Positions 1 to 48,805 of a stretch of 48,805 nt of DNA are shown here, piece after piece. Position numbers and translations under genes: made by a program. This DNA comes from a virus, in the IMG/VR virus record IMGVR_UViG_3300028374_000023, positions 1-48,805 of that record. The stretch is one strand, 5' to 3'. Position 1 is the first letter of the stretch, and every line of letters begins with the position of its first letter. A model generated the notes under the pieces. The model was not told where the DNA came from. It saw only the letters and a list, made by a program, of their open reading frames with translations, and searched no databases.

Positions 1-127
1 CCGGTACTACCGGAATAAAGTAAATTGAAATAAAGAGCGGGGCCTGTATCTATAATGAGTGAGTTTTGGGAAAATAGAAAAGAAGACTGGGAGCAGCTTA
101 AATATTTAATTAAGCATAAAAAAGATG
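1..127 (+). repeat. 127-bp direct repeat, copy A
   Basis: These 127 bases recur without mismatch at 1887-2013. The repeat covers the last 18 codons of one gene (ending NKERGLYL then TAA) and the first 24 codons of the next (starting MSEFWENRK). The copies diverge immediately after base 127. The exact length, and the fact that the window begins at its first base, are what a de Bruijn assembly with k=127 would leave at a graph junction. A real tandem cassette duplication is the alternative. Confidence 0.95.
2..55 (+). CDS. C-terminal end of an upstream gene (partial)
   Basis: The open frame enters from the window edge and reads RYYRNKVNWNKERGLYL (one TGA read as Trp) before TAA, whose last base is the A of the next ATG. 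It equals the C-terminus of the 55-1941 protein because it lies in the 127-bp repeat. It is either the tail of a tandem paralogue or an assembly echo of the same gene. Confidence 0.5.
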
Positions 128-1941
128 TCTATCAAAGCGGCCGTGAATTAGGTGCGCCTAGGTTACAGCTTTTAATGCACGACCGAACAAAGTTTAGACC
201 AAAAAACTGGACACCTTACAGAGAGTACTGGTTTGGAGAAGACGGTTATTACCAGAACAATAATAATCGGAAGGACATCCCAAAAGACAGGAAAGAGGAC
301 TTTAAAGACGCAGTAAAAGATCATTTTTCCTCGGAAGATCACCATCAGCATAAGGACCCCAGAAACATTCCTATGAGTAAGGTGCCCCTAAATGATAGGA
401 AGGAAATGCTATCTGACTGATATGCGGTAAGCAAGCATATGTCAAAAAAGAAAGACTTCTCAGATATTAAAACGTGGGCAAAGCAACAAGGCTATGAAAA
501 TATGTATAAGGAAGCTAATCTAACAAAAAGATTAAAGGACCTTACTAAAACACATATACCCGCAGCAATTAAAAGAAAAGACAGAGGAGCTATAGCAAAG
601 CTTAAAAGGGAACGCGGCATTATAACCAGCGAGAAGAAACTGCAAGAAGAAATCATAATAGAAAGAGAAACATTCAAACTAAAAGCAATGGACCAAAGAC
701 ACTTTAATTCAAAAGATAACAAACATATTATGTCATGACATAAACAAGATCTCCTAAAAGAAGCATTTTGGGGAGCAAAGGCTAAAAAACTGAAGGCACT
801 AAAGAAATTCAGAGGAGACCTGGATAAGGGAAGAGAGATAGTGCAAAATGCAAATACCAGAGCGCAGAAGATAAAATCATCTGGAAAACTTTCTGACCTG
901 TACGTTCAGAATAGAAAAAACGTAGGAAGGGTAAATAACCTATCTTTTGAGGATATCCAAAAGTTTAAGAATCTGCGTAAAGAGGTTAGAGTAAAAACCG
1001 GAGCAATTAAAAGAAAGCGTAAGAAGACAGCATACCAGGTGCTAACTCATACCACTAAAAAAGAGAACCTACATAATATACTCGACAGTGGTAAACTAAT
1101 GCCCATAAAGCATTTGAAAGAACAATACCCTGAATTAGAAGTAAACTACGAACATAAGAAAGGAAAGACCCATAGAACTTCTGATAAGTTAAAAAATATC
1201 AGAAACCATCATAACTCAGACAAGCTGTTCTTTGCGGCAGATCGTTACGATCCTCGTTACGGAGACTACACTATTGTTAAAAAACTAAAAAAGGCAGAAG
1301 ATAACCCAGTAAAATGGACACTGATACCAAACGAAAAGATAGTCAAAAACCCAGTTTCTGTACGAAGTAATGCTACAATATATGTACCAAACAACGAACT
1401 GGGAGAATGAAAAAAGAAATATAAAGGACAAGGGTATACTTTTCGAAAAAAGGAGGATCTTGACTTAGAACCTCACAATATTTATACTAGAACAGTAGGG
1501 TTCTTAAAGAAGTTTGCAGAAGCTAAAGATAAGACACCGCACCGACGGGCCGCTTTAATTGGGTCCACGAGGTTAGGTATAAACCACGGGAAGTCAGATT
1601 ATGACTATCTTATTCCCTACAAAAATAAGAGTGTAGCAAAGAGAGAATTCAACAAGTTTTTAAAAAAGAACCCAGACTTTCAACCTTCTCCTTATAATGA
1701 TAAGATTAAGAGAATGGCTTTAGTGGCAAAGGCGGAGGATACGGATGTAACTTTTTCTTGGGATCCTAGAGCACCAAAGGTACTAGATAACTATGAAAGA
1801 CTAGAGGACACGCTATCTCCTGAAGAAAAGAAACAAATAATTAAGAAACGTAAGAAATTAAAAGAAAGCTTCTTTTTTCCAAAGACCCGGTACTACCGGA
1901 ATAAAGTAAATTGAAATAAAGAGCGGGGCCTGTATCTATAA
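55..1941 (+). CDS. DUF5662 / possible ART-like / nucleotidyltransferase multidomain protein (TGA=Trp)
   Basis: The frame is continuous for 628 residues if TGA at codons 122, 228, 452 and 620 is read as Trp; it ends at TAA. Residues about 10-130 resemble DUF5662 (HDRTKFRPKNWTPY, HHQHKDPRNI, then EMLSD-TGA where the family has a conserved Trp). Residues about 325-450 carry THTTKKENLHNILDSGKL and LFFAADR, weakly like ADP-ribosyltransferase/DarT-type folds. Residues about 495-590 carry GSTRLGINHGKSDYDYLI, the GS...SDxD signature of polymerase-beta-type nucleotidyltransferases. The stop overlaps the next start (TAATG). The sequence is Lys-rich and lacks a signal peptide. A packaged effector or host-modifying enzyme is possible, but no specific activity is established. 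The ART assignment is tentative. Confidence 0.75.
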
Positions 1942-2013
1942 TGAGTGAGTTTTGGGAAAATAGAAAAGAAGACTGGGAGCAGCTTAAATATTTAATTAAG
2001 CATAAAAAAGATG
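1887..2013 (+). repeat. 127-bp direct repeat, copy B
   Basis: This is identical to bases 1-127. It supplies the C-terminus of the 55-1941 protein and the first 24 residues of the next protein. Because of it two adjacent genes share an N-terminus (MSEFWENRKEDW...) and then differ completely, one continuing as DUF5662 and the other as a ParB-like domain. Confidence 0.95.
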
Positions 2014-2225
2014 GGCATAAAACTATTAGCGTACAACTTGCAGCCTTAAAACCATCTCAACGAGATTTTAATTATAAGAAAGTTAATGGAATGGCTGAGG
2101 CTTTAGAAAATGGTGAATGGACCTGAAAGCCTTTGCTTATTAGTGATGACTTCTATATAATAGACGGACACCATAGATGGAAAGCAGCCCTTGACCACTT
2201 AATGAAGTACCACGGAGATAAATAA
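1941..2225 (+). CDS. Small ParB-like nuclease-domain protein with DUF5662-type N-terminus (TGA=Trp)
   Basis: The protein has 94 residues with TGA at codon 62 read as Trp. The first 24 residues are the N-terminus of the DUF5662 gene, brought in by the 127-bp repeat. The rest reads VQLAALKPSQRDF, then PLLISDDFYIIDGHHRWKAA. The DGHHRW signature and preceding strand are typical of the ParB/sulfiredoxin-like fold used by many phage proteins. Start and stop both overlap neighbours as TAATG. The join between the two parts is abrupt, so it may be a genuine recombinant gene or a product of misassembly at the repeat. If the join is false, the real N-terminus lies elsewhere. Confidence 0.6.
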
Positions 2226-3100
2226 TGAACGATAAGGACAATAAAGGACGTAAACTACTAGGAGCCTCTGTAGGAGGGACTGGATTAATTCTTGGAGCTA
2301 AAAAATATAGAAGGATTGTGGATGCAGGGGATGCAAAAGCTGGAGCCATTTCTTTAGGAAAGAGAGTGGACAGAATAAAGGGCCTGAATAACAAACAAGT
2401 TTCTGATATATCCAAAGGTATTAGAAGTGGAGCTTCTCGTAAAGCGCTTATAGCAGGAGCTAAAATAGCTGTACCTGCCCTAGCCTTAGGAGCTTTAATA
2501 CATTCTGGAAGAACAAAACAAGCAATGCCAAGCAATTTTGCACAACGATTCTTACAAGCAAAAGGAATGAAGACTATGGAGCGGGCAGCCAAGAAACACC
2601 AAGCGAAACTCAACGAGCCTACATGAGCAAAAGAGCTAAAAAGGGAATTAAAGTTAAAGCGTAAACCAGATCCAGACCGTTATGATTATAATTATGGACC
2701 AGTTGGTTATAAAACAGCCAAAGCAAATACTTTGAAAACCTTTGATGATACACTTTCAAAGCTTATTTCCATGAGCAAGTCAGACCCTGATAGGGTGAAG
2801 CTAATGAAGAAAATTGACACCATGGCCCCTGAGGTTATGTCAAAGAATCCTAAAGCTACACGGACTTTCTTACAGATGAGACATAATTTAATTAAGACTT
2901 CAAAGGCTGAGTCTAAATCTCAACAGCGTTTAATGGGCATGGTTCACGCTTATCAGAATGGGACACTGGAAAACTTCAGTGAGTTACCATCCGGACTACA
3001 GAAGAAAATAAAAGACATGGCAATGTCCATGTCAAGCAAGCAGACAAAAGACTATGCAGAGACCAAGCACAAGGGTCTAAAAGAGAAGAAAAAATCTTAA
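2225..3100 (+). CDS. Hypothetical Gly-rich, probably membrane-associated protein (TGA=Trp)
   Basis: I do not recognise this 291-residue protein. The frame passes through TGA at codon 134 and ends at TAA. The N-terminal half has two Gly/Ala-rich hydrophobic stretches (LLGASVGGTGLILGA near residue 12 and KIAVPALALGALI near 85) separated by basic segments. The C-terminal half is a charged, helical Lys/Met-rich region without membrane segments. The ATG overlaps the previous TAA. It resembles its neighbours at 3597, 5477, 5846 and 7952 in composition: short, basic, with Gly-rich hydrophobic segments. Such proteins may be minor virion or injected proteins, but that is inference. Confidence 0.7.
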
Positions 3101-3150
3101 GCTAAAAAAAGAAAGCCCATATGAGTAGACTTCCTTTTTTACCGGAGTAC

Positions 3151-3522
3151 CTAAGCCGTTTCAGACTTAGCTTTCTTTTTCTTCTTTGAAGTAGCTTTCT
3201 TTTCGTCTGCTTCCTCTTCTTGAGTAGCGTCCTCAGCTTTAGCTTCCTTTTGGTCAGCTTCGGGCTGTTTTTCCTCGGCTTTGGCCTGCGTTTTCACAGT
3301 CTTGGCTTGCTCTTTAAGAGTAGCCTCTTCCTTGAGAACGGCGGCGTGCTTAGAAAGTTCATCAACATTGCTTTTGGCAGAGTCGACAGTAGCTGCAGTA
3401 CTTCGCATCATTTTGGTGCTCGGGAATGCAGAAGTAACTGCTGCCATAAAGCTGGTTCCGATAAACTTACCAACCGCAGCGGACGAATGGTAAAACATTA
3501 TACCTGTTGTTCTTTGTATCAT
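3151..3522 (-). CDS. Hypothetical Ala/Lys/Glu-rich protein with basic tail
   Basis: The 123-residue protein begins at the ATG preceded by GAGGATAACACC, a better start than an in-frame candidate further upstream. The N-terminus (GIMFYHSSAAVGKFIG...) is mildly hydrophobic, the middle is a long Ala/Glu/Gln helix rich in KEE and KTQ repeats, and the end is a KKKKKAK tail. The composition suggests a coiled-coil or nucleic-acid-binding protein, perhaps phasin- or histone-like, but I recognise no family. It is isolated on the minus strand inside a plus-strand block and has its own copy of the TGGTATAAGAAT motif about 60 bases upstream. Confidence 0.65.
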   Translation of the reverse strand: MIQRTTGIMFYHSSAAVGKFIGTSFMAAVTSAFPSTKMMRSTAATVDSAKSNVDELSKHAAVLKEEATLKEQAKTVKTQAKAEEKQPEADQKEAKAEDATQEEEADEKKATSKKKKKAKSETA

Positions 3523-3581
3523 GGTGTTATCCTCACTATTTATTAACATTAACAAACGATGAAACTTATAGCTTCATCATT

Positions 3582-3593
3582 ATTCTTATACCA
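3582..3593 (-). promoter_or_regulatory. Conserved TGGTATAAGAAT motif, probable phage promoter (1 of 7)
   Basis: On the minus strand this reads TGGTATAAGAAT-AATG, about 60 bases before the ATG at 3522. It is followed directly by a hairpin, GATGAAGC...GTTTCATC. TGGTATAAG resembles an extended -10 element (TGnTATAAT). Confidence 0.65.
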
Positions 3594-3596
3594 AAA

Positions 3597-3869
3597 ATGA
3601 GTAAAAAAAGACCTTTAAGAGCAAAAAATAAAACAATAGGCAATATAGATAAACTAGCTGAACTAGCCTTAACCCCGGGAACTGGCGCGCTGGCAGGACT
3701 AACTGTAGGAACGGCGTACGATGTAGTAAGAAATGGGATGAAGGGAAAGCCACTACAAGGACACCCTATAACAGTAGGATTAATAACAGGATTCGCAACA
3801 GGATTAGGAAAACAGATATATGATAGTTACTCCAAAAGCTATAGACAGAAATCTACTAACAAACAGTAG
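3597..3869 (+). CDS. Hypothetical small Gly-rich membrane protein
   Basis: The 90-residue protein starts MSKKRPLRAKNK and ends at TAG, the only plus-strand gene here that clearly uses TAG. A basic N-terminus precedes two Gly/Ala/Thr-rich segments (GTGALAGLTVGTAYDVV and ITVGLITGFATGLG) that could insert in a membrane or pack as a helical hairpin. It overlaps the photolyase-like gene by about 50 bases. I recognise no family. It belongs with the other small Gly-rich basic proteins in this accessory block. Confidence 0.6.
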   Translation: MSKKRPLRAKNKTIGNIDKLAELALTPGTGALAGLTVGTAYDVVRNGMKGKPLQGHPITVGLITGFATGLGKQIYDSYSKSYRQKSTNKQ

Positions 3870-4740
3870 TACAGGGTTAAGTGAGCGCTTATCCAGGGGC
3901 GACCTAAATCCTAAAGAAGTCTTAAAAGACATTAATAAAAGCTTATCTAAAGAAGAGATCTCTTCAGAAGAGAAGGACTATTTAGAAGAGATAAAAAGGC
4001 AGTTAGTTTTTAGAGAGTTCGCAAACTCTGCAATAAGACAACAAGAGTACCGAAATCCTCCAGGAGCAAATGGAGAGGATTCGGAAGAGTTTAAAAAACT
4101 TAAGAAGGGCGAAACCGGAATCCCAATAGTTGATGCCGCAGTAAGACAACTAGAAGAGACTGGAAAACCCCACAACCGAGCAAGGCTTCTTATTGCGCGG
4201 TATGCTACTCGGAGTTTAAATATTGACCCAGAGGTAGTCGCTTTTTGATTAGCCGATAAGTTTAAAGACTACGATCCGGCCCTAACCACATTTAATGTAA
4301 CTCAAGCAGCATCAGGAGCACCTTTTGGAGAACCATACTTCAGGAAAAGTAACCCACTCACCGCAGCAAAGAGGTTAGATCCAGACGGAGAGTACCGTAA
4401 AAAATGGTTACCAGAAGATTATAAACCAAAGCCCAAAGAAGAAGCTCTAGAGGAAATAAATGAAGGACACAGGGAGTGGCTTAGAAGATGAAAAGAGAAT
4501 AAACCAGTATCTGATTGGCCCAGAAAAGATCTATACCCAACAAAGGATAGAATTAAGGGGGATTATTTTATAGGGGACAAAATAAGAGCAAAAGGAAATT
4601 TTAGTTACTATTATAAAAAGTACCAAGAAAAAGAAGATGAATTATTGTCTAAAGCAGCATATATCAAAATGAAGATAAGGGAAGGGAAAGAGCCTAAGAA
4701 AGTTCCTAAGATCGAAGTTAAAAAGAAAAAGGACTTATAA
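3820..4740 (+). CDS. Photolyase/cryptochrome FAD-binding-domain-like protein (TGA=Trp)
   Basis: The 306-residue frame contains TGA at codons 143 and 224 and ends at TAA. It follows the C-terminal FAD-binding domain of DNA photolyases: LSERLSRGDLNPKEV near residue 20 (family LSPHLRFGELSPREV), GETGIPIVDAAVRQLEETG near 95, HNRARLLIARYATRSL near 118, and YFRKSNPL then DPDGEYRKKW near 170-190. The N-terminal antenna domain of normal photolyases (450-500 residues in total) is absent. The Trp-rich GWQW segment used in electron transfer is replaced by TTFNVTQAASG. It is therefore a truncated or repurposed homologue, unlikely to be a standard repair enzyme. The C-terminal 90 residues are Lys-rich and unique. 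Its stop codon overlaps that of the convergent gene at 4735. Confidence 0.7.
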
Positions 4741-5085
4741 GTCCTTCTTCTTTTCTTGATGAGATCTCACCATATCTACTAGCTTTTTTGAGGGCACCAC
4801 ATCTAAGGGAACAACACTCCCATCTTCCATCTCATATAACAATCCACGACCCGAACCGTTGGAATGGACTCTTCTATCAAATTTAGATTTGAATCTTGAA
4901 AAAGTATCACTGTAATGTGGCTTAACTAGTTCAGTCACCATATGACCTGTTGTCTCTTCTACATATAGACGGATTGCTCCAGAAGGAATATTAAACCGCT
5001 CCACGCAGTCATTAAAGACTCTTAGAACATAATCAAGATTATCCTCTGAAACAATTAGGGCTTTAACCTTGGTTATATCCTTCAC
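4735..5085 (-). CDS. Hypothetical protein, translationally coupled
   Basis: I do not recognise this 116-residue protein. It is hydrophilic with mixed alpha/beta character and no membrane segment or Cys cluster. The GTG start overlaps the TGA of the upstream gene as GTGA, the classic coupling arrangement; a TTG one codon upstream is a possible alternative. All Trp-free. It lies in a two-gene minus-strand operon with 5082-5387, driven by the motif at 5426. The overlap implies UGA acts as a stop in this operon. Confidence 0.65.
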   Translation of the reverse strand: MKDITKVKALIVSEDNLDYVLRVFNDCVERFNIPSGAIRLYVEETTGHMVTELVKPHYSDTFSRFKSKFDRRVHSNGSGRGLLYEMEDGSVVPLDVVPSKKLVDMVRSHQEKKKDL

Positions 5086-5387
5086 CAATCTATACCAGCC
5101 TCAAAGAATAGTTCTTGAAGCTCCGACAGCATTTCTCTTAAACGCATTAAGTCCCTATCTATAGGCTCAAAACATGTTTTAATTGAAACATAATCGTTAA
5201 TTATAAAAGACCTGTTTGGGAACTTTTTAGAACTTAATTTATTTATGCCCTCCTCAAGTGTATAGTTTGAGGCATCATTCTTTTTTTCTTCAAGTTTTTC
5301 TATCTTTCTCTTAATATCAGATTTGAGGTTACTTAAATAAGCGATTGCTTGTGGATCACCTTTTTTGGCTTTTTCTTTTATAGACAT
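5082..5387 (-). CDS. Hypothetical coiled-coil protein, apparent TGA stop
   Basis: The 101-residue protein begins MSIKEKAKKGDPQAI and is largely alpha-helical, with a predicted coiled coil (KSDIKRKIEKLEEKK) around residue 28 and another helix near the C-terminus. It ends ...EAGIDW then TGA. Reading TGA as Trp would add only Trp-Arg-Ile before TAA at 5073-5075. The TGA forms a GTGA overlap with the next gene, which argues it is a real stop. Family unknown. Confidence 0.65.
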   Translation of the reverse strand: MSIKEKAKKGDPQAIAYLSNLKSDIKRKIEKLEEKKNDASNYTLEEGINKLSSKKFPNRSFIINDYVSIKTCFEPIDRDLMRLREMLSELQELFFEAGIDW

Positions 5388-5425
5388 ACTTATTTCTTTT
5401 TGTTGGTTAATTTATTTACTACATC

Positions 5426-5437
5426 ATTCTTATACCA
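5426..5437 (-). promoter_or_regulatory. Conserved TGGTATAAGAAT motif, probable phage promoter (2 of 7)
   Basis: The minus strand reads TGGTATAAGAATGATG about 40 bases before the ATG at 5387. This is one of the two copies without an obvious hairpin directly downstream. Confidence 0.65.
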
Positions 5438-5440
5438 AAA

Positions 5441-5472
5441 TTTGACTCCTAGAAAAGCTTTTTGTATGTTTT
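5441..5472 (+). promoter_or_regulatory. Possible Bacteroidota-type promoter for 5477 (leaderless)
   Basis: TTTG at 5441-5444, a 20-base spacer and TATGTTTT at 5465-5472 match TTTG-N19/20-TAnnTTTG except for the last base. The ATG follows after only four bases, so a transcript from this site would be leaderless or nearly so. Confidence 0.35.
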
Positions 5473-5476
5473 AAGC

Positions 5477-5842
5477 ATGAACTCTAAAGCATCCCAATTT
5501 AATGCTATCGAACAAGCGATAGATGATTTTTACAGAAACAACCCTAAGAAAGAAGTATCAGACAGAAACAGAACTCTCGGAGAACTTTTAATGCCTATAG
5601 CGGCTGGTATCTTAGGAGCACATAGTATAAAAGCCTTAGCACCTGCTAGTGCAGTGGCCAAAAGAATGTCACGACCTTCAGGCGCAGGGCTAGGCGCAGG
5701 ATTCCTTACTGGTATCCCGGCAGCTCTCGTAGGATCCGGGGCAAGACGAAAAGAAATTTTAAGACAGAAAGGCATAGATACAAACATGATCGGATCTTAT
5801 GCTCAACCGACAACGCCGGAAGGTGAAAAATACTTTAAATAA
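5477..5842 (+). CDS. Hypothetical Gly/Ala-rich protein
   Basis: The 121-residue protein starts MNSKASQFNAIEQAIDDFY, has two Gly/Ala/Leu-rich segments (LLMPIAAGILGAHSI near 43 and GAGLGAGFLTGIPAALVGSG near 73) and ends TPEGEKYFK before TAA. The hydrophobic stretches could be membrane helices. It is Trp-free and has no TGA. It is the first gene of the plus-strand run 5477-10624 and sits three bases before the next ATG. No family recognised; minor virion protein is one possibility. Confidence 0.65.
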   Translation: MNSKASQFNAIEQAIDDFYRNNPKKEVSDRNRTLGELLMPIAAGILGAHSIKALAPASAVAKRMSRPSGAGLGAGFLTGIPAALVGSGARRKEILRQKGIDTNMIGSYAQPTTPEGEKYFK

Positions 5843-5845
5843 ATC

Positions 5846-6841
5846 ATGCCATTAAAAAGAACTTTTATCGGTAAAGTTACCGGACACGGGCTTGACGATC
5901 TGTGAACCAAAGGTCAAAAAGCGCATAGTGACTTTAACTTAGCTAAGCGATATAAAAATTATCAGAAACACAGATATCAAAGGGCAAAGGATAAGCTCCT
6001 TTATAAAGAGCGGGAATACTCCAAAGCAAAATCTGAAACTGACATGGCAAGGTTACAAGCTGCAGTAGGGATAGGAACTTCGATAGGTGCAGGAGTTGCC
6101 ACAGCAACTTATAAAGACACAAAAAAGAAAGCAGATCCCCGCAGAGAATTAGAGCCCGTTAGAATAAAGTTTGCGTCAGGTATATTGCCCACAATCACTG
6201 GAAAAGCTATCCGAACTGTAAAAAGACAGAGAGCAGCCGCAGCCAGGTTAATGAAAGAATACCCGGAGGGGAACAATTTACATGAATTGGGAAACAGGGC
6301 ATGGGATAGGTCAAAAGACAAATTATTTAAGGAAAGACTAAAGACCTATTCTACTTGAGCAGGGGCAGGAGTGACAGGAAAGATATTAACAGACCAAACT
6401 AAACAAGCCAATCTTAGATTTACTTTAGGTACTACAGGTATTGGAGCTTTTTCAGGCGCCGGTAGCGTCTTAGCTCAGCCAGAACTGGAAAAAAACTTTA
6501 AAAACTTTGGAGAAGGGGCTGCAATAGGCGGAGCTTTTGGACTTGGTGTAGGGGCAGCAACAACCGCGGCCTTTAAACATTGGGACAAAATCCAGAAGCT
6601 AAGAAAGAAGTTAATGCAAAAACAAGCAAAGATTGGATATCAAAGTATCGAACGAGACCTCGGTAAAAATTTTTCTAAAAAGAAAGAACATAAAATAAAC
6701 CGAATGTTAGGACAAGAAAGAAAAAAGTCTTTTATCTTACAGAATAGGTATTTGACTGGGATACCTACATTAGGTATAGCTCCAGCGCTCGCAGAAAAGT
6801 CCGTAAAAAACAAAGTAATAAAAAGCCTAGCAAGGGATTAA
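5846..6841 (+). CDS. Hypothetical protein with shared C-terminal NRxxxGxxTLGI module (TGA=Trp)
   Basis: The 331-residue frame starts MPLKRTFIGKVTGHG, passes TGA at codons 20 and 171 and ends at TAA. It has a basic helical N-terminus, a Gly/Ala segment (AAVGIGTSIGAGVATATY) near residue 70, a second Gly-rich region (GTTGIGAFSGAGSVLA, then AAIGGAFGLGVGAATTAAF) near 195-245 and a basic C-terminal half. The last 40 residues (NRYLTGIPTLGIAPALAE...LARD) closely match the C-terminus of the 7952 protein (NRKWMGPLTLGIGPAIAE...LARH), indicating a shared module, possibly for docking in the virion. Function unknown. Confidence 0.7.
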
Positions 6842-6844
6842 ATA

Positions 6845-7183
6845 ATGTTATTAGACTTTATTCAAGTAGAATTCAGTGACGAAGGTAACCCAGATATAAA
6901 TGATCTTGATGCCTTAATAAACGGGGATCCTCAGTTTGAGGCCACGCAATACAAACCTATAACAGTCTCGGCAGATTATATAGCTCATGCAGAGCCTTCT
7001 ATATACAACGAAAAGCTGTGGACAGACGTAACCTTAAAAGACGATACAATTAGAGTTTGCAATCAACCTTATACTATGTTTAAATTAAGGTGGATGATGG
7101 CTTTAGACCTAAAGACAGACGAAACATTCGAAGATTTAAAAAGCGAAGACGGAGACATAAAAATAAGGGTATTTCCAAACTAA
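6845..7183 (+). CDS. Hypothetical acidic protein
   Basis: The 112-residue acidic protein starts MLLDFIQVEFSDEG and contains no membrane segment. It looks like a small globular alpha/beta domain with strands such as PITVSADYIAHAEP and IKIRVFPN at the end. The TAA overlaps the next ATG (TAATG), so it is coupled to the carrier-like gene downstream. It contrasts in charge with its basic neighbours. The 8589-8819 protein is another small acidic partner-like gene with a similar position after a larger basic protein. Family not recognised. Confidence 0.65.
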   Translation: MLLDFIQVEFSDEGNPDINDLDALINGDPQFEATQYKPITVSADYIAHAEPSIYNEKLWTDVTLKDDTIRVCNQPYTMFKLRWMMALDLKTDETFEDLKSEDGDIKIRVFPN

Positions 7184-7950
7184 TGAAAAAAGAAGAAAAA
7201 GACCAGTTTATAAAAGATTTTAAAAAAGACTTTATTGCAGGATCCGCATCCGGAGCAGCAGTAACGTTATCTACCCAACCACTATCCACACTCGCTGTAA
7301 GAGCACAGGCGGGCACAGGGGGAAGTGGAAACGGATTAAAAAAGCTAAAAAAGATAACGTCTAAAACAAAGACGCAAAAAATAAAAAGATTGAAGGGTGT
7401 CTATAGTGGAGTTACACCCAGACTTGCAAAAAGTATAGCAGCAGGCGCAATTGGATACCCAGTATTTATGGCAGTAGCTGATAAGTTAGAAAAAAATGGG
7501 GGAAGTATGAAAGAACACAAAAATATGAACCCCGGGCAAATGACACAACTTTCTCACACTGATACCGAAAATGAATTTAGAGAGGCTGACCCAATGCCGA
7601 CAGAAAAAGCTATGGATCATATAAGCAAAACAGTTTTAAACCGTCCAGGGGCTTTTGGATCACGAAAATACAAGTTACATCATAAAGAATTAAAGAAAGA
7701 GGGGTTTTGATCAGCAGCAGCGAAAATGATCCCTAATTTTGTAAGAGGCATGATCGGAGCCAGTTCAAAATCCGGTTGAAAGAGTAAATCTTATTTAGGA
7801 GGAAATGTAGCAACTATAGGAGCTCTTTCCTCAAAGCCAAAAGCTACTACAACAAGTTTAGAAAAAGCTGTAGAATTAAACTCGGGTTTTAAAAATATAC
7901 CTACTCTGAGAAACATGAACCCCTCAAATAACAAATTAAGGATAAATTAA
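7183..7950 (+). CDS. Protein resembling one mitochondrial-carrier-type repeat (TGA=Trp)
   Basis: The 255-residue frame passes TGA at codons 176 and 199. Residues about 14-110 read FIAGSASGAAVTLSTQPLS, then KGVYSGVTPRLAKSIAAGA and IGYPVFMAVADKLEK. The order AG..aG....t.PL......Q ... GvY.G..PRL......a.....Y/F matches one repeat of the mitochondrial carrier fold, though the PxD/ExxK/R signature is lost (PLSTLAVR). True carriers have three repeats, about 300 residues; here only one is seen, followed by a hydrophilic tail. The resemblance could be convergent between Gly-rich helical hairpins. If real it would imply a membrane-inserted oligomeric protein. Overlaps the previous stop by one base. Confidence 0.55.
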
Positions 7951-7951
7951 A

Positions 7952-8596
7952 ATGAACGAATTAGACGGATTTTTAGGAGAAATGCACAAGGACGCTAACT
8001 TTTTAAGAGGGTTAATGAGCCGTATTAAAAGTATTGTTCCAAAAAATACCCCAACAAAGCGCGATATGCTAAAGGCAACGGAAAAGACAAAGAACTACTT
8101 AATGGATAAAGCACCCTCTAAAATGGATGTTATGCGAGGAGCTGTAAAAGCCCGAGACCTATCTAAAAACAAAGCAGTACAAACGACCGCTTTGGGCGTA
8201 GGTGCTTATGAGGTAGGTAAAGTAGAAGAAAAACACAAAAAGGCAGCTTATAAAATACTTAAAAAAGCCTCACTAGGAGTAGAAGATATTGAAGATTCTT
8301 TAGGCATTTATTTTGATGATAAGCTAGAGGCGATGGCCCGGGATGAAATCCAGGACGAGAGTAAAAAACACTTTTCTCTTAGAAATAGAAAATGGATGGG
8401 ACCACTTACTTTAGGAATTGGACCAGCAATCGCTGAGAACAACATTAAAGAGAAGATGATTAGAGATCTAGCTAGACACTATCCAAAGGTTAGAAATGCG
8501 AGAATTAAGCAAAGGGAACATCAAAAGGCCTTAGAAATTGCAAGAGCAAATGCACCCAGCTACACAAATAATACTTACGTAAGAGATAGTGAATAA
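7952..8596 (+). CDS. Hypothetical protein sharing C-terminal module with 5846 gene
   Basis: The 214-residue basic protein starts MNELDGFLGEMHKDA. The middle is helical with a modest hydrophobic stretch (QTTALGVGAYEVGK) near residue 90. Residues about 145-175 (NRKWMGPLTLGIGPAIAE) match the C-terminus of the 5846 protein, so the two are modular relatives. It ends at TAA and overlaps the GTG start of the next gene by eight bases. No enzyme motif is seen; role unknown. Confidence 0.65.
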   Translation: MNELDGFLGEMHKDANFLRGLMSRIKSIVPKNTPTKRDMLKATEKTKNYLMDKAPSKMDVMRGAVKARDLSKNKAVQTTALGVGAYEVGKVEEKHKKAAYKILKKASLGVEDIEDSLGIYFDDKLEAMARDEIQDESKKHFSLRNRKWMGPLTLGIGPAIAENNIKEKMIRDLARHYPKVRNARIKQREHQKALEIARANAPSYTNNTYVRDSE

Positions 8597-8819
8597 GATC
8601 CTAATTGAACATTCCGGAACCTCCTATTATAATAAAGTTGCAAATGAGACACAAGACCTCATTGAATATGTGTTTGGATTAGACGCCGAACAAATGATAG
8701 GAGAAGAGGACGGGATGATGACATTATATGTAGATGGGGAACCACCCATACAAATAGGGGAATTCTCTTCAGTACCTAACCAGGAAACTCTAAGACTGTT
8801 TATATCCATAGCAACATAA
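8589..8819 (+). CDS. Hypothetical small acidic protein, GTG start
   Basis: The 76-residue protein begins at a GTG overlapping the end of the preceding gene and ends at TAA. It is acidic (DLIEYVFGLDAEQMIGEEDG) and probably folds as a small beta-rich domain (MTLYVDGEPPIQIG). The overlap suggests translational coupling. There is no Trp and no membrane segment. Not recognised. Confidence 0.6.
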   Translation: MNKILIEHSGTSYYNKVANETQDLIEYVFGLDAEQMIGEEDGMMTLYVDGEPPIQIGEFSSVPNQETLRLFISIAT

Positions 8820-8822
8820 AAA

Positions 8823-9644
8823 ATGAAAATACCACACCTTAAATTCATAGAAGCTTTAGTTGTCTCCAAATTTACTCTTGATCGAATTCAAGAAGAGTTG
8901 GAGAAGTATGGACTCGAGTACAATAAAAAGGCCATAGCTATTGTTATGAATACTTTACGGGACGAAATGCCGGACTACTTTAAGGGAACTGAACCAGTTA
9001 ACATAGACTGGATTAGGGACTTAGGAGTATTAGACATGTATGCCCACCTAACACATACCAATACCCCGGAAAAAATGCATCCTGTAAAAAATGCGTTTGA
9101 CCTTATAAATGATCCCTTAATGTTTAGGCTAGTAACCTCTATGTGCGTTGCTGGAATAGACAAAGAAGATATAGATCTTTTAGAATCGGCAGACTTTAAT
9201 AGGCAATATGGCGTAGAAGATATAAATATCTTCATAAAGTATTTTTTCGATATGGAAGACTGGACATTAAAAGAGCGACAAGACTATGTAAGGACCATAG
9301 AAAATACACAGTTATCAAAATTTTATAAAATAGCTCTAAAAGGAGACAAGCCTTACCTTATGTGGAAGTTAGGAGCAACCCCTGAAAAAGATTTCGGGAT
9401 CATGCTAAAAGATGTAGTGAATGATTCTTATTTTAAGTTTAAAGAAGACAGTAAAATAAGACCAGAGCTAGCTCAAAAATGGGCAACACTTCTACTAAGA
9501 TACCATGATCGAATACAAGATCACGAGAAGGACAAAGCAGAACGTGGAAACAAATTTATACAGAACTTTGAATTCAAAATTAAAACAATAGCAGATATAG
9601 AAGAGGAAGATGAAAGACCAAAACACATCTCTGATCTGAAGTAA
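8823..9644 (+). CDS. Hypothetical alpha-helical protein upstream of the packaging genes
   Basis: The 273-residue protein starts MKIPHLKFIEALVVSK and is predominantly helical. An N-terminal segment (SKFTLDRIQEELEKYGL) could be a helix-turn-helix. All Trp codons are TGG and the gene stops at TAA. It lies two genes before the large terminase, where a small terminase subunit is often found, and the helical, HTH-like N-terminus would fit, but the length is large and I see no specific match. It overlaps the start chosen for the next gene by 35 bases. Confidence 0.6.
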   Translation: MKIPHLKFIEALVVSKFTLDRIQEELEKYGLEYNKKAIAIVMNTLRDEMPDYFKGTEPVNIDWIRDLGVLDMYAHLTHTNTPEKMHPVKNAFDLINDPLMFRLVTSMCVAGIDKEDIDLLESADFNRQYGVEDINIFIKYFFDMEDWTLKERQDYVRTIENTQLSKFYKIALKGDKPYLMWKLGATPEKDFGIMLKDVVNDSYFKFKEDSKIRPELAQKWATLLLRYHDRIQDHEKDKAERGNKFIQNFEFKIKTIADIEEEDERPKHISDLK

Positions 9645-10440
9645 ACTAGCGGGAATACTAGACCCCGTACAAGATCAACTAGCTCCCGGCGTATGAGACT
9701 CTGATAAAAAAATGAAAAAGAGTGTAAAACGCATCGTAATAGATCAGATTAAAAAAGTGGTACCCTTAGACCATATTAAAGATCTGTATGTTCTGGGATC
9801 AATTACTGGATTCAAGTGGACGGGTAACTCTGATGTAGACATTATGGTTTTGGTGGATCCCTTTGATCCGAGCAAAGAAAAGACAAAGGCCACAAAAAAG
9901 ATTAATAATAAAAGAATACCGGGAACGAATCACGTCATAAACTTCTTTCTAACATCTTGGAATAAAGATTCAGAAGAAAGTATGAGCGATGCCGATTTTG
10001 GTGTTTATTCTATTGTATCAGACAGATGGATTAGAGACCCAGGGAATTATAATGAAATAAGAGATCCTAACGATGAGTACTGGGCAGAGCTCGTTGTAGC
10101 TCGGTCAGTAGCAAGGCAGTTTGAGAGAATGGCCGTTGAGTTAGAGAATGATAAAAAAGATTTAGAAGCCCTAAGAAGAGCACGCAAATCTCCCGGAGAT
10201 TTAATAACCTATGAATCGATTCAGAGAAAGAAGAGGGAAGTATCTGAGGGGTACAAAGACTTATACGAGTTTGTTTCAAACATTGACAAAGGCCGTAAAT
10301 TTTCTTATTCTACAGGCTGGGGGATAGGTAGAGAATCAGAGCAAAACATAGTATTCAAGTTTATTGAACACGGACCCTTTGGTAACCTATTCACAGAATT
10401 AAAAGAAACAAAAGATTGAAGAACATTAAATGAGCGTTAA
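9610..10440 (+). CDS. Polymerase-beta-type nucleotidyltransferase (TGA=Trp)
   Basis: The 276-residue protein has TGA at codons 10, 29 and 270. LGSITGFKWTGNSDVDIMV around residue 60-77 is the GS...SDxD nucleotidyltransferase signature, with the third acidic residue likely downstream. I chose the ATG inside the preceding gene because the in-frame upstream codons read LAGILDPVQDQL then PGV-Trp-DSDKKMKKSV, which matches the LDP...W....M conserved N-terminus of phage proteins of this family; the first Met after it (9712) would remove that segment. The substrate is unknown. Phage members of this type often sit near structural genes. It overlaps the bS21 gene by 11 bases. Confidence 0.8.
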
Positions 10441-10624
10441 TAGAGTTTCCGTAGAAGTACACGGTCCCCATAATTTAGAAAAAGCATTAAGTATTTTTAA
10501 AAATAAAGTACAGAGAGCAGGAATTTTAGACGAGTATAAAGATAACCAATTTTATACCAAACCTTCTGAAGCCCGCCGAGAAAGATTGAAAAAAACAAAA
10601 AGACTACAAAGAGAAAATTTATAA
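10430..10624 (+). CDS. rpsU: Ribosomal protein bS21 homologue
   Basis: The 64-residue basic protein matches bS21: LEKALSIFKNKVQRAGIL (family FD.ALRRFKR...AGVL), then FYTKPSEARRERLKKTKR (family FYEKPT..RKRK). Cellular bS21 is a small-subunit protein beside the 3' end of 16S rRNA. In Bacteroidota it helps sequester the anti-Shine-Dalgarno sequence, and homologues are known from several large phages. Here it is followed by a terminator and lies just upstream of the late virion genes, several of which carry strong Shine-Dalgarno sequences. It may replace the host protein to change initiation; that role is inference. Confidence 0.85.
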   Translation: MSVNRVSVEVHGPHNLEKALSIFKNKVQRAGILDEYKDNQFYTKPSEARRERLKKTKRLQRENL

Positions 10625-10630
10625 CTAATC

Positions 10631-10655
10631 GGGGGCACTAAGCCCCCTTTGTTTT
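10631..10655 (+). terminator. Rho-independent terminator after bS21
   Basis: GGGGGC-ACTAA-GCCCCC is followed by TTTGTTTT. It separates the accessory block from the terminase gene, whose ATG follows immediately. Confidence 0.75.
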
Positions 10656-12218
10656 ATGTCTAAAAAGAAAGTAGTATCACTTACAATGTCCGACTTCGCT
10701 GAGAACTTTTTCATGCTCAGTGGAGAACAGTTTTCATTGGACGATTATCCACATATGCGCAGGATTTATAACACCCCTGCCAAGGATATTGTTATGAAGT
10801 TTTCTCGTCAGACTGCCAAGTCAACTACTTTGGCCAACATGCTTCTTACCCGGGCCTTGATGAGACCTTACCTTAGACAACTTTATGTATCTCCGGCCAA
10901 AGATCAGACAGAGGAATTTTCACGTGATAAGATCCAACCGGTAATTGATACCTCACCTATTATACAGCAAAATTTCTTAGACCCTAACAGAGTACAAAGG
11001 GTTCTAAAGAAAGAATTTGCAAACGGGTCAGTGATCAATATGAGATATGCTCTTCTAAATGCCGATCGTGTTCGAGGGATATCTGCTGACATAAATCTTT
11101 TCGATGAGACCCAGGATTTACTTAAAGACGTTATCACAGTTATTAGAAAAACAATGGCACGTTCTGAAATTAAGAACACCATCTATGCCGGAACCCCAAA
11201 AAGAACAAAGGGTACTCTAGCCGATCTTTGATTTAAGAGTACTCAATACGAATACATTATAAAATGTGATGCTTGTAATCATTGGAATATCTTAGGTCCT
11301 GAGAATATTGGAAGGACAGCTTTAATATGTGAAAAATGTGGAACACCTATGGATCTCCGACAGCTTCAAGGAGAATGGGTATCTACATTCACCAATAAAA
11401 ACAAGATGCCCGATATGGAGGGGTATCGAGTGTGCCTGCTTCACTTTGCGCACTCTCCTTGGGTAAACTGAGATAAAGATGTAATTTATGAAATGGAAAA
11501 CGTTTCTAAGGCCCTCTTCTATAATGAGACCCTAGGACTAGAGTATGACGCAGGATCTATACCGATTACTACACAGCAAATTGTAGACGCTTGCAACCCT
11601 AACTTTGAGATGACTGGAGAGCCTGATAAACAATCTAAAGGTAGACAGAGTATAATGGGAATTGATTATGGCCCCGTAAACTCAGAAAACTCCCACACAG
11701 TAATTACTATTGCACAAGAAAGAGAAGGAAAGATACAAATTGTTTACGCTAAGAAATTTTTAGGTAAGGAAGCAGAATATTCCTTTATACATGAGGAAGT
11801 TCCAAGACTTATGAAGAAATGAAATTGCGCTTTTTTAGCAGCAGATTATGGGATGGGTGAAGCACCTAACTCAGTCTTTAAATCTAGACTGGGAATAGAA
11901 AAGGTTTTACAGTTCCAGCATTTAGATCCACAAAAAGAGGTTATTAGGTATAATCCTAAAATGCCGGCTTATACACTTAACAGAAATTATATCATGACTC
12001 GATTTTTCCATCTACTAAAGACAGGAAAAATTCTTTTACCACAATGGGAAGATACCGAACCTTTTGCAAAAGACTTGCAAAATATCGTTATAGAGTACGA
12101 TGAAAAGAAAAACAAACAAAAATTTGTAAACATAGGTCCAGATGACTTTGTGCACTCTTCAATCTTTGCTGTAGTTACAGCGGCAATGCACATGGGCGTA
12201 GGACATTTATTACAATAA
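10656..12218 (+). CDS. terL: Terminase large subunit (TGA=Trp)
   Basis: The 520-residue packaging motor protein is continuous only if TGA at codons 192, 272 and 389 is Trp. The ATPase domain has KFSRQTAKSTT near residue 47 (Walker A-like, as in many phage terminases) and ADINLFDETQDL near 145 (Walker B with catalytic Glu). A zinc-binding insertion follows (CDAC...CEKC, about 205-232). The RNase-H-like nuclease domain has MGIDYG near 331, AADYG near 395 and a late acidic motif GPDDFVHSS near 495, giving the Asp triad. HSPWVN-Trp-DK is a natural context for TGA=Trp. No Shine-Dalgarno is present. It pumps DNA into the prohead and cuts it. Confidence 0.93.
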
Positions 12219-12255
12219 AACTTGACAGTAATAATACTGAGGAATATATTAAGAC

Positions 12256-13191
12256 ATGATGCAGTCAAACGAATTAAAAGAAATCGGAGAAAAAATAGCT
12301 CAGGATTACCTGACTAATGGTAAGGATCTAACTGAAGGGCTTGATAAAGTTGCTTCAACTTATGGGCTAAATCCAAACCAAATCTCAAGAGTAGCAGAAA
12401 TTGCAAACGTTAAAACCCACCTAGGTCTCATTAAACAGGCTTCCGGGGAGGATAGTTACATTGAATTCAATGTAGCCGATCCTGAAAAAGTGGCAAATAC
12501 CTCAGAAAAGCGAGGAACTCTAATCTCAGATTACGAGAAACCGCCCCAAAAGTCTTTTTATAAAACAGCTAAGTTGGAAGAGTTTTTTGGAGAACGAGAA
12601 CCTATTGAGAAGCGCGCAGATTACGCTAAAATGTTTAAAGAAGCACAGACTCGAAGAGAATCTGTAGACTTACTCTCAAATCGCTGCTTAGAGGGAGGCA
12701 TTCGAGTGAACAATACCTTACCCCCAATGTACTCCGAAGTAAAGCAAGCGGCCCTGTCAGGCGTGTCCACCGAGTCCTTAACTTATCTCATCAAACAGGC
12801 TGGGGAATTTGGAGACTATATTATAGATAGCCTACAAAGAGACTTGAAAAAAGATGGCATCACTTTAGAAGAAAAAGATTTTAGTAAGCTAGCAGGTAAA
12901 AGGATAAACCCGGAAAATGAATTATTTCTGCAAGCCAAGAAAGCTAATCGGGAAATAAGCAGTCTTTTAAAAGTGGCAGGTGACTTACAAGCTGCTTTAG
13001 ATACTTTAGAAGAAAGCGACGATCCGATAGAGAAGGTAGGTAGACGGGCTAAAGTAGGGTTGACCTCAACAGGCCTAACCGACATCATGGAGTTTTTAGC
13101 AGGTAAAGAAAAATTAGCACAGTATACCGAACTAGATGGGGAAAAGCTCAACAACTTAATACAAAAAAACGCTAAGAGGAAAGATATTTAA
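12256..13191 (+). CDS. Hypothetical head-region protein
   Basis: The 311-residue helical protein starts MMQSNELKEIGEKIAQDY. It contains repeated K(Q/V)A-type helical segments (LIKQAS, EVKQAAL, LIKQAGEFG) and many EKxA motifs, as seen in internal head and scaffold-associated proteins. It occupies the place after terminase where a portal is usually encoded but is too short and lacks portal features. It ends at TAA with the next ATG one base after. Role unknown; internal virion protein or head-assembly factor is likely from position. Confidence 0.65.
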   Translation: MMQSNELKEIGEKIAQDYLTNGKDLTEGLDKVASTYGLNPNQISRVAEIANVKTHLGLIKQASGEDSYIEFNVADPEKVANTSEKRGTLISDYEKPPQKSFYKTAKLEEFFGEREPIEKRADYAKMFKEAQTRRESVDLLSNRCLEGGIRVNNTLPPMYSEVKQAALSGVSTESLTYLIKQAGEFGDYIIDSLQRDLKKDGITLEEKDFSKLAGKRINPENELFLQAKKANREISSLLKVAGDLQAALDTLEESDDPIEKVGRRAKVGLTSTGLTDIMEFLAGKEKLAQYTELDGEKLNNLIQKNAKRKDI

Positions 13192-13192
13192 A

Positions 13193-13723
13193 ATGAGTAA
13201 ACGACAAGAGATGATCAAAAGGGCAGCAGCCAAAGCTTATATCAATAAGCACGCTAATGTCAAAACATTACAATTGGCGGGAGACAAAGTACGCAAAATG
13301 GATTTTGCGGGGTATGAAAACGCTATGAAGGTTATAAGTGTTTTAGGAGCTGCCTTACTAATAAACCAATTTGTTAAAAAATTAATAGAAGCTGGCGAAA
13401 GACTAGGTTCAAAAATGATGAAGCCATCGTACTACAAAAAAATGATGGAATCTAATCCACGACTATTAAATGAGTCACCTGAAGAAGTTGCACGTTTATG
13501 GGACACACTTTACCACAATGCACCTCACTTAGCCAAGGACCCAGTAGCTGCTGGATCCTTTATATCACAGAATATCCAAGCTAAAAGTGTTGACTCCTTT
13601 GGAGGACCACCACTTGACACATACTCTACTCTTAACAAGATTGAGGGAGACGCTCAAAACAATAGAGAAACAAAAGATCCCGGTATTGCAGGATTACTAG
13701 CCGGTTCAACCCTGTTCATGTAA
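13193..13723 (+). CDS. Hypothetical head-region protein with one hydrophobic segment
   Basis: The 176-residue protein starts MSKRQEMIKRAAAKAY. A hydrophobic helix (VISVLGAALLINQFVKKLI) lies near residues 47-65 and the C-terminus (GIAGLLAGSTLFM) is hydrophobic too. It is Lys-rich at the start, with a typical PVAAGSFISQNIQAK helix near 120. It sits between the terminase neighbour and the prohead protease with one-base spacing, so it is likely co-translated with head genes. No family recognised. Confidence 0.65.
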   Translation: MSKRQEMIKRAAAKAYINKHANVKTLQLAGDKVRKMDFAGYENAMKVISVLGAALLINQFVKKLIEAGERLGSKMMKPSYYKKMMESNPRLLNESPEEVARLWDTLYHNAPHLAKDPVAAGSFISQNIQAKSVDSFGGPPLDTYSTLNKIEGDAQNNRETKDPGIAGLLAGSTLFM

Positions 13724-13724
13724 T

Positions 13725-15554
13725 ATGATAGAAAAAAGAGCTGAATACATTTCAGGCGACTATGACTACCCTATCTTCAGTATTGTTGAGGAGGGTGAAG
13801 TTATGGAAAAGACGGCATCCTATGATGGTCCGATTACGGAATTTTTATCTAAACTAAAGAGAGAACGAGGCTATCTTTATGCTCTTGTTAACGCTCTTAC
13901 AGCAGGGGAATATTATGGACCCTATCGTAACGGTGATTTCTTTCCTGAAGATGCTCTCAAAAAATATCATAAAACTTTTGAACAGTATGGGCACGTTTAC
14001 AAGAACCATGTAAACAAAGACCCTAAAAAATCTATGGGTAAAGTCCTTTTTTCACACTACAACCCGCGAATGAAAAGAGTGGAAGTTGTTGTAAGACTAG
14101 AGAAGGCTCATCCAGACGTAGTTAATATAAGAAAAGGTATTAGCAACGGTATGCTACCTAAAGTATCTATGGGGTGTAAAGTTCCTTTTGATGTTTGCTC
14201 CATCACTGGCAAGAAGGCTAAAACTAGATCAGATTACAGTGAATACTTATTGACCCAGATGGGCCAGATCCTACCGGACGGTAGGAGAGTTTGTGCTATA
14301 AATACCCGACCAAGATTTTTTGATCTTTCTATAGTAGTTATTCCAGCAGACCCGGTTGCAGCATTTATGGCAACATTTGATCCAGAAGGTAATCAACTTA
14401 AATTGGCCTCAGATACATTAGAAACTAAAGAGGCTATCTCGGACATAGGTATGAATAAAGCAGCGTCATGAGAAGAAGGAAATAAGATGTCGGCTTTTAG
14501 TAAAGGAGGAGAAATAACAAAAAATCTTCCCGCACAGATGGAGAATATAGAAGAAGACCCCTCTGCACTTATAAAAAACACCACACCCCGCCTTGAACAA
14601 GAAGAGATAGAGAAACTTTCCCAGTACCCTTTAAATGAAGTACTTAGTACTTTTATGGGACTACGTATTCTACCACACAAAGAAGATTTTCAAAAATTAG
14701 CTTTATACTGCATCGGAGAAAAACAATTAGCCGATCAGTTAGAAAAGCAAGGACAATATTTTACAATAAAGGATACGGCTGAAGAAATCGATGATGTAGG
14801 TATAAATTACATGAACGAGAAGGTCGCAAACGAAATACTTGGGAATATTTCAAGATATTCCTTGACAAAACCATTTATTATTAATAGAATTTTAGAGAAG
14901 AGCGCATCTTTTAGCGATCCTCTGGTTTCCATTATGCCAAATAACAAAGAGGTCGAAAGATCTTTTATTAAAAAGCTTTTAATGGACGAAGAACCAGAAC
15001 CGGCATCAAGTGGAGTACACAATCCAGTTGCTGCCTTTACAACTCTTGGAGCCTTATATGCAGGTTATGCCAGATTGTTCGGTAAGTCTGCTAATTCTTC
15101 AGAATTCATGAAAATGGTTAGTAAACACCCTTGAATTGCTCCTGGTATAGGAGCAGGGTTAGCGGTTGGAGTAACAAAAATGCAAGAACGTATTTTGGAA
15201 GATCAGCCGCTAAATAAACAAGCTGCTAAAATTGGACCTATGATGGGGTCAATGTTAGTAGGAGTTCCTTTGACATATTACGCATCAGCCAAAAACGAAC
15301 TTAAAGCACGAAAAGGATATGGCTTATCTAATACTGAAGATTTCATTAGAAAACACCCCCTCATTGCAGGTCTTACAGCTTCAACAGGAGCAGGACTAAT
15401 GTTTAAAGGGATGGGCAAATCAGTAGGTAAAGTCACATCAAGCGTAAAGAAAAAGAATCCACTAGAGCCGTCCGGCTTTTTTGGTAAAAAGAAAACAGCC
15501 GGGCTTCAACCGGAAACAATCAATTTAATTTTTAAAGAAATAACAACTTCCTAA
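13725..15554 (+). CDS. Prohead maturation protease with C-terminal extension (TGA=Trp)
   Basis: The 609-residue frame includes TGA at codons 249 and 470. Residues about 40-225 match phage head-maturation serine proteases: NALTAGEYYGPYRNGDFF, then HVYKNHVNKDPKKSMGKV (probable catalytic His), KVSMGCKVPFDVCSITG (probable nucleophile Ser) and RFFDLSIVVIPADPVA. The remaining 380 residues are helical with Gly-rich hydrophobic segments (FTTLGALYAGYARLFG and later HPLIAGLTASTGAGLM) and may be an internal head component. Protease domains alone are about 200-250 residues. A UGA stop at codon 249 would release roughly the protease domain alone, so readthrough could set the ratio of short to long product. 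Confidence 0.85.
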
Positions 15555-15560
15555 GGAGGT
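15553..15560 (+). promoter_or_regulatory. Perfect Shine-Dalgarno of the scaffold gene
   Basis: AAGGAGGT lies three bases before the ATG at 15564. Similar purine-rich sites precede the decoration (AAGGAG, 16886), capsid (AGGAGGT, 17347), sheath (AAGGAG, 22020) and tube (TAGGAG, 23641) genes. Most other genes here lack one. Confidence 0.8.
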
Positions 15561-15563
15561 ATA

Positions 15564-16166
15564 ATGGGACTAAATGTAAAAAATCTTCTTGACGAACTAA
15601 CTGAAGCTGAAAAAACAGCCGAAGATACTTTTGTAAAGAACATCGTTGACAAAGAAGAGACTACTAAAGAGGCCTCTGCAACCGAAGAAGATTCTACTGA
15701 AGAAGAAACTAGCAAAGAAGCTTCTGCTGACGCAGAAGTAGAAGGCGAAGATTCTTCTGAAGAAGAAACTACTAAAGAAGCAGAAGCAGAAGAAAGTACT
15801 AAAGAAACTGAGGAAGAAGTAACATCTGAAAAAACAGCTGAAGAAAAAAATACGGCTTCAATGATTGACGAAGAAACCTGGGCCAAAATGGCAGCAGACT
15901 TCGGAAAAGTTGCAGCATACAGTTTATACTCAGAGCTTGTTGCTCTAGGCATCATGCCTGCTTCTAATATGGATATGGTTGTTCCAACCATTTCGAGTGT
16001 TTCTTTACCACAGGAATCTCCTGTGACTGTAGCCGCAGAGGCTAAAAATCAAAATTCCGTAGGCCATGATGGCTATGACGAAAGAACTAAAAAAGCTTCT
16101 GTAGTCTCACCGGAATTCTTAACAAAATTTCACAATAAAATCTTTAATGATAAAGAGGAGAACTAA
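15564..16166 (+). CDS. Acidic scaffold / prohead-core-like protein
   Basis: The 200-residue protein is extremely acidic in residues 10-95, where Glu/Thr/Ser/Ala repeats such as EEETSKEAS and EEETTKEAE recur, followed by a more ordered segment (MIDEETWAKMAADFGKVAAY) and a Lys-containing C-terminus (VSPEFLTKFHNKIFN). Low-complexity acidic proteins between the protease and the capsid gene are typical scaffold or core proteins, removed by the protease during maturation. It has the strongest Shine-Dalgarno in the window. The Trp is TGG. Function is inferred from order and composition. Confidence 0.7.
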   Translation: MGLNVKNLLDELTEAEKTAEDTFVKNIVDKEETTKEASATEEDSTEEETSKEASADAEVEGEDSSEEETTKEAEAEESTKETEEEVTSEKTAEEKNTASMIDEETWAKMAADFGKVAAYSLYSELVALGIMPASNMDMVVPTISSVSLPQESPVTVAAEAKNQNSVGHDGYDERTKKASVVSPEFLTKFHNKIFNDKEEN

Positions 16167-16171
16167 ATAAT

Positions 16172-16498
16172 ATGAGTATTTGGGAAACATTCCAGAATAT
16201 GCAAAAAGAAGCCGCTGCTGAAGAAGTAGAAAAAAGTGCTTCTACTGAAAGTCAAGAAGAAGTTGACGATCAGGTTGAAGAGCTTCAGAAGTATGCAGAG
16301 TGGGCCGAAGGCCAACTAGCAGAAGAGAAAGGAGCGGGAAATTATACCGAAGATGAGGTAATGAAATTAGCGGAAGCTAAGATCGAAGCCGAAATCGAGG
16401 AAGCTATTGAAAGAGAAAAAGTAGCTGAATTATATGAAGCTGGCCAAGTTATGTATGCCGGTTTTAAAGCAGCCTTGGAAGAGGACAGCGCTAACTAA
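16172..16498 (+). CDS. Small acidic helical scaffold-associated protein
   Basis: The 108-residue acidic protein starts MSIWETFQNMQKEAAAEE and is almost wholly helical (VEELQKYAEWAEGQLAEEK, EAEIEEAIEREKVAELYEA). It lies five bases after the scaffold-like gene, with GAGGAG from the end of that gene serving as a ribosome site. It probably belongs to the prohead core with its neighbours. The AEAKIEAE heptads suggest coiled-coil association. Both Trp codons are TGG. No specific family recognised. Confidence 0.65.
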   Translation: MSIWETFQNMQKEAAAEEVEKSASTESQEEVDDQVEELQKYAEWAEGQLAEEKGAGNYTEDEVMKLAEAKIEAEIEEAIEREKVAELYEAGQVMYAGFKAALEEDSAN

Positions 16499-16512
16499 CA
16501 ACTAATTAAGCT

Positions 16513-16872
16513 ATGTCAAAAGAACTATTTAAAAAAGCAGCAAATGCCTTAGAGACTTTAAGCAATGAACGCGATGAACTTGAAAACCAGGTTTCTGGTT
16601 TACAAGAAAAAGTTGCTCATCTTAAGTCATCTGCAGGTCTGGCGCTGAGGCTTTTAAAGCTGGGACAATTCCCGGTGGAAGAGTTTGAAGACAAGTTTAA
16701 TGAATTTTCAGACAAATCGGCTGATGAATTAAAAACTTTCGAAAAGGCTGCTGAGTTAATGGGGTCTAACTCCATGAAATTAGGCAGCTCGCTAGGAGAG
16801 CTAAGTGATGAACTTGCTACCCCTGCAACAGCGGAAGATAAATTTTTTCATAGCCTTTTAGAAGATTACTAA
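16513..16872 (+). CDS. Coiled-coil head protein
   Basis: The 119-residue protein starts MSKELFKKAANALETLS. Residues 10-40 form a clear coiled coil (NERDELENQVSGLQEKVAHL). The rest is helical and acidic, ending ATAEDKFFHSLLEDY. Position between the scaffold-like genes and the decoration gene suggests a third core or scaffold component, but it could be a chaperone. It is Trp-free. Confidence 0.65.
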   Translation: MSKELFKKAANALETLSNERDELENQVSGLQEKVAHLKSSAGLALRLLKLGQFPVEEFEDKFNEFSDKSADELKTFEKAAELMGSNSMKLGSSLGELSDELATPATAEDKFFHSLLEDY

Positions 16873-16901
16873 AATTAAATAAAATAAGGAGAAATAAATA
16901 A

Positions 16902-17345
16902 ATGCTTCGTTTAAAAACCGATTTAAATAAGATAAATCGTTTCGATGTGGAAGCTCCAGATAACCTAGTAGCTTCAGGCGTTGCCGTAACAGGTACTTGG
17001 GTTGTAAAAGAAGGCGACTTACTAGCGCTTCCAACGGCGGGTGATATTCATGCAATGCAGGTTTTCACTGAGTCAAATAGAGATGGAACAGCCGGATGGT
17101 CTCCAGATGTAACAGCGATCCCTGGCTCACGCAGACTTACTGTGTTAGTTGGAAAATACCGCGCTACAACAGACCAATACACCGGAACACCTTCCGCAGG
17201 TGACCCACTAGAAGTGGATGCCGACGGAAAGCTGAAAACAGCAACAAAAGGTGACAACACCGCGGTAGCCGTGTGCACCAAAGCGCCTCATACAGAGCGT
17301 CACTTACAAGCAGATAGTACTGTAATTGAATTCGTAACGCTATAA
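16902..17345 (+). CDS. Probable capsid decoration protein
   Basis: The 147-residue protein starts MLRLKTDLNKINRFDVE and is rich in beta-strand sequence (ASGVAVTGTWVVKEGDLLAL, RRLTVLVGKYRATT), with Gly/Thr/Asp loops. Small beta-rich proteins immediately before the capsid gene are usually decoration or stabilising proteins on the outer capsid. It has an AAGGAG ribosome site and both Trp codons are TGG, in keeping with high expression. No conserved catalytic residue is apparent. Function inferred from position and fold. Confidence 0.65.
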   Translation: MLRLKTDLNKINRFDVEAPDNLVASGVAVTGTWVVKEGDLLALPTAGDIHAMQVFTESNRDGTAGWSPDVTAIPGSRRLTVLVGKYRATTDQYTGTPSAGDPLEVDADGKLKTATKGDNTAVAVCTKAPHTERHLQADSTVIEFVTL

Positions 17346-17367
17346 TAGGAGGTTAAAATAAGGAAAA

Positions 17368-18270
17368 ATGGATACACACAACGCACGACAATTTAACGAT
17401 TTATTCGTTCACAATTTAGATTCACCAGAAGGAAAGGAAAAGGTTGCAGCAGAATCTGCAGCATTTGTCCGTGAAAAACTACGTGAGGTTTCTTTCGCAA
17501 GAAAGATTTTACCACCTCAATACGTTACTAAGGCAGATTTACAGGTTTCTGTAAACCATGACGGCCTAGTTAAAATCATTGAATTAGAACCAGAGTCTAA
17601 GGCAATGTTCATTAACTTCCGTGGTGAGCCAACAACTAACTACGTAGAAGGAAAAAGAGTAGAGCTGAAATTTCACGAAATCAGTTCCGAACTATTCCAA
17701 AAAGCAGAGCAAGAACTTCTTGCTTACAGAATGCCTATTACCCAGGTAATTGAGCGTAACTCTGTTCTGGACATCCAGAAACAAGAGGACGTTGCTTTCT
17801 TAAAGCACGTTGACGCAGCGATTACTGTAGAAGGTAATAACGTTAATGCTAGTTATAACTCGGAAGCCATTCCAGAAACAGAGATCCGTAATCTTTTCGC
17901 AAAGATTGAAGCAAACCAGCTACGTGCTGAGTACTTGCTAATGGATCAACTCATGTTCAACCGATTAATCATCGACAACAATACTAACGGAACCTTTGGT
18001 GACGGTGGTATGAAAGGCGAGATTGCAGTAAACGGGTACAAGTACCCTACACTGTTCGGACGTAAGATTATTGTATCTAACAAGACAGACTTGTTAAATA
18101 ACAAAATCTATGCGTTCACTTCACCGGAATTCATGGGTGAGTTCTGTATCATGAATGATACTAAATTCGACATCGACAAGAAAAGAAACATAATCAGCTG
18201 GTCGGCTTACGAGTCAGTCGGTATGATTATCGCAAACACTAAGTCAGTAGCTAGCTTAACTTTAAGTTAA
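17368..18270 (+). CDS. Major capsid protein
   Basis: The 300-residue protein starts MDTHNARQFNDLFVHNL and follows the HK97-fold arrangement used by many myoviruses: a helical N-terminal region, FINFRGEPTTNYVEGKR near residue 83, a long spine-helix-like region (NLFAKIEANQLRAEYLLMD, about 175-195) and a beta-rich C-terminus (SAYESVGMIIANTKSV). It is preceded by AGGAGGT and a second AAGGA and followed by a strong terminator, consistent with very high expression. The only Trp is TGG. It forms the icosahedral shell. Confidence 0.85.
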   Translation: MDTHNARQFNDLFVHNLDSPEGKEKVAAESAAFVREKLREVSFARKILPPQYVTKADLQVSVNHDGLVKIIELEPESKAMFINFRGEPTTNYVEGKRVELKFHEISSELFQKAEQELLAYRMPITQVIERNSVLDIQKQEDVAFLKHVDAAITVEGNNVNASYNSEAIPETEIRNLFAKIEANQLRAEYLLMDQLMFNRLIIDNNTNGTFGDGGMKGEIAVNGYKYPTLFGRKIIVSNKTDLLNNKIYAFTSPEFMGEFCIMNDTKFDIDKKRNIISWSAYESVGMIIANTKSVASLTLS

Positions 18271-18292
18271 TCCTACTAACTAGTAGATATTT

Positions 18293-18326
18293 AAAGGCAG
18301 TCTCATTGCGAGTCTGCCTTTTTTTA
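18293..18326 (+). terminator. Rho-independent terminator after the capsid gene
   Basis: AAAGGCAG...CTGCCTTT with internal CTC/GAG pairing is followed by a run of seven T. It closes the scaffold-capsid transcription unit. Confidence 0.85.
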
Positions 18327-18336
18327 TTTATCTTTG
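18305..18336 (+). promoter_or_regulatory. Possible Bacteroidota-type promoter for 18341 (leaderless)
   Basis: TATCTTTG at 18329-18336 matches TAnnTTTG exactly. ATTG at 18305-18308, 20 bases upstream, is a three-of-four match to TTTG. The ATG follows after four bases, the same spacing as at 5477. The -33 part lies in the terminator stem. Confidence 0.35.
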
Positions 18337-18340
18337 GTAC

Positions 18341-18934
18341 ATGACAGATATTTTAAATTTGTACCTAGGTAACAGAGATTCAGGAAAAACCAAGCTACTA
18401 GTTTCCAAACTTTTAGAGTCCTTAGCACATAATCCCGGGAAAAGCCCAGATAAATTTGTGTTTATATCAATTCAAAGAGACAAAGAGTTCTTGGCAAACA
18501 ACCCTGACCTCATACCCCTTCGTAATAAATTCACTTACATACAGATATCTGATATAAACTATCCAGAGCCACAACTAGATAGAAAACTAACAAGTAAGAG
18601 ACCCCATTTTTTATTCTTAGACGAGTTTGATCTATATGGAAATAACGCATTAGATGTTATTCTTTACATTTGTAATCATCAAAAAATGGAACAGATATAT
18701 GCAGCAACATCACCCTACAGATTTAGAAGATTCGAAGAGATAAAGCAAGCACTTCACAACCAATACTCTAACAAGGATCTACTGATCGAATTTTTACTTA
18801 TTTCAGATTGGGAACATGGATATCTTTTTAACCCTGATACGGCTGAAATTTATTTAAAACAGAAGTTACGTCCACAAACTATCCTTACTGAAGGTTTTGG
18901 ACTCTATACAGAGTTGACTAATCTAAAGATATAG
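18341..18934 (+). CDS. P-loop ATPase of unknown role
   Basis: The 197-residue protein has LYLGNRDSGKTKLLVSKLL near residue 8, a Walker A motif, and RPHFLFLDEFDLYG near 85, a Walker B motif with a following acidic residue. AATSPYRFRR near 127 may be a sensor region. The arrangement resembles Zot-like or ABC/RecA-type single-domain NTPases. It lies between the capsid and neck genes, so it could act in assembly, though no structural role is established. Both visible Trp codons are TGG. It probably has its own promoter in the terminator region. Confidence 0.7.
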   Translation: MTDILNLYLGNRDSGKTKLLVSKLLESLAHNPGKSPDKFVFISIQRDKEFLANNPDLIPLRNKFTYIQISDINYPEPQLDRKLTSKRPHFLFLDEFDLYGNNALDVILYICNHQKMEQIYAATSPYRFRRFEEIKQALHNQYSNKDLLIEFLLISDWEHGYLFNPDTAEIYLKQKLRPQTILTEGFGLYTELTNLKI

Positions 18935-18962
18935 AGTATATTAAATAAAAAACCAATACATT

Positions 18963-19445
18963 ATGTTAACGAACGCCGAATTAAGTGCCTCCTCAGTACC
19001 CGCAGATATGCAGGGCAGGGTTGATAGATTAAGAAAGTTTCTAGGGGATACCGAACAATTGAATGATCTTACAGAGGCCCAAGAAAATACAGATATTGAA
19101 CTTTATTATGCATTGCAAGATGTGTTTGAACAGATGAACTACGAAATTGAGCCTACCTCTTTACATTTTCAAAAAATATCAGAAATCCCGTGAACTATTT
19201 TAAGGGACGGAGCTTTTCTAAATGTTTTAATATCCAAAGGGATACTAAGCGCAAGGAATGTTTTATCATACAATGACTCTGGTGGAATAACTGTAAAAGA
19301 CCAAGATAAGTATGGTAGATACACCGTGTTTTTTAATATGCTTATTTCCCGTTTTATGAGAGCCGCTCAAGCCTTTAAAAGAGCCAAAAATATTGATGGA
19401 GGATATGGTGGGGCTTATAGCGAATACAGTGATAGCCTTAGTTAA
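18963..19445 (+). CDS. Probable neck / head-tail adaptor protein (TGA=Trp)
   Basis: The 160-residue frame contains TGA at codon 77 (EIP-Trp-TILRDGAFL). The segment WTILRDGAFLNVLISKGIL, then LSYNDSGGITVKDQDKYGRY, resembles neck or adaptor proteins of large myoviruses, in which a Trp precedes an L.DGA motif. Position between capsid and tail sheath genes supports a connector role. It ends at TAA five bases before the next ATG. The exact protein (first or second neck ring) cannot be told from sequence alone. Confidence 0.6.
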
Positions 19446-19450
19446 TCCTT

Positions 19451-20248
19451 ATGATAGCTTTAGAAAAACTCTCCGTATTTAGAAACAAGCCAAACTCACT
19501 AGACCTAGAGTGAGCCTTTAAAGATACTGTGGAAGACTTAAATGATTATGAAGTATCTATTTATGTCTCACAGGCCCCTTCAAACAACTTATCCGAATAT
19601 AACCTTATAGATTCCGGCATATCTGCAAACACATATGTCTACGAAGACTTTACTCCCAGCGGATTAGCACACGGGACAAGACAGTGGTACTACAAACTAA
19701 AGATAGAAAACACTGATACCCAGGAAAACTCCATAACAGATTATTACTACCTTAATAACGAAAGACCTAATTTAAAGTGGTTAAAAATATGAAGGCAGAA
19801 AGATCTGGTTCTTAGAAAAAAGAGCGGTAGAGATTTTTTCCTTTTAAAAAGAAGGACATGGGGAACTCGTTGCGAGGTTTCCTGGGACCCAGTATTATTT
19901 AAACAGACTACAGACGTATGTTCAGATTGTAACTGTTGGGGAACCGGTTGAAGAGAGGGGTATTTTAAACCGCAAAAAGTTAGAGGAATGGTAACCCCAG
20001 CAGCCCAGGTAAAAGACATAGGGTTATGAGGAGAATTTTATCCTAGTGATGTCATGTTTACTACTTTGAACCGTCCCCCACTAGAAGCAGGTGATGTTGT
20101 AGTTGACGCAAAAACAGATAAAAGATTTTTTATACAAAGAGTAAGAACCCTGGAACTATTAGGAGTAGTCATAGAACAGCAAGCACAATTAAGTGTCATA
20201 CACATAGACGATGAAATTTATGAATACTCAATCGAGGATTATAGGTAA
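19451..20248 (+). CDS. Head-tail connector-region protein with zinc-ribbon-like motif (TGA=Trp)
   Basis: The 265-residue frame contains four TGA codons (21, 114, 167, 193). Residues about 1-100 resemble a fibronectin-III-like beta domain (LEWAFKDTVEDLNDYEVSIY...). Residues about 140-175 carry RCEVSWDP...CSDCNCWGTGWRGGYF, where the aromatic following GTG is encoded by TGA. A C..W...C..C...GTG..GGY pattern is found in some phage connector or baseplate proteins. A small beta-rich C-terminal domain follows. It has more Trp per length than any other gene here, 5 TGG and 4 TGA. Location implies a connector or proximal tail component. Confidence 0.65.
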
Positions 20249-20400
20249 TGATTAAAAAAGTAGAAAGAGAGAGAAATGAGGTAAGGGACAAAGATTTATT
20301 GTCACAAATAGCTCTTGAAGTAGAACAAGAAAAAGCAGAAGATAAGATTAAAAAAGAAGGAGCAGAAGTAGCACGTGATTACACCGTCGTTGAGGATTAA
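20248..20400 (+). CDS. Small charged helical protein
   Basis: This 50-residue frame starts in a TAATG overlap with the previous gene and ends at TAA, overlapping the next GTG start by 26 bases. It reads MIKKVERERNEVRDKD, then ALEVEQEKAEDKIKKEG, a single amphipathic charged helix. Both overlaps suggest it is translated as part of the operon. Function unknown; a small assembly factor is possible. Confidence 0.5.
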   Translation: MIKKVERERNEVRDKDLLSQIALEVEQEKAEDKIKKEGAEVARDYTVVED

Positions 20401-21244
20401 AAAAGTATTTTTATCTTTTATACAAACTTATTTTAGTGGACACACGAAATACAAATGGGACATTAATCCTAAAAACACAAAGATTATTGTAGCCGATAAG
20501 TATGCAACTGAATTAGGGATCGCAGCTATGAGACCAACGGTAATAATAGATCGTGGCCCTATAGGGCTAACTGGTAGGTATCGATCCGAGGCATTACCAA
20601 ACAATGATTCCAGAGACTCAGGACTAGAGAGGAGATTTTATTCTAAATCCGGCGGCTCCAGACAAAATAACTACAAATTGACCCAAACCTGGGGATCTAA
20701 TATAAATCTAAGAGTCATGGCAAAAAGGCACTACATTGCTGATGAAATAGCAAATGATATTTTTATACAGCTGTGGGCGCATAGAGAGTGGTTTAAGGAA
20801 CAAGACAAAGGTATACATACCATGAACGGCCTAACCTTGGGAAGAGAACAAACTTTAAAATTATCAGCGGGCGGTATAGAAGTAGCAAACGTAGACATCT
20901 CTTTTAATGTGGAAAGACAAGAAACAGTGAGGTTAGGAGAACGTATGTATAACTGTAGAGTCTACAACGGAGAGGATGAGTTGTATGAAGGAATAGATTT
21001 CCATGTTACTCCAAGTGGTGTCCAAATCGAATTGGTAAATGACCCAGGTAGTCAACTAAATCTGACCATAGACTACATAGACGCCGTAACACTGGAAGAA
21101 AAAAGCGATATAAACTTGATTACTGTCACCGGAAGTAATAGATTATATACAGTCCCGGATAATGGAAAAATCTATGGATATTATAATCTTTTTGAAAGCT
21201 TTACAGCAGACAATACTGGAACAGAAATAATTAACGAAAATTAA
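20375..21244 (+). CDS. Tail-completion-region structural protein
   Basis: The 289-residue protein starts at GTG (MITPSLRIKKVFLSFIQTYF). The first half has mixed alpha/beta character (TVIIDRGPIGLTGRYRSE, QTWGSNINLRVMAKRHYIADEIAN); the second half is beta-rich (YEGIDFHVTPSGVQIELV, LNLTIDYIDAVTLEE). Position just upstream of the sheath gene fits a tail terminator or completion protein that joins neck and tail. All Trp codons are TGG. The family is not certain. Confidence 0.6.
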   Translation: MITPSLRIKKVFLSFIQTYFSGHTKYKWDINPKNTKIIVADKYATELGIAAMRPTVIIDRGPIGLTGRYRSEALPNNDSRDSGLERRFYSKSGGSRQNNYKLTQTWGSNINLRVMAKRHYIADEIANDIFIQLWAHREWFKEQDKGIHTMNGLTLGREQTLKLSAGGIEVANVDISFNVERQETVRLGERMYNCRVYNGEDELYEGIDFHVTPSGVQIELVNDPGSQLNLTIDYIDAVTLEEKSDINLITVTGSNRLYTVPDNGKIYGYYNLFESFTADNTGTEIINEN

Positions 21245-22015
21245 ATGAGTAAAGTAAAGGGATTATTTAAAGCTCTAAATTATATAAGGGGCGCAAAAAG
21301 CTCAGGAAAGGCTTTTAACCACGCGGTTAAATCGAAGTCACCTAGCTTAAAAAATATGAAAGAGTACGGTAGTACTGTTTGAGAAAAATCAAAAGTCGAT
21401 TACAGGGATGCCGGAAAATATATGGCACGGTTCAAAGACCCTGTCAATAATGTGTCGAAAGACATACCAAAGAATATTAAAATACCAAAGATGCAGCATG
21501 ATAGCTCTTCAGGTAGAGCAGTTAGAACTTCTCTAGGAAATACAGCGGACGCTCTTTTAAAAGTCACAAAAGACGTTAAAGGGAAAGGCATGATCGGAGG
21601 TACTACACAGGTTGGAAAAAACTTCGGTAAATTAACCAAAGAACAGCTTAAAGGAGATTTACATAAAGAGGTTTTCAATCCAGTAGTGTACAAGAAAAAT
21701 GGTGAGTCTTATTTAAAGACAAAGTCCAAATTTCTAAAAGATCGTAAAGTGGTTAGCACCACAAACCGGGACTCAGTTATCGTTAGAAAACGTAAAGGAC
21801 TGACGCCCGTTTCGATAGCGTTAGGAGGAAGTGGGGCCAGTATTGGTGCAGCTTCTTATGCTCTTAGCAATAAAAACAAACCGCAGTCAAAACGACTGCA
21901 AGAAGCAGCTGTTGATACAGCCTTGTTTACCGTGTCGGCCCCGGTAGGGCTAGCCGTAGCGCTATCTCGAGGTGCGAAAGCAACGCAGCGCAAGAAACAA
22001 AATGAAATAAAATAA
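21245..22015 (+). CDS. Hypothetical basic protein with Gly-rich segments (TGA=Trp)
   Basis: The 256-residue protein starts MSKVKGLFKALNYIRGAK, passes TGA at codon 46 and ends at TAA. It is strongly basic, with a Gly/Ala/Ser segment (IALGGSGASIGAASYALS) near residue 200 and a second hydrophobic stretch (LFTVSAPVGLAVALSRG) near 232. Composition resembles the accessory proteins at 2225, 5846 and 7183 rather than its structural neighbours. It lies 17 bases before the sheath gene. Possibly a minor virion protein delivered to the host; unrecognised. Confidence 0.6.
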
Positions 22016-22032
22016 AAATAAGGAGATAAAAA

Positions 22033-23637
22033 ATGGCATATACAAAACCTGCTGCTACAGTAAGACAGGTCCAGAAGACAGCTAGTTTCCCATTACCGGA
22101 TCCTACCTTAGAATCTTGTGTTGTAGGCCCCGGCTATTACTGGCAAGATCCTGAGAGAGACGATAATGAGAATAGTTCTATATATACGACATCGTATGAT
22201 GGAAGTGAGCTCGTAGTTTCTGGAAGTGCATTTTCTTCACATACAGATTATATTGAGGACACAGTTATTGTAGACCTCATTAGGACTGAGGGGCCAAACG
22301 GCACTATCGGTTCAGTTAAACACTTAGTGAAGGACACAGATTTTACCGTATCCGGAGAGAATATCACAATTACAGCAGATATTTCTGGGTTCGATGTAGA
22401 CAATGCTGATAAAGCCAATGTAAGAGTTGGATTTTTAGCAAAAAGAACAGATTTAAATAATAACTATCAGAAAGTAATTGAGGCTCAAGACATTATAGAC
22501 TATGTTGGACAACCGGTTCCTTGGAACCCTTTAGCTTATGGAGCTTCTCTGGCCATGTCAAATGGAGGAGTAAGCACAAATATTCTTGGAGTAGATCCAG
22601 GTACAGGCGGTGATTCATCTAGCTTTTCAAACGCGGTAACAGCTCTTGAAAATAAAGAAAAAGTTTATGCAATAGCACCTTTAACTAGAGTAGGATCTGA
22701 GGCGGATAAGTTTGCAACGCATTGTAATGCGATGTCAGTACCCGCTGAGGGGAAAGAACGTATCGCCTTTGTTTCCAAAAGAGTAGATTACTCCCCAGAA
22801 GAAACTACACCGACTACTAATTCTGAAAAACAAGAGGTAGCACAAGCTATCCAAAATGTCAGTGCAGCGTCAGGCGAAAAGAGATTCTTTTCTATACACC
22901 CAGACGCGGGGTATGTTGAAACAAGAGCTCATGTAAGCACTCTTTCAGACTCTTTCATACAAGCCGTTTTTGGATCAACTTTTAGTTTAAAGCCTAAGTT
23001 CGTAACAAATGTTACTGCAGGATCAACCAAGTTTAGAGCTTTTAGTGAGATAACTTCTTCAGCAATTACTACTTTAAAGGCAAATGATATTGATTTCGTA
23101 ACAGTTTATTATCCGGTACCCGGATACTATTTTGGTGCAGCCCTTGTAGGTGCTGTAGCTGGTAAGAGGCCAGAAGAGCCATTAACAAACAGCGGAATAA
23201 ATGGATTCTCTATGCTTTATAAGAGTAATGACCACTTTAATAAATCACAGCTAAATACTATCGCAGAAGGCGGTACCTGGATTTTAGAAGAGAGGGGAGT
23301 AGGAGCTATTATAAATAGACACCAGTTGTCTACAAACGCAACAACAATTCAAACTAGAGAGTTATCTATTACTACTCAAATTGATTACGCTTCCAAATAT
23401 ATAAGGGACCTAGTGTCACCTTTAATTGGGAAATTTGTAATATCAGATGGGTTTTTAAAACAGCTTAGGGCTGCGATAGTAAGTGCAGGAAACGAACTTG
23501 TAGATCTAGGCTATGTAAGAGCTGTTGACGTTTTAAATGTATACCAAGATGAAGTTCAACCAGACACTATAAAAGTGGATCTGGCGATAACACCGCTTTA
23601 TCCAGTTAATTACATAAAAATAACTCTAGAATTTTAA
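22033..23637 (+). CDS. Tail sheath protein
   Basis: The 534-residue protein matches contractile tail sheaths: a beta-rich N-terminal region with insertions, then PGYYFGAALVGAVAGKRPEE near residue 365, LNTIAEGGTWILEERG near 412 and the C-terminal domain IDYASKYIRDLVSPLIGKF ... PLYPVNYIKITLEF that interlocks neighbouring subunits. Family length is 450-700. AAGGAG precedes the ATG. All three Trp codons are TGG. It contracts to drive the tail tube through the cell envelope and defines the virus as myovirus-like. Confidence 0.9.
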   Translation: MAYTKPAATVRQVQKTASFPLPDPTLESCVVGPGYYWQDPERDDNENSSIYTTSYDGSELVVSGSAFSSHTDYIEDTVIVDLIRTEGPNGTIGSVKHLVKDTDFTVSGENITITADISGFDVDNADKANVRVGFLAKRTDLNNNYQKVIEAQDIIDYVGQPVPWNPLAYGASLAMSNGGVSTNILGVDPGTGGDSSSFSNAVTALENKEKVYAIAPLTRVGSEADKFATHCNAMSVPAEGKERIAFVSKRVDYSPEETTPTTNSEKQEVAQAIQNVSAASGEKRFFSIHPDAGYVETRAHVSTLSDSFIQAVFGSTFSLKPKFVTNVTAGSTKFRAFSEITSSAITTLKANDIDFVTVYYPVPGYYFGAALVGAVAGKRPEEPLTNSGINGFSMLYKSNDHFNKSQLNTIAEGGTWILEERGVGAIINRHQLSTNATTIQTRELSITTQIDYASKYIRDLVSPLIGKFVISDGFLKQLRAAIVSAGNELVDLGYVRAVDVLNVYQDEVQPDTIKVDLAITPLYPVNYIKITLEF

Positions 23638-23654
23638 TACTTAGGAGAAAATAA

Positions 23655-24356
23655 ATGTCACTAGAAAATCTATCAAACTGGAAAGCTAACTTTCCAAATA
23701 AACAGAATGTACAGCCCGACGAGCACGAAGGTGCCCTGAATGGTGCGTATCTCTCTGGCGAGAGTGCTGTTATTGTTAGTGGACCTCCGGTTTTATCCGG
23801 GTCTGCGGCCTCTTTATACCCAATAGGGTTAGTACAGAGTGCACAGCTACAGCAAAATAAACAATTAAATGAAATATTTGAGATAGGAGGTAGAACACCT
23901 TTCTTCATTCCAGCTAGGGTAAGAGTAAGAGCTTCTTTAAGTAGAGTTTTATTCGATGGCCCGTCTCTTTTTTATGCAATGTACGAAAGAGAGTCAAACG
24001 ATGGTGGGACACCGACTGTTCCCTCATCAGCAGATTTTGGAAGCGGTTCAAGCCACTCTTTAAATAATCCAACCATGCCATACCCGGATTCAGGTATTAT
24101 CGATACTCAATCGGAGAGTCAAAATGCTAACCCAGGAAAATTCTGGGGCAACTTAGGCTCTGCAATATTCAATAGACCGTTAGGTTTAGGATTTGTACTT
24201 TTTGATATGGATGGAGAGCCTTATGGAGGTGTTTATTTAGAGAAGTGTTATATTCAATCCCATTCTTTTGGGATTAGCGCTAACGCTACTGTTCTTGCAG
24301 AGAATGTAACCCTATCAGCTTCCAGGGTCAAACCTTTGGATGCATCTGGGCTTTAA
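23655..24356 (+). CDS. Tail tube protein
   Basis: The 233-residue protein follows the sheath after 17 bases, as in most contractile-tailed phages. It is beta-rich with Gly/Ser loops: PIGLVQSAQLQQNKQLNEIF near residue 56, FEIGGRTPFFIPARVRVRAS near 74 and GGVYLEKCYIQSHSFGISAN near 195, the last typical of tube-type folds. TTAGGAG precedes the ATG and a terminator follows. Trp codons are TGG. It polymerises into the inner tube. Confidence 0.8.
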   Translation: MSLENLSNWKANFPNKQNVQPDEHEGALNGAYLSGESAVIVSGPPVLSGSAASLYPIGLVQSAQLQQNKQLNEIFEIGGRTPFFIPARVRVRASLSRVLFDGPSLFYAMYERESNDGGTPTVPSSADFGSGSSHSLNNPTMPYPDSGIIDTQSESQNANPGKFWGNLGSAIFNRPLGLGFVLFDMDGEPYGGVYLEKCYIQSHSFGISANATVLAENVTLSASRVKPLDASGL

Positions 24357-24378
24357 TACTCCCAAATACTTACATGAA

Positions 24379-24404
24379 AGCCTGGCCAAGTGCCGGGCTT
24401 TTTT
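24379..24404 (+). terminator. Rho-independent terminator after the tail tube gene
   Basis: AGCCTGGC-CAAGT-GCCGGGCT is followed by a T-rich run. It ends the plus-strand head-tail block. A further inverted repeat (GGGAAGAGC...GCCCTTCCC, about 24451-24474) lies between it and the convergent minus-strand genes. Confidence 0.75.
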
Positions 24405-24535
24405 ATTGTATATAAAATCCTAAGCTAAAAAGAAAAATAGATAAGGAATCGGGAAGAGCTTTTCAGCCCTTCCCTACCCTTAACCCATAAACCAACCTAC
24501 TAACTTTGGTTTACAATTGACCCGGTTGGATCAAT

Positions 24536-24721
24536 TTATTCATCGTCAATTTTTAAACCTGGGTCTGACCAGACTTCGATGTCACCTGAAACAGGTACCT
24601 GGTTAACCACAATCTCGCCGTTAGGTACGTCTTCTACCATAGCCGGACCAAAAATGGCAACAAGTATAGCAGCAACTGCGACCAATACAAGTGTAAATTT
24701 TGTCTTATTATTCTTTTTCAT
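24536..24721 (-). CDS. Small membrane-anchored protein resembling an SPFH/prohibitin N-terminus
   Basis: The 61-residue protein has a basic start (MKKNNKTKF), one membrane segment (TLVLVAVAAILVAIFGPAMV) and a short exposed tail (VPNGEIVVNQVPVSGDIEVW) that resembles the beginning of SPFH-domain proteins, where VPxGExxV precedes the domain. Only that beginning is present, so it is a truncated homologue or mimic. It ends at TAA, and its Trp is TGG. It is paired with another small membrane protein at 24741; both could act at the host envelope. Confidence 0.5.
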   Translation of the reverse strand: MKKNNKTKFTLVLVAVAAILVAIFGPAMVEDVPNGEIVVNQVPVSGDIEVWSDPGLKIDDE

Positions 24722-24740
24722 AGTATTATTTTATTAAGGG

Positions 24741-25013
24741 TTATTGTGACGATTGTAGTGCTTTACGCACCGTGTCTGCTTCAGCCTGTGTTTTGGTAGC
24801 TTCAGCGTCTTTTTGTTCTGCCTCGTCGAGTAAGGCTTGTCTAGCGGCTTGAGCTTTTTGCTCTTCTTTTGTAAGCTTATTTAATAAACCTTCATCAGAA
24901 GAATTCTCAGAACTTGATTTCTTTTTTCCAGAACCCACAATCTCGGGTATCTTTATAAAAATAAGCCAGGCAGCTCCTATTACAAGAGCAGCAAATATTA
25001 AAATTTTAATCAT
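24741..25013 (-). CDS. Small membrane protein with coiled-coil tail
   Basis: The 90-residue protein has an N-terminal membrane segment (IKILIFAALVIGAAWLIFIK, residues 2-21), a Ser/Lys-rich linker and a Gln/Ala/Glu-rich helix (AQAARQALLDEAEQKDAEA). Topology resembles inner-membrane spanin or other phage envelope proteins, but no lysis partners are evident nearby, so the role is open. It is the first gene after the tmRNA terminator on the minus strand. The Trp is TGG. Confidence 0.6.
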   Translation of the reverse strand: MIKILIFAALVIGAAWLIFIKIPEIVGSGKKKSSSENSSDEGLLNKLTKEEQKAQAARQALLDEAEQKDAEATKTQAEADTVRKALQSSQ

Positions 25014-25033
25014 GGGATAAAATTAAAGTTAAA

Positions 25034-25068
25034 TAAAAAAAGGGAACCTCAATAAAGAGGCTCCCTTT
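25034..25068 (-). terminator. Terminator downstream of the tmRNA
   Basis: AAAGGGAGCCTC-TTTATT-GAGGTTCCCTTT is followed on the minus strand by a run of T. It lies about 40 bases after the tmRNA 3' end. Confidence 0.8.
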
Positions 25069-25122
25069 AAACATGCAATCTACAACTTGGGTTACACTTA
25101 ACCGTGTGGTGGAGGTGCGGAG

Positions 25123-25859
25123 CTAATGTTATAATTTATTTGTTTCTCATGCCCACCGTTTATATATTATCTTATGAAACATAAAACAACAATTTGTGAT
25201 TGGTGTGGCAGTAATTTTTTGGCTCCTATAAAGGAGCTTAATAGAGGTAATGCTAAATTTTGTTCCAGAAGCTGCGCGGCAAAAAATAGAAATGACGGCA
25301 GAAAAACAGTAATAAAGGATTGTGTAGTTTGTAAAAATAAATTTACTACAAAAGCACACAATGCAAAGTTCTGTTCTGGTAAATGCAAATCAAGGCATTA
25401 CAGAAATAATAAATTATCAAATCAGCGTCCACGTATTCAGCGAAAGGTTTATAAAGCCTTGAAAATTAGCACAGACAAAAACCTGTCATGTTTTATATGC
25501 GGTTGGAATGAAGATCAATGTGATATCCATCATATAACTCCTAGAAAAGAAGGAGGTAATAACTCACTAAAAAACTTAACAGTTTTGTGCCCTAATCATC
25601 ATAGATTAGCTGATCGTGGTAAACTTTCTGATTTGCCTCCCGTTTCCGAGAGATTACGGACTATATCATCATCCTCTTAGCGAGGAGTTGGACGCTCTAG
25701 CTGGTAATTAAGAACTCTAAAGTTCTCCAGTAGTCTCTGAACGTTTCGTGAGTGTACTCACGACTTCGCTGCTGATTAGCATATACTTATATAAATACTT
25801 AGCCTTCCAGCAATTCATCCAATTTTTATCTATATAGTTACCTATATAGTGACCCTTTG
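25123..25859 (-). other. Group I intron in the tmRNA T-loop (737 nt)
   Basis: Core elements read in order on the minus strand: AATTGCTGGAAGG, AATCAGCAGCGAAG, GTTCAGAGACTA (P7 5' strand) and GATATAGTCC (P7 3' strand), then a CTCTCG-GAAA-CGGGAG hairpin (P9). The 5' splice site after GACT is set by P1, GACU/GGUC, with the usual U-G pair at the cut. The last intron base is G (ATTAG before CTCCG), as required. Removing it restores the T-stem exactly. The 3' half is occupied by an HNH endonuclease gene on the opposite strand. Confidence 0.9.
25174..25680 (+). CDS. HNH homing endonuclease, antisense within the tmRNA intron
   Basis: The 168-residue protein has two N-terminal zinc fingers (CDWC...CSRSC and CVVC...CSGKC) and a C-terminal HNH nuclease: CFICGW, then CDIHHITPRKEGGNNSLKNL and LCPNHHRLADRG. 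Such proteins cut intron-less copies of the site and spread the intron. It is encoded opposite to the tmRNA and its 3' end overlaps the P9 hairpin and P7 3' strand. Opposite orientation allows expression without being on the tmRNA transcript. It reads TGG Trp only and stops at TAG. No clear promoter seen. Confidence 0.85.
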   Translation: MKHKTTICDWCGSNFLAPIKELNRGNAKFCSRSCAAKNRNDGRKTVIKDCVVCKNKFTTKAHNAKFCSGKCKSRHYRNNKLSNQRPRIQRKVYKALKISTDKNLSCFICGWNEDQCDIHHITPRKEGGNNSLKNLTVLCPNHHRLADRGKLSDLPPVSERLRTISSSS

Positions 25860-26253
25860 AGTCGAACTCCGGTCCTACAGCACATCCATTAAAACTATTG
25901 TACAATCATTTTGCTATTTTAGCCTTTTGTTTACTCAGTGGCAGTCGGTAAGCTATACTATCTGAGAGTGTTTAAGGTCACCACACCTGTTCTGATAATT
26001 ATGACGCTCTGTAAACCTAAGTTTACTATCCCTATTATCATCAGGTAGAACGAACTTTACGCAGCTATTGCTGGTTGAGTCTTAGCTGAGCCAATAAAGC
26101 CAGCTATTTTAGGTGATTGATTTTTGTCAGTTCAATTTAACTGTTTGGTAGTAGTCTACGAGCCAGATTGTAGTTTTAACTTTTTGTGAGCAGTCGAATC
26201 CAGAACACCCCCAAGTTGCGTCATCGGAACACTGTTTTCTATCATTTGCTTGA

Positions 26254-26430
26254 TTAAAAATGCTGTATGTGTTCCTCAGCACTATTCTTATACCAATAAG
26301 GTATAAAATTTTTATAAGCTCCCGCTAGGAAGAACATGTCTACACAGTTGTTTAACGATGTACTATTTGTTACAGCACCATTGGCCGTAAGAGCGTCCTT
26401 AGTTTGTAAGGATTTTAAAAGTTTACTCAT
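26254..26430 (-). pseudogene. Truncated TROVE/Ro60- or DUF2828-like N-terminus
   Basis: The 58-residue frame begins after GAGAGGAAAT-ATG and reads MSKLLKSLQTKDALTANGAV, then TNSTSLNNCVDMFFLAGAY, before a short tail and TAA. The TxNGAxTxST...VD(L/M)FFxxGA pattern is the usual beginning of phage proteins of the TROVE/vWA RNA-binding type, which are several hundred residues long. Here similarity ends near residue 42, where the conserved motif TGGTATAAGAAT starts in frame (YWYKN). It is probably a remnant cut off when the tmRNA region was inserted. The family call is from memory of the pattern and moderate. Confidence 0.45.
26284..26295 (-). promoter_or_regulatory. Conserved TGGTATAAGAAT motif upstream of the tmRNA (3 of 7)
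   Basis: The minus strand reads TGGTATAAGAATAGTG, followed directly by TGCTG...CAGCA. It lies about 75 bases before the mature tmRNA 5' end and inside the truncated 26254-26430 frame, so it most likely serves the tmRNA. Confidence 0.65.
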
Positions 26431-26487
26431 ATTTCCTCTCTAACTGGTTAAAAGTCCCTAGAGGTAGTTGCTGTTCGGGACTAAATT

Positions 26488-26784
26488 TTAATTTCTTTTA
26501 TTTCGTCTACGTTGTCGACCCTTATGATCGTTAGCTCTCATTTGTTCTGTTTTTGAGATCATTGAGAGATCAACTGGTGTAACTAGAGGGCTTCTGGGCT
26601 TGTTGATTTCTCCATGACTAGCTTCCCATTTATTTCGGGTAACTATTTCCGGAGAGTATCCCTTCTCTTCTAACGCTTTTTGTTCGCGCTTAATAACGTG
26701 TGTAGAGGTAGGTTTGAAAAACCTTGTTCTCTTTTCTTCGTCGTCCCGCGTATATACGAGACATACCTTTTGTTTTGATGACAT
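26488..26784 (-). CDS. Hypothetical basic protein
   Basis: The 98-residue protein starts MSSKQKVCLVYTRDDEEKR and ends in a strongly basic tail (KGRQRRRNKRN). It has no membrane segment. The basic C-terminus suggests nucleic-acid binding. It lies between the tRNA and the truncated TROVE-like gene. The single Trp is TGG, the stop TAA. Not recognised. Confidence 0.6.
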   Translation of the reverse strand: MSSKQKVCLVYTRDDEEKRTRFFKPTSTHVIKREQKALEEKGYSPEIVTRNKWEASHGEINKPRSPLVTPVDLSMISKTEQMRANDHKGRQRRRNKRN

Positions 26785-26822
26785 ATTAAGTTATGAATTT
26801 ATAAGTTAACCCCTAACGGGTG

Positions 26823-26895
26823 TGGGCCCAGCAGGGATCGAACCTGCGACTCCCAACTTAAAAGGCTGGTACTCTGCCATCTGAGTTATAGGCCC
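26823..26895 (-). tRNA. tRNA-Lys (anticodon UUU)
   Basis: A complete 73-nt cloverleaf can be drawn: acceptor GGGCCTA/TGGGCCC, D-arm ACTCAGATGGCAGAGT, anticodon stem CCAGC/GTTGG with loop CTTTTAA, and T-arm GCAGG-TTCGATC-CCTGC. Bases 34-36 are TTT. CCA is not encoded. It matches the AAA-rich coding of the phage. It does not decode UGA. Confidence 0.93.
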
Positions 26896-26898
26896 TTG

Positions 26899-26931
26899 AT
26901 TACTTTTAAATAAGTTACCATATTAAAAGTA
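26899..26931. other. Inverted repeat between tRNA-Lys and NAD kinase
   Basis: TTACTTTTAA and TTAAAAGTAA form a ten-base perfect inverted repeat separated by 13 bases. It may act as a weak terminator or processing hairpin between the NAD kinase message and the tRNA. Confidence 0.45.
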
Positions 26932-26966
26932 AAAATGCAAAAAAGATTTTAATTGGTACAGTAAAG

Positions 26967-27821
26967 TTACTTAGAAAGCCTACCCCAACCTAACTTTTTT
27001 TCAAGCAGGTCAAAATAATTAAAACTCTTAGGAGTTTTAAGAAAGAGACTCTCAAGTGAGGCTTCCACCTCGTGGTTTTTTGAATATCCTATAGTTCTTG
27101 AGTCACATTGGACACAAGATTCTTCTGAGGTTTCTATAGTCAAAGAATTCAGTGGGTCTAATTTCATGACTATAGGCTTAACACTAGCATCTATACAACC
27201 AGTAGGAGTTATGCACACGAGATTAGCTCCTCTTTCTGGGGAAATTATAGGACCTCCCATAGAAAAATTGTATGCAGTAGACCCTGTAGATGTGGCTAGT
27301 ATTACACCATCTCCTCTAAATGTAGCTACTTGGTCATTAAAAGATATTTTAAAAGTCAGAACAGTTGTTTCTATATCAGGTTTCCCTATATAGATTTCAT
27401 TTAAAGCGGTTGGTTGTCTAGCTGCCCCTGTCTTTAATTCAAGAAGGCTACGCTCTTGTATATCCATGTCCATATCAAGTCCTTTAAGAACATCCTCGTA
27501 AGAAAATGGACATATAAAACCAACGTTACCCAAATTTATTGATATAACCGGTTTATTCAGCAAATCATATTTTGCTAACATATGGACAGTATAGATAACT
27601 GTGCCATCACCTCCTAAGCAAATAACCACATCAGAATTCACTAATGCGTGTTGTTCGTCTTTTGCAATAAAAGCTTTACCACCTAAAAAGTCTTCTCTAA
27701 TTTTATACTCCGGGGCCAATGCAATAGCATCAACCCTGAAATATAAAAGACTTAGTACGGTTTCTATCCTGTGCAACCTTGACTCATCTGAGTCAGGGTT
27801 AAAGATAATACATGCTGTCAT
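26967..27821 (-). CDS. nadK: NAD kinase
   Basis: The 284-residue protein has VVICLGGDGTVIYTVHML near residue 67 (GGDGT phosphate loop), SINLGNVGFICPF near 95 (family NxGxxGFL), ALNEIYIGK near 139 and GDGVILATSTGSTAYNFSMG near 170, all in the family order and at normal length (about 290). The enzyme phosphorylates NAD to NADP. The ATG overlaps the TGA of the preceding gene as ATGA. It may raise NADPH for the reductase pathway or alter NAD pools during infection; the latter is inference. The lone Trp is TGG. Confidence 0.9.
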   Translation of the reverse strand: MTACIIFNPDSDESRLHRIETVLSLLYFRVDAIALAPEYKIREDFLGGKAFIAKDEQHALVNSDVVICLGGDGTVIYTVHMLAKYDLLNKPVISINLGNVGFICPFSYEDVLKGLDMDMDIQERSLLELKTGAARQPTALNEIYIGKPDIETTVLTFKISFNDQVATFRGDGVILATSTGSTAYNFSMGGPIISPERGANLVCITPTGCIDASVKPIVMKLDPLNSLTIETSEESCVQCDSRTIGYSKNHEVEASLESLFLKTPKSFNYFDLLEKKLGWGRLSK

Positions 27822-28186
27822 GCAGCTATATTACAGTGGAGCGTATCTTTCAACATATGAGGGTCAGGATACTGAGTCATTAACATCTCACAAAGCTCTA
27901 GATCCTCAGAGTCCTCTTCGCAAGATTTTAGATACTCAATAAATTCCTGATCTAAAATAAAAAGATGAGAGTTTTCCTCGAACCCTGTAACATCTTCAAA
28001 GTCATCCCCGTCTCCCATTGATAGGGATCCACAAATGCCACCTAAAGAAAGAAGGTTATCGTTCAATAAAAGACCATCCAAATTTAAGATACTAGGATCT
28101 TGTTGAATGTTCTCTAGTTCCTGGAAATCTTCTGATTGGTGGATCAAAGAATAACCGGCGTCGGAGTATGAAATAAGTGTAAACAT
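27818..28186 (-). CDS. Hypothetical acidic protein, apparent TGA stop
   Basis: The 122-residue acidic protein starts MFTLISYSDAGYSLIHQSED and ends HCNIAA then TGA. The TGA overlaps the ATG of the NAD kinase gene (ATGA). Reading it as Trp would add about 18 residues before TAG in a different context, so UGA is probably a stop here. Leu/Asp/Glu-rich, no Trp, no membrane segment, no recognised family. A motif and hairpin precede it, so it probably heads the operon with nadK. Confidence 0.65.
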   Translation of the reverse strand: MFTLISYSDAGYSLIHQSEDFQELENIQQDPSILNLDGLLLNDNLLSLGGICGSLSMGDGDDFEDVTGFEENSHLFILDQEFIEYLKSCEEDSEDLELCEMLMTQYPDPHMLKDTLHCNIAA

Positions 28187-28241
28187 AATGTTGTAGATTA
28201 AGTTTAAGTTAAAAAATTAAGAAGCTTTGTGCTTCTTCATA

Positions 28242-28253
28242 ATTCTTATACCA
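28242..28253 (-). promoter_or_regulatory. Conserved TGGTATAAGAAT motif, probable phage promoter (4 of 7)
   Basis: The minus strand reads TGGTATAAGAATTATG, followed at once by AAGAAGC-ACAAA-GCTTCTT and a T-rich run, 55-60 bases before the ATG at 28186. It sits eight bases after the stop of the upstream gene. Confidence 0.7.
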
Positions 28254-28261
28254 GATATAGT

Positions 28262-28561
28262 TTATTTTTTCTTCTTTTTCTTAGGTTTAAAAGACTTTGC
28301 TTCCTCTAAGAAGAGGCTTTGACTAAAGACAAAATCTGGGTGATCAATTTCATACCCCCCATCAGGATACATCTTTTCTCCAGGTTTATGGATTTTCTCT
28401 AAGATGTATTTTCTTTTCCTGGGATCACTCGCTACGCTAATAGGGGCTCCGACATGTTTTTCTGTTATAGGGTTTTGTTCCAATTCTTTTTTTGTCCAAG
28501 CTTCATAGAAAATACCACTTTCTTTAACTTGTTTTCTTTCCGTTTTTTCTGATTTTGCCAT
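28262..28561 (-). CDS. Hypothetical protein with Lys-rich tail
   Basis: The 99-residue protein starts MAKSEKTERKQVKESGIFY and ends KPKKKKKK before TAA. The middle (GAPISVASDPRKRKYILEKI) is basic. It overlaps the upstream gene by 38 bases, which suggests coupling. The Trp is TGG. No family recognised; a small nucleic-acid- or ribosome-associated protein is possible from charge alone. Confidence 0.6.
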   Translation of the reverse strand: MAKSEKTERKQVKESGIFYEAWTKKELEQNPITEKHVGAPISVASDPRKRKYILEKIHKPGEKMYPDGGYEIDHPDFVFSQSLFLEEAKSFKPKKKKKK

Positions 28562-28832
28562 GTAGCTTATTTAAATTTGTTTCGAATAAAAAAGTTTCTA
28601 TTTCAGGAGTAATCGGGTCTTCATAAGTCGTTTGCTTTGCGATTATATAGATGACCTCGGTACTCGGGTTTAATATACAAGTAGCCTGTCTTTCAACCTC
28701 GTTTATTTTTTCCGTGGCATAAGCAACATTGAACTCTTGTAATTTTTCTAAGTCTACCTTAACGTTCAAGTCGATGAAAAAATCGATGAACCATTTAGGG
28801 ACTTTATCAGGGTCTAATACAGTTTCAAACAT
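28524..28832 (-). CDS. Hypothetical protein
   Basis: The 102-residue protein starts MFETVLDPDKVPKWFIDFF and is mixed alpha/beta without Cys clusters or membrane segments; strands near residue 55 read ATCILNPSTEVIYIIAKQTT. It lies directly after the terminator behind the heat-shock protein gene and overlaps the next gene. The Trp is TGG, the stop TAA. Not recognised. Confidence 0.6.
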   Translation of the reverse strand: MFETVLDPDKVPKWFIDFFIDLNVKVDLEKLQEFNVAYATEKINEVERQATCILNPSTEVIYIIAKQTTYEDPITPEIETFLFETNLNKLHGKIRKNGKKTS

Positions 28833-28833
28833 A

Positions 28834-28857
28834 ATAAAAAAGGCCCGAAGGCCTTTG
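28834..28857 (-). terminator. Terminator after the small heat-shock gene
   Basis: AAAGGCC-TTCG-GGCCTTT is followed on the minus strand by TTTTATT. It lies only three bases after the TAA of 28860-29219. Confidence 0.75.
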
Positions 28858-28859
28858 GT

Positions 28860-29219
28860 TTAGTTAATATTTATTTCTTCTTCATCAGGTGCTTCTTGTC
28901 TATCAAATGTAATTTTTAATAAACCGTTCTTTAGGGTGGCATCAATGCTTTCCTTATCAACAGACTTTGTAAGAAAGTAGGTTTTAAACAACTCGCTTTT
29001 TAGATAGATAAAAAGCTTATTTTTTTGAATAGTTAGTTTCAAATCTTTTTTGTCATACCCGGGAACTGCTAAAGATATAGTAGCCGACTCATCCTCCGAG
29101 TTAACTGATATTTTCTCATCTACGAAAGACGAAAATATTGGCTCATTCATCAAATCTATTCCGAGTCTAAAAAGATCACTTATACTTTTGTCGTGGGTTC
29201 CAATTTTCATAAAATACAT
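28860..29219 (-). CDS. Small heat-shock protein (Hsp20 / alpha-crystallin)
   Basis: The 119-residue protein has a short N-terminus and an alpha-crystallin domain: ATISLAVPGYDKKDLKLTIQ near residue 47 and IDATLKNGLLKITF near 91, the A.l.nGvL.i.. motif. A C-terminal IxI-like segment (ININ) ends it. Hsp20 proteins hold unfolding proteins in solution; several phages carry them. Two in-frame Met codons (29219, 29210) are possible starts. A 220-base upstream region with repeated TGACAG sequences and a short palindrome precedes it. No Trp. Confidence 0.85.
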   Translation of the reverse strand: MYFMKIGTHDKSISDLFRLGIDLMNEPIFSSFVDEKISVNSEDESATISLAVPGYDKKDLKLTIQKNKLFIYLKSELFKTYFLTKSVDKESIDATLKNGLLKITFDRQEAPDEEEININ

Positions 29220-29261
29220 ATTTTTTAGTTTTAGTTTGAGTTTTCAGTTTTCTTTTTGTCT

Positions 29262-29344
29262 TGCAAACTAAATGCCAAAGTGCATTTATGACATCCTGTC
29301 ATCTCTATTTGACAGATAAACTGCCTTTTTGACAGTGCTTTTTA
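29262..29344 (-). promoter_or_regulatory. Regulatory region with TGACAG repeats upstream of the heat-shock gene
   Basis: On the plus strand the stretch holds ATGACA-TCC-TGTCAT (29288-29302), a perfect six-base inverted repeat, and two direct TTTGACAG copies near 29309 and 29328. The repeats could be operator sites for a regulator of the heat-shock gene. No promoter is certain. Confidence 0.45.
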
Positions 29345-29358
29345 AATGTGAATATAAA

Positions 29359-29392
29359 TAAAAAGAGCTACTCGTTAAAGTAGCTCTTTTTA
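29359..29392 (-). terminator. Bidirectional terminator between nrdJ and the heat-shock gene
   Basis: AAAAAGAGCTACT-CGTTA-AAGTAGCTCTTTTT has long A and T runs on both sides. It would end the ribonucleotide reductase message and any short RNA started at the motif 29429-29440. Confidence 0.85.
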
Positions 29393-29428
29393 CTATTAAA
29401 TTAAAATACAGGAAGCTTGTCCTGCATA

Positions 29429-29440
29429 ATTCTTATACCA
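29429..29440 (-). promoter_or_regulatory. Conserved TGGTATAAGAAT motif at the end of nrdJ (5 of 7)
   Basis: The minus strand reads TGGTATAAGAATTATG, then CAGGA-CAAGCT-TCCTG. It starts three bases after the nrdJ stop codon. The next feature downstream is a terminator, so a transcript from here would be a non-coding RNA of roughly 60-70 nt unless it reads through to the heat-shock gene. Confidence 0.6.
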
Positions 29441-29443
29441 TAA

Positions 29444-32100
29444 TTAAACTACTTCGCAGGCCCCTCCCCCGCAAGCAATCTCTCCACTAAGATCAGTCTC
29501 ATCTTGGGATTCTATTACCTGTGTAAGGTCAACTTTATCAAGGGACTCTAACATAGCCTCATAAGTTTCTTTAGAACAGTCCTCAAAAGGAGCCTGTTTA
29601 TAATTACCACCATCATAAGGAAGCACAGCAATTCCATTGTAATGCTCCCGATTTTTCCACATCCAGTTACCTACGTCTCTCCACTGATCATCTTTCAGTG
29701 AAATAGTACAGGAAACATTATGACCATTTTGCCCTGTTCGGTATCCAGTAGATATCCAGCTCTGGCTAACCTTTTTAACTCTTTCCAAGGTTTCTAATGG
29801 GGACTCAGTTCTTAGAATAGCGCCTTCAGGTGCTTTCTGTGGTACAGAAATCACAGCAGTATCATGTGGCCTGAAATGCTCGTCTTCAATAAGTTCCGGA
29901 TGTCTAATACTTAAGTAAGTATATATAGCTTCATTCTTACCAACACGCATTCTACGAACATAGTAATCATTGTGCCATGCGTGAATACCAGAACTAGTTC
30001 CTAATACAAGGCTAGTTGTTCCAGCAGGTTTGACACATGTAGTTCGAGCGGCTTTCTTAATACCAATAATCTCAGCAATCTCAGCATTGGTCGCTTTAAC
30101 AGCTTTAGCTGTCTGAGCCATGTCAAGACTCATAACGTTACCACTAGCGATACCTGTCATAGATACTCCAATTAATGCGTCTTTCTCGGTAGTTCGCTTC
30201 CATACATCACGTAGATAGTGGAAGTCTGTATACCCTGCCTGCAGCGTAGCTATAAAAGCTCCAGCCTTAGCAGCTTCGTCTAATTCTTCTTGCGTCTCGA
30301 GAATGTTAGCATTCATCTCAACAAGATTACAAAATTGATAGGGCCTTAATCCTATCTCACAACCGTCACACTGTAAGGTTATAGCAAAATACCTACTTGT
30401 GCGCTGGACTGTCGCATACGACATGTTTCCAAGTTTTGCCAGTACGAATAAATTGGATAACGTAAGGCTTTACATTAAAGTCTTTTGCTATCTCTTTATT
30501 ACTGAGGCCTTCTGGTATAAGCTTAAAACGAATTTCAAATACTTGTTCTTCATTTAATCTTGCTTTACCATTTTTAGATCCTCTACAACTGCCTTTATAA
30601 CTATCGGCATTCTTTAACCAACTGTTTTTAGCTCTTTTAGATCTTTCCTCTGTACTATCTTTTTCTTGGATGCCAGCTTTAGTTCCAATAGATGTAGCCT
30701 TAGAGTGCGCTTCTTTGTTTACTGGGTTATTATACCAGTCAGACGTTACTCCAAGCTCTCCACCTTTTTGAAGATTCCAGCCTATATTTAACCTAGGCCT
30801 GTAATTCCCCTCTATCTCTAAAGCCCGCTCCATTGTCAACTCTTCTTCTATAATTTCTATCTCTAGGTTTTCCCAACTATAAGATTTTATAGCGTCAACA
30901 ATTGGTGATTTTTTCTTGTTCTTTTTATGCGATCTCATTCTAGACTTTGTGTCTATAGTGATGCCAACATAACCTTCACAATAAATATCCTTGTGTTTAT
31001 TGGTGTGTATCCAATAAACACTGTAGTCGCCCTTCTCGCTCAGTCTCTCAGGCTGCACAGAATCTTCTGACCCTTGCTTGCCCCCTGTCGCCGTATTGCC
31101 GGCTTCCAAGTCGATCAGAGAAGGTTTTAAATCCGCATTATGCATAGGTCAACGGATTTGTTCCCCAATCACGATGATTGGAAAGGTATATTCCAGGCTC
31201 TCCTGAGCCACTGTCTTCTACTCGTTTCCAGATTGACATAAAGTAATCTTTAGTCAGTCTGTCTCTCATCAACACTGCGGAGTTATTAGCTCTACCACGT
31301 TGTGGGTTATTCTCCCACCAGCTACCACTCTTTGCAGATAACATCTCGTCATCGTCCGCAGAGAATAGAGAAATCATAGCAGCTCTTCGTATACCGCCTG
31401 CTAGAACTGCGTCAGCTATATGGCACATGATATCATGTACCTCAATCGGTTGAAGCTTACTACGGTTAGGTTTGTTGGAAAGGATATTTTCAACCTTAAC
31501 CAGACATTCTCTTAAAGGCGCCGGACCGGGAGCTTTACCACCAGAAGTAACTAGTCTAGCCCCTTTAGGACGTATATCACTGTAATCAAATACAGGCTTA
31601 CTTCGGTTTATACCGGTGTATGCTTTGAATAGGATCTTAACTGCATCTGCCCAACCCTCGATTGAATCACCAATTAAGTATCGCCTGGTTCTATCACTAT
31701 CCGGATGAATAATTTTAGGCAGCTTTTCTACATGGTGTTTTTGTACAGAGTACCCAACTCCTGTGCCACCCAGCAAAAGGAACATAGTTTCTGCAAAAGA
31801 ATCTATGTGATCCGCAGGCAAATAAGCACAATTGTAAACCCGATTAGGGCTAATTTCGATAGGCTTTCCACCAAACTGCATCGATCTCATCGAGGGGAGG
31901 ACCACCTTTGTTCTTACAAATCTGTCGTAAACATCATTTATTTCTTCTTTTAATTTGGGATATTTTTTAACGTGCATTTCCACGTTTCTGTCAACGAGCT
32001 CATCCCATATCTCTCGCCGGTTTTTGTCATCTAAGTAACGTGCGTATTTCATGTGTACTGTTATGTCACTTAGAATGCTACTTGCTTTATTTAATTTCAT
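29444..32100 (-). CDS. nrdJ: Class II (B12-dependent) ribonucleotide reductase, intron-split
   Basis: The coding sequence is 32100-31152 joined to 30363-29444: 1869 bases, 622 residues. The 5' exon has FLLLGGTGVGYSVQKHHVEKL and RDWGTNP; the 3' exon has CEIGLRPYQFCNL, PAGTTSLVLGTSSGIH and a redox-active C-terminus (CGGGACEVV). The join gives NPCCEIGLRP, containing the thiyl-radical Cys of the family. Pattern and length fit monomeric adenosylcobalamin-dependent enzymes (about 600-740 residues). It reduces ribonucleotides for phage DNA synthesis. About 13 Trp codons, all TGG. Unspliced, each half would end or begin with short nonsense tails. Confidence 0.88.
30364..31151 (-). other. Group I intron in nrdJ (788 nt)
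   Basis: P1 pairs exon AAATCCGT with intron GCGGATTT, placing a U-G pair at the 5' splice site. P7-like strands GAGACTG (near 31045) and ACAGTCC (near 30408) flank the endonuclease gene. With the last intron base G at 30364, the first exon bases GTTGT can pair with ATAAT next to P1 (P10), and the joined exons stay in frame and restore the conserved reductase motif. The boundaries are inferred from these pairings. Confidence 0.75.
30393..31145 (-). CDS. GIY-YIG homing endonuclease in the nrdJ intron
   Basis: The 250-residue protein has YSVYWIHTNKHKDIYCEGYV then GITIDTKSRMRSHKK (GIY-YIG with catalytic Arg) near residues 41-75 and EGNYRPRLNIGWNLQKGGE near 112 (family Glu...N). The C-terminus (LNEEQVFEIRFKLIPEGLSN, KEIAKDFNV...IRTGKTWKH) is a helix-turn-helix DNA-binding module common in intron endonucleases. 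It shares the intron core with the ribozyme, the first codons lying near P1/P3 and the end near P7. It stops at TAG. Confidence 0.85.
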   Translation of the reverse strand: MHNADLKPSLIDLEAGNTATGGKQGSEDSVQPERLSEKGDYSVYWIHTNKHKDIYCEGYVGITIDTKSRMRSHKKNKKKSPIVDAIKSYSWENLEIEIIEEELTMERALEIEGNYRPRLNIGWNLQKGGELGVTSDWYNNPVNKEAHSKATSIGTKAGIQEKDSTEERSKRAKNSWLKNADSYKGSCRGSKNGKARLNEEQVFEIRFKLIPEGLSNKEIAKDFNVKPYVIQFIRTGKTWKHVVCDSPAHK

Positions 32101-32253
32101 ATTTATATTTTAGTATTCTCTCTTTAATTTGTTTTGTGCGTTTGGATAAAACTTAAGCAGAAACTATTTAGTGTTCAAGTTGAATGTTAAGTAATTTATC
32201 CGTATAAGTCTTGTTTTCTATTGTCAAGTAGCCTTGTTGTCACTATAGGGTAC
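32101..32253 (-). promoter_or_regulatory. nrdJ upstream region with a possible TTGACA/TATACG promoter
   Basis: The minus strand contains TTGACA, 15 bases and TATACG about 110 bases before the nrdJ ATG. The spacing is shorter than optimal and the consensus is not the Bacteroidota one, so the call is weak. No gene is seen in these 150 bases. Confidence 0.25.
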
Positions 32254-32279
32254 AAAAAAAGCCGGAAAAACCGGCTTTT
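32254..32279 (-). terminator. Terminator directly after the HD-domain gene
   Basis: AAAAGCCGG-TTTTT-CCGGCTTTTTTT begins at the corrected stop codon of the HD-domain gene. Its position is one reason to believe that the reading frame really ends at 32278. Confidence 0.8.
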
Positions 32280-32786
32280 AGAGAGAATGTAAAAAGTCCC
32301 ATATAGGTTCGTACTCACCTTCTTTGTATAATTTTCCTTTACCTTAGGAAATTCTTTTTTATACTTCTTATACATTGAATTACTATTCTCTTTAGAATTA
32401 GAGAAATTTGCACAGATATCGCACAGCTTCACAAATTTGCCAATAGAGTTCTTAGATAACAGGTCATAGTAAGCCTCACCATGCCTTTCTTCCCGGTTAC
32501 GTCCTCTCTGCTCTGTGCAGCAGAAAACAACTTCAGCAAACTTCCACCCAAACAACTTTCCTAAGTCATTATAAGTTACTCTCGTATCTTCTATTAAGTC
32601 GTGTCCCCAGGCTGCGGCGACTGCAAGATCCCTATCCTCCTCAGACAGGACATATGAAAATTTCTCTGCGAAGTCTGCAACCATTTCTAGATGAACAGAG
32701 TATGGAACACCTTTTCCGTATTCCTGTCTAACCCAATTATGCCTTCTAATTGCAAAATCTTTTACTTTTTCTGATAATCTTCTCAT
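32278..32786 (-). CDS. SpoT/MESH1-like HD hydrolase with C-terminal frameshift
   Basis: The protein has AVAAAWGHDLIEDTRVTYND near residue 71 (HD...ED motif), FGWKFAEVVFCCTEQRGRNR near 93 and VKLCDICANFSN near 138, the arrangement of (p)ppGpp hydrolases of the SpoT/MESH1 type. At 32332-32336 a run of four A shifts the frame: the direct frame gives an unrelated tail crossing the terminator, whereas one base added (or a -1 slip) gives LYKEGEYEPIWDFLHSL and TAA at 32278, the usual family ending (EP.WDFL). So the gene carries an indel, a sequencing error or a programmed slip. Removal of ppGpp would relieve the host starvation response. Confidence 0.75.
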
Positions 32787-32790
32787 AGTA

Positions 32791-33084
32791 CTATTCTTGT
32801 AGCCCTTCTGGTATTTCTCTTAAAGGGGCTCCATGAGCCTCCATGCAGGCTACTGATAACCCACCAACTTTTCTAACAAAGTCTAATTTAACAGTAGGGT
32901 CATCTGTGGAAGCACATACATTTTGTAACTGTTGTGCGTAAGCCATAATATAGGTAGAAAACTCGTCTATGCTCCTATCTAAAGATTCCCTTGTTTCTGG
33001 TTGCCCGGGATTTTCCTTCCATCGAACATCTTGGTAGTCTCTTTCACTGTCTAGTGCTTTATAAACTTCTTCTCTTTTTATCAT
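32791..33084 (-). CDS. Conserved phage hypothetical protein
   Basis: The 97-residue protein starts MIKREEVYKALDSERDYQD and ends GLSVACMEAHGAPLREI. The pattern E...ERDYQD..R ... KV.G....CMEEHGAP is seen in a small phage protein family found near nucleotide-metabolism genes, of unknown biochemical role. It lies between polymerase and HD gene in one operon. The Trp is TGG; stop TAG. Confidence 0.65.
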   Translation of the reverse strand: MIKREEVYKALDSERDYQDVRWKENPGQPETRESLDRSIDEFSTYIMAYAQQLQNVCASTDDPTVKLDFVRKVGGLSVACMEAHGAPLREIPEGLQE

Positions 33085-33085
33085 T

Positions 33086-34993
33086 TTAGTGTCTCCATTC
33101 GTTTGCTATTTCTGCTTTTGCTACCATTGGAATGTCTGGTGCATAAAAATTAAATGATTCTTTCATAATTTCTTCAAGGGCTTTTGCAACTTCTTCTGCT
33201 TGCTCCTCTAAAACCTCTATAAGAATCTCATCATGTACTACATTTATAATCTTAGCATCCCAACCAGTAGAATCTATTCTGTGTTTCATTCTGCAAAGCG
33301 CTAACTTGGTTACTGATGCACCCGCGCCTTGGAAGGGTTGATTTTTTGCTATATTTTTCATGTGAGCGACCTTACCGCCATGGTCCCAGTCTATACCACT
33401 AAAGATACGACGGCGTCCGTCTAGCGGGGAATACGCGTACTTACGAGCCATTGCCTCTTGTGTTAGTCTATCCAAAAGATCCCTAATAGTAGGGAATGTA
33501 TCAAAATACTTCCCTATAAGTTCTTTAGCCTCTGCAATTGTTATCTTTAATGTATCAGCTAGCTTACTAGCTCCCATACCGTAGATAAGACCAAATGTAA
33601 TACTCTTACAAGGTGTCCTATACTTTTTCTTCATCTCAGGACGAATAAGAGGATCACCTACATTATCTACAACCATATCATTTTGATTCGAATCTAAAGA
33701 TAGTTCAAAAGGATCTAAACTGTCGTTATCATCACATGCCTCTCTTATGCCATCCTTACCATAATAAAAGAAGTCCTCGTAAGGTACACCGAAAATTAAT
33801 GATGCGCTATAAGAGTGTAAATCTTTGTTCTCGTTCAAGGCTTTTATAAAAGCCTGTTCTTGAGAAATGTGTGCTAACAGTCTAAGCTCCTGACCTGAAA
33901 AATCAGCACTTATTATTTTATAACCGGGCTTCTGATTAGTGAAACAGCTTCTATACTTCTGAGCACTTGGTATATTTTGCATGTTAGGGCTTGAGGAGGA
34001 CATACGTCCCGAATCAGTTCCTAGCTGCTTAAAGTTAGAATGAACTCTTTTAGTCTTTTTATGAACATGCTTTTGAAGAAATGAGGCACCGTAAGTTGTT
34101 ACCTTTTTATGAGCCTCTCTAAAATTTAAAAGACTTTTTACCATAGGATGATCAATTCTTTCTAAGTCTCTTACTCCAGTGCTCTCCAATGCTTTCCCTG
34201 TAATCTTTTCGATCAGCGGCTTTAATTGGAGGGGTGAAGCATAGTTGACAGTAGGAACCCCAAAGATGTCCAACTGAGCGTGATCTTTTACATGTTCATC
34301 TAGCTCAGCTTTTGCTTTCTTAGACATGGCCTTCGCATCATCAAGTAATGCTAACCACTTTTTACCGTCTAAGTAAATCCCGTTAAGTTGCATATCGCCA
34401 CAAACCCGAACAGTTTCAAACTCAAGCTCAGACAATTGTTTCATACCTCTTTCGTTTAAAAGATCTACAATCTTATTTTTCAGAGGTATAATCATTTCAA
34501 CGTCTTTGGCAGCATATAGGATTTGGGACCATGTAAAAGAGTCTCCAACCTTCATGTCGATGAATGATTTCTGTTTGGCCTTATTCATCTTCATACCTAG
34601 ATATTTAGTAAGGCAACCATCTAAGCTATTGTCTGCCGAAACAATCCCCTTTGTAAGTAACATAGATCCAATCATAGTACAAACTATGTTTGGTAAATCT
34701 ACACCGTAGTTACTCTTGATCATAGTGTAATCAAATTTAGCATTATGTGCCACCTTTGTTACTTCTGATTGTTTTAGTAGGTGTAATACCCGCATTGTGT
34801 TTTCATGTCCAATTTCGTGAACATTAAACACAAACTGTACAGTAGGCGTACCTACCTGTAACAACAAAACCTTGTCCGTTAAGGGATCAAGGCCTGTAGT
34901 CTCTGTATCGAAACCTAGCTCAGGGTATCCATGTAGCTCTGTAAGAGCATCGTCTACCTTGCTAGGAGCATCAATATATTTAATGTTTTCCAT
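33086..34993 (-). CDS. DNA polymerase I family (family A) with 3'-5' exonuclease
   Basis: The 635-residue replicative-type polymerase has an N-terminal DEDDy exonuclease (LGFDTETTGLDP near residue 26, VAHNAKFDYTM near 81, YAAKDVEMIIPL near 160) and a polymerase domain: SADFSGQELRLLAHIS near 365 (motif A), CKSITFGLIYGMGASKL near 470 (motif B) and NVVHDEILIEV near 590 (motif C). GRMSSSSPNMQNIP near 325 is also typical. It lacks the 5' nuclease domain. Five Trp codons are all TGG. It shares an operon with the HD hydrolase and sigma factor genes. Confidence 0.95.
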   Translation of the reverse strand: MENIKYIDAPSKVDDALTELHGYPELGFDTETTGLDPLTDKVLLLQVGTPTVQFVFNVHEIGHENTMRVLHLLKQSEVTKVAHNAKFDYTMIKSNYGVDLPNIVCTMIGSMLLTKGIVSADNSLDGCLTKYLGMKMNKAKQKSFIDMKVGDSFTWSQILYAAKDVEMIIPLKNKIVDLLNERGMKQLSELEFETVRVCGDMQLNGIYLDGKKWLALLDDAKAMSKKAKAELDEHVKDHAQLDIFGVPTVNYASPLQLKPLIEKITGKALESTGVRDLERIDHPMVKSLLNFREAHKKVTTYGASFLQKHVHKKTKRVHSNFKQLGTDSGRMSSSSPNMQNIPSAQKYRSCFTNQKPGYKIISADFSGQELRLLAHISQEQAFIKALNENKDLHSYSASLIFGVPYEDFFYYGKDGIREACDDNDSLDPFELSLDSNQNDMVVDNVGDPLIRPEMKKKYRTPCKSITFGLIYGMGASKLADTLKITIAEAKELIGKYFDTFPTIRDLLDRLTQEAMARKYAYSPLDGRRRIFSGIDWDHGGKVAHMKNIAKNQPFQGAGASVTKLALCRMKHRIDSTGWDAKIINVVHDEILIEVLEEQAEEVAKALEEIMKESFNFYAPDIPMVAKAEIANEWRH

Positions 34994-35794
34994 TTATAAG
35001 TATTCTATCAATTTTTTGCCTTCCGGCTTCTCTCTTAATTTATTTAAACTCTGGTCCTTTATTTGCCTGATTCTCTCTCTTGTCAAATCAAGTTCTAGGC
35101 CAATCTCCCGCAGATTATATGTTCTGGTATATCTTATTCCATAATACATACAGAGTATTTTTTTCTCCCTTTTTGGGAAATTTGAAATTACATCTAAAAA
35201 TTCTTCTCTGAACTCTTCTAGTTTTTTCTCTAAGTTCTCATCATCCCTGGCTAAAACTTCATGTAGATCCGCCTCACCCATTTCTGTTCTTGGCACGTCC
35301 AAACTTATTATAGTATGTAAGTGATGAACATCATCTTTAAGGGAAGGATCTTCTATATAGTCTTGTAATTCGGATAGAGTTGGTTCACGTAATAGTTGTT
35401 GTTCTAACTCTTTTTTTATTTTTGCTATTTTAGAAACATTTATAAGTTTGTTAAGGGGTATTCTAATCGTGTTTGAGTGTGAATACAGTGCACTAAGTAT
35501 ACTCTGTTTTATCCAGAATACGGCGTAAGAAATAAACTTAACACCAACTTCCAGATCAAAACGCTCGTAAGCTTTTAATAACCCCATATTACCCTCCGCA
35601 ATTAAATCCTCAAGAGGTAATCCCTTTCCCTGATAATATTTTGCGACTTGAAAAACAAATCTAAGATTTGAATTTATTAACTTTTCATAGGCTCATCGTT
35701 CTCCGGCCCTTGCTTTTTTAAATAACTCTATTTCTTCTTCTCGAGTAGGAATAGGGTCATGCTTTTTTATGTCTTTAATATATTTGCTAATCAT
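34994..35794 (-). CDS. Sigma-70 family factor with in-frame TGA at codon 34
   Basis: The 266-residue protein starts MISKYIKDIKKHDPIPTREE. After GER comes TGA and the frame continues AYEKLINSNLRFVFQVAKYY (region 2.1), LEDLIAEGNMGLLKAYERFD, FISYAVFWIKQSILSALYS (regions 2.3-2.4), region 3 and a clear region 4 (LREIGLELDLTRERIRQIKD). It resembles Bacteroidota primary sigma factors (LEKL..ANLRFVVSVAKQYQ). All conserved regions lie after the TGA, so with a standard code only a 33-residue peptide is made; with UGA as Trp a complete sigma results. One other Trp is TGG. It probably directs a class of phage genes, and the TGA could time its appearance. Confidence 0.9.
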
Positions 35795-35845
35795 AACGTT
35801 TAATATAGTGAATCTTAATGTAAATTGGAAAATTAAAATAGGGGA

Positions 35846-35870
35846 GGGGAGAGCTTTATCAGCTCTCCCC
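35846..35870 (-). terminator. Terminator-like hairpin before the sigma gene
   Basis: GGGGAGAGCT-GATAA-AGCTCTCCCC is a ten-base perfect stem, followed on the minus strand by a CCTATTTTAATTTT tract. It lies between the 35877-36251 gene and the sigma gene. Confidence 0.6.
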
Positions 35871-35876
35871 CAACCC

Positions 35877-36251
35877 CTACATATCGCAGGATACAATAAC
35901 TAAATAGTTCTTTTTGTCAGGAGCTGCTTCCACAGTCTTCCCTATCATTTCGCCGAGTACTTCCGCCTCATAACGTTTTAGTGTCTTCGCTAAAGAAGAT
36001 TCTTGGCTTATTTCGTTGTTTACTAATGTAAACCATAATCCAGTAATCTTTGGTTCCCCATCTCTATCTAAGACGTAGCAATCGCTAATCTTAAAAATAT
36101 GTTTAGGTTGGCTGGCATCTACAGCATGCATTACTATCTTTTCTGTAGTTTCCCCGCCTTTTAGTGTGACCCACTTCTTGTGTATTTTAGTTATCTTTAA
36201 TTTTCTCTTGGAGGAGTTACTAACTCCGATATTTAATATGTCTTCTCTCAT
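35877..36251 (-). CDS. Hypothetical protein
   Basis: The 124-residue protein starts MREDILNIGVSNSSKRKLKI and is beta-rich (WVTLKGGETTEKIVMHAVD, GLWFTLVNNEISQESSLA), with a helical segment (TLKRYEAEVLGEMIGKTVE). It ends LVIVSCDM at TAG. Both Trp codons are TGG. Family unknown. It stands alone between two terminator or spacer regions. Confidence 0.6.
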   Translation of the reverse strand: MREDILNIGVSNSSKRKLKITKIHKKWVTLKGGETTEKIVMHAVDASQPKHIFKISDCYVLDRDGEPKITGLWFTLVNNEISQESSLAKTLKRYEAEVLGEMIGKTVEAAPDKKNYLVIVSCDM

Positions 36252-36325
36252 TTTCTTTATTTCGTTGTCAATTTAAAACTGCACATAACAACGGAACAAA
36301 AGGTATCTCATAGTGGTAGTCGGAG

Positions 36326-36772
36326 TTATTTCCCCGTGGAACCAAATCCGTCTTCACCACGATCGGTGTCAGCGTCTTCAAATTCTTCAATTTCTTTTAA
36401 GGCAACATTCTCAACTCTGTGAATAGTGAACTGGGCAATTTTTTGACCCTTCTCGATATCAACCGGGAATTCACTATTGTTCTGCAAGATAACTTTTATC
36501 TCACCGCGGTAGCCAGAGTCAATGACGCCTCCTTTTAAAAATACAGCAGATTCTAAACTGAACCCACTTCTTTCTCTTAGTTGTACATAATATTTATCCT
36601 CTATTTCTAGAGCGATACCAGTACTGACCGCAAGGCGGCCTCCTCTTCCTGCTATCTTAACTGACTGGTCAGCATAAATATCAAATGCAGCGTCGGTAGG
36701 GTTCGCTTTATTCGGTATTTCAGCTGTCTTCGTCAGTTTCTTGACGTTTATCTTTACTTTCTTTCTTGGCAT
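36326..36772 (-). CDS. dut: dUTPase
   Basis: The 148-residue protein has the trimeric dUTPase motifs in order: ANPTDAAFDIYAD (motif 1), RERSGFS (2), GGVIDSGYRGEIKVILQN (3), KGQKIAQFTI (4) and RGEDGFGSTGK (5, Gly-rich). It hydrolyses dUTP to dUMP, keeping uracil out of phage DNA. Length is normal. It overlaps the upstream gene by 52 bases. No Trp. Confidence 0.95.
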   Translation of the reverse strand: MPRKKVKINVKKLTKTAEIPNKANPTDAAFDIYADQSVKIAGRGGRLAVSTGIALEIEDKYYVQLRERSGFSLESAVFLKGGVIDSGYRGEIKVILQNNSEFPVDIEKGQKIAQFTIHRVENVALKEIEEFEDADTDRGEDGFGSTGK

Positions 36773-37037
36773 ATTTTTCCAATATAGTTATATTTTTGAT
36801 ATCGTCAACGTGGAGATAAGTTCTATTAGGAACATAACCTCCAAACATCTCTGATATACTGTCGTATGTTTGTCGTACTTGCTTCTTTGTACCAAGTACC
36901 ATGGTGCCTAATTCTACAACACCCTCGGGAGATATATTATGAAATTCTCCATTCGTAGGCTCTGTGCCCTTTTTTACTCGAATAGATATAATAGTCCCCG
37001 GCTCTAATTTGCTAAGTACTTCCGTGAATTTGCTCAT
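36720..37037 (-). CDS. Hypothetical protein, apparent TGA stop
   Basis: The 105-residue protein starts MSKFTEVLSKLEPGTIISI, has a beta-rich middle (GTEPTNGEFHNISPEGVVEL) and a charged tail ending ETDEDS then TGA. Reading TGA as Trp adds only Trp-Asn-Thr-Glu before TAA, so either stop is possible. It overlaps both the RecU gene (26 bases) and dut (52 bases). Unknown family. Confidence 0.6.
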   Translation of the reverse strand: MSKFTEVLSKLEPGTIISIRVKKGTEPTNGEFHNISPEGVVELGTMVLGTKKQVRQTYDSISEMFGGYVPNRTYLHVDDIKNITILEKYAKKESKDKRQETDEDS

Positions 37038-37518
37038 TAAATAAGTCTTTTAAAAATTTCTCATCGTCTAAAAAGTCTAAATATGAATCTACTTTGACTA
37101 GTTTAGAGTGCTTCTTAAGATCCTCAAAAGGAATAGATTTCCTTTCGCTTACGAATCAAAAGTGTTCTACAACAGAAATGGGGACAATAAATGCGTCCTC
37201 GTTGTAGAGAGATTTAAATCAGATTAAAAAGAAGGCTAAGCCGCCTAGCTCCCTAACCATCATCAGGTACTCTAACTGATGTTGATGGATATTAGATAAG
37301 TCGAATCGAGTTTTTACTTTTGTTTCCTTTGCATCGAATGCAATAAACTTTCCACCTTTTATTAAGCCGGCGAAGTCAACAGTTGACTGTTTAGGAACGA
37401 TCCCGTTTTTAGTCATAATAATAGGCACCGGTATCTGTAAGATAAGGGCCTCTTTATTTAAACGTTTTTTTAAGTTGAGCTTATTCGCTCTTTTTTCTAG
37501 TTCTCTTCCGCCTGGCAT
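37012..37518 (-). CDS. recU: RecU-like Holliday junction resolvase (two TGA=Trp)
   Basis: The 168-residue frame ends at TAG. STVDFAGLIKGGKFIAFDAK then ETKVKTRFDLSNIHQHQLEY (residues 48-87) matches the RecU nuclease core (STxDYxG...G.yidFEAKET..K..F.L.N.H.HQ), with the Asp, Glu/Asp and Lys of the active site. TGA at codons 101 and 121: the second falls in EHF-Trp-FVSERKSI, where cellular RecU has FFFW..KK..RKSI. A stop at codon 101 would leave the core but remove the C-terminal part that the family needs. Resolvases act on branched DNA before packaging. It has no TGG at all. Confidence 0.85.
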
Positions 37519-37520
37519 AA

Positions 37521-37548
37521 ATAAAAAAAGAGGGGCTCGAAGCCCCTC
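37521..37548 (-). terminator. Terminator just before recU
   Basis: GAGGGGC-TTCGA-GCCCCTC is followed on the minus strand by seven T. The recU ATG comes three bases after, so recU must have its own start or depend on readthrough. Confidence 0.85.
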
Positions 37549-37554
37549 GTGTGT

Positions 37555-38019
37555 TTAGTTGTTAAATAGTTTCTTCTTTCCGGTATTAGTAGCAGTGGCC
37601 GGTGCAGCCCCTTCAGTGGAACCTGTATACTCGGTGAAGTTTTCCACCTCGTTACGCTCCTTACCTGAATTCGGGTTGGTAGTGATAGAAATGAATCCAC
37701 CCACTTTACTACCCGGGACTTCATTGATAATGTCTCCAACCTCAACCTCATCTCGCTCAGCTAGTTCTTCTAGCCCACAAGCTTTTAAGAAATTGATAAG
37801 GTAAATCATTGCTGGAGGAGTTAATGCGAAGCTTTTCCAAACTTTGCGATTTTCAAAGCTAGGACCTAAAATGGTCATCTTTAGCTCTAACATTGGTGTT
37901 TTCTTAACCCGGGATTCAGTTGATTTTGCTGAATCTATTACTAGGTCATAACGGTTCTCAGGTATTACACTAAAGTCTCCGCCTGAATTCTCTCTTGCTT
38001 TATTAAAGTTTAATTTCAT
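37555..38019 (-). CDS. DUF669-like single-strand-DNA-binding-type protein
   Basis: The 154-residue protein starts MKLNFNKARENSGGDFSVIP, has an OB-fold-like core (NRYDLVIDSAKSTESRVKKT, PMLELKMTILGPSFENRKVW) and an acidic/Ala/Thr linker before KKLFNN. The order matches phage DUF669 proteins commonly encoded beside Sak4-type recombinases, which bind single-stranded DNA. It is directly downstream of the recombinase gene. The Trp is TGG. Confidence 0.75.
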   Translation of the reverse strand: MKLNFNKARENSGGDFSVIPENRYDLVIDSAKSTESRVKKTPMLELKMTILGPSFENRKVWKSFALTPPAMIYLINFLKACGLEELAERDEVEVGDIINEVPGSKVGGFISITTNPNSGKERNEVENFTEYTGSTEGAAPATATNTGKKKLFNN

Positions 38020-38089
38020 CTAAACGTAAATTTGTTTTTTATGGTTTTAATTACGTTTTCAGTTGTCGGTTGTCACTAGTTGTCTTGCT

Positions 38090-39013
38090 TTACGTCAGCT
38101 CGTTTTTCACAGCGTCTAAAAATGACTCAGAATTCTTCTTTGTCAAATCTAGTAGATTATCGACTTCAAACTGCTCCATCAAAATCTCTTTTAACTGTTT
38201 AGGGTCTACGTCTTCCAATAGCTTTTCAAGCTCTGACAGAGTATCAGCGGTTATACCGGCTGTAAAAATCTGCTCGTTATTATATTCGATTTGCTTGGTA
38301 CGCTTATTGGTTGTATTAATAGATTCCTTTTGTTTAGCTGCATCAGCGTCTCGTTCAAGGACATCAAGTCCCATGTATTCTACGAATGAGTCATAAGAAA
38401 ATATAAACTCATGAGGAAGTGTATTGGTCCGATCTTTTGTTACCTTGGCCATACGAGTCTCTCCATCTTCTGCGATGTAAAGCTCAAGAACAACGTCAAA
38501 CATGTAAGGCATGTTTTTGTGTCCATCAGGCTGTTGTCCAATTTTCTTCATGAACTCTCCCTCTGCGTACAGAGGTTTACTTCTGGCTGTAACGATAACA
38601 TTCATGTCTAGAGCCAGTAGTTTATTCATAAGAATTTTTACTTCTGTTTTAACACTCTTGTAATCAAGAGGCTGTAGCTCGTAGTTCATGTTACCAGTTC
38701 TGGCTTTCATACGATCCTCTTTGATGCGAATGATTTGATCATAAACAACACTCATAGGATCAATGACTAGAGTTTTAAAATCTCCAGGGTCTTGCAAAAG
38801 CTCGTCAAGAGCTTGGTGAATAACTGCTGGATCATTTGCTCTAATCTTGTGAAAGTCGAATTCTTTACCATAATGTAAAGTACCATCTTCGGCATCAATA
38901 ACTGCCGGCGATGGAAAGTTCAGTGCGGTAACTGTCTTACCTGTTCCCGTCTCCCCGTAGATGTACATTTTTAGTCGAGGCGCTTCTGGTTCTGCTTTTT
39001 GAAATAGTGACAT
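38090..39013 (-). CDS. Sak4-type RecA-like recombinase
   Basis: The 307-residue protein has KMYIYGETGTGKTVTALNFP near residue 15 (Walker A), VIDAEDGTLHYG near 36 and FKTLVIDPMSVVYDQI near 75 (Walker B), with VIVTARSK near 136 and DVVLELYI near 168. This is the AAA/RecA-like ATPase arrangement of the Sak4 single-strand annealing protein family. The C-terminal 90 residues are a charged helical tail. It works with the adjacent ssDNA-binding protein in recombination and replication repair. It has no Trp. The motif at 39068 is its likely promoter. Confidence 0.8.
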   Translation of the reverse strand: MSLFQKAEPEAPRLKMYIYGETGTGKTVTALNFPSPAVIDAEDGTLHYGKEFDFHKIRANDPAVIHQALDELLQDPGDFKTLVIDPMSVVYDQIIRIKEDRMKARTGNMNYELQPLDYKSVKTEVKILMNKLLALDMNVIVTARSKPLYAEGEFMKKIGQQPDGHKNMPYMFDVVLELYIAEDGETRMAKVTKDRTNTLPHEFIFSYDSFVEYMGLDVLERDADAAKQKESINTTNKRTKQIEYNNEQIFTAGITADTLSELEKLLEDVDPKQLKEILMEQFEVDNLLDLTKKNSESFLDAVKNELT

Positions 39014-39067
39014 TAATTATTTTTTCTCTCTGTTTCTTAATTTAAAATAAAGGTGTCCGGGATCATT

Positions 39068-39079
39068 ATTCTTATACCC
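39068..39079 (-). promoter_or_regulatory. Conserved TGGGTATAAGAAT motif, probable phage promoter (6 of 7)
   Basis: The minus strand reads GGGTATAAGAATAATG, 55-65 bases before the recombinase ATG. It overlaps the stop codon of the upstream exonuclease (TGG-GTA-TAA). Confidence 0.65.
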
Positions 39080-39716
39080 AAATACCTTTTAATTTTTTGT
39101 ATACTTTATAGGTTGCTTCTACGTCTCTTACGCAGTAATCAGCAATCTGTTGTAACTTGCCTTCTTCGTATGCCTTAGCCACTTGATCAGCTTTGACCTC
39201 GCCCTCTTTTGGAGAGTCGATGCCTAATAAATCACAAGCTAAGTGAAGGGTTGGCGATGCGTATCGATCGTAATCACTGATAACATCCTTTGCATCGAAA
39301 TGTGTATCTTGACTATATCTATATGTCTTTAAAAATCTTTTGTTACTGGGCGACAATCCATACTTCATACTTCTTTTTACTATGAAGGGAACGTCAAAAG
39401 ACAGTCCGTTGTAGGAAACAAATACACCAGAAAATCCGGCAACCTCTTTCCAAAAATTAACAAGAATGTCTTTTTCATTACCGGTCAAGGCAAAGGACTT
39501 TGTGGTCAGTGACGTAACTTTATGAACGCCTATAACAATTATCTTTCCAAAATATGGGGAAGTCCCCATTATAAGGCCCTTCGCATCCATTGGATCTGCC
39601 GAAGGGTTTCTTTTGAGATACGTATCTACTTTCCTTTGTATCTCCTCTTTTTGGATATCACTTAATTCCTCATCTGGTGTGGGAATTGTCTCGATATCGA
39701 AGGTTAGTGTGTTCAT
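39072..39716 (-). CDS. PolB-type 3'-5' exonuclease
   Basis: The 214-residue protein has TLTFDIETIPTPDEE at the start (DxE, motif I), FVSYNGLSFDVPFIVKRSM near 98 (motif II) and IADYCVRDVEATYKVYK near 192 (motif III, YxxxD). It is a DEDDy-family exonuclease of the predicted PolB-related type, acting on 3' ends of DNA. The spacing matches stand-alone phage enzymes. Two Trp codons are TGG. It begins the recombinase operon and has the clearest host-type promoter. Confidence 0.85.
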   Translation of the reverse strand: MNTLTFDIETIPTPDEELSDIQKEEIQRKVDTYLKRNPSADPMDAKGLIMGTSPYFGKIIVIGVHKVTSLTTKSFALTGNEKDILVNFWKEVAGFSGVFVSYNGLSFDVPFIVKRSMKYGLSPSNKRFLKTYRYSQDTHFDAKDVISDYDRYASPTLHLACDLLGIDSPKEGEVKADQVAKAYEEGKLQQIADYCVRDVEATYKVYKKLKGIWV

Positions 39717-39745
39717 TCTTTTTCTCTCGTTTAAAATTAACGAGA

Positions 39746-39777
39746 CAAAGATAGTAATAATTTAATTAAGGTCAAAA
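39746..39777 (-). promoter_or_regulatory. Bacteroidota housekeeping-type promoter
   Basis: The minus strand reads TTTTG, exactly 19 bases, then TATCTTTG: a perfect match to the Bacteroidota TTTG-N19-TAnnTTTG consensus. The transcript would begin near CTCGTT-AATTTT-AACGAG, a hairpin, about 30 bases before the exonuclease ATG at 39716. This is the best direct evidence of host phylum. Confidence 0.75.
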
Positions 39778-39778
39778 C

Positions 39779-40126
39779 CTATTTTACTTTTTTTGGTATT
39801 TGGTGAATAATAAATTCCACCTTACCATCACGGATAAGATTCCGTAATCTTCTTTGTTTTGTACTTAGTCTTGATTTCCCACTCTTCACTTCAATAAAAA
39901 CTATCTTGTCATTACCAAAGTAAACATAATCTAAAGGCATTCCTAAAAATGCCAGATTCTGTGGATCATCAACTGGGAAGGTGTTTAGGAAGGGAGCAAG
40001 TTGCTCTGAAATTTGGCCTAAAACAACCTCACTAGATTTTTTCTGGGATAGTAATTTTGAATATTTCTTTTTATGCTCGTCTATTATCTCTAAAACCTCT
40101 TTCCAGAGGATTAGTATGCTAATCAT
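39779..40126 (-). CDS. Holliday-junction-resolvase-related endonuclease
   Basis: The 115-residue protein starts MISILILWKEVLEIIDEHKK; the ATG lies eight bases inside the previous gene. The core FLGMPLDYVYFGND then KIVFIEVKSGKSRLSTKQ matches the family of small endonucleases related to archaeal resolvases (fLG.piDfivfdG..e..i.FvEVKtGks.Lt..Q), with Asp and ExK catalytic residues near 69 and 83. It would cut branched or damaged DNA. The hydrophobic start may be a short helix. The Trp is TGG; stop TAG. Confidence 0.8.
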   Translation of the reverse strand: MISILILWKEVLEIIDEHKKKYSKLLSQKKSSEVVLGQISEQLAPFLNTFPVDDPQNLAFLGMPLDYVYFGNDKIVFIEVKSGKSRLSTKQRRLRNLIRDGKVEFIIHQIPKKVK

Positions 40127-40493
40127 CGATATCAATAATATCATCTCTTAAACTCCCGTCTATGTTAAATTTCTTACCTGTATGTTTTTCGGGATACCTT
40201 ACAAAGCTTTTTTGTCCTCTTATCTCATGTCTGTCACATAAATTTGTGCAGTGAGTGGGAGGCCATCCATGCTCTTCAGCAATAGCGTCTGTGTCTGTCC
40301 TGTGGAATGCTCCTATATTCATGTGCTTAATATTAGTTAATTTACAATAACCCCGACGGCTCTTCACTCCAGTGTAAAAAAAGTATCTACAATTAGAACA
40401 GGACTTTGTAATTCTAAAATTTGTTCTTGGGTCTTCTTCTTGCTCTGAGTCATTTTTCTCTGGCTCTATTTCCGAAAAGTCGTATTTTGACAT
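40119..40493 (-). CDS. Cys-rich hypothetical protein
   Basis: The 124-residue protein starts MSKYDFSEIEPEKNDSEQEE and has five Cys in SCSNCRYFFYTGVKSRRGYC then HCTNLCDRHEI, a probable zinc site or iron-sulfur-like cluster of Cys/His. The C-terminus is acidic (DDIIDIDD) and overlaps the endonuclease gene by eight bases. The family could be a small zinc-ribbon protein; function unknown. The Trp is TGG; stop TAG. Confidence 0.65.
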   Translation of the reverse strand: MSKYDFSEIEPEKNDSEQEEDPRTNFRITKSCSNCRYFFYTGVKSRRGYCKLTNIKHMNIGAFHRTDTDAIAEEHGWPPTHCTNLCDRHEIRGQKSFVRYPEKHTGKKFNIDGSLRDDIIDIDD

Positions 40494-40495
40494 GA

Positions 40496-41872
40496 TTATA
40501 AGTTAGTTAAAATTTTATGTCTGGTTTTCCACTGATTAGCTAATAACCAAACCCCCTCATCAACAAAGTCAACAATAAGTGATTCAGTCTTCCCGTCTGC
40601 CAATCGCATCAAACGACCTGCAGCCTGCTTTAATTTTATAAATGACTTTTTAGGTGAGCATAAATACAACACCTCCAAATGGGGGACATCAATCCCGGTA
40701 CTAAATAAACCGAAGGTAGAAATAACATGAAGTTTTTCTTTGCTTCTTAACTTGGCCATAGCTTTAGGTCTATCCTTCTTTTTTACGGCCGAGGTAAGCA
40801 TAATAGAGTTTGGTATTAACTCATGTAATAGTTCTACCTGTTCAACCCTGTCACATAGGAATACAGAAGGCCTGTCGTCCCCTATTTCTAAAAATGTATC
40901 TTTTATAAGTTCATTTCTAGGACCATTATTTCCAATGTCAGTTATCATCGCTTGAAATTCCGATGTATCAAATAGTGGGAAATAATATTTGGTTCTTATC
41001 TTTTTATAAGTAGGTTTAATTAAATAATCTTTTAGGGCTTTGTCAGGAACAACATGGATAATATCACCAGTTGCCCAAAATATAACCTGCGTTAATCCGT
41101 CCTCTCGTTGAGGAGTAGCACTGAATCCAAATTTATGCTTAAATGGTAGTCGAGCAGCAGCATTATAATAAGTCTCCGCGGCAATAATATGCGTCTCATC
41201 AGTTATGAGCTGACCATAGTATTGCTGAACTTCTGAAAGCTCTTTACCTTTCAACTGAACAATAGATTGCAGTATTCCAACAGTTATAGGTTTAGGCTCA
41301 TACCGGCCAGAACCTATGAATCCAATATCATCTTCTTCTAGGTTAGTAAACTTAACAAAAGCTTCCACAGTTTGTGCAGCTAGCTCTTTTGTATTAACTA
41401 AAATTAAAGTGTTTTGCTTCTTTTTTACAACGTAAGAAACGAAAACCACCGTTTTCCCAGAACCTGTTTTTGCTTGTATAACGCCTGAATTATTGTTCAT
41501 ACAAGCATCTTCCATGTCTTGTTGGTAACTTCTTAGAGTAGCATGAAATTCAACATTATCAAAAAAGTCTGGATTGTAAGCTGTGGTGCGGTTGTCAATA
41601 ATATCATCTTTTGTAAGCTCCACACCAGAAGCTAAAAGAATTTCAATGGCTTTGGAAACCCCTCCAACAGGCACCTCTAAAGTGTCCCGGTCAGGAGAAG
41701 AATAGTAATTCAAATATTGTGGGGTTCCAAATATACTAAGATCCAATGCCTTTTTCTTTGAGAACATTGGGTTTGTGATAGTAAATTCATTTCTGAGACT
41801 CTCTACCACCTCTCTTGGTAGGGACTTTATTCCCTTTATTTTTCCTGTGTTTTTTATCTCTATATTAATCAT
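40496..41872 (-). CDS. SF2 DNA helicase
   Basis: The 458-residue protein has VIQAKTGSGKTVVFVSYVV near residue 130 (motif I), QLITDETHIIAAETYYNA near 225 (motif II, DETH), KFGFSATPQREDGL near 248 (motif III), VISTFGLFSTGIDVPHLEVL near 387 (motif V) and KLKQAAGRLMR near 418 (motif VI). It resembles UvsW/RadD-type phage helicases, which unwind branched DNA in recombination and replication restart. The first 90 residues are a separate N-terminal domain. Three Trp codons are TGG. A conserved motif precedes the start. Confidence 0.9.
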   Translation of the reverse strand: MINIEIKNTGKIKGIKSLPREVVESLRNEFTITNPMFSKKKALDLSIFGTPQYLNYYSSPDRDTLEVPVGGVSKAIEILLASGVELTKDDIIDNRTTAYNPDFFDNVEFHATLRSYQQDMEDACMNNNSGVIQAKTGSGKTVVFVSYVVKKKQNTLILVNTKELAAQTVEAFVKFTNLEEDDIGFIGSGRYEPKPITVGILQSIVQLKGKELSEVQQYYGQLITDETHIIAAETYYNAAARLPFKHKFGFSATPQREDGLTQVIFWATGDIIHVVPDKALKDYLIKPTYKKIRTKYYFPLFDTSEFQAMITDIGNNGPRNELIKDTFLEIGDDRPSVFLCDRVEQVELLHELIPNSIMLTSAVKKKDRPKAMAKLRSKEKLHVISTFGLFSTGIDVPHLEVLYLCSPKKSFIKLKQAAGRLMRLADGKTESLIVDFVDEGVWLLANQWKTRHKILTNL

Positions 41873-41906
41873 AATTTAAATTAATGGTGAGTCTATGTGT
41901 CTCATT

Positions 41907-41918
41907 GTTCTTATACCA
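41907..41918 (-). promoter_or_regulatory. Conserved TGGTATAAGAAC motif, probable phage promoter (7 of 7)
   Basis: The minus strand reads TGGTATAAGAACAATG, then TGAG...CTCA, 40-45 bases before the helicase ATG. It lies in the divergent region between the early and tail blocks. I see no clear promoter for the plus-strand tail genes there. Confidence 0.65.
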
Positions 41919-42004
41919 ATTAAAATACTGGTCTGCTCTTGATTATGAAAGCATTTTGAGTTACCTTAAAGGGTAATTTTAAACAAACAACTTAACTAAA
42001 AATA

Positions 42005-42448
42005 ATGGATAAAGCAAAAATCTTAGAGGATCTTTTTGAGAGCGATACAACCAAACATACGTTCGAACTAGGTAAATATAAAATAACAGTAAAGAATCTT
42101 GATTACACATCACAGTATCACTTAGAAGGGGATTTAAAAAAACTCAGAGAAAATAAAGCAACCGATAGGCAATTCGTTCAGAGGTATGCCTACTCACTAT
42201 TAAGTAAAACTCTTATTAATTGGAATGGTAAGAAGTTCGATAGTTGGGATGAATGGGAAGGCTTTTTACAAGGTAAAAGTGTTGCACTGCTAGACAAGGC
42301 AGTAAAGGAGCAACAGAAATTAGAAAAGGCTATTAAAGAAGCCTGTGAAGTAGAGAATATTGATGATGTTTTTTCAAAGGGGGACGAGCCGGCCGACGCG
42401 CCCGAGCCCTCACAAAAGGCATCGACGTCGGAAGAAAAGGCTCAGTAA
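42005..42448 (+). CDS. Tail assembly chaperone, zero-frame product
   Basis: The 147-residue protein starts MDKAKILEDLFESDTTKHTF, forms a mixed alpha/beta domain and ends in a low-complexity acidic tail (DEPADAPEPSQKASTSEEKA). It precedes the tape measure gene, the usual place for the gpG-type chaperone, and contains a canonical -1 slippery site at 42376-42382. It probably coats the tape measure protein during tail assembly. No Shine-Dalgarno. Three Trp codons are TGG. Confidence 0.8.
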   Translation: MDKAKILEDLFESDTTKHTFELGKYKITVKNLDYTSQYHLEGDLKKLRENKATDRQFVQRYAYSLLSKTLINWNGKKFDSWDEWEGFLQGKSVALLDKAVKEQQKLEKAIKEACEVENIDDVFSKGDEPADAPEPSQKASTSEEKAQ

Positions 42449-42795
42449 GAGAAAGAGTACTTTTACAGATGATGCAACAGGAGCAAGAAAAAGAAATGCT
42501 CCGAACGTTTATAGTAGCAAAAGCTTCTACCCTAGATACCACTAACCAGGAAAAAGTAGAAGCTTATAATAACTTAGTAGAGAAGCTTATGGATCTCGAA
42601 TACCCAGGAAGAGAAAAGGAAAAAGCAAAGACTAAGGCAGACATGGAGAAAATATACACGCAACTCTTTAGAGGACCTGACGGTAAACCTAGAGAGATCA
42701 AAATGAAAGCCGGTGATTCTGATGCAGAGGTAGGAGCCGGTCCTAAATTAAAAAACGACTTATTAAAATACAGAAATGGCAGAACAAGAAGTTAA
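42005..42795 (+). CDS. Tail assembly chaperone, -1 frameshift fusion product (gpGT-like)
   Basis: A -1 slip at AAAGGGG (codons AAG GGG) fuses the first part of 42005-42448 to a 3' frame with GRAGRRARALTKGIDVGRKG, then MMQQEQEKEMLRTFIVAKAS and a Lys-rich helical region to TAA at 42793. A GC-rich segment (GAGCCGGCCGACGCGCC) follows the slip site and could form the stimulatory structure. The fused form is the GT-type chaperone known from lambda and many other phages. The stop codon lies 19 bases inside the tape measure gene. Confidence 0.8.
42376..42382 (+). promoter_or_regulatory. Programmed -1 frameshift site A AAG GGG
   Basis: The heptamer AAAGGGG is positioned A_AAG_GGG in the zero frame (X XXY YYZ). 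The -1 frame downstream is open for 410 bases to TAA. Confidence 0.8.
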
Positions 42796-45700
42796 GTACA
42801 ACGTTAGACTAAACGAAGAAGACCTTTCGCAACAATTAGAGCGTATAAGGCAACAAATTGACTTAACTATGGGATCTCTGTCTTACTCCCAAGACGGAAT
42901 CCCACAAGCCTCTGATGTAATTTCTGGACAGGCTTTAGCCGCACTCAACGGAATGCCAGGTGTTCAAATGCCTGCTCAACCACCCGTAGGGAGTGCTGTT
43001 GATCAGATGTCTGGGGGCACCTCTTTCTTAGATAGTAACGCAGAATATCTAAGATTAGGCTATAATAAATTTAACCAGGATATGCGAAAAATAGGTTTGA
43101 TATCACAACCTATTGATCCAAGTATATCATCTATGCCTCCCTCAATGTCGACAGGGCCAGAAGGTTTTTTCCAATCAGCTAGCGCTCTATATAATCCTTT
43201 CTACAGAGGGTACGACCCTAACACTGCTGGAGCTTTTATAAGTGACTATAGAGACCAAGCAGCTCTTAATATGTCGGATATGACTTCAGACTTTATAACA
43301 AGTAACGGATTCATGGCGGCCGGAGCAGTAGGCGGAGCAATAGTAGGCGGAGCTATTGTCCCCGGAGTAGGGGCATTCGGGGGAGCTGTTATAGGTAGTA
43401 CAGTGGGGTCTTTTGCTGACCTCGGATTTTCAGTAACGGCAAGACAGGCAAAGGAACGAGAATCTTTAGCCAGAGCTTTTAAGGGAATAGCTAGTGATAG
43501 TTTTGGGAAGTTATCTATAGACGACGCCAGAAGTATGGCGGGCAGGCTACAAGATAAAGCATACTCCGCAGAAGGATTTTCCGAGGGGTATAGTATGGAG
43601 TATTTAGAATCTAACGTAGCTGATTTTGCACAAGCAGGTGGATTTTCTGGAGTATCTAATTATGAGGAAATGGATCAGGTATTGCAGGGAGTGATTGAGA
43701 ACACTAGAGATTTTGCAAATAAAATAGGATCTACTCAACGTGAAGCTGCCCAAATAATGGCCCAACTACAGCAGGAAATGGTAGCAACTACCCGAGAGAT
43801 GGATACCGTAGGAACCCAGCTAGCTTACGAAGGAGAAGTTACAGGTTTGGGAGCAGTAGGTGTAAGCAAGTTCGGTATGCAGGGTGTAGAGATGATGAGA
43901 GGCACAGGGGTAGGGTCTAATGTCGCCTTTGATATGGCAAGAGAGAGTTTAATGCAGGCCGAGCGTTTAAAAATGGCTGACCCCGTGACTAGACAATTAA
44001 TACACGAGGCGGGAGGAACACAGTCTTTTGCTCTTTCTAATATGGAAGCCACAAATAGAATTATGATGAGTGGCCAAGGAATGCTATATACCTCTGGGCT
44101 TTTAGGAGGCTCTATTCCAGGAGATAGTATGCAAGATATGTTAGGAGCTTCTTCAAATTATTTTTCCGGGGACCCTAGAAGAATGATAAGTCTACCGGCT
44201 CAACAAGCACAGCTAGTGGCTTCATTGCCAGAGCAGATGCAACAATCGATGCCATTTATGAATGCAATGGAGCTTGTAAAACAAACAAACCTAGCTAACG
44301 GAGACGGGACAGTTAATAGAGAAGTTTTAACAAGCGCAATGATGAATATGTATGGAGTAAGCGCTAATCAAGCACAAAGTTTTATATCGATGGCACAAGA
44401 CGTGAGCGCAAATGACGCTGTGAGCCAAGAAATAGGAATGATCACAAGAGAAATTAGTGACACTATGGCGGCTAGCGAGGATGTGGCCTGGTTCGGAAGA
44501 ATGAAGGCAGGTGCCGCTAATTTTCTGAGGGTAGATGCTGCAGAAGACTTATATGAGAATATTATAGATGGTACGTCAGGCTATTTTGAAAGACGTATGG
44601 ATAGAAAAAACGACACCCTACGAATGGGCATAGATAGACAACCAGCAACAGTAAGAGCAGCTCTAGAAAGAATAAGAGGCTCAAAAGGTTTCGAAGCTAT
44701 GGGGACGGGATTTGATTTTGGAGATTCTGCAAAAATAGAAGCCAAAACTGTTTTTGATCAATTAAGACAGAGCGGAACTTATGGGGAGGGTGATTTTAAT
44801 ACCTTCAGAAATAAGTTTGAATTCGCTAGAGGTTTTGACAAAAGTGCAATCACAAAAGGAGATGCACTTCTAGCAGAGAGATTAGGATCAGATACATTTT
44901 CTGGCGGATCAGTGCAAAGCACCAGAGATGATTTTGCACTAACTATGCATTATCAAAAAAGACGGGAAGAGTTAAGTGCTAAAGGAGTCCCTAGAGATCA
45001 AATTGAAACTCTAATAGATACGGAAGTAAGCCAAATGGTTGGAGGAGCTTTTGAGAACGTAGATTCTAGCATACAAAGTGCTGTACTCAACCAGATGGCT
45101 AAAGATGGTGTAATGGGGATGGACCAAAGGGAGCTTGAAGTCATCTCTAGGGGGAGGTCATTAGCTGAATCAGGTATGACCGCGGAACGCATGACTAGTC
45201 ATGGAGCAGATTTACAGGAAACTGCTTTAGGAAACGTTAGCGGATTATTGCTTGAAGGGGCTGCCCAAAGTAGAATTGGTAGTCTAACTGAACAGGGACA
45301 GAGAGTGTTAACCGAGCAAATAACGAGATCAGGAGCAATAGATGCTTCGCAACTAAGTAACGCACAAGATAGAGATATCGCCAGGTTTATATCCAGACAT
45401 CACGGAGACCGCGTTGCGTCCGCAGCAGCGTTATATGGAGCAGGTGGTGCATACCAATTAGAGGCAAACATTACGCAACAATCAAGAGAACTTGCCAACC
45501 AGTTAGGATTTGCAGTCCCCACCGATGTAGGATTAGAAAGCTTTGCTTATAAAAAATTATCACAGCTAGCAAAAATAGGTTCAGGTGAAGATTTAACTAT
45601 AGAGGGAGTCTTAGGTAATCCGTCCGACGTCCTAAATCAATTAGAGGCCGCCGGTTTAGACAGAAACAAGTTAGAGGGCAGAATTAAAGGATCTATGGAA

Positions 45701-45928
45701 ATCGGAGAATTAATGGAAGCTGTAAGCGAAAGTGTTGGTAAGGTTCAAGGATCTCATATTATGTCAAACCTGAATTGGGAGGGTGCCTCAGAACCTCTTC
45801 AGAAATTTTTTAGTATGCAACAAAGAGGCGTAGAAAGTGTAATGGATAGGTTAGATAGCGCCTTCGCAACAATAAATGGCGGAAATGCAATCAGAGTAGT
45901 AGATGCAGAAAAAAACCCAGCAAGATAA
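42776..45928 (+). CDS. Tape measure protein
   Basis: The 1050-residue protein follows the chaperone pair, as tape measure genes do. It is almost entirely helical with long Gln/Met/Glu-rich stretches, a Gly/Ala membrane-like segment at about residue 178-220 (MAAGAVGGAIVGGAIVPGVG, then FGGAVIGSTVGSFADLGF) and many Ser/Asp-rich helices later. The length would set the tail at roughly 150 nm if 1.5 angstrom per residue holds. It begins with a short charged N-terminus (MAEQEVKYNVRLNEEDLSQQ). Two Trp codons are TGG and there is no in-frame TGA over 3.1 kb. Confidence 0.8.
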   Translation: MAEQEVKYNVRLNEEDLSQQLERIRQQIDLTMGSLSYSQDGIPQASDVISGQALAALNGMPGVQMPAQPPVGSAVDQMSGGTSFLDSNAEYLRLGYNKFNQDMRKIGLISQPIDPSISSMPPSMSTGPEGFFQSASALYNPFYRGYDPNTAGAFISDYRDQAALNMSDMTSDFITSNGFMAAGAVGGAIVGGAIVPGVGAFGGAVIGSTVGSFADLGFSVTARQAKERESLARAFKGIASDSFGKLSIDDARSMAGRLQDKAYSAEGFSEGYSMEYLESNVADFAQAGGFSGVSNYEEMDQVLQGVIENTRDFANKIGSTQREAAQIMAQLQQEMVATTREMDTVGTQLAYEGEVTGLGAVGVSKFGMQGVEMMRGTGVGSNVAFDMARESLMQAERLKMADPVTRQLIHEAGGTQSFALSNMEATNRIMMSGQGMLYTSGLLGGSIPGDSMQDMLGASSNYFSGDPRRMISLPAQQAQLVASLPEQMQQSMPFMNAMELVKQTNLANGDGTVNREVLTSAMMNMYGVSANQAQSFISMAQDVSANDAVSQEIGMITREISDTMAASEDVAWFGRMKAGAANFLRVDAAEDLYENIIDGTSGYFERRMDRKNDTLRMGIDRQPATVRAALERIRGSKGFEAMGTGFDFGDSAKIEAKTVFDQLRQSGTYGEGDFNTFRNKFEFARGFDKSAITKGDALLAERLGSDTFSGGSVQSTRDDFALTMHYQKRREELSAKGVPRDQIETLIDTEVSQMVGGAFENVDSSIQSAVLNQMAKDGVMGMDQRELEVISRGRSLAESGMTAERMTSHGADLQETALGNVSGLLLEGAAQSRIGSLTEQGQRVLTEQITRSGAIDASQLSNAQDRDIARFISRHHGDRVASAAALYGAGGAYQLEANITQQSRELANQLGFAVPTDVGLESFAYKKLSQLAKIGSGEDLTIEGVLGNPSDVLNQLEAAGLDRNKLEGRIKGSMEIGELMEAVSESVGKVQGSHIMSNLNWEGASEPLQKFFSMQQRGVESVMDRLDSAFATINGGNAIRVVDAEKNPAR

Positions 45929-45936
45929 TAAAATAA

Positions 45937-48576
45937 ATGTCAGACACACAAACAACGTTTCAAGAATATACAGGATTTGAAGTTTACTTAGAGGGAATAC
46001 AAGTTCCCTTTTCCTCATTTAATATTAGGGAGATTGAGGGAGACTTCCCCTCTGCGACTGTACAATTCCCCGCCAACAGCGGTAGCTTAAGAGTATTAGG
46101 TGGTACCATAGTTCAGATATTTGGGCCCGAGCCAGAGAACACAGCTAATAAAATTTTATTATTCGAGGGAGAAATAAGACAAATAAACTATAGTAAGACA
46201 GGATCCTCGAGGGCGGTATCATTTGAAGCTACGTCCTTATTATCTCAGTGGCAATCAGTGACTGCGCGACCAAAAGATTCTATGGTGACAGCGGAGTGGG
46301 GAGATGCTCTGGGTGACTATTTATACGAGTACTATAATAGTACAGAAAAGGAGCTAGAAAATGACACCCCGGAAACCAACTCTAATTTTCAAGATAAGAC
46401 AAAAGCAGGAGAAGAGGAAGATCCTATTGAGAAGTATGATTCTCTGGGAGAGCCAAAGCTTACAGTTTTTAGTGGGTTAGTAGATGAAATTAGTAAATTA
46501 ATAGGTGATGATAAAATAAGCGGAGGAGATCTAGAACTTTTTATAGATTTCTTCCTTAAAAAGTTTGAAGAGTATGATATGTTTTATGGACTTGTTTCGA
46601 ACTCCTTCAATATAAGAGAATCTATTTTTACATCCCCCAACATAGGAAAAATTGAAGCCTTTAAAAGAAAAGCTTTGATAGAGAATTTTTTCACTCTTTC
46701 CGAATCTAAGTTCTCTCTTAAAAACGGTGGGACAATTAAACTCATGGAGGCCGTGGTAGAGTTCTTAAATGTGTTTCACTATACTTTAGTAGCTCCTTCT
46801 ACTTATACAGGATCTCTTCAATTTCAATCTGGGAATGTAGAAAGATCAGCGCCCATAAGAGGATATTTTTTACCTAACATGGAAAACTCTCCTCCTATAA
46901 AATGTAATTTACTTTTTCCACAACAAGTTAGTAAAATAAACTTTTCAAGAAATTTTTTATCGGAGCCTACAAGAACCATCAGTGAGGTACACAGCGTTAT
47001 GCAAAGTGGTATCATTGGCTCTACAAAAGGGTTTAAACCGTTTGCTGTACAGCCTAAACTAAATATTACACAGGACGGTATAGACCAAAACACTATTGGA
47101 TTAACTTCAGAGGAAACATACCGTGGAATAACACCTAATGTAGTTAATCAAACTTCCTTTTTTGTAGAAACGGAAAAACAAGATATTATAGGAGAGACTA
47201 AATCTTTAGAGGAGGCACAAAAAGAGGAATACCAATCCAAGATAAAAAAACCTTTAAATGAACTTACTTTAAATGCTCACCAACAGGCTAGAATGGCCAC
47301 CAGAAATATGTCTATAAGCGCAGTATATACTCCTTACTCAATGGTAGGGTTACCCGGAGCTTACATTGAACCGGACAAGGGCCCATCCTTTACAGGGGTT
47401 ATAGCAGCAAAAACGCTCTCAGTCTCTTCACAAGGCTCCGCCTCGACATCCATAACAATGAGGGCAGTAAGAACAGTGCACGATCTAAAAGATATTACAG
47501 AAGAAGATTTTGAAGACGCTATCAACGACTTCACTTTGGATCCTTATACTGACATAAACTCATATCTTTTTGACCAAAGCGTATATGACTTTAGAGAGAT
47601 TGGCAAGACCTTGTACCCATATTTACGCAGAGGGACGCTATCTTCGAAGGGTAGTATTTTTAAACAATACGCAGAAGACGAGCAAGCTTTCTCTAAGGGC
47701 GTTGATGCTCTGGAAAAGATGGAGAAGCAGGAACAATTTGTAGACACATATGACAGTATTTTAGACATTTTACGTGACGACAGTGGTGATATACAAAACA
47801 GGATAGCCACAGACTTATCTCCTGAAACCGGTAACAATTTAAGAAATAGTGGAGCCTATACTCGGGATATTTACGAGGCAATTTATAAGTACATAGGTAT
47901 TTATAATGAAATACCTAAAGAAGGCAGCGCACTAAAAGACTTTATAAATTCCCAGACTTCAAGATCTATAATAAGTAAGGCAGACTATTTTGCATCAATT
48001 GGTATAGACACTGCATCCGACATAGATAATAAATCAAACTATAAAGATGCTATTTCTATTTTTAGAGGGACTGAGGCGGGTCTTAAAATAAGAGATTCAA
48101 TATTGGAGGCGCAAGGCAGAACTACGCAGAAAATAATTGATAACGGAGACCAAGAAGAGATGAGACGGCGGGAGGTAAAGCTTCAACAAGAAGTAAATTC
48201 TTATAAACAGTCTATACTTGAAGCTGAGGCCCTTTTTGATGATAGAAAATATACTAACACATTACTATCATTAGGGAAACCAAATGAGCTAGCTTTAAGA
48301 GAAAATGCCTATAATGCGCTCATCGAGGCGCAGGAAAAGTTTGAGGAGATTTCTAAAGAATTAGAAGATCTCAGGAAAGAATTAGGATCCGCTACCCAGG
48401 ATTCTGGCACTGTTGACTTTGTCATTCAATTTGATAAAGAAGCTTTCAAACCTTATAATTTAACGAGAAGAGCTCACGTCAACTTAGCGTTCAGAAAACA
48501 AGTAAGAGATGCCTTATTAAAAGAGTTAAGAACAAATGATGCTCTAGGAAACGATAATCTAACCCTATTAAACTAA
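45937..48576 (+). CDS. Baseplate hub-type tail protein
   Basis: The 879-residue protein follows the tape measure gene by eight bases. The beginning (GFEVYLEGIQVPFSSFNIRE, then ATVQFPANSG, GTIVQIFGPEP, FEGEIRQINYSKTG) has the beta-barrel character of hub proteins of the gp27/gpD type. The middle has helical segments (LELFIDFFLKKFEEYDMFYG) and a second beta region (TPYSMVGLPGAYIEPDKGPS), and the C-terminal 250 residues are helical (RREVKLQQEVNSYKQSILEA). This would make the trimeric hub at the tube tip. Two Trp codons are TGG. The stop overlaps the next ATG. Confidence 0.65.
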   Translation: MSDTQTTFQEYTGFEVYLEGIQVPFSSFNIREIEGDFPSATVQFPANSGSLRVLGGTIVQIFGPEPENTANKILLFEGEIRQINYSKTGSSRAVSFEATSLLSQWQSVTARPKDSMVTAEWGDALGDYLYEYYNSTEKELENDTPETNSNFQDKTKAGEEEDPIEKYDSLGEPKLTVFSGLVDEISKLIGDDKISGGDLELFIDFFLKKFEEYDMFYGLVSNSFNIRESIFTSPNIGKIEAFKRKALIENFFTLSESKFSLKNGGTIKLMEAVVEFLNVFHYTLVAPSTYTGSLQFQSGNVERSAPIRGYFLPNMENSPPIKCNLLFPQQVSKINFSRNFLSEPTRTISEVHSVMQSGIIGSTKGFKPFAVQPKLNITQDGIDQNTIGLTSEETYRGITPNVVNQTSFFVETEKQDIIGETKSLEEAQKEEYQSKIKKPLNELTLNAHQQARMATRNMSISAVYTPYSMVGLPGAYIEPDKGPSFTGVIAAKTLSVSSQGSASTSITMRAVRTVHDLKDITEEDFEDAINDFTLDPYTDINSYLFDQSVYDFREIGKTLYPYLRRGTLSSKGSIFKQYAEDEQAFSKGVDALEKMEKQEQFVDTYDSILDILRDDSGDIQNRIATDLSPETGNNLRNSGAYTRDIYEAIYKYIGIYNEIPKEGSALKDFINSQTSRSIISKADYFASIGIDTASDIDNKSNYKDAISIFRGTEAGLKIRDSILEAQGRTTQKIIDNGDQEEMRRREVKLQQEVNSYKQSILEAEALFDDRKYTNTLLSLGKPNELALRENAYNALIEAQEKFEEISKELEDLRKELGSATQDSGTVDFVIQFDKEAFKPYNLTRRAHVNLAFRKQVRDALLKELRTNDALGNDNLTLLN

Positions 48577-48805
48577 TGTCACAATTTGAAGACTCCTCAC
48601 CAGCATTTAACTGAAATGATCCCCTAAGCGCAGCCGCTGGGTTTTCTGGATTTGGGTCAGAATTATTTCCTATATCTTTGTCAAAATCAGCACCCGAAGA
48701 TTTAGAGGAGTATATTAACCACTCATCTATACCTGCTGGTGCAACACTAATGATATTAGACGCAGGAGATAGTAGTGAAATAAAATACATTACAAACTTT
48801 TTCTT
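48576..48805 (+). CDS. Start of a tail gene, truncated by the window (TGA=Trp)
   Basis: The frame starts in a TAATG overlap with the hub gene, reads MSQFEDSSPAFN then TGA (codon 13, Trp) and continues NDPLSAAAGFSGFGSELFPI past the window end. Position after the hub suggests a baseplate component. Too short to assign. Confidence 0.6.

Follow-up and report, generated by a model that had tools for sequence, protein, structure and literature searches.

The sequence analysed here (the window) is the whole of IMG/VR virus record IMGVR_UViG_3300028374_000023, positions 1 to 48,805. On its minus strand, between a DUF669 gene and a sigma factor gene, lies a predicted RecU-family Holliday-junction resolvase gene that is interrupted by two in-frame TGA codons and preceded by a terminator. 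Assignment of genes to early and late types was made from gene content and strand alone. The relevant features are as follows.

55..24356, plus strand: late-type module (terminase, capsid/tail-type genes), with 26 internal TGA codons
26967..41872, minus strand: early-type cluster, with clear internal TGA confined to the RecU and sigma genes
34994..35794, minus strand: sigma-70-type factor with TGA at codon 34; Pfam Sigma70 regions 2 and 4 above cut-off
35845..35871, minus strand: hairpin resembling a terminator, 50 nt before the sigma ATG
37012..37518, minus strand: predicted RecU-family resolvase gene (Pfam and fold), 168 aa with TGA as Trp
37156..37158, minus strand: in-frame TGA at RecU codon 121, on the conserved RecU Trp
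37219..37221, minus strand: in-frame TGA at RecU codon 100, within strand 94-101 of the model
37323..37386, minus strand: catalytic PD-(D/E)xK region, STVD (D48) and FDAKE (D62, K64, E65), 5' of both TGAs
37530..37548, minus strand: intrinsic terminator hairpin before RecU, with its T-tract at 37529-37523, four bases from the ATG
37555..38019, minus strand: DUF669 gene, upstream neighbour of RecU, no TGA
42005..48576, plus strand: right-hand genes, no TGA; homologues in recoded relatives have TGA

A RecU-family gene with two in-frame TGA codons

The RecU frame opens with ATG and closes with TAG; in the standard code it would yield only 99 residues. A preliminary description of this DNA had called the product RecU-like and both of its tryptophan codons TGA, and both statements hold: there are two TGA and no TGG codons, and the family assignment is supported at three levels. 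The protein matches PF03838 (Pfam RecU; E 2e-29, residues 4-150 against profile positions 2-158 of 162), PDB RecU chains match it by sequence (E 3e-14), and its AlphaFold model (pLDDT 85) has as top Foldseek matches the RecU structures 2fco, 1y1o, 1zp7 and 5fdk (E 3e-11 to 1e-8). All eleven matches at E ≤0.001 are RecU, and the modelled RecU fold includes elements beyond codon 100. The putative catalytic residues (D48, D62, K64 and E65) are invariant across ten phage RecUs and pair with TDYNG...FEAKE of Bacillus RecU; in the same ten proteins invariant or near-invariant columns extend to about residue 146-147. The true C-terminus thus does not lie before codon 101, the point on which alignment with RecU structures had been proposed as a check. 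On sequence and predicted structure, then, the gene encodes a RecU-family (PD-(D/E)xK) Holliday-junction resolvase of a tailed phage, for which junction cleavage is predicted. With the Bacillota enzymes (B. subtilis 1zp7, 1rzn and 5fdk; B. stearothermophilus 2fco) it shares the PD-(D/E)xK motif, TVD...FDAKE, the conserved Trp and the RKSIP segment; it differs from them in its sequence (about 30% identity), its shorter N-terminus and its two UGA-encoded Trp codons.

The same virus is represented by an independent contig, IMGVR_UViG_3300035702_000343 (here G001), 99.4-99.96% identical to the window over the shared parts; it has all 507 nt of the gene unchanged, and the TGA codons are thus not an assembly error.

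The two codons differ in their surroundings. Codon 121, as had been proposed for the second TGA, pairs with the RecU Trp of the Bacillus 'AWW/YFW' segment (chains 1y1o, 2fco and 1rzn, from B. stearothermophilus and B. subtilis); it also stands opposite a TGG-encoded Trp in seven of 13 phage relatives. The first had been placed at codon 101 but is codon 100; 12 relatives have His at this position and another has Gln, but the nearest relative, IMGVR_UViG_3300028372_000017 (G009), also has TGA. Because residue 100 falls inside strand 94-101 of the model, with more strands and helices following until about residue 160, a 99-residue product would be without the end of that strand and everything beyond it. 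Such a fragment would keep the catalytic motifs but, according to the model, break a core strand, and is probably inactive.

UGA as a tryptophan codon

A scan with the capsid alignment gave 192 related viral contigs, the best 80 of which were examined. Among homologues from these 80, Trp occupies 396 of the 598 cells opposite window TGA codons (66%) and Gly four; opposite window TGG codons, Trp occupies 858 of 1511. Reading of UGA as tryptophan in the window phage is supported by these alignments. Many relatives use zero TGA, and on the capsid tree the recoded label switches at least four times on well-supported branches, the group that includes the window being uniformly recoded. Early homologues in recoded lineages stop at TAA or TAG, the exception being one doubtful TGA in G040, and TGA ends some early genes in the standard-code relatives G002, G003, G005 and G007. 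TGA is thus avoided as a stop, with two window ORFs ambiguous in this respect. Two other codes were considered: TGA as glycine (code 25) was rejected, Gly filling fewer than 1% of the cells that face window TGA codons, and recoding of TAG is unsupported, in-frame TAG being just scattered through the alignments.

Opal suppressor tRNAs are frequent, but not universal, in phages whose late genes use TGA for Trp. In the window, ARAGORN and Rfam give tRNA-Lys only (relaxed ARAGORN settings returned noise), and neither the window nor its sibling G001 nor G009, whose genomes are possibly incomplete, yielded a UCA suppressor tRNA. Genes of the RF1 and TrpRS families are absent from 18 clade records. 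In the parts examined, the large relatives G004, G017 and G028 have tRNA-Trp(CCA), and G028 also has a tRNA-Sec-like UCA gene (L166:10651-10747). The G017 tRNA-Trp (L160:12187-12258) carries A at position 24 in our numbering, which we take to be the Hirsh-type position, and in that of G004 the anticodon stem is mismatched at its foot. Variant tRNA-Trp(CCA) reads UGA as a near-cognate codon in bacteria (PMC13092985); by analogy, near-cognate reading by the tRNA-Trp(CCA) of the large relatives is a lead, and only a lead, to the UGA decoder. G004 and G028 also have tRNAs whose anticodon is CUA. A search for the host by capsid alignment against genome contigs returned no relative.

Between the late-type and early-type genes the window also contains a candidate tmRNA gene (25107-26212, minus strand), which scores 36 bits in Rfam, under the cut-off of 47. 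A group I intron (RF00028, 88 bits) apparently splits its T-loop; the intron would span 25859-25123 (737 nt) and enclose an oppositely oriented HNH-type ORF (25174-25680). The 3' exon CTCCGCACCTCCACCA restores the T-stem and the acceptor stem (G3-U70); the spliced sequence gave no ARAGORN call. Introns in the T-loop have precedent in bacterial tmRNA (PMC11915505). Intact tmRNA genes occur in many phages of the clade (L027:6400-6789, L031:17129-17514, L156:11224-11608, L160:5542-5944), several of them predicted to encode tags of unusual length (about 23-30 residues). Between the tmRNA and tRNA-Lys, at 26321-26806, the window has some 435 bp, including a 98-aa ORF, that G001 lacks.

Unequal use of TGA in early and late genes

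Seven recoded lineages were compared: the window, G009, G039 (joined by G041, a near relative), G040, and the large records G004, G017 and G028 (205-210 kb). The early cluster of the window comprises helicase, exonuclease-like, AAA ATPase, DUF669, RecU, dUTPase-like, sigma and family-A polymerase genes, among others; the exonuclease-like and dUTPase-like labels come from motifs judged by eye, without a family search, and within the late module a family search was applied to the terminase alone. Across the seven lineages TGA accounts for about 104 of 328 Trp codons in late-type genes (about 32%), compared to 9 of 289 (about 3%) in early-type genes. In the early genes of the window it makes up 10% of Trp codons, all of them within RecU and sigma. 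This scarcity is not a matter of base composition, because the same early genes otherwise prefer A-ending codons (51-76% in the Lys, Glu, Gln and Leu pairs). Avoidance of UGA in early genes and its acceptance in late ones implies that UGA becomes readable, or tolerable, only as infection proceeds: the contrast matches the trace expected of a code that comes to be read in the course of infection.

RecU departs from its early neighbors. In the seven lineages it has 13 Trp codons, four of them TGA, and the rest of the early genes have 5 TGA in 276 (Fisher 2.8e-4, on small counts); a rate-based, family-wise permutation within lineages gives P 0.0027. A cruder permutation, in which an early family qualifies once TGA occurs in three lineages, does not single RecU out (P 0.5-0.6), because Trp-rich genes hit three lineages by chance. 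The RecU rate matches that of late genes and does not exceed it. The codons involved lie at three sites in three lineages: codons 100 and 121 in the window, the equivalent of codon 100 in G009, where 121 is TGG, and in G039/G041 the conserved Trp of 'WL' at about residue 140. The codon-100 TGA common to the window and G009 may be a single inherited event. RecU of G040, G004, G017 and G028, all recoded, has TGG only, and UGA dependence is therefore not obligatory; RecU contigs L271-L273 likewise hold no TGA, and one of these shares its sample with a recoded late-gene contig.

Sigma is the second early exception. Its TGA differs in position between the two phages that have one, being codon 34 in the window and the first W of the region-2 segment YAVWW in G009, and all sigma TGAs fall in this pair. 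TGA is also carried by the exonuclease-like homologue of G039/G041 and, among small early genes, by one or two. RecU had been described as the other TGA-bearing gene of the minus strand. For clear cases this is accurate, RecU and sigma being the two, but three weaker candidates exist:

27764-28186, minus strand: TGA within an ATGA overlap with the next start
30393-31211, minus strand: TGA upstream of the likely ATG
36708-37037, minus strand: TGA four codons before TAA

The ATGA overlap (27818-27821, between 27764-28186 and 26967-27821) could itself be a true TGA stop for an early gene.

Terminators and the probable timing of resolvase expression

The stem of the strong intrinsic terminator before RecU, GAGGGGCT/AGCCCCTC at 37548-37530, is followed by TTTTTTT (37529-37523), ATTT and the ATG; with its flanks the hairpin folds at -15.9 kcal/mol (shuffle z -2.3). 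The preliminary description had put this terminator three bases from the ATG, one base too close, and had suggested that transcription may be controlled separately. In support of this, the terminator sets RecU apart from the upstream gene, and in G009 an 11-bp stem of unrelated sequence with the same T-tract adjoins the RecU ATG at the same place. No terminator was found upstream of RecU in the recoded G004, G017, G028, G039, G040 and G041. A terminator before sigma likewise occurs at the same boundary in G009, and the stems of both terminators, that of RecU and that of sigma, are unrelated between the two phages. No Shine-Dalgarno sequence is seen between the RecU hairpin and the ATG; the RecU message must thus cross the hairpin or begin inside it. 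Scans of the window for sigma-70 promoters gave a background level only and were left unused. Elsewhere in the cluster a hairpin with T-tract (28839-28856) adjoins the ATG of a small gene at 28832, a boundary that is marked by a terminator in G009 too.

Position behind a terminator, together with a late-gene rate of UGA, most likely places RecU in the functional middle/late set, and recurrence of UGA in the RecU of related phages suggests that full-length enzyme is made only once UGA is read through. We therefore favor, with a probability of roughly 60%, the reading that RecU is a late-acting gene in the early strand, complete only when UGA is decoded. If this is so, then early transcripts would halt at the hairpin before RecU, and any early translation of the gene would end in the 99-residue fragment. 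Full-length protein would need read-through of the terminator (or a promoter at or inside it) plus UGA decoding, and would arrive in time for debranching of replicated DNA prior to packaging. Resolution of junctions is needed before packaging in phages; for RecU, both the timing of expression and the link to packaging are what we infer. UGA would be tolerated in RecU since the gene is expressed when UGA means Trp: dependence on UGA may be a consequence of late expression, not its cause.

The converse, that the UGAs of RecU and sigma were selected as a translational checkpoint which awaits UGA decoding, is unlikely. TGA does recur at different sites in RecU and in sigma, both genes stand behind terminators, and a stop at codon 100 would, in the model, cut inside the RecU core; moreover, codon 100 is kept as TGA in the window and G009 although 54 of 84 identical RecU residues differ in codon. 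What speaks against selection of this kind is a RecU rate that shows no excess over late genes, four recoded lineages whose RecU holds no TGA, and sigma TGAs confined to a single pair of phages. The claim that RecU relies on UGA for late action accordingly divides: the late-gene TGA rate agrees with it, but the regulatory purpose is undercut by the four lineages with TGG only. Also doubtful is a broader scheme in which sigma and resolvase would both be withheld by terminator plus UGA, the onset of UGA decoding then freeing late transcription and DNA processing.

Regulation might be dispensed with altogether if the host, or the phage from the start, read UGA as Trp throughout infection, TGA being merely a second Trp codon. 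That neither the window phage nor its sibling yielded a suppressor tRNA, RF1 or TrpRS fits this view, as do the TAA and TAG stops of early genes; what makes it improbable is that early genes which favor A-ending codons restrict TGA to RecU and sigma, that the early/late contrast repeats in other recoded lineages, and that close relatives are standard-code, with repeated switches of the trait on the capsid tree. As for recent acquisition of RecU from another recoded phage, TGA codons included, RecU genes do occur in many otherwise different Bacillota phages, but the closest relatives of this one lie within the same phage clade, its neighbors are the same in G009, and another lineage has its RecU TGA at a different site: we consider this origin very improbable.

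Non-structural genes of the early cluster that gain UGA repeatedly, amid neighbors that almost all avoid it, offer natural test cases for recoding as a possible control of infection timing. Such genes predict which proteins await the code switch, and for a resolvase and a sigma factor the delay has an obvious purpose.

Comparison with other recoded phages

An excerpt from a survey of TGA=Trp recoding gives a UCA suppressor tRNA in only 11 of 73 cases; the window clade, also TGA=Trp, is seen only as metagenomic viral contigs and has both recoded and standard-code members. Stop-codon-recoded phages described by Borges et al. 2022, as presented in PMC11210395 and PMC10746230, have recoding biased to late or lytic genes, and a code readable only during infection is the proposal made there for other recoded phages. 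As far as those accounts go, the window phage resembles them in its use of UGA for Trp, the enrichment in structural genes, few or no TGA stops and the existence of standard-code relatives. It differs, by the same accounts, in that no opal suppressor tRNA was found in the window, G001 or G009 and no RF1 or TrpRS in 18 clade records, and in that a resolvase and a sigma factor of the early cluster carry UGA behind terminators. Recoding of late genes is thus already known; these two exceptions, each behind a terminator, appear to be new.
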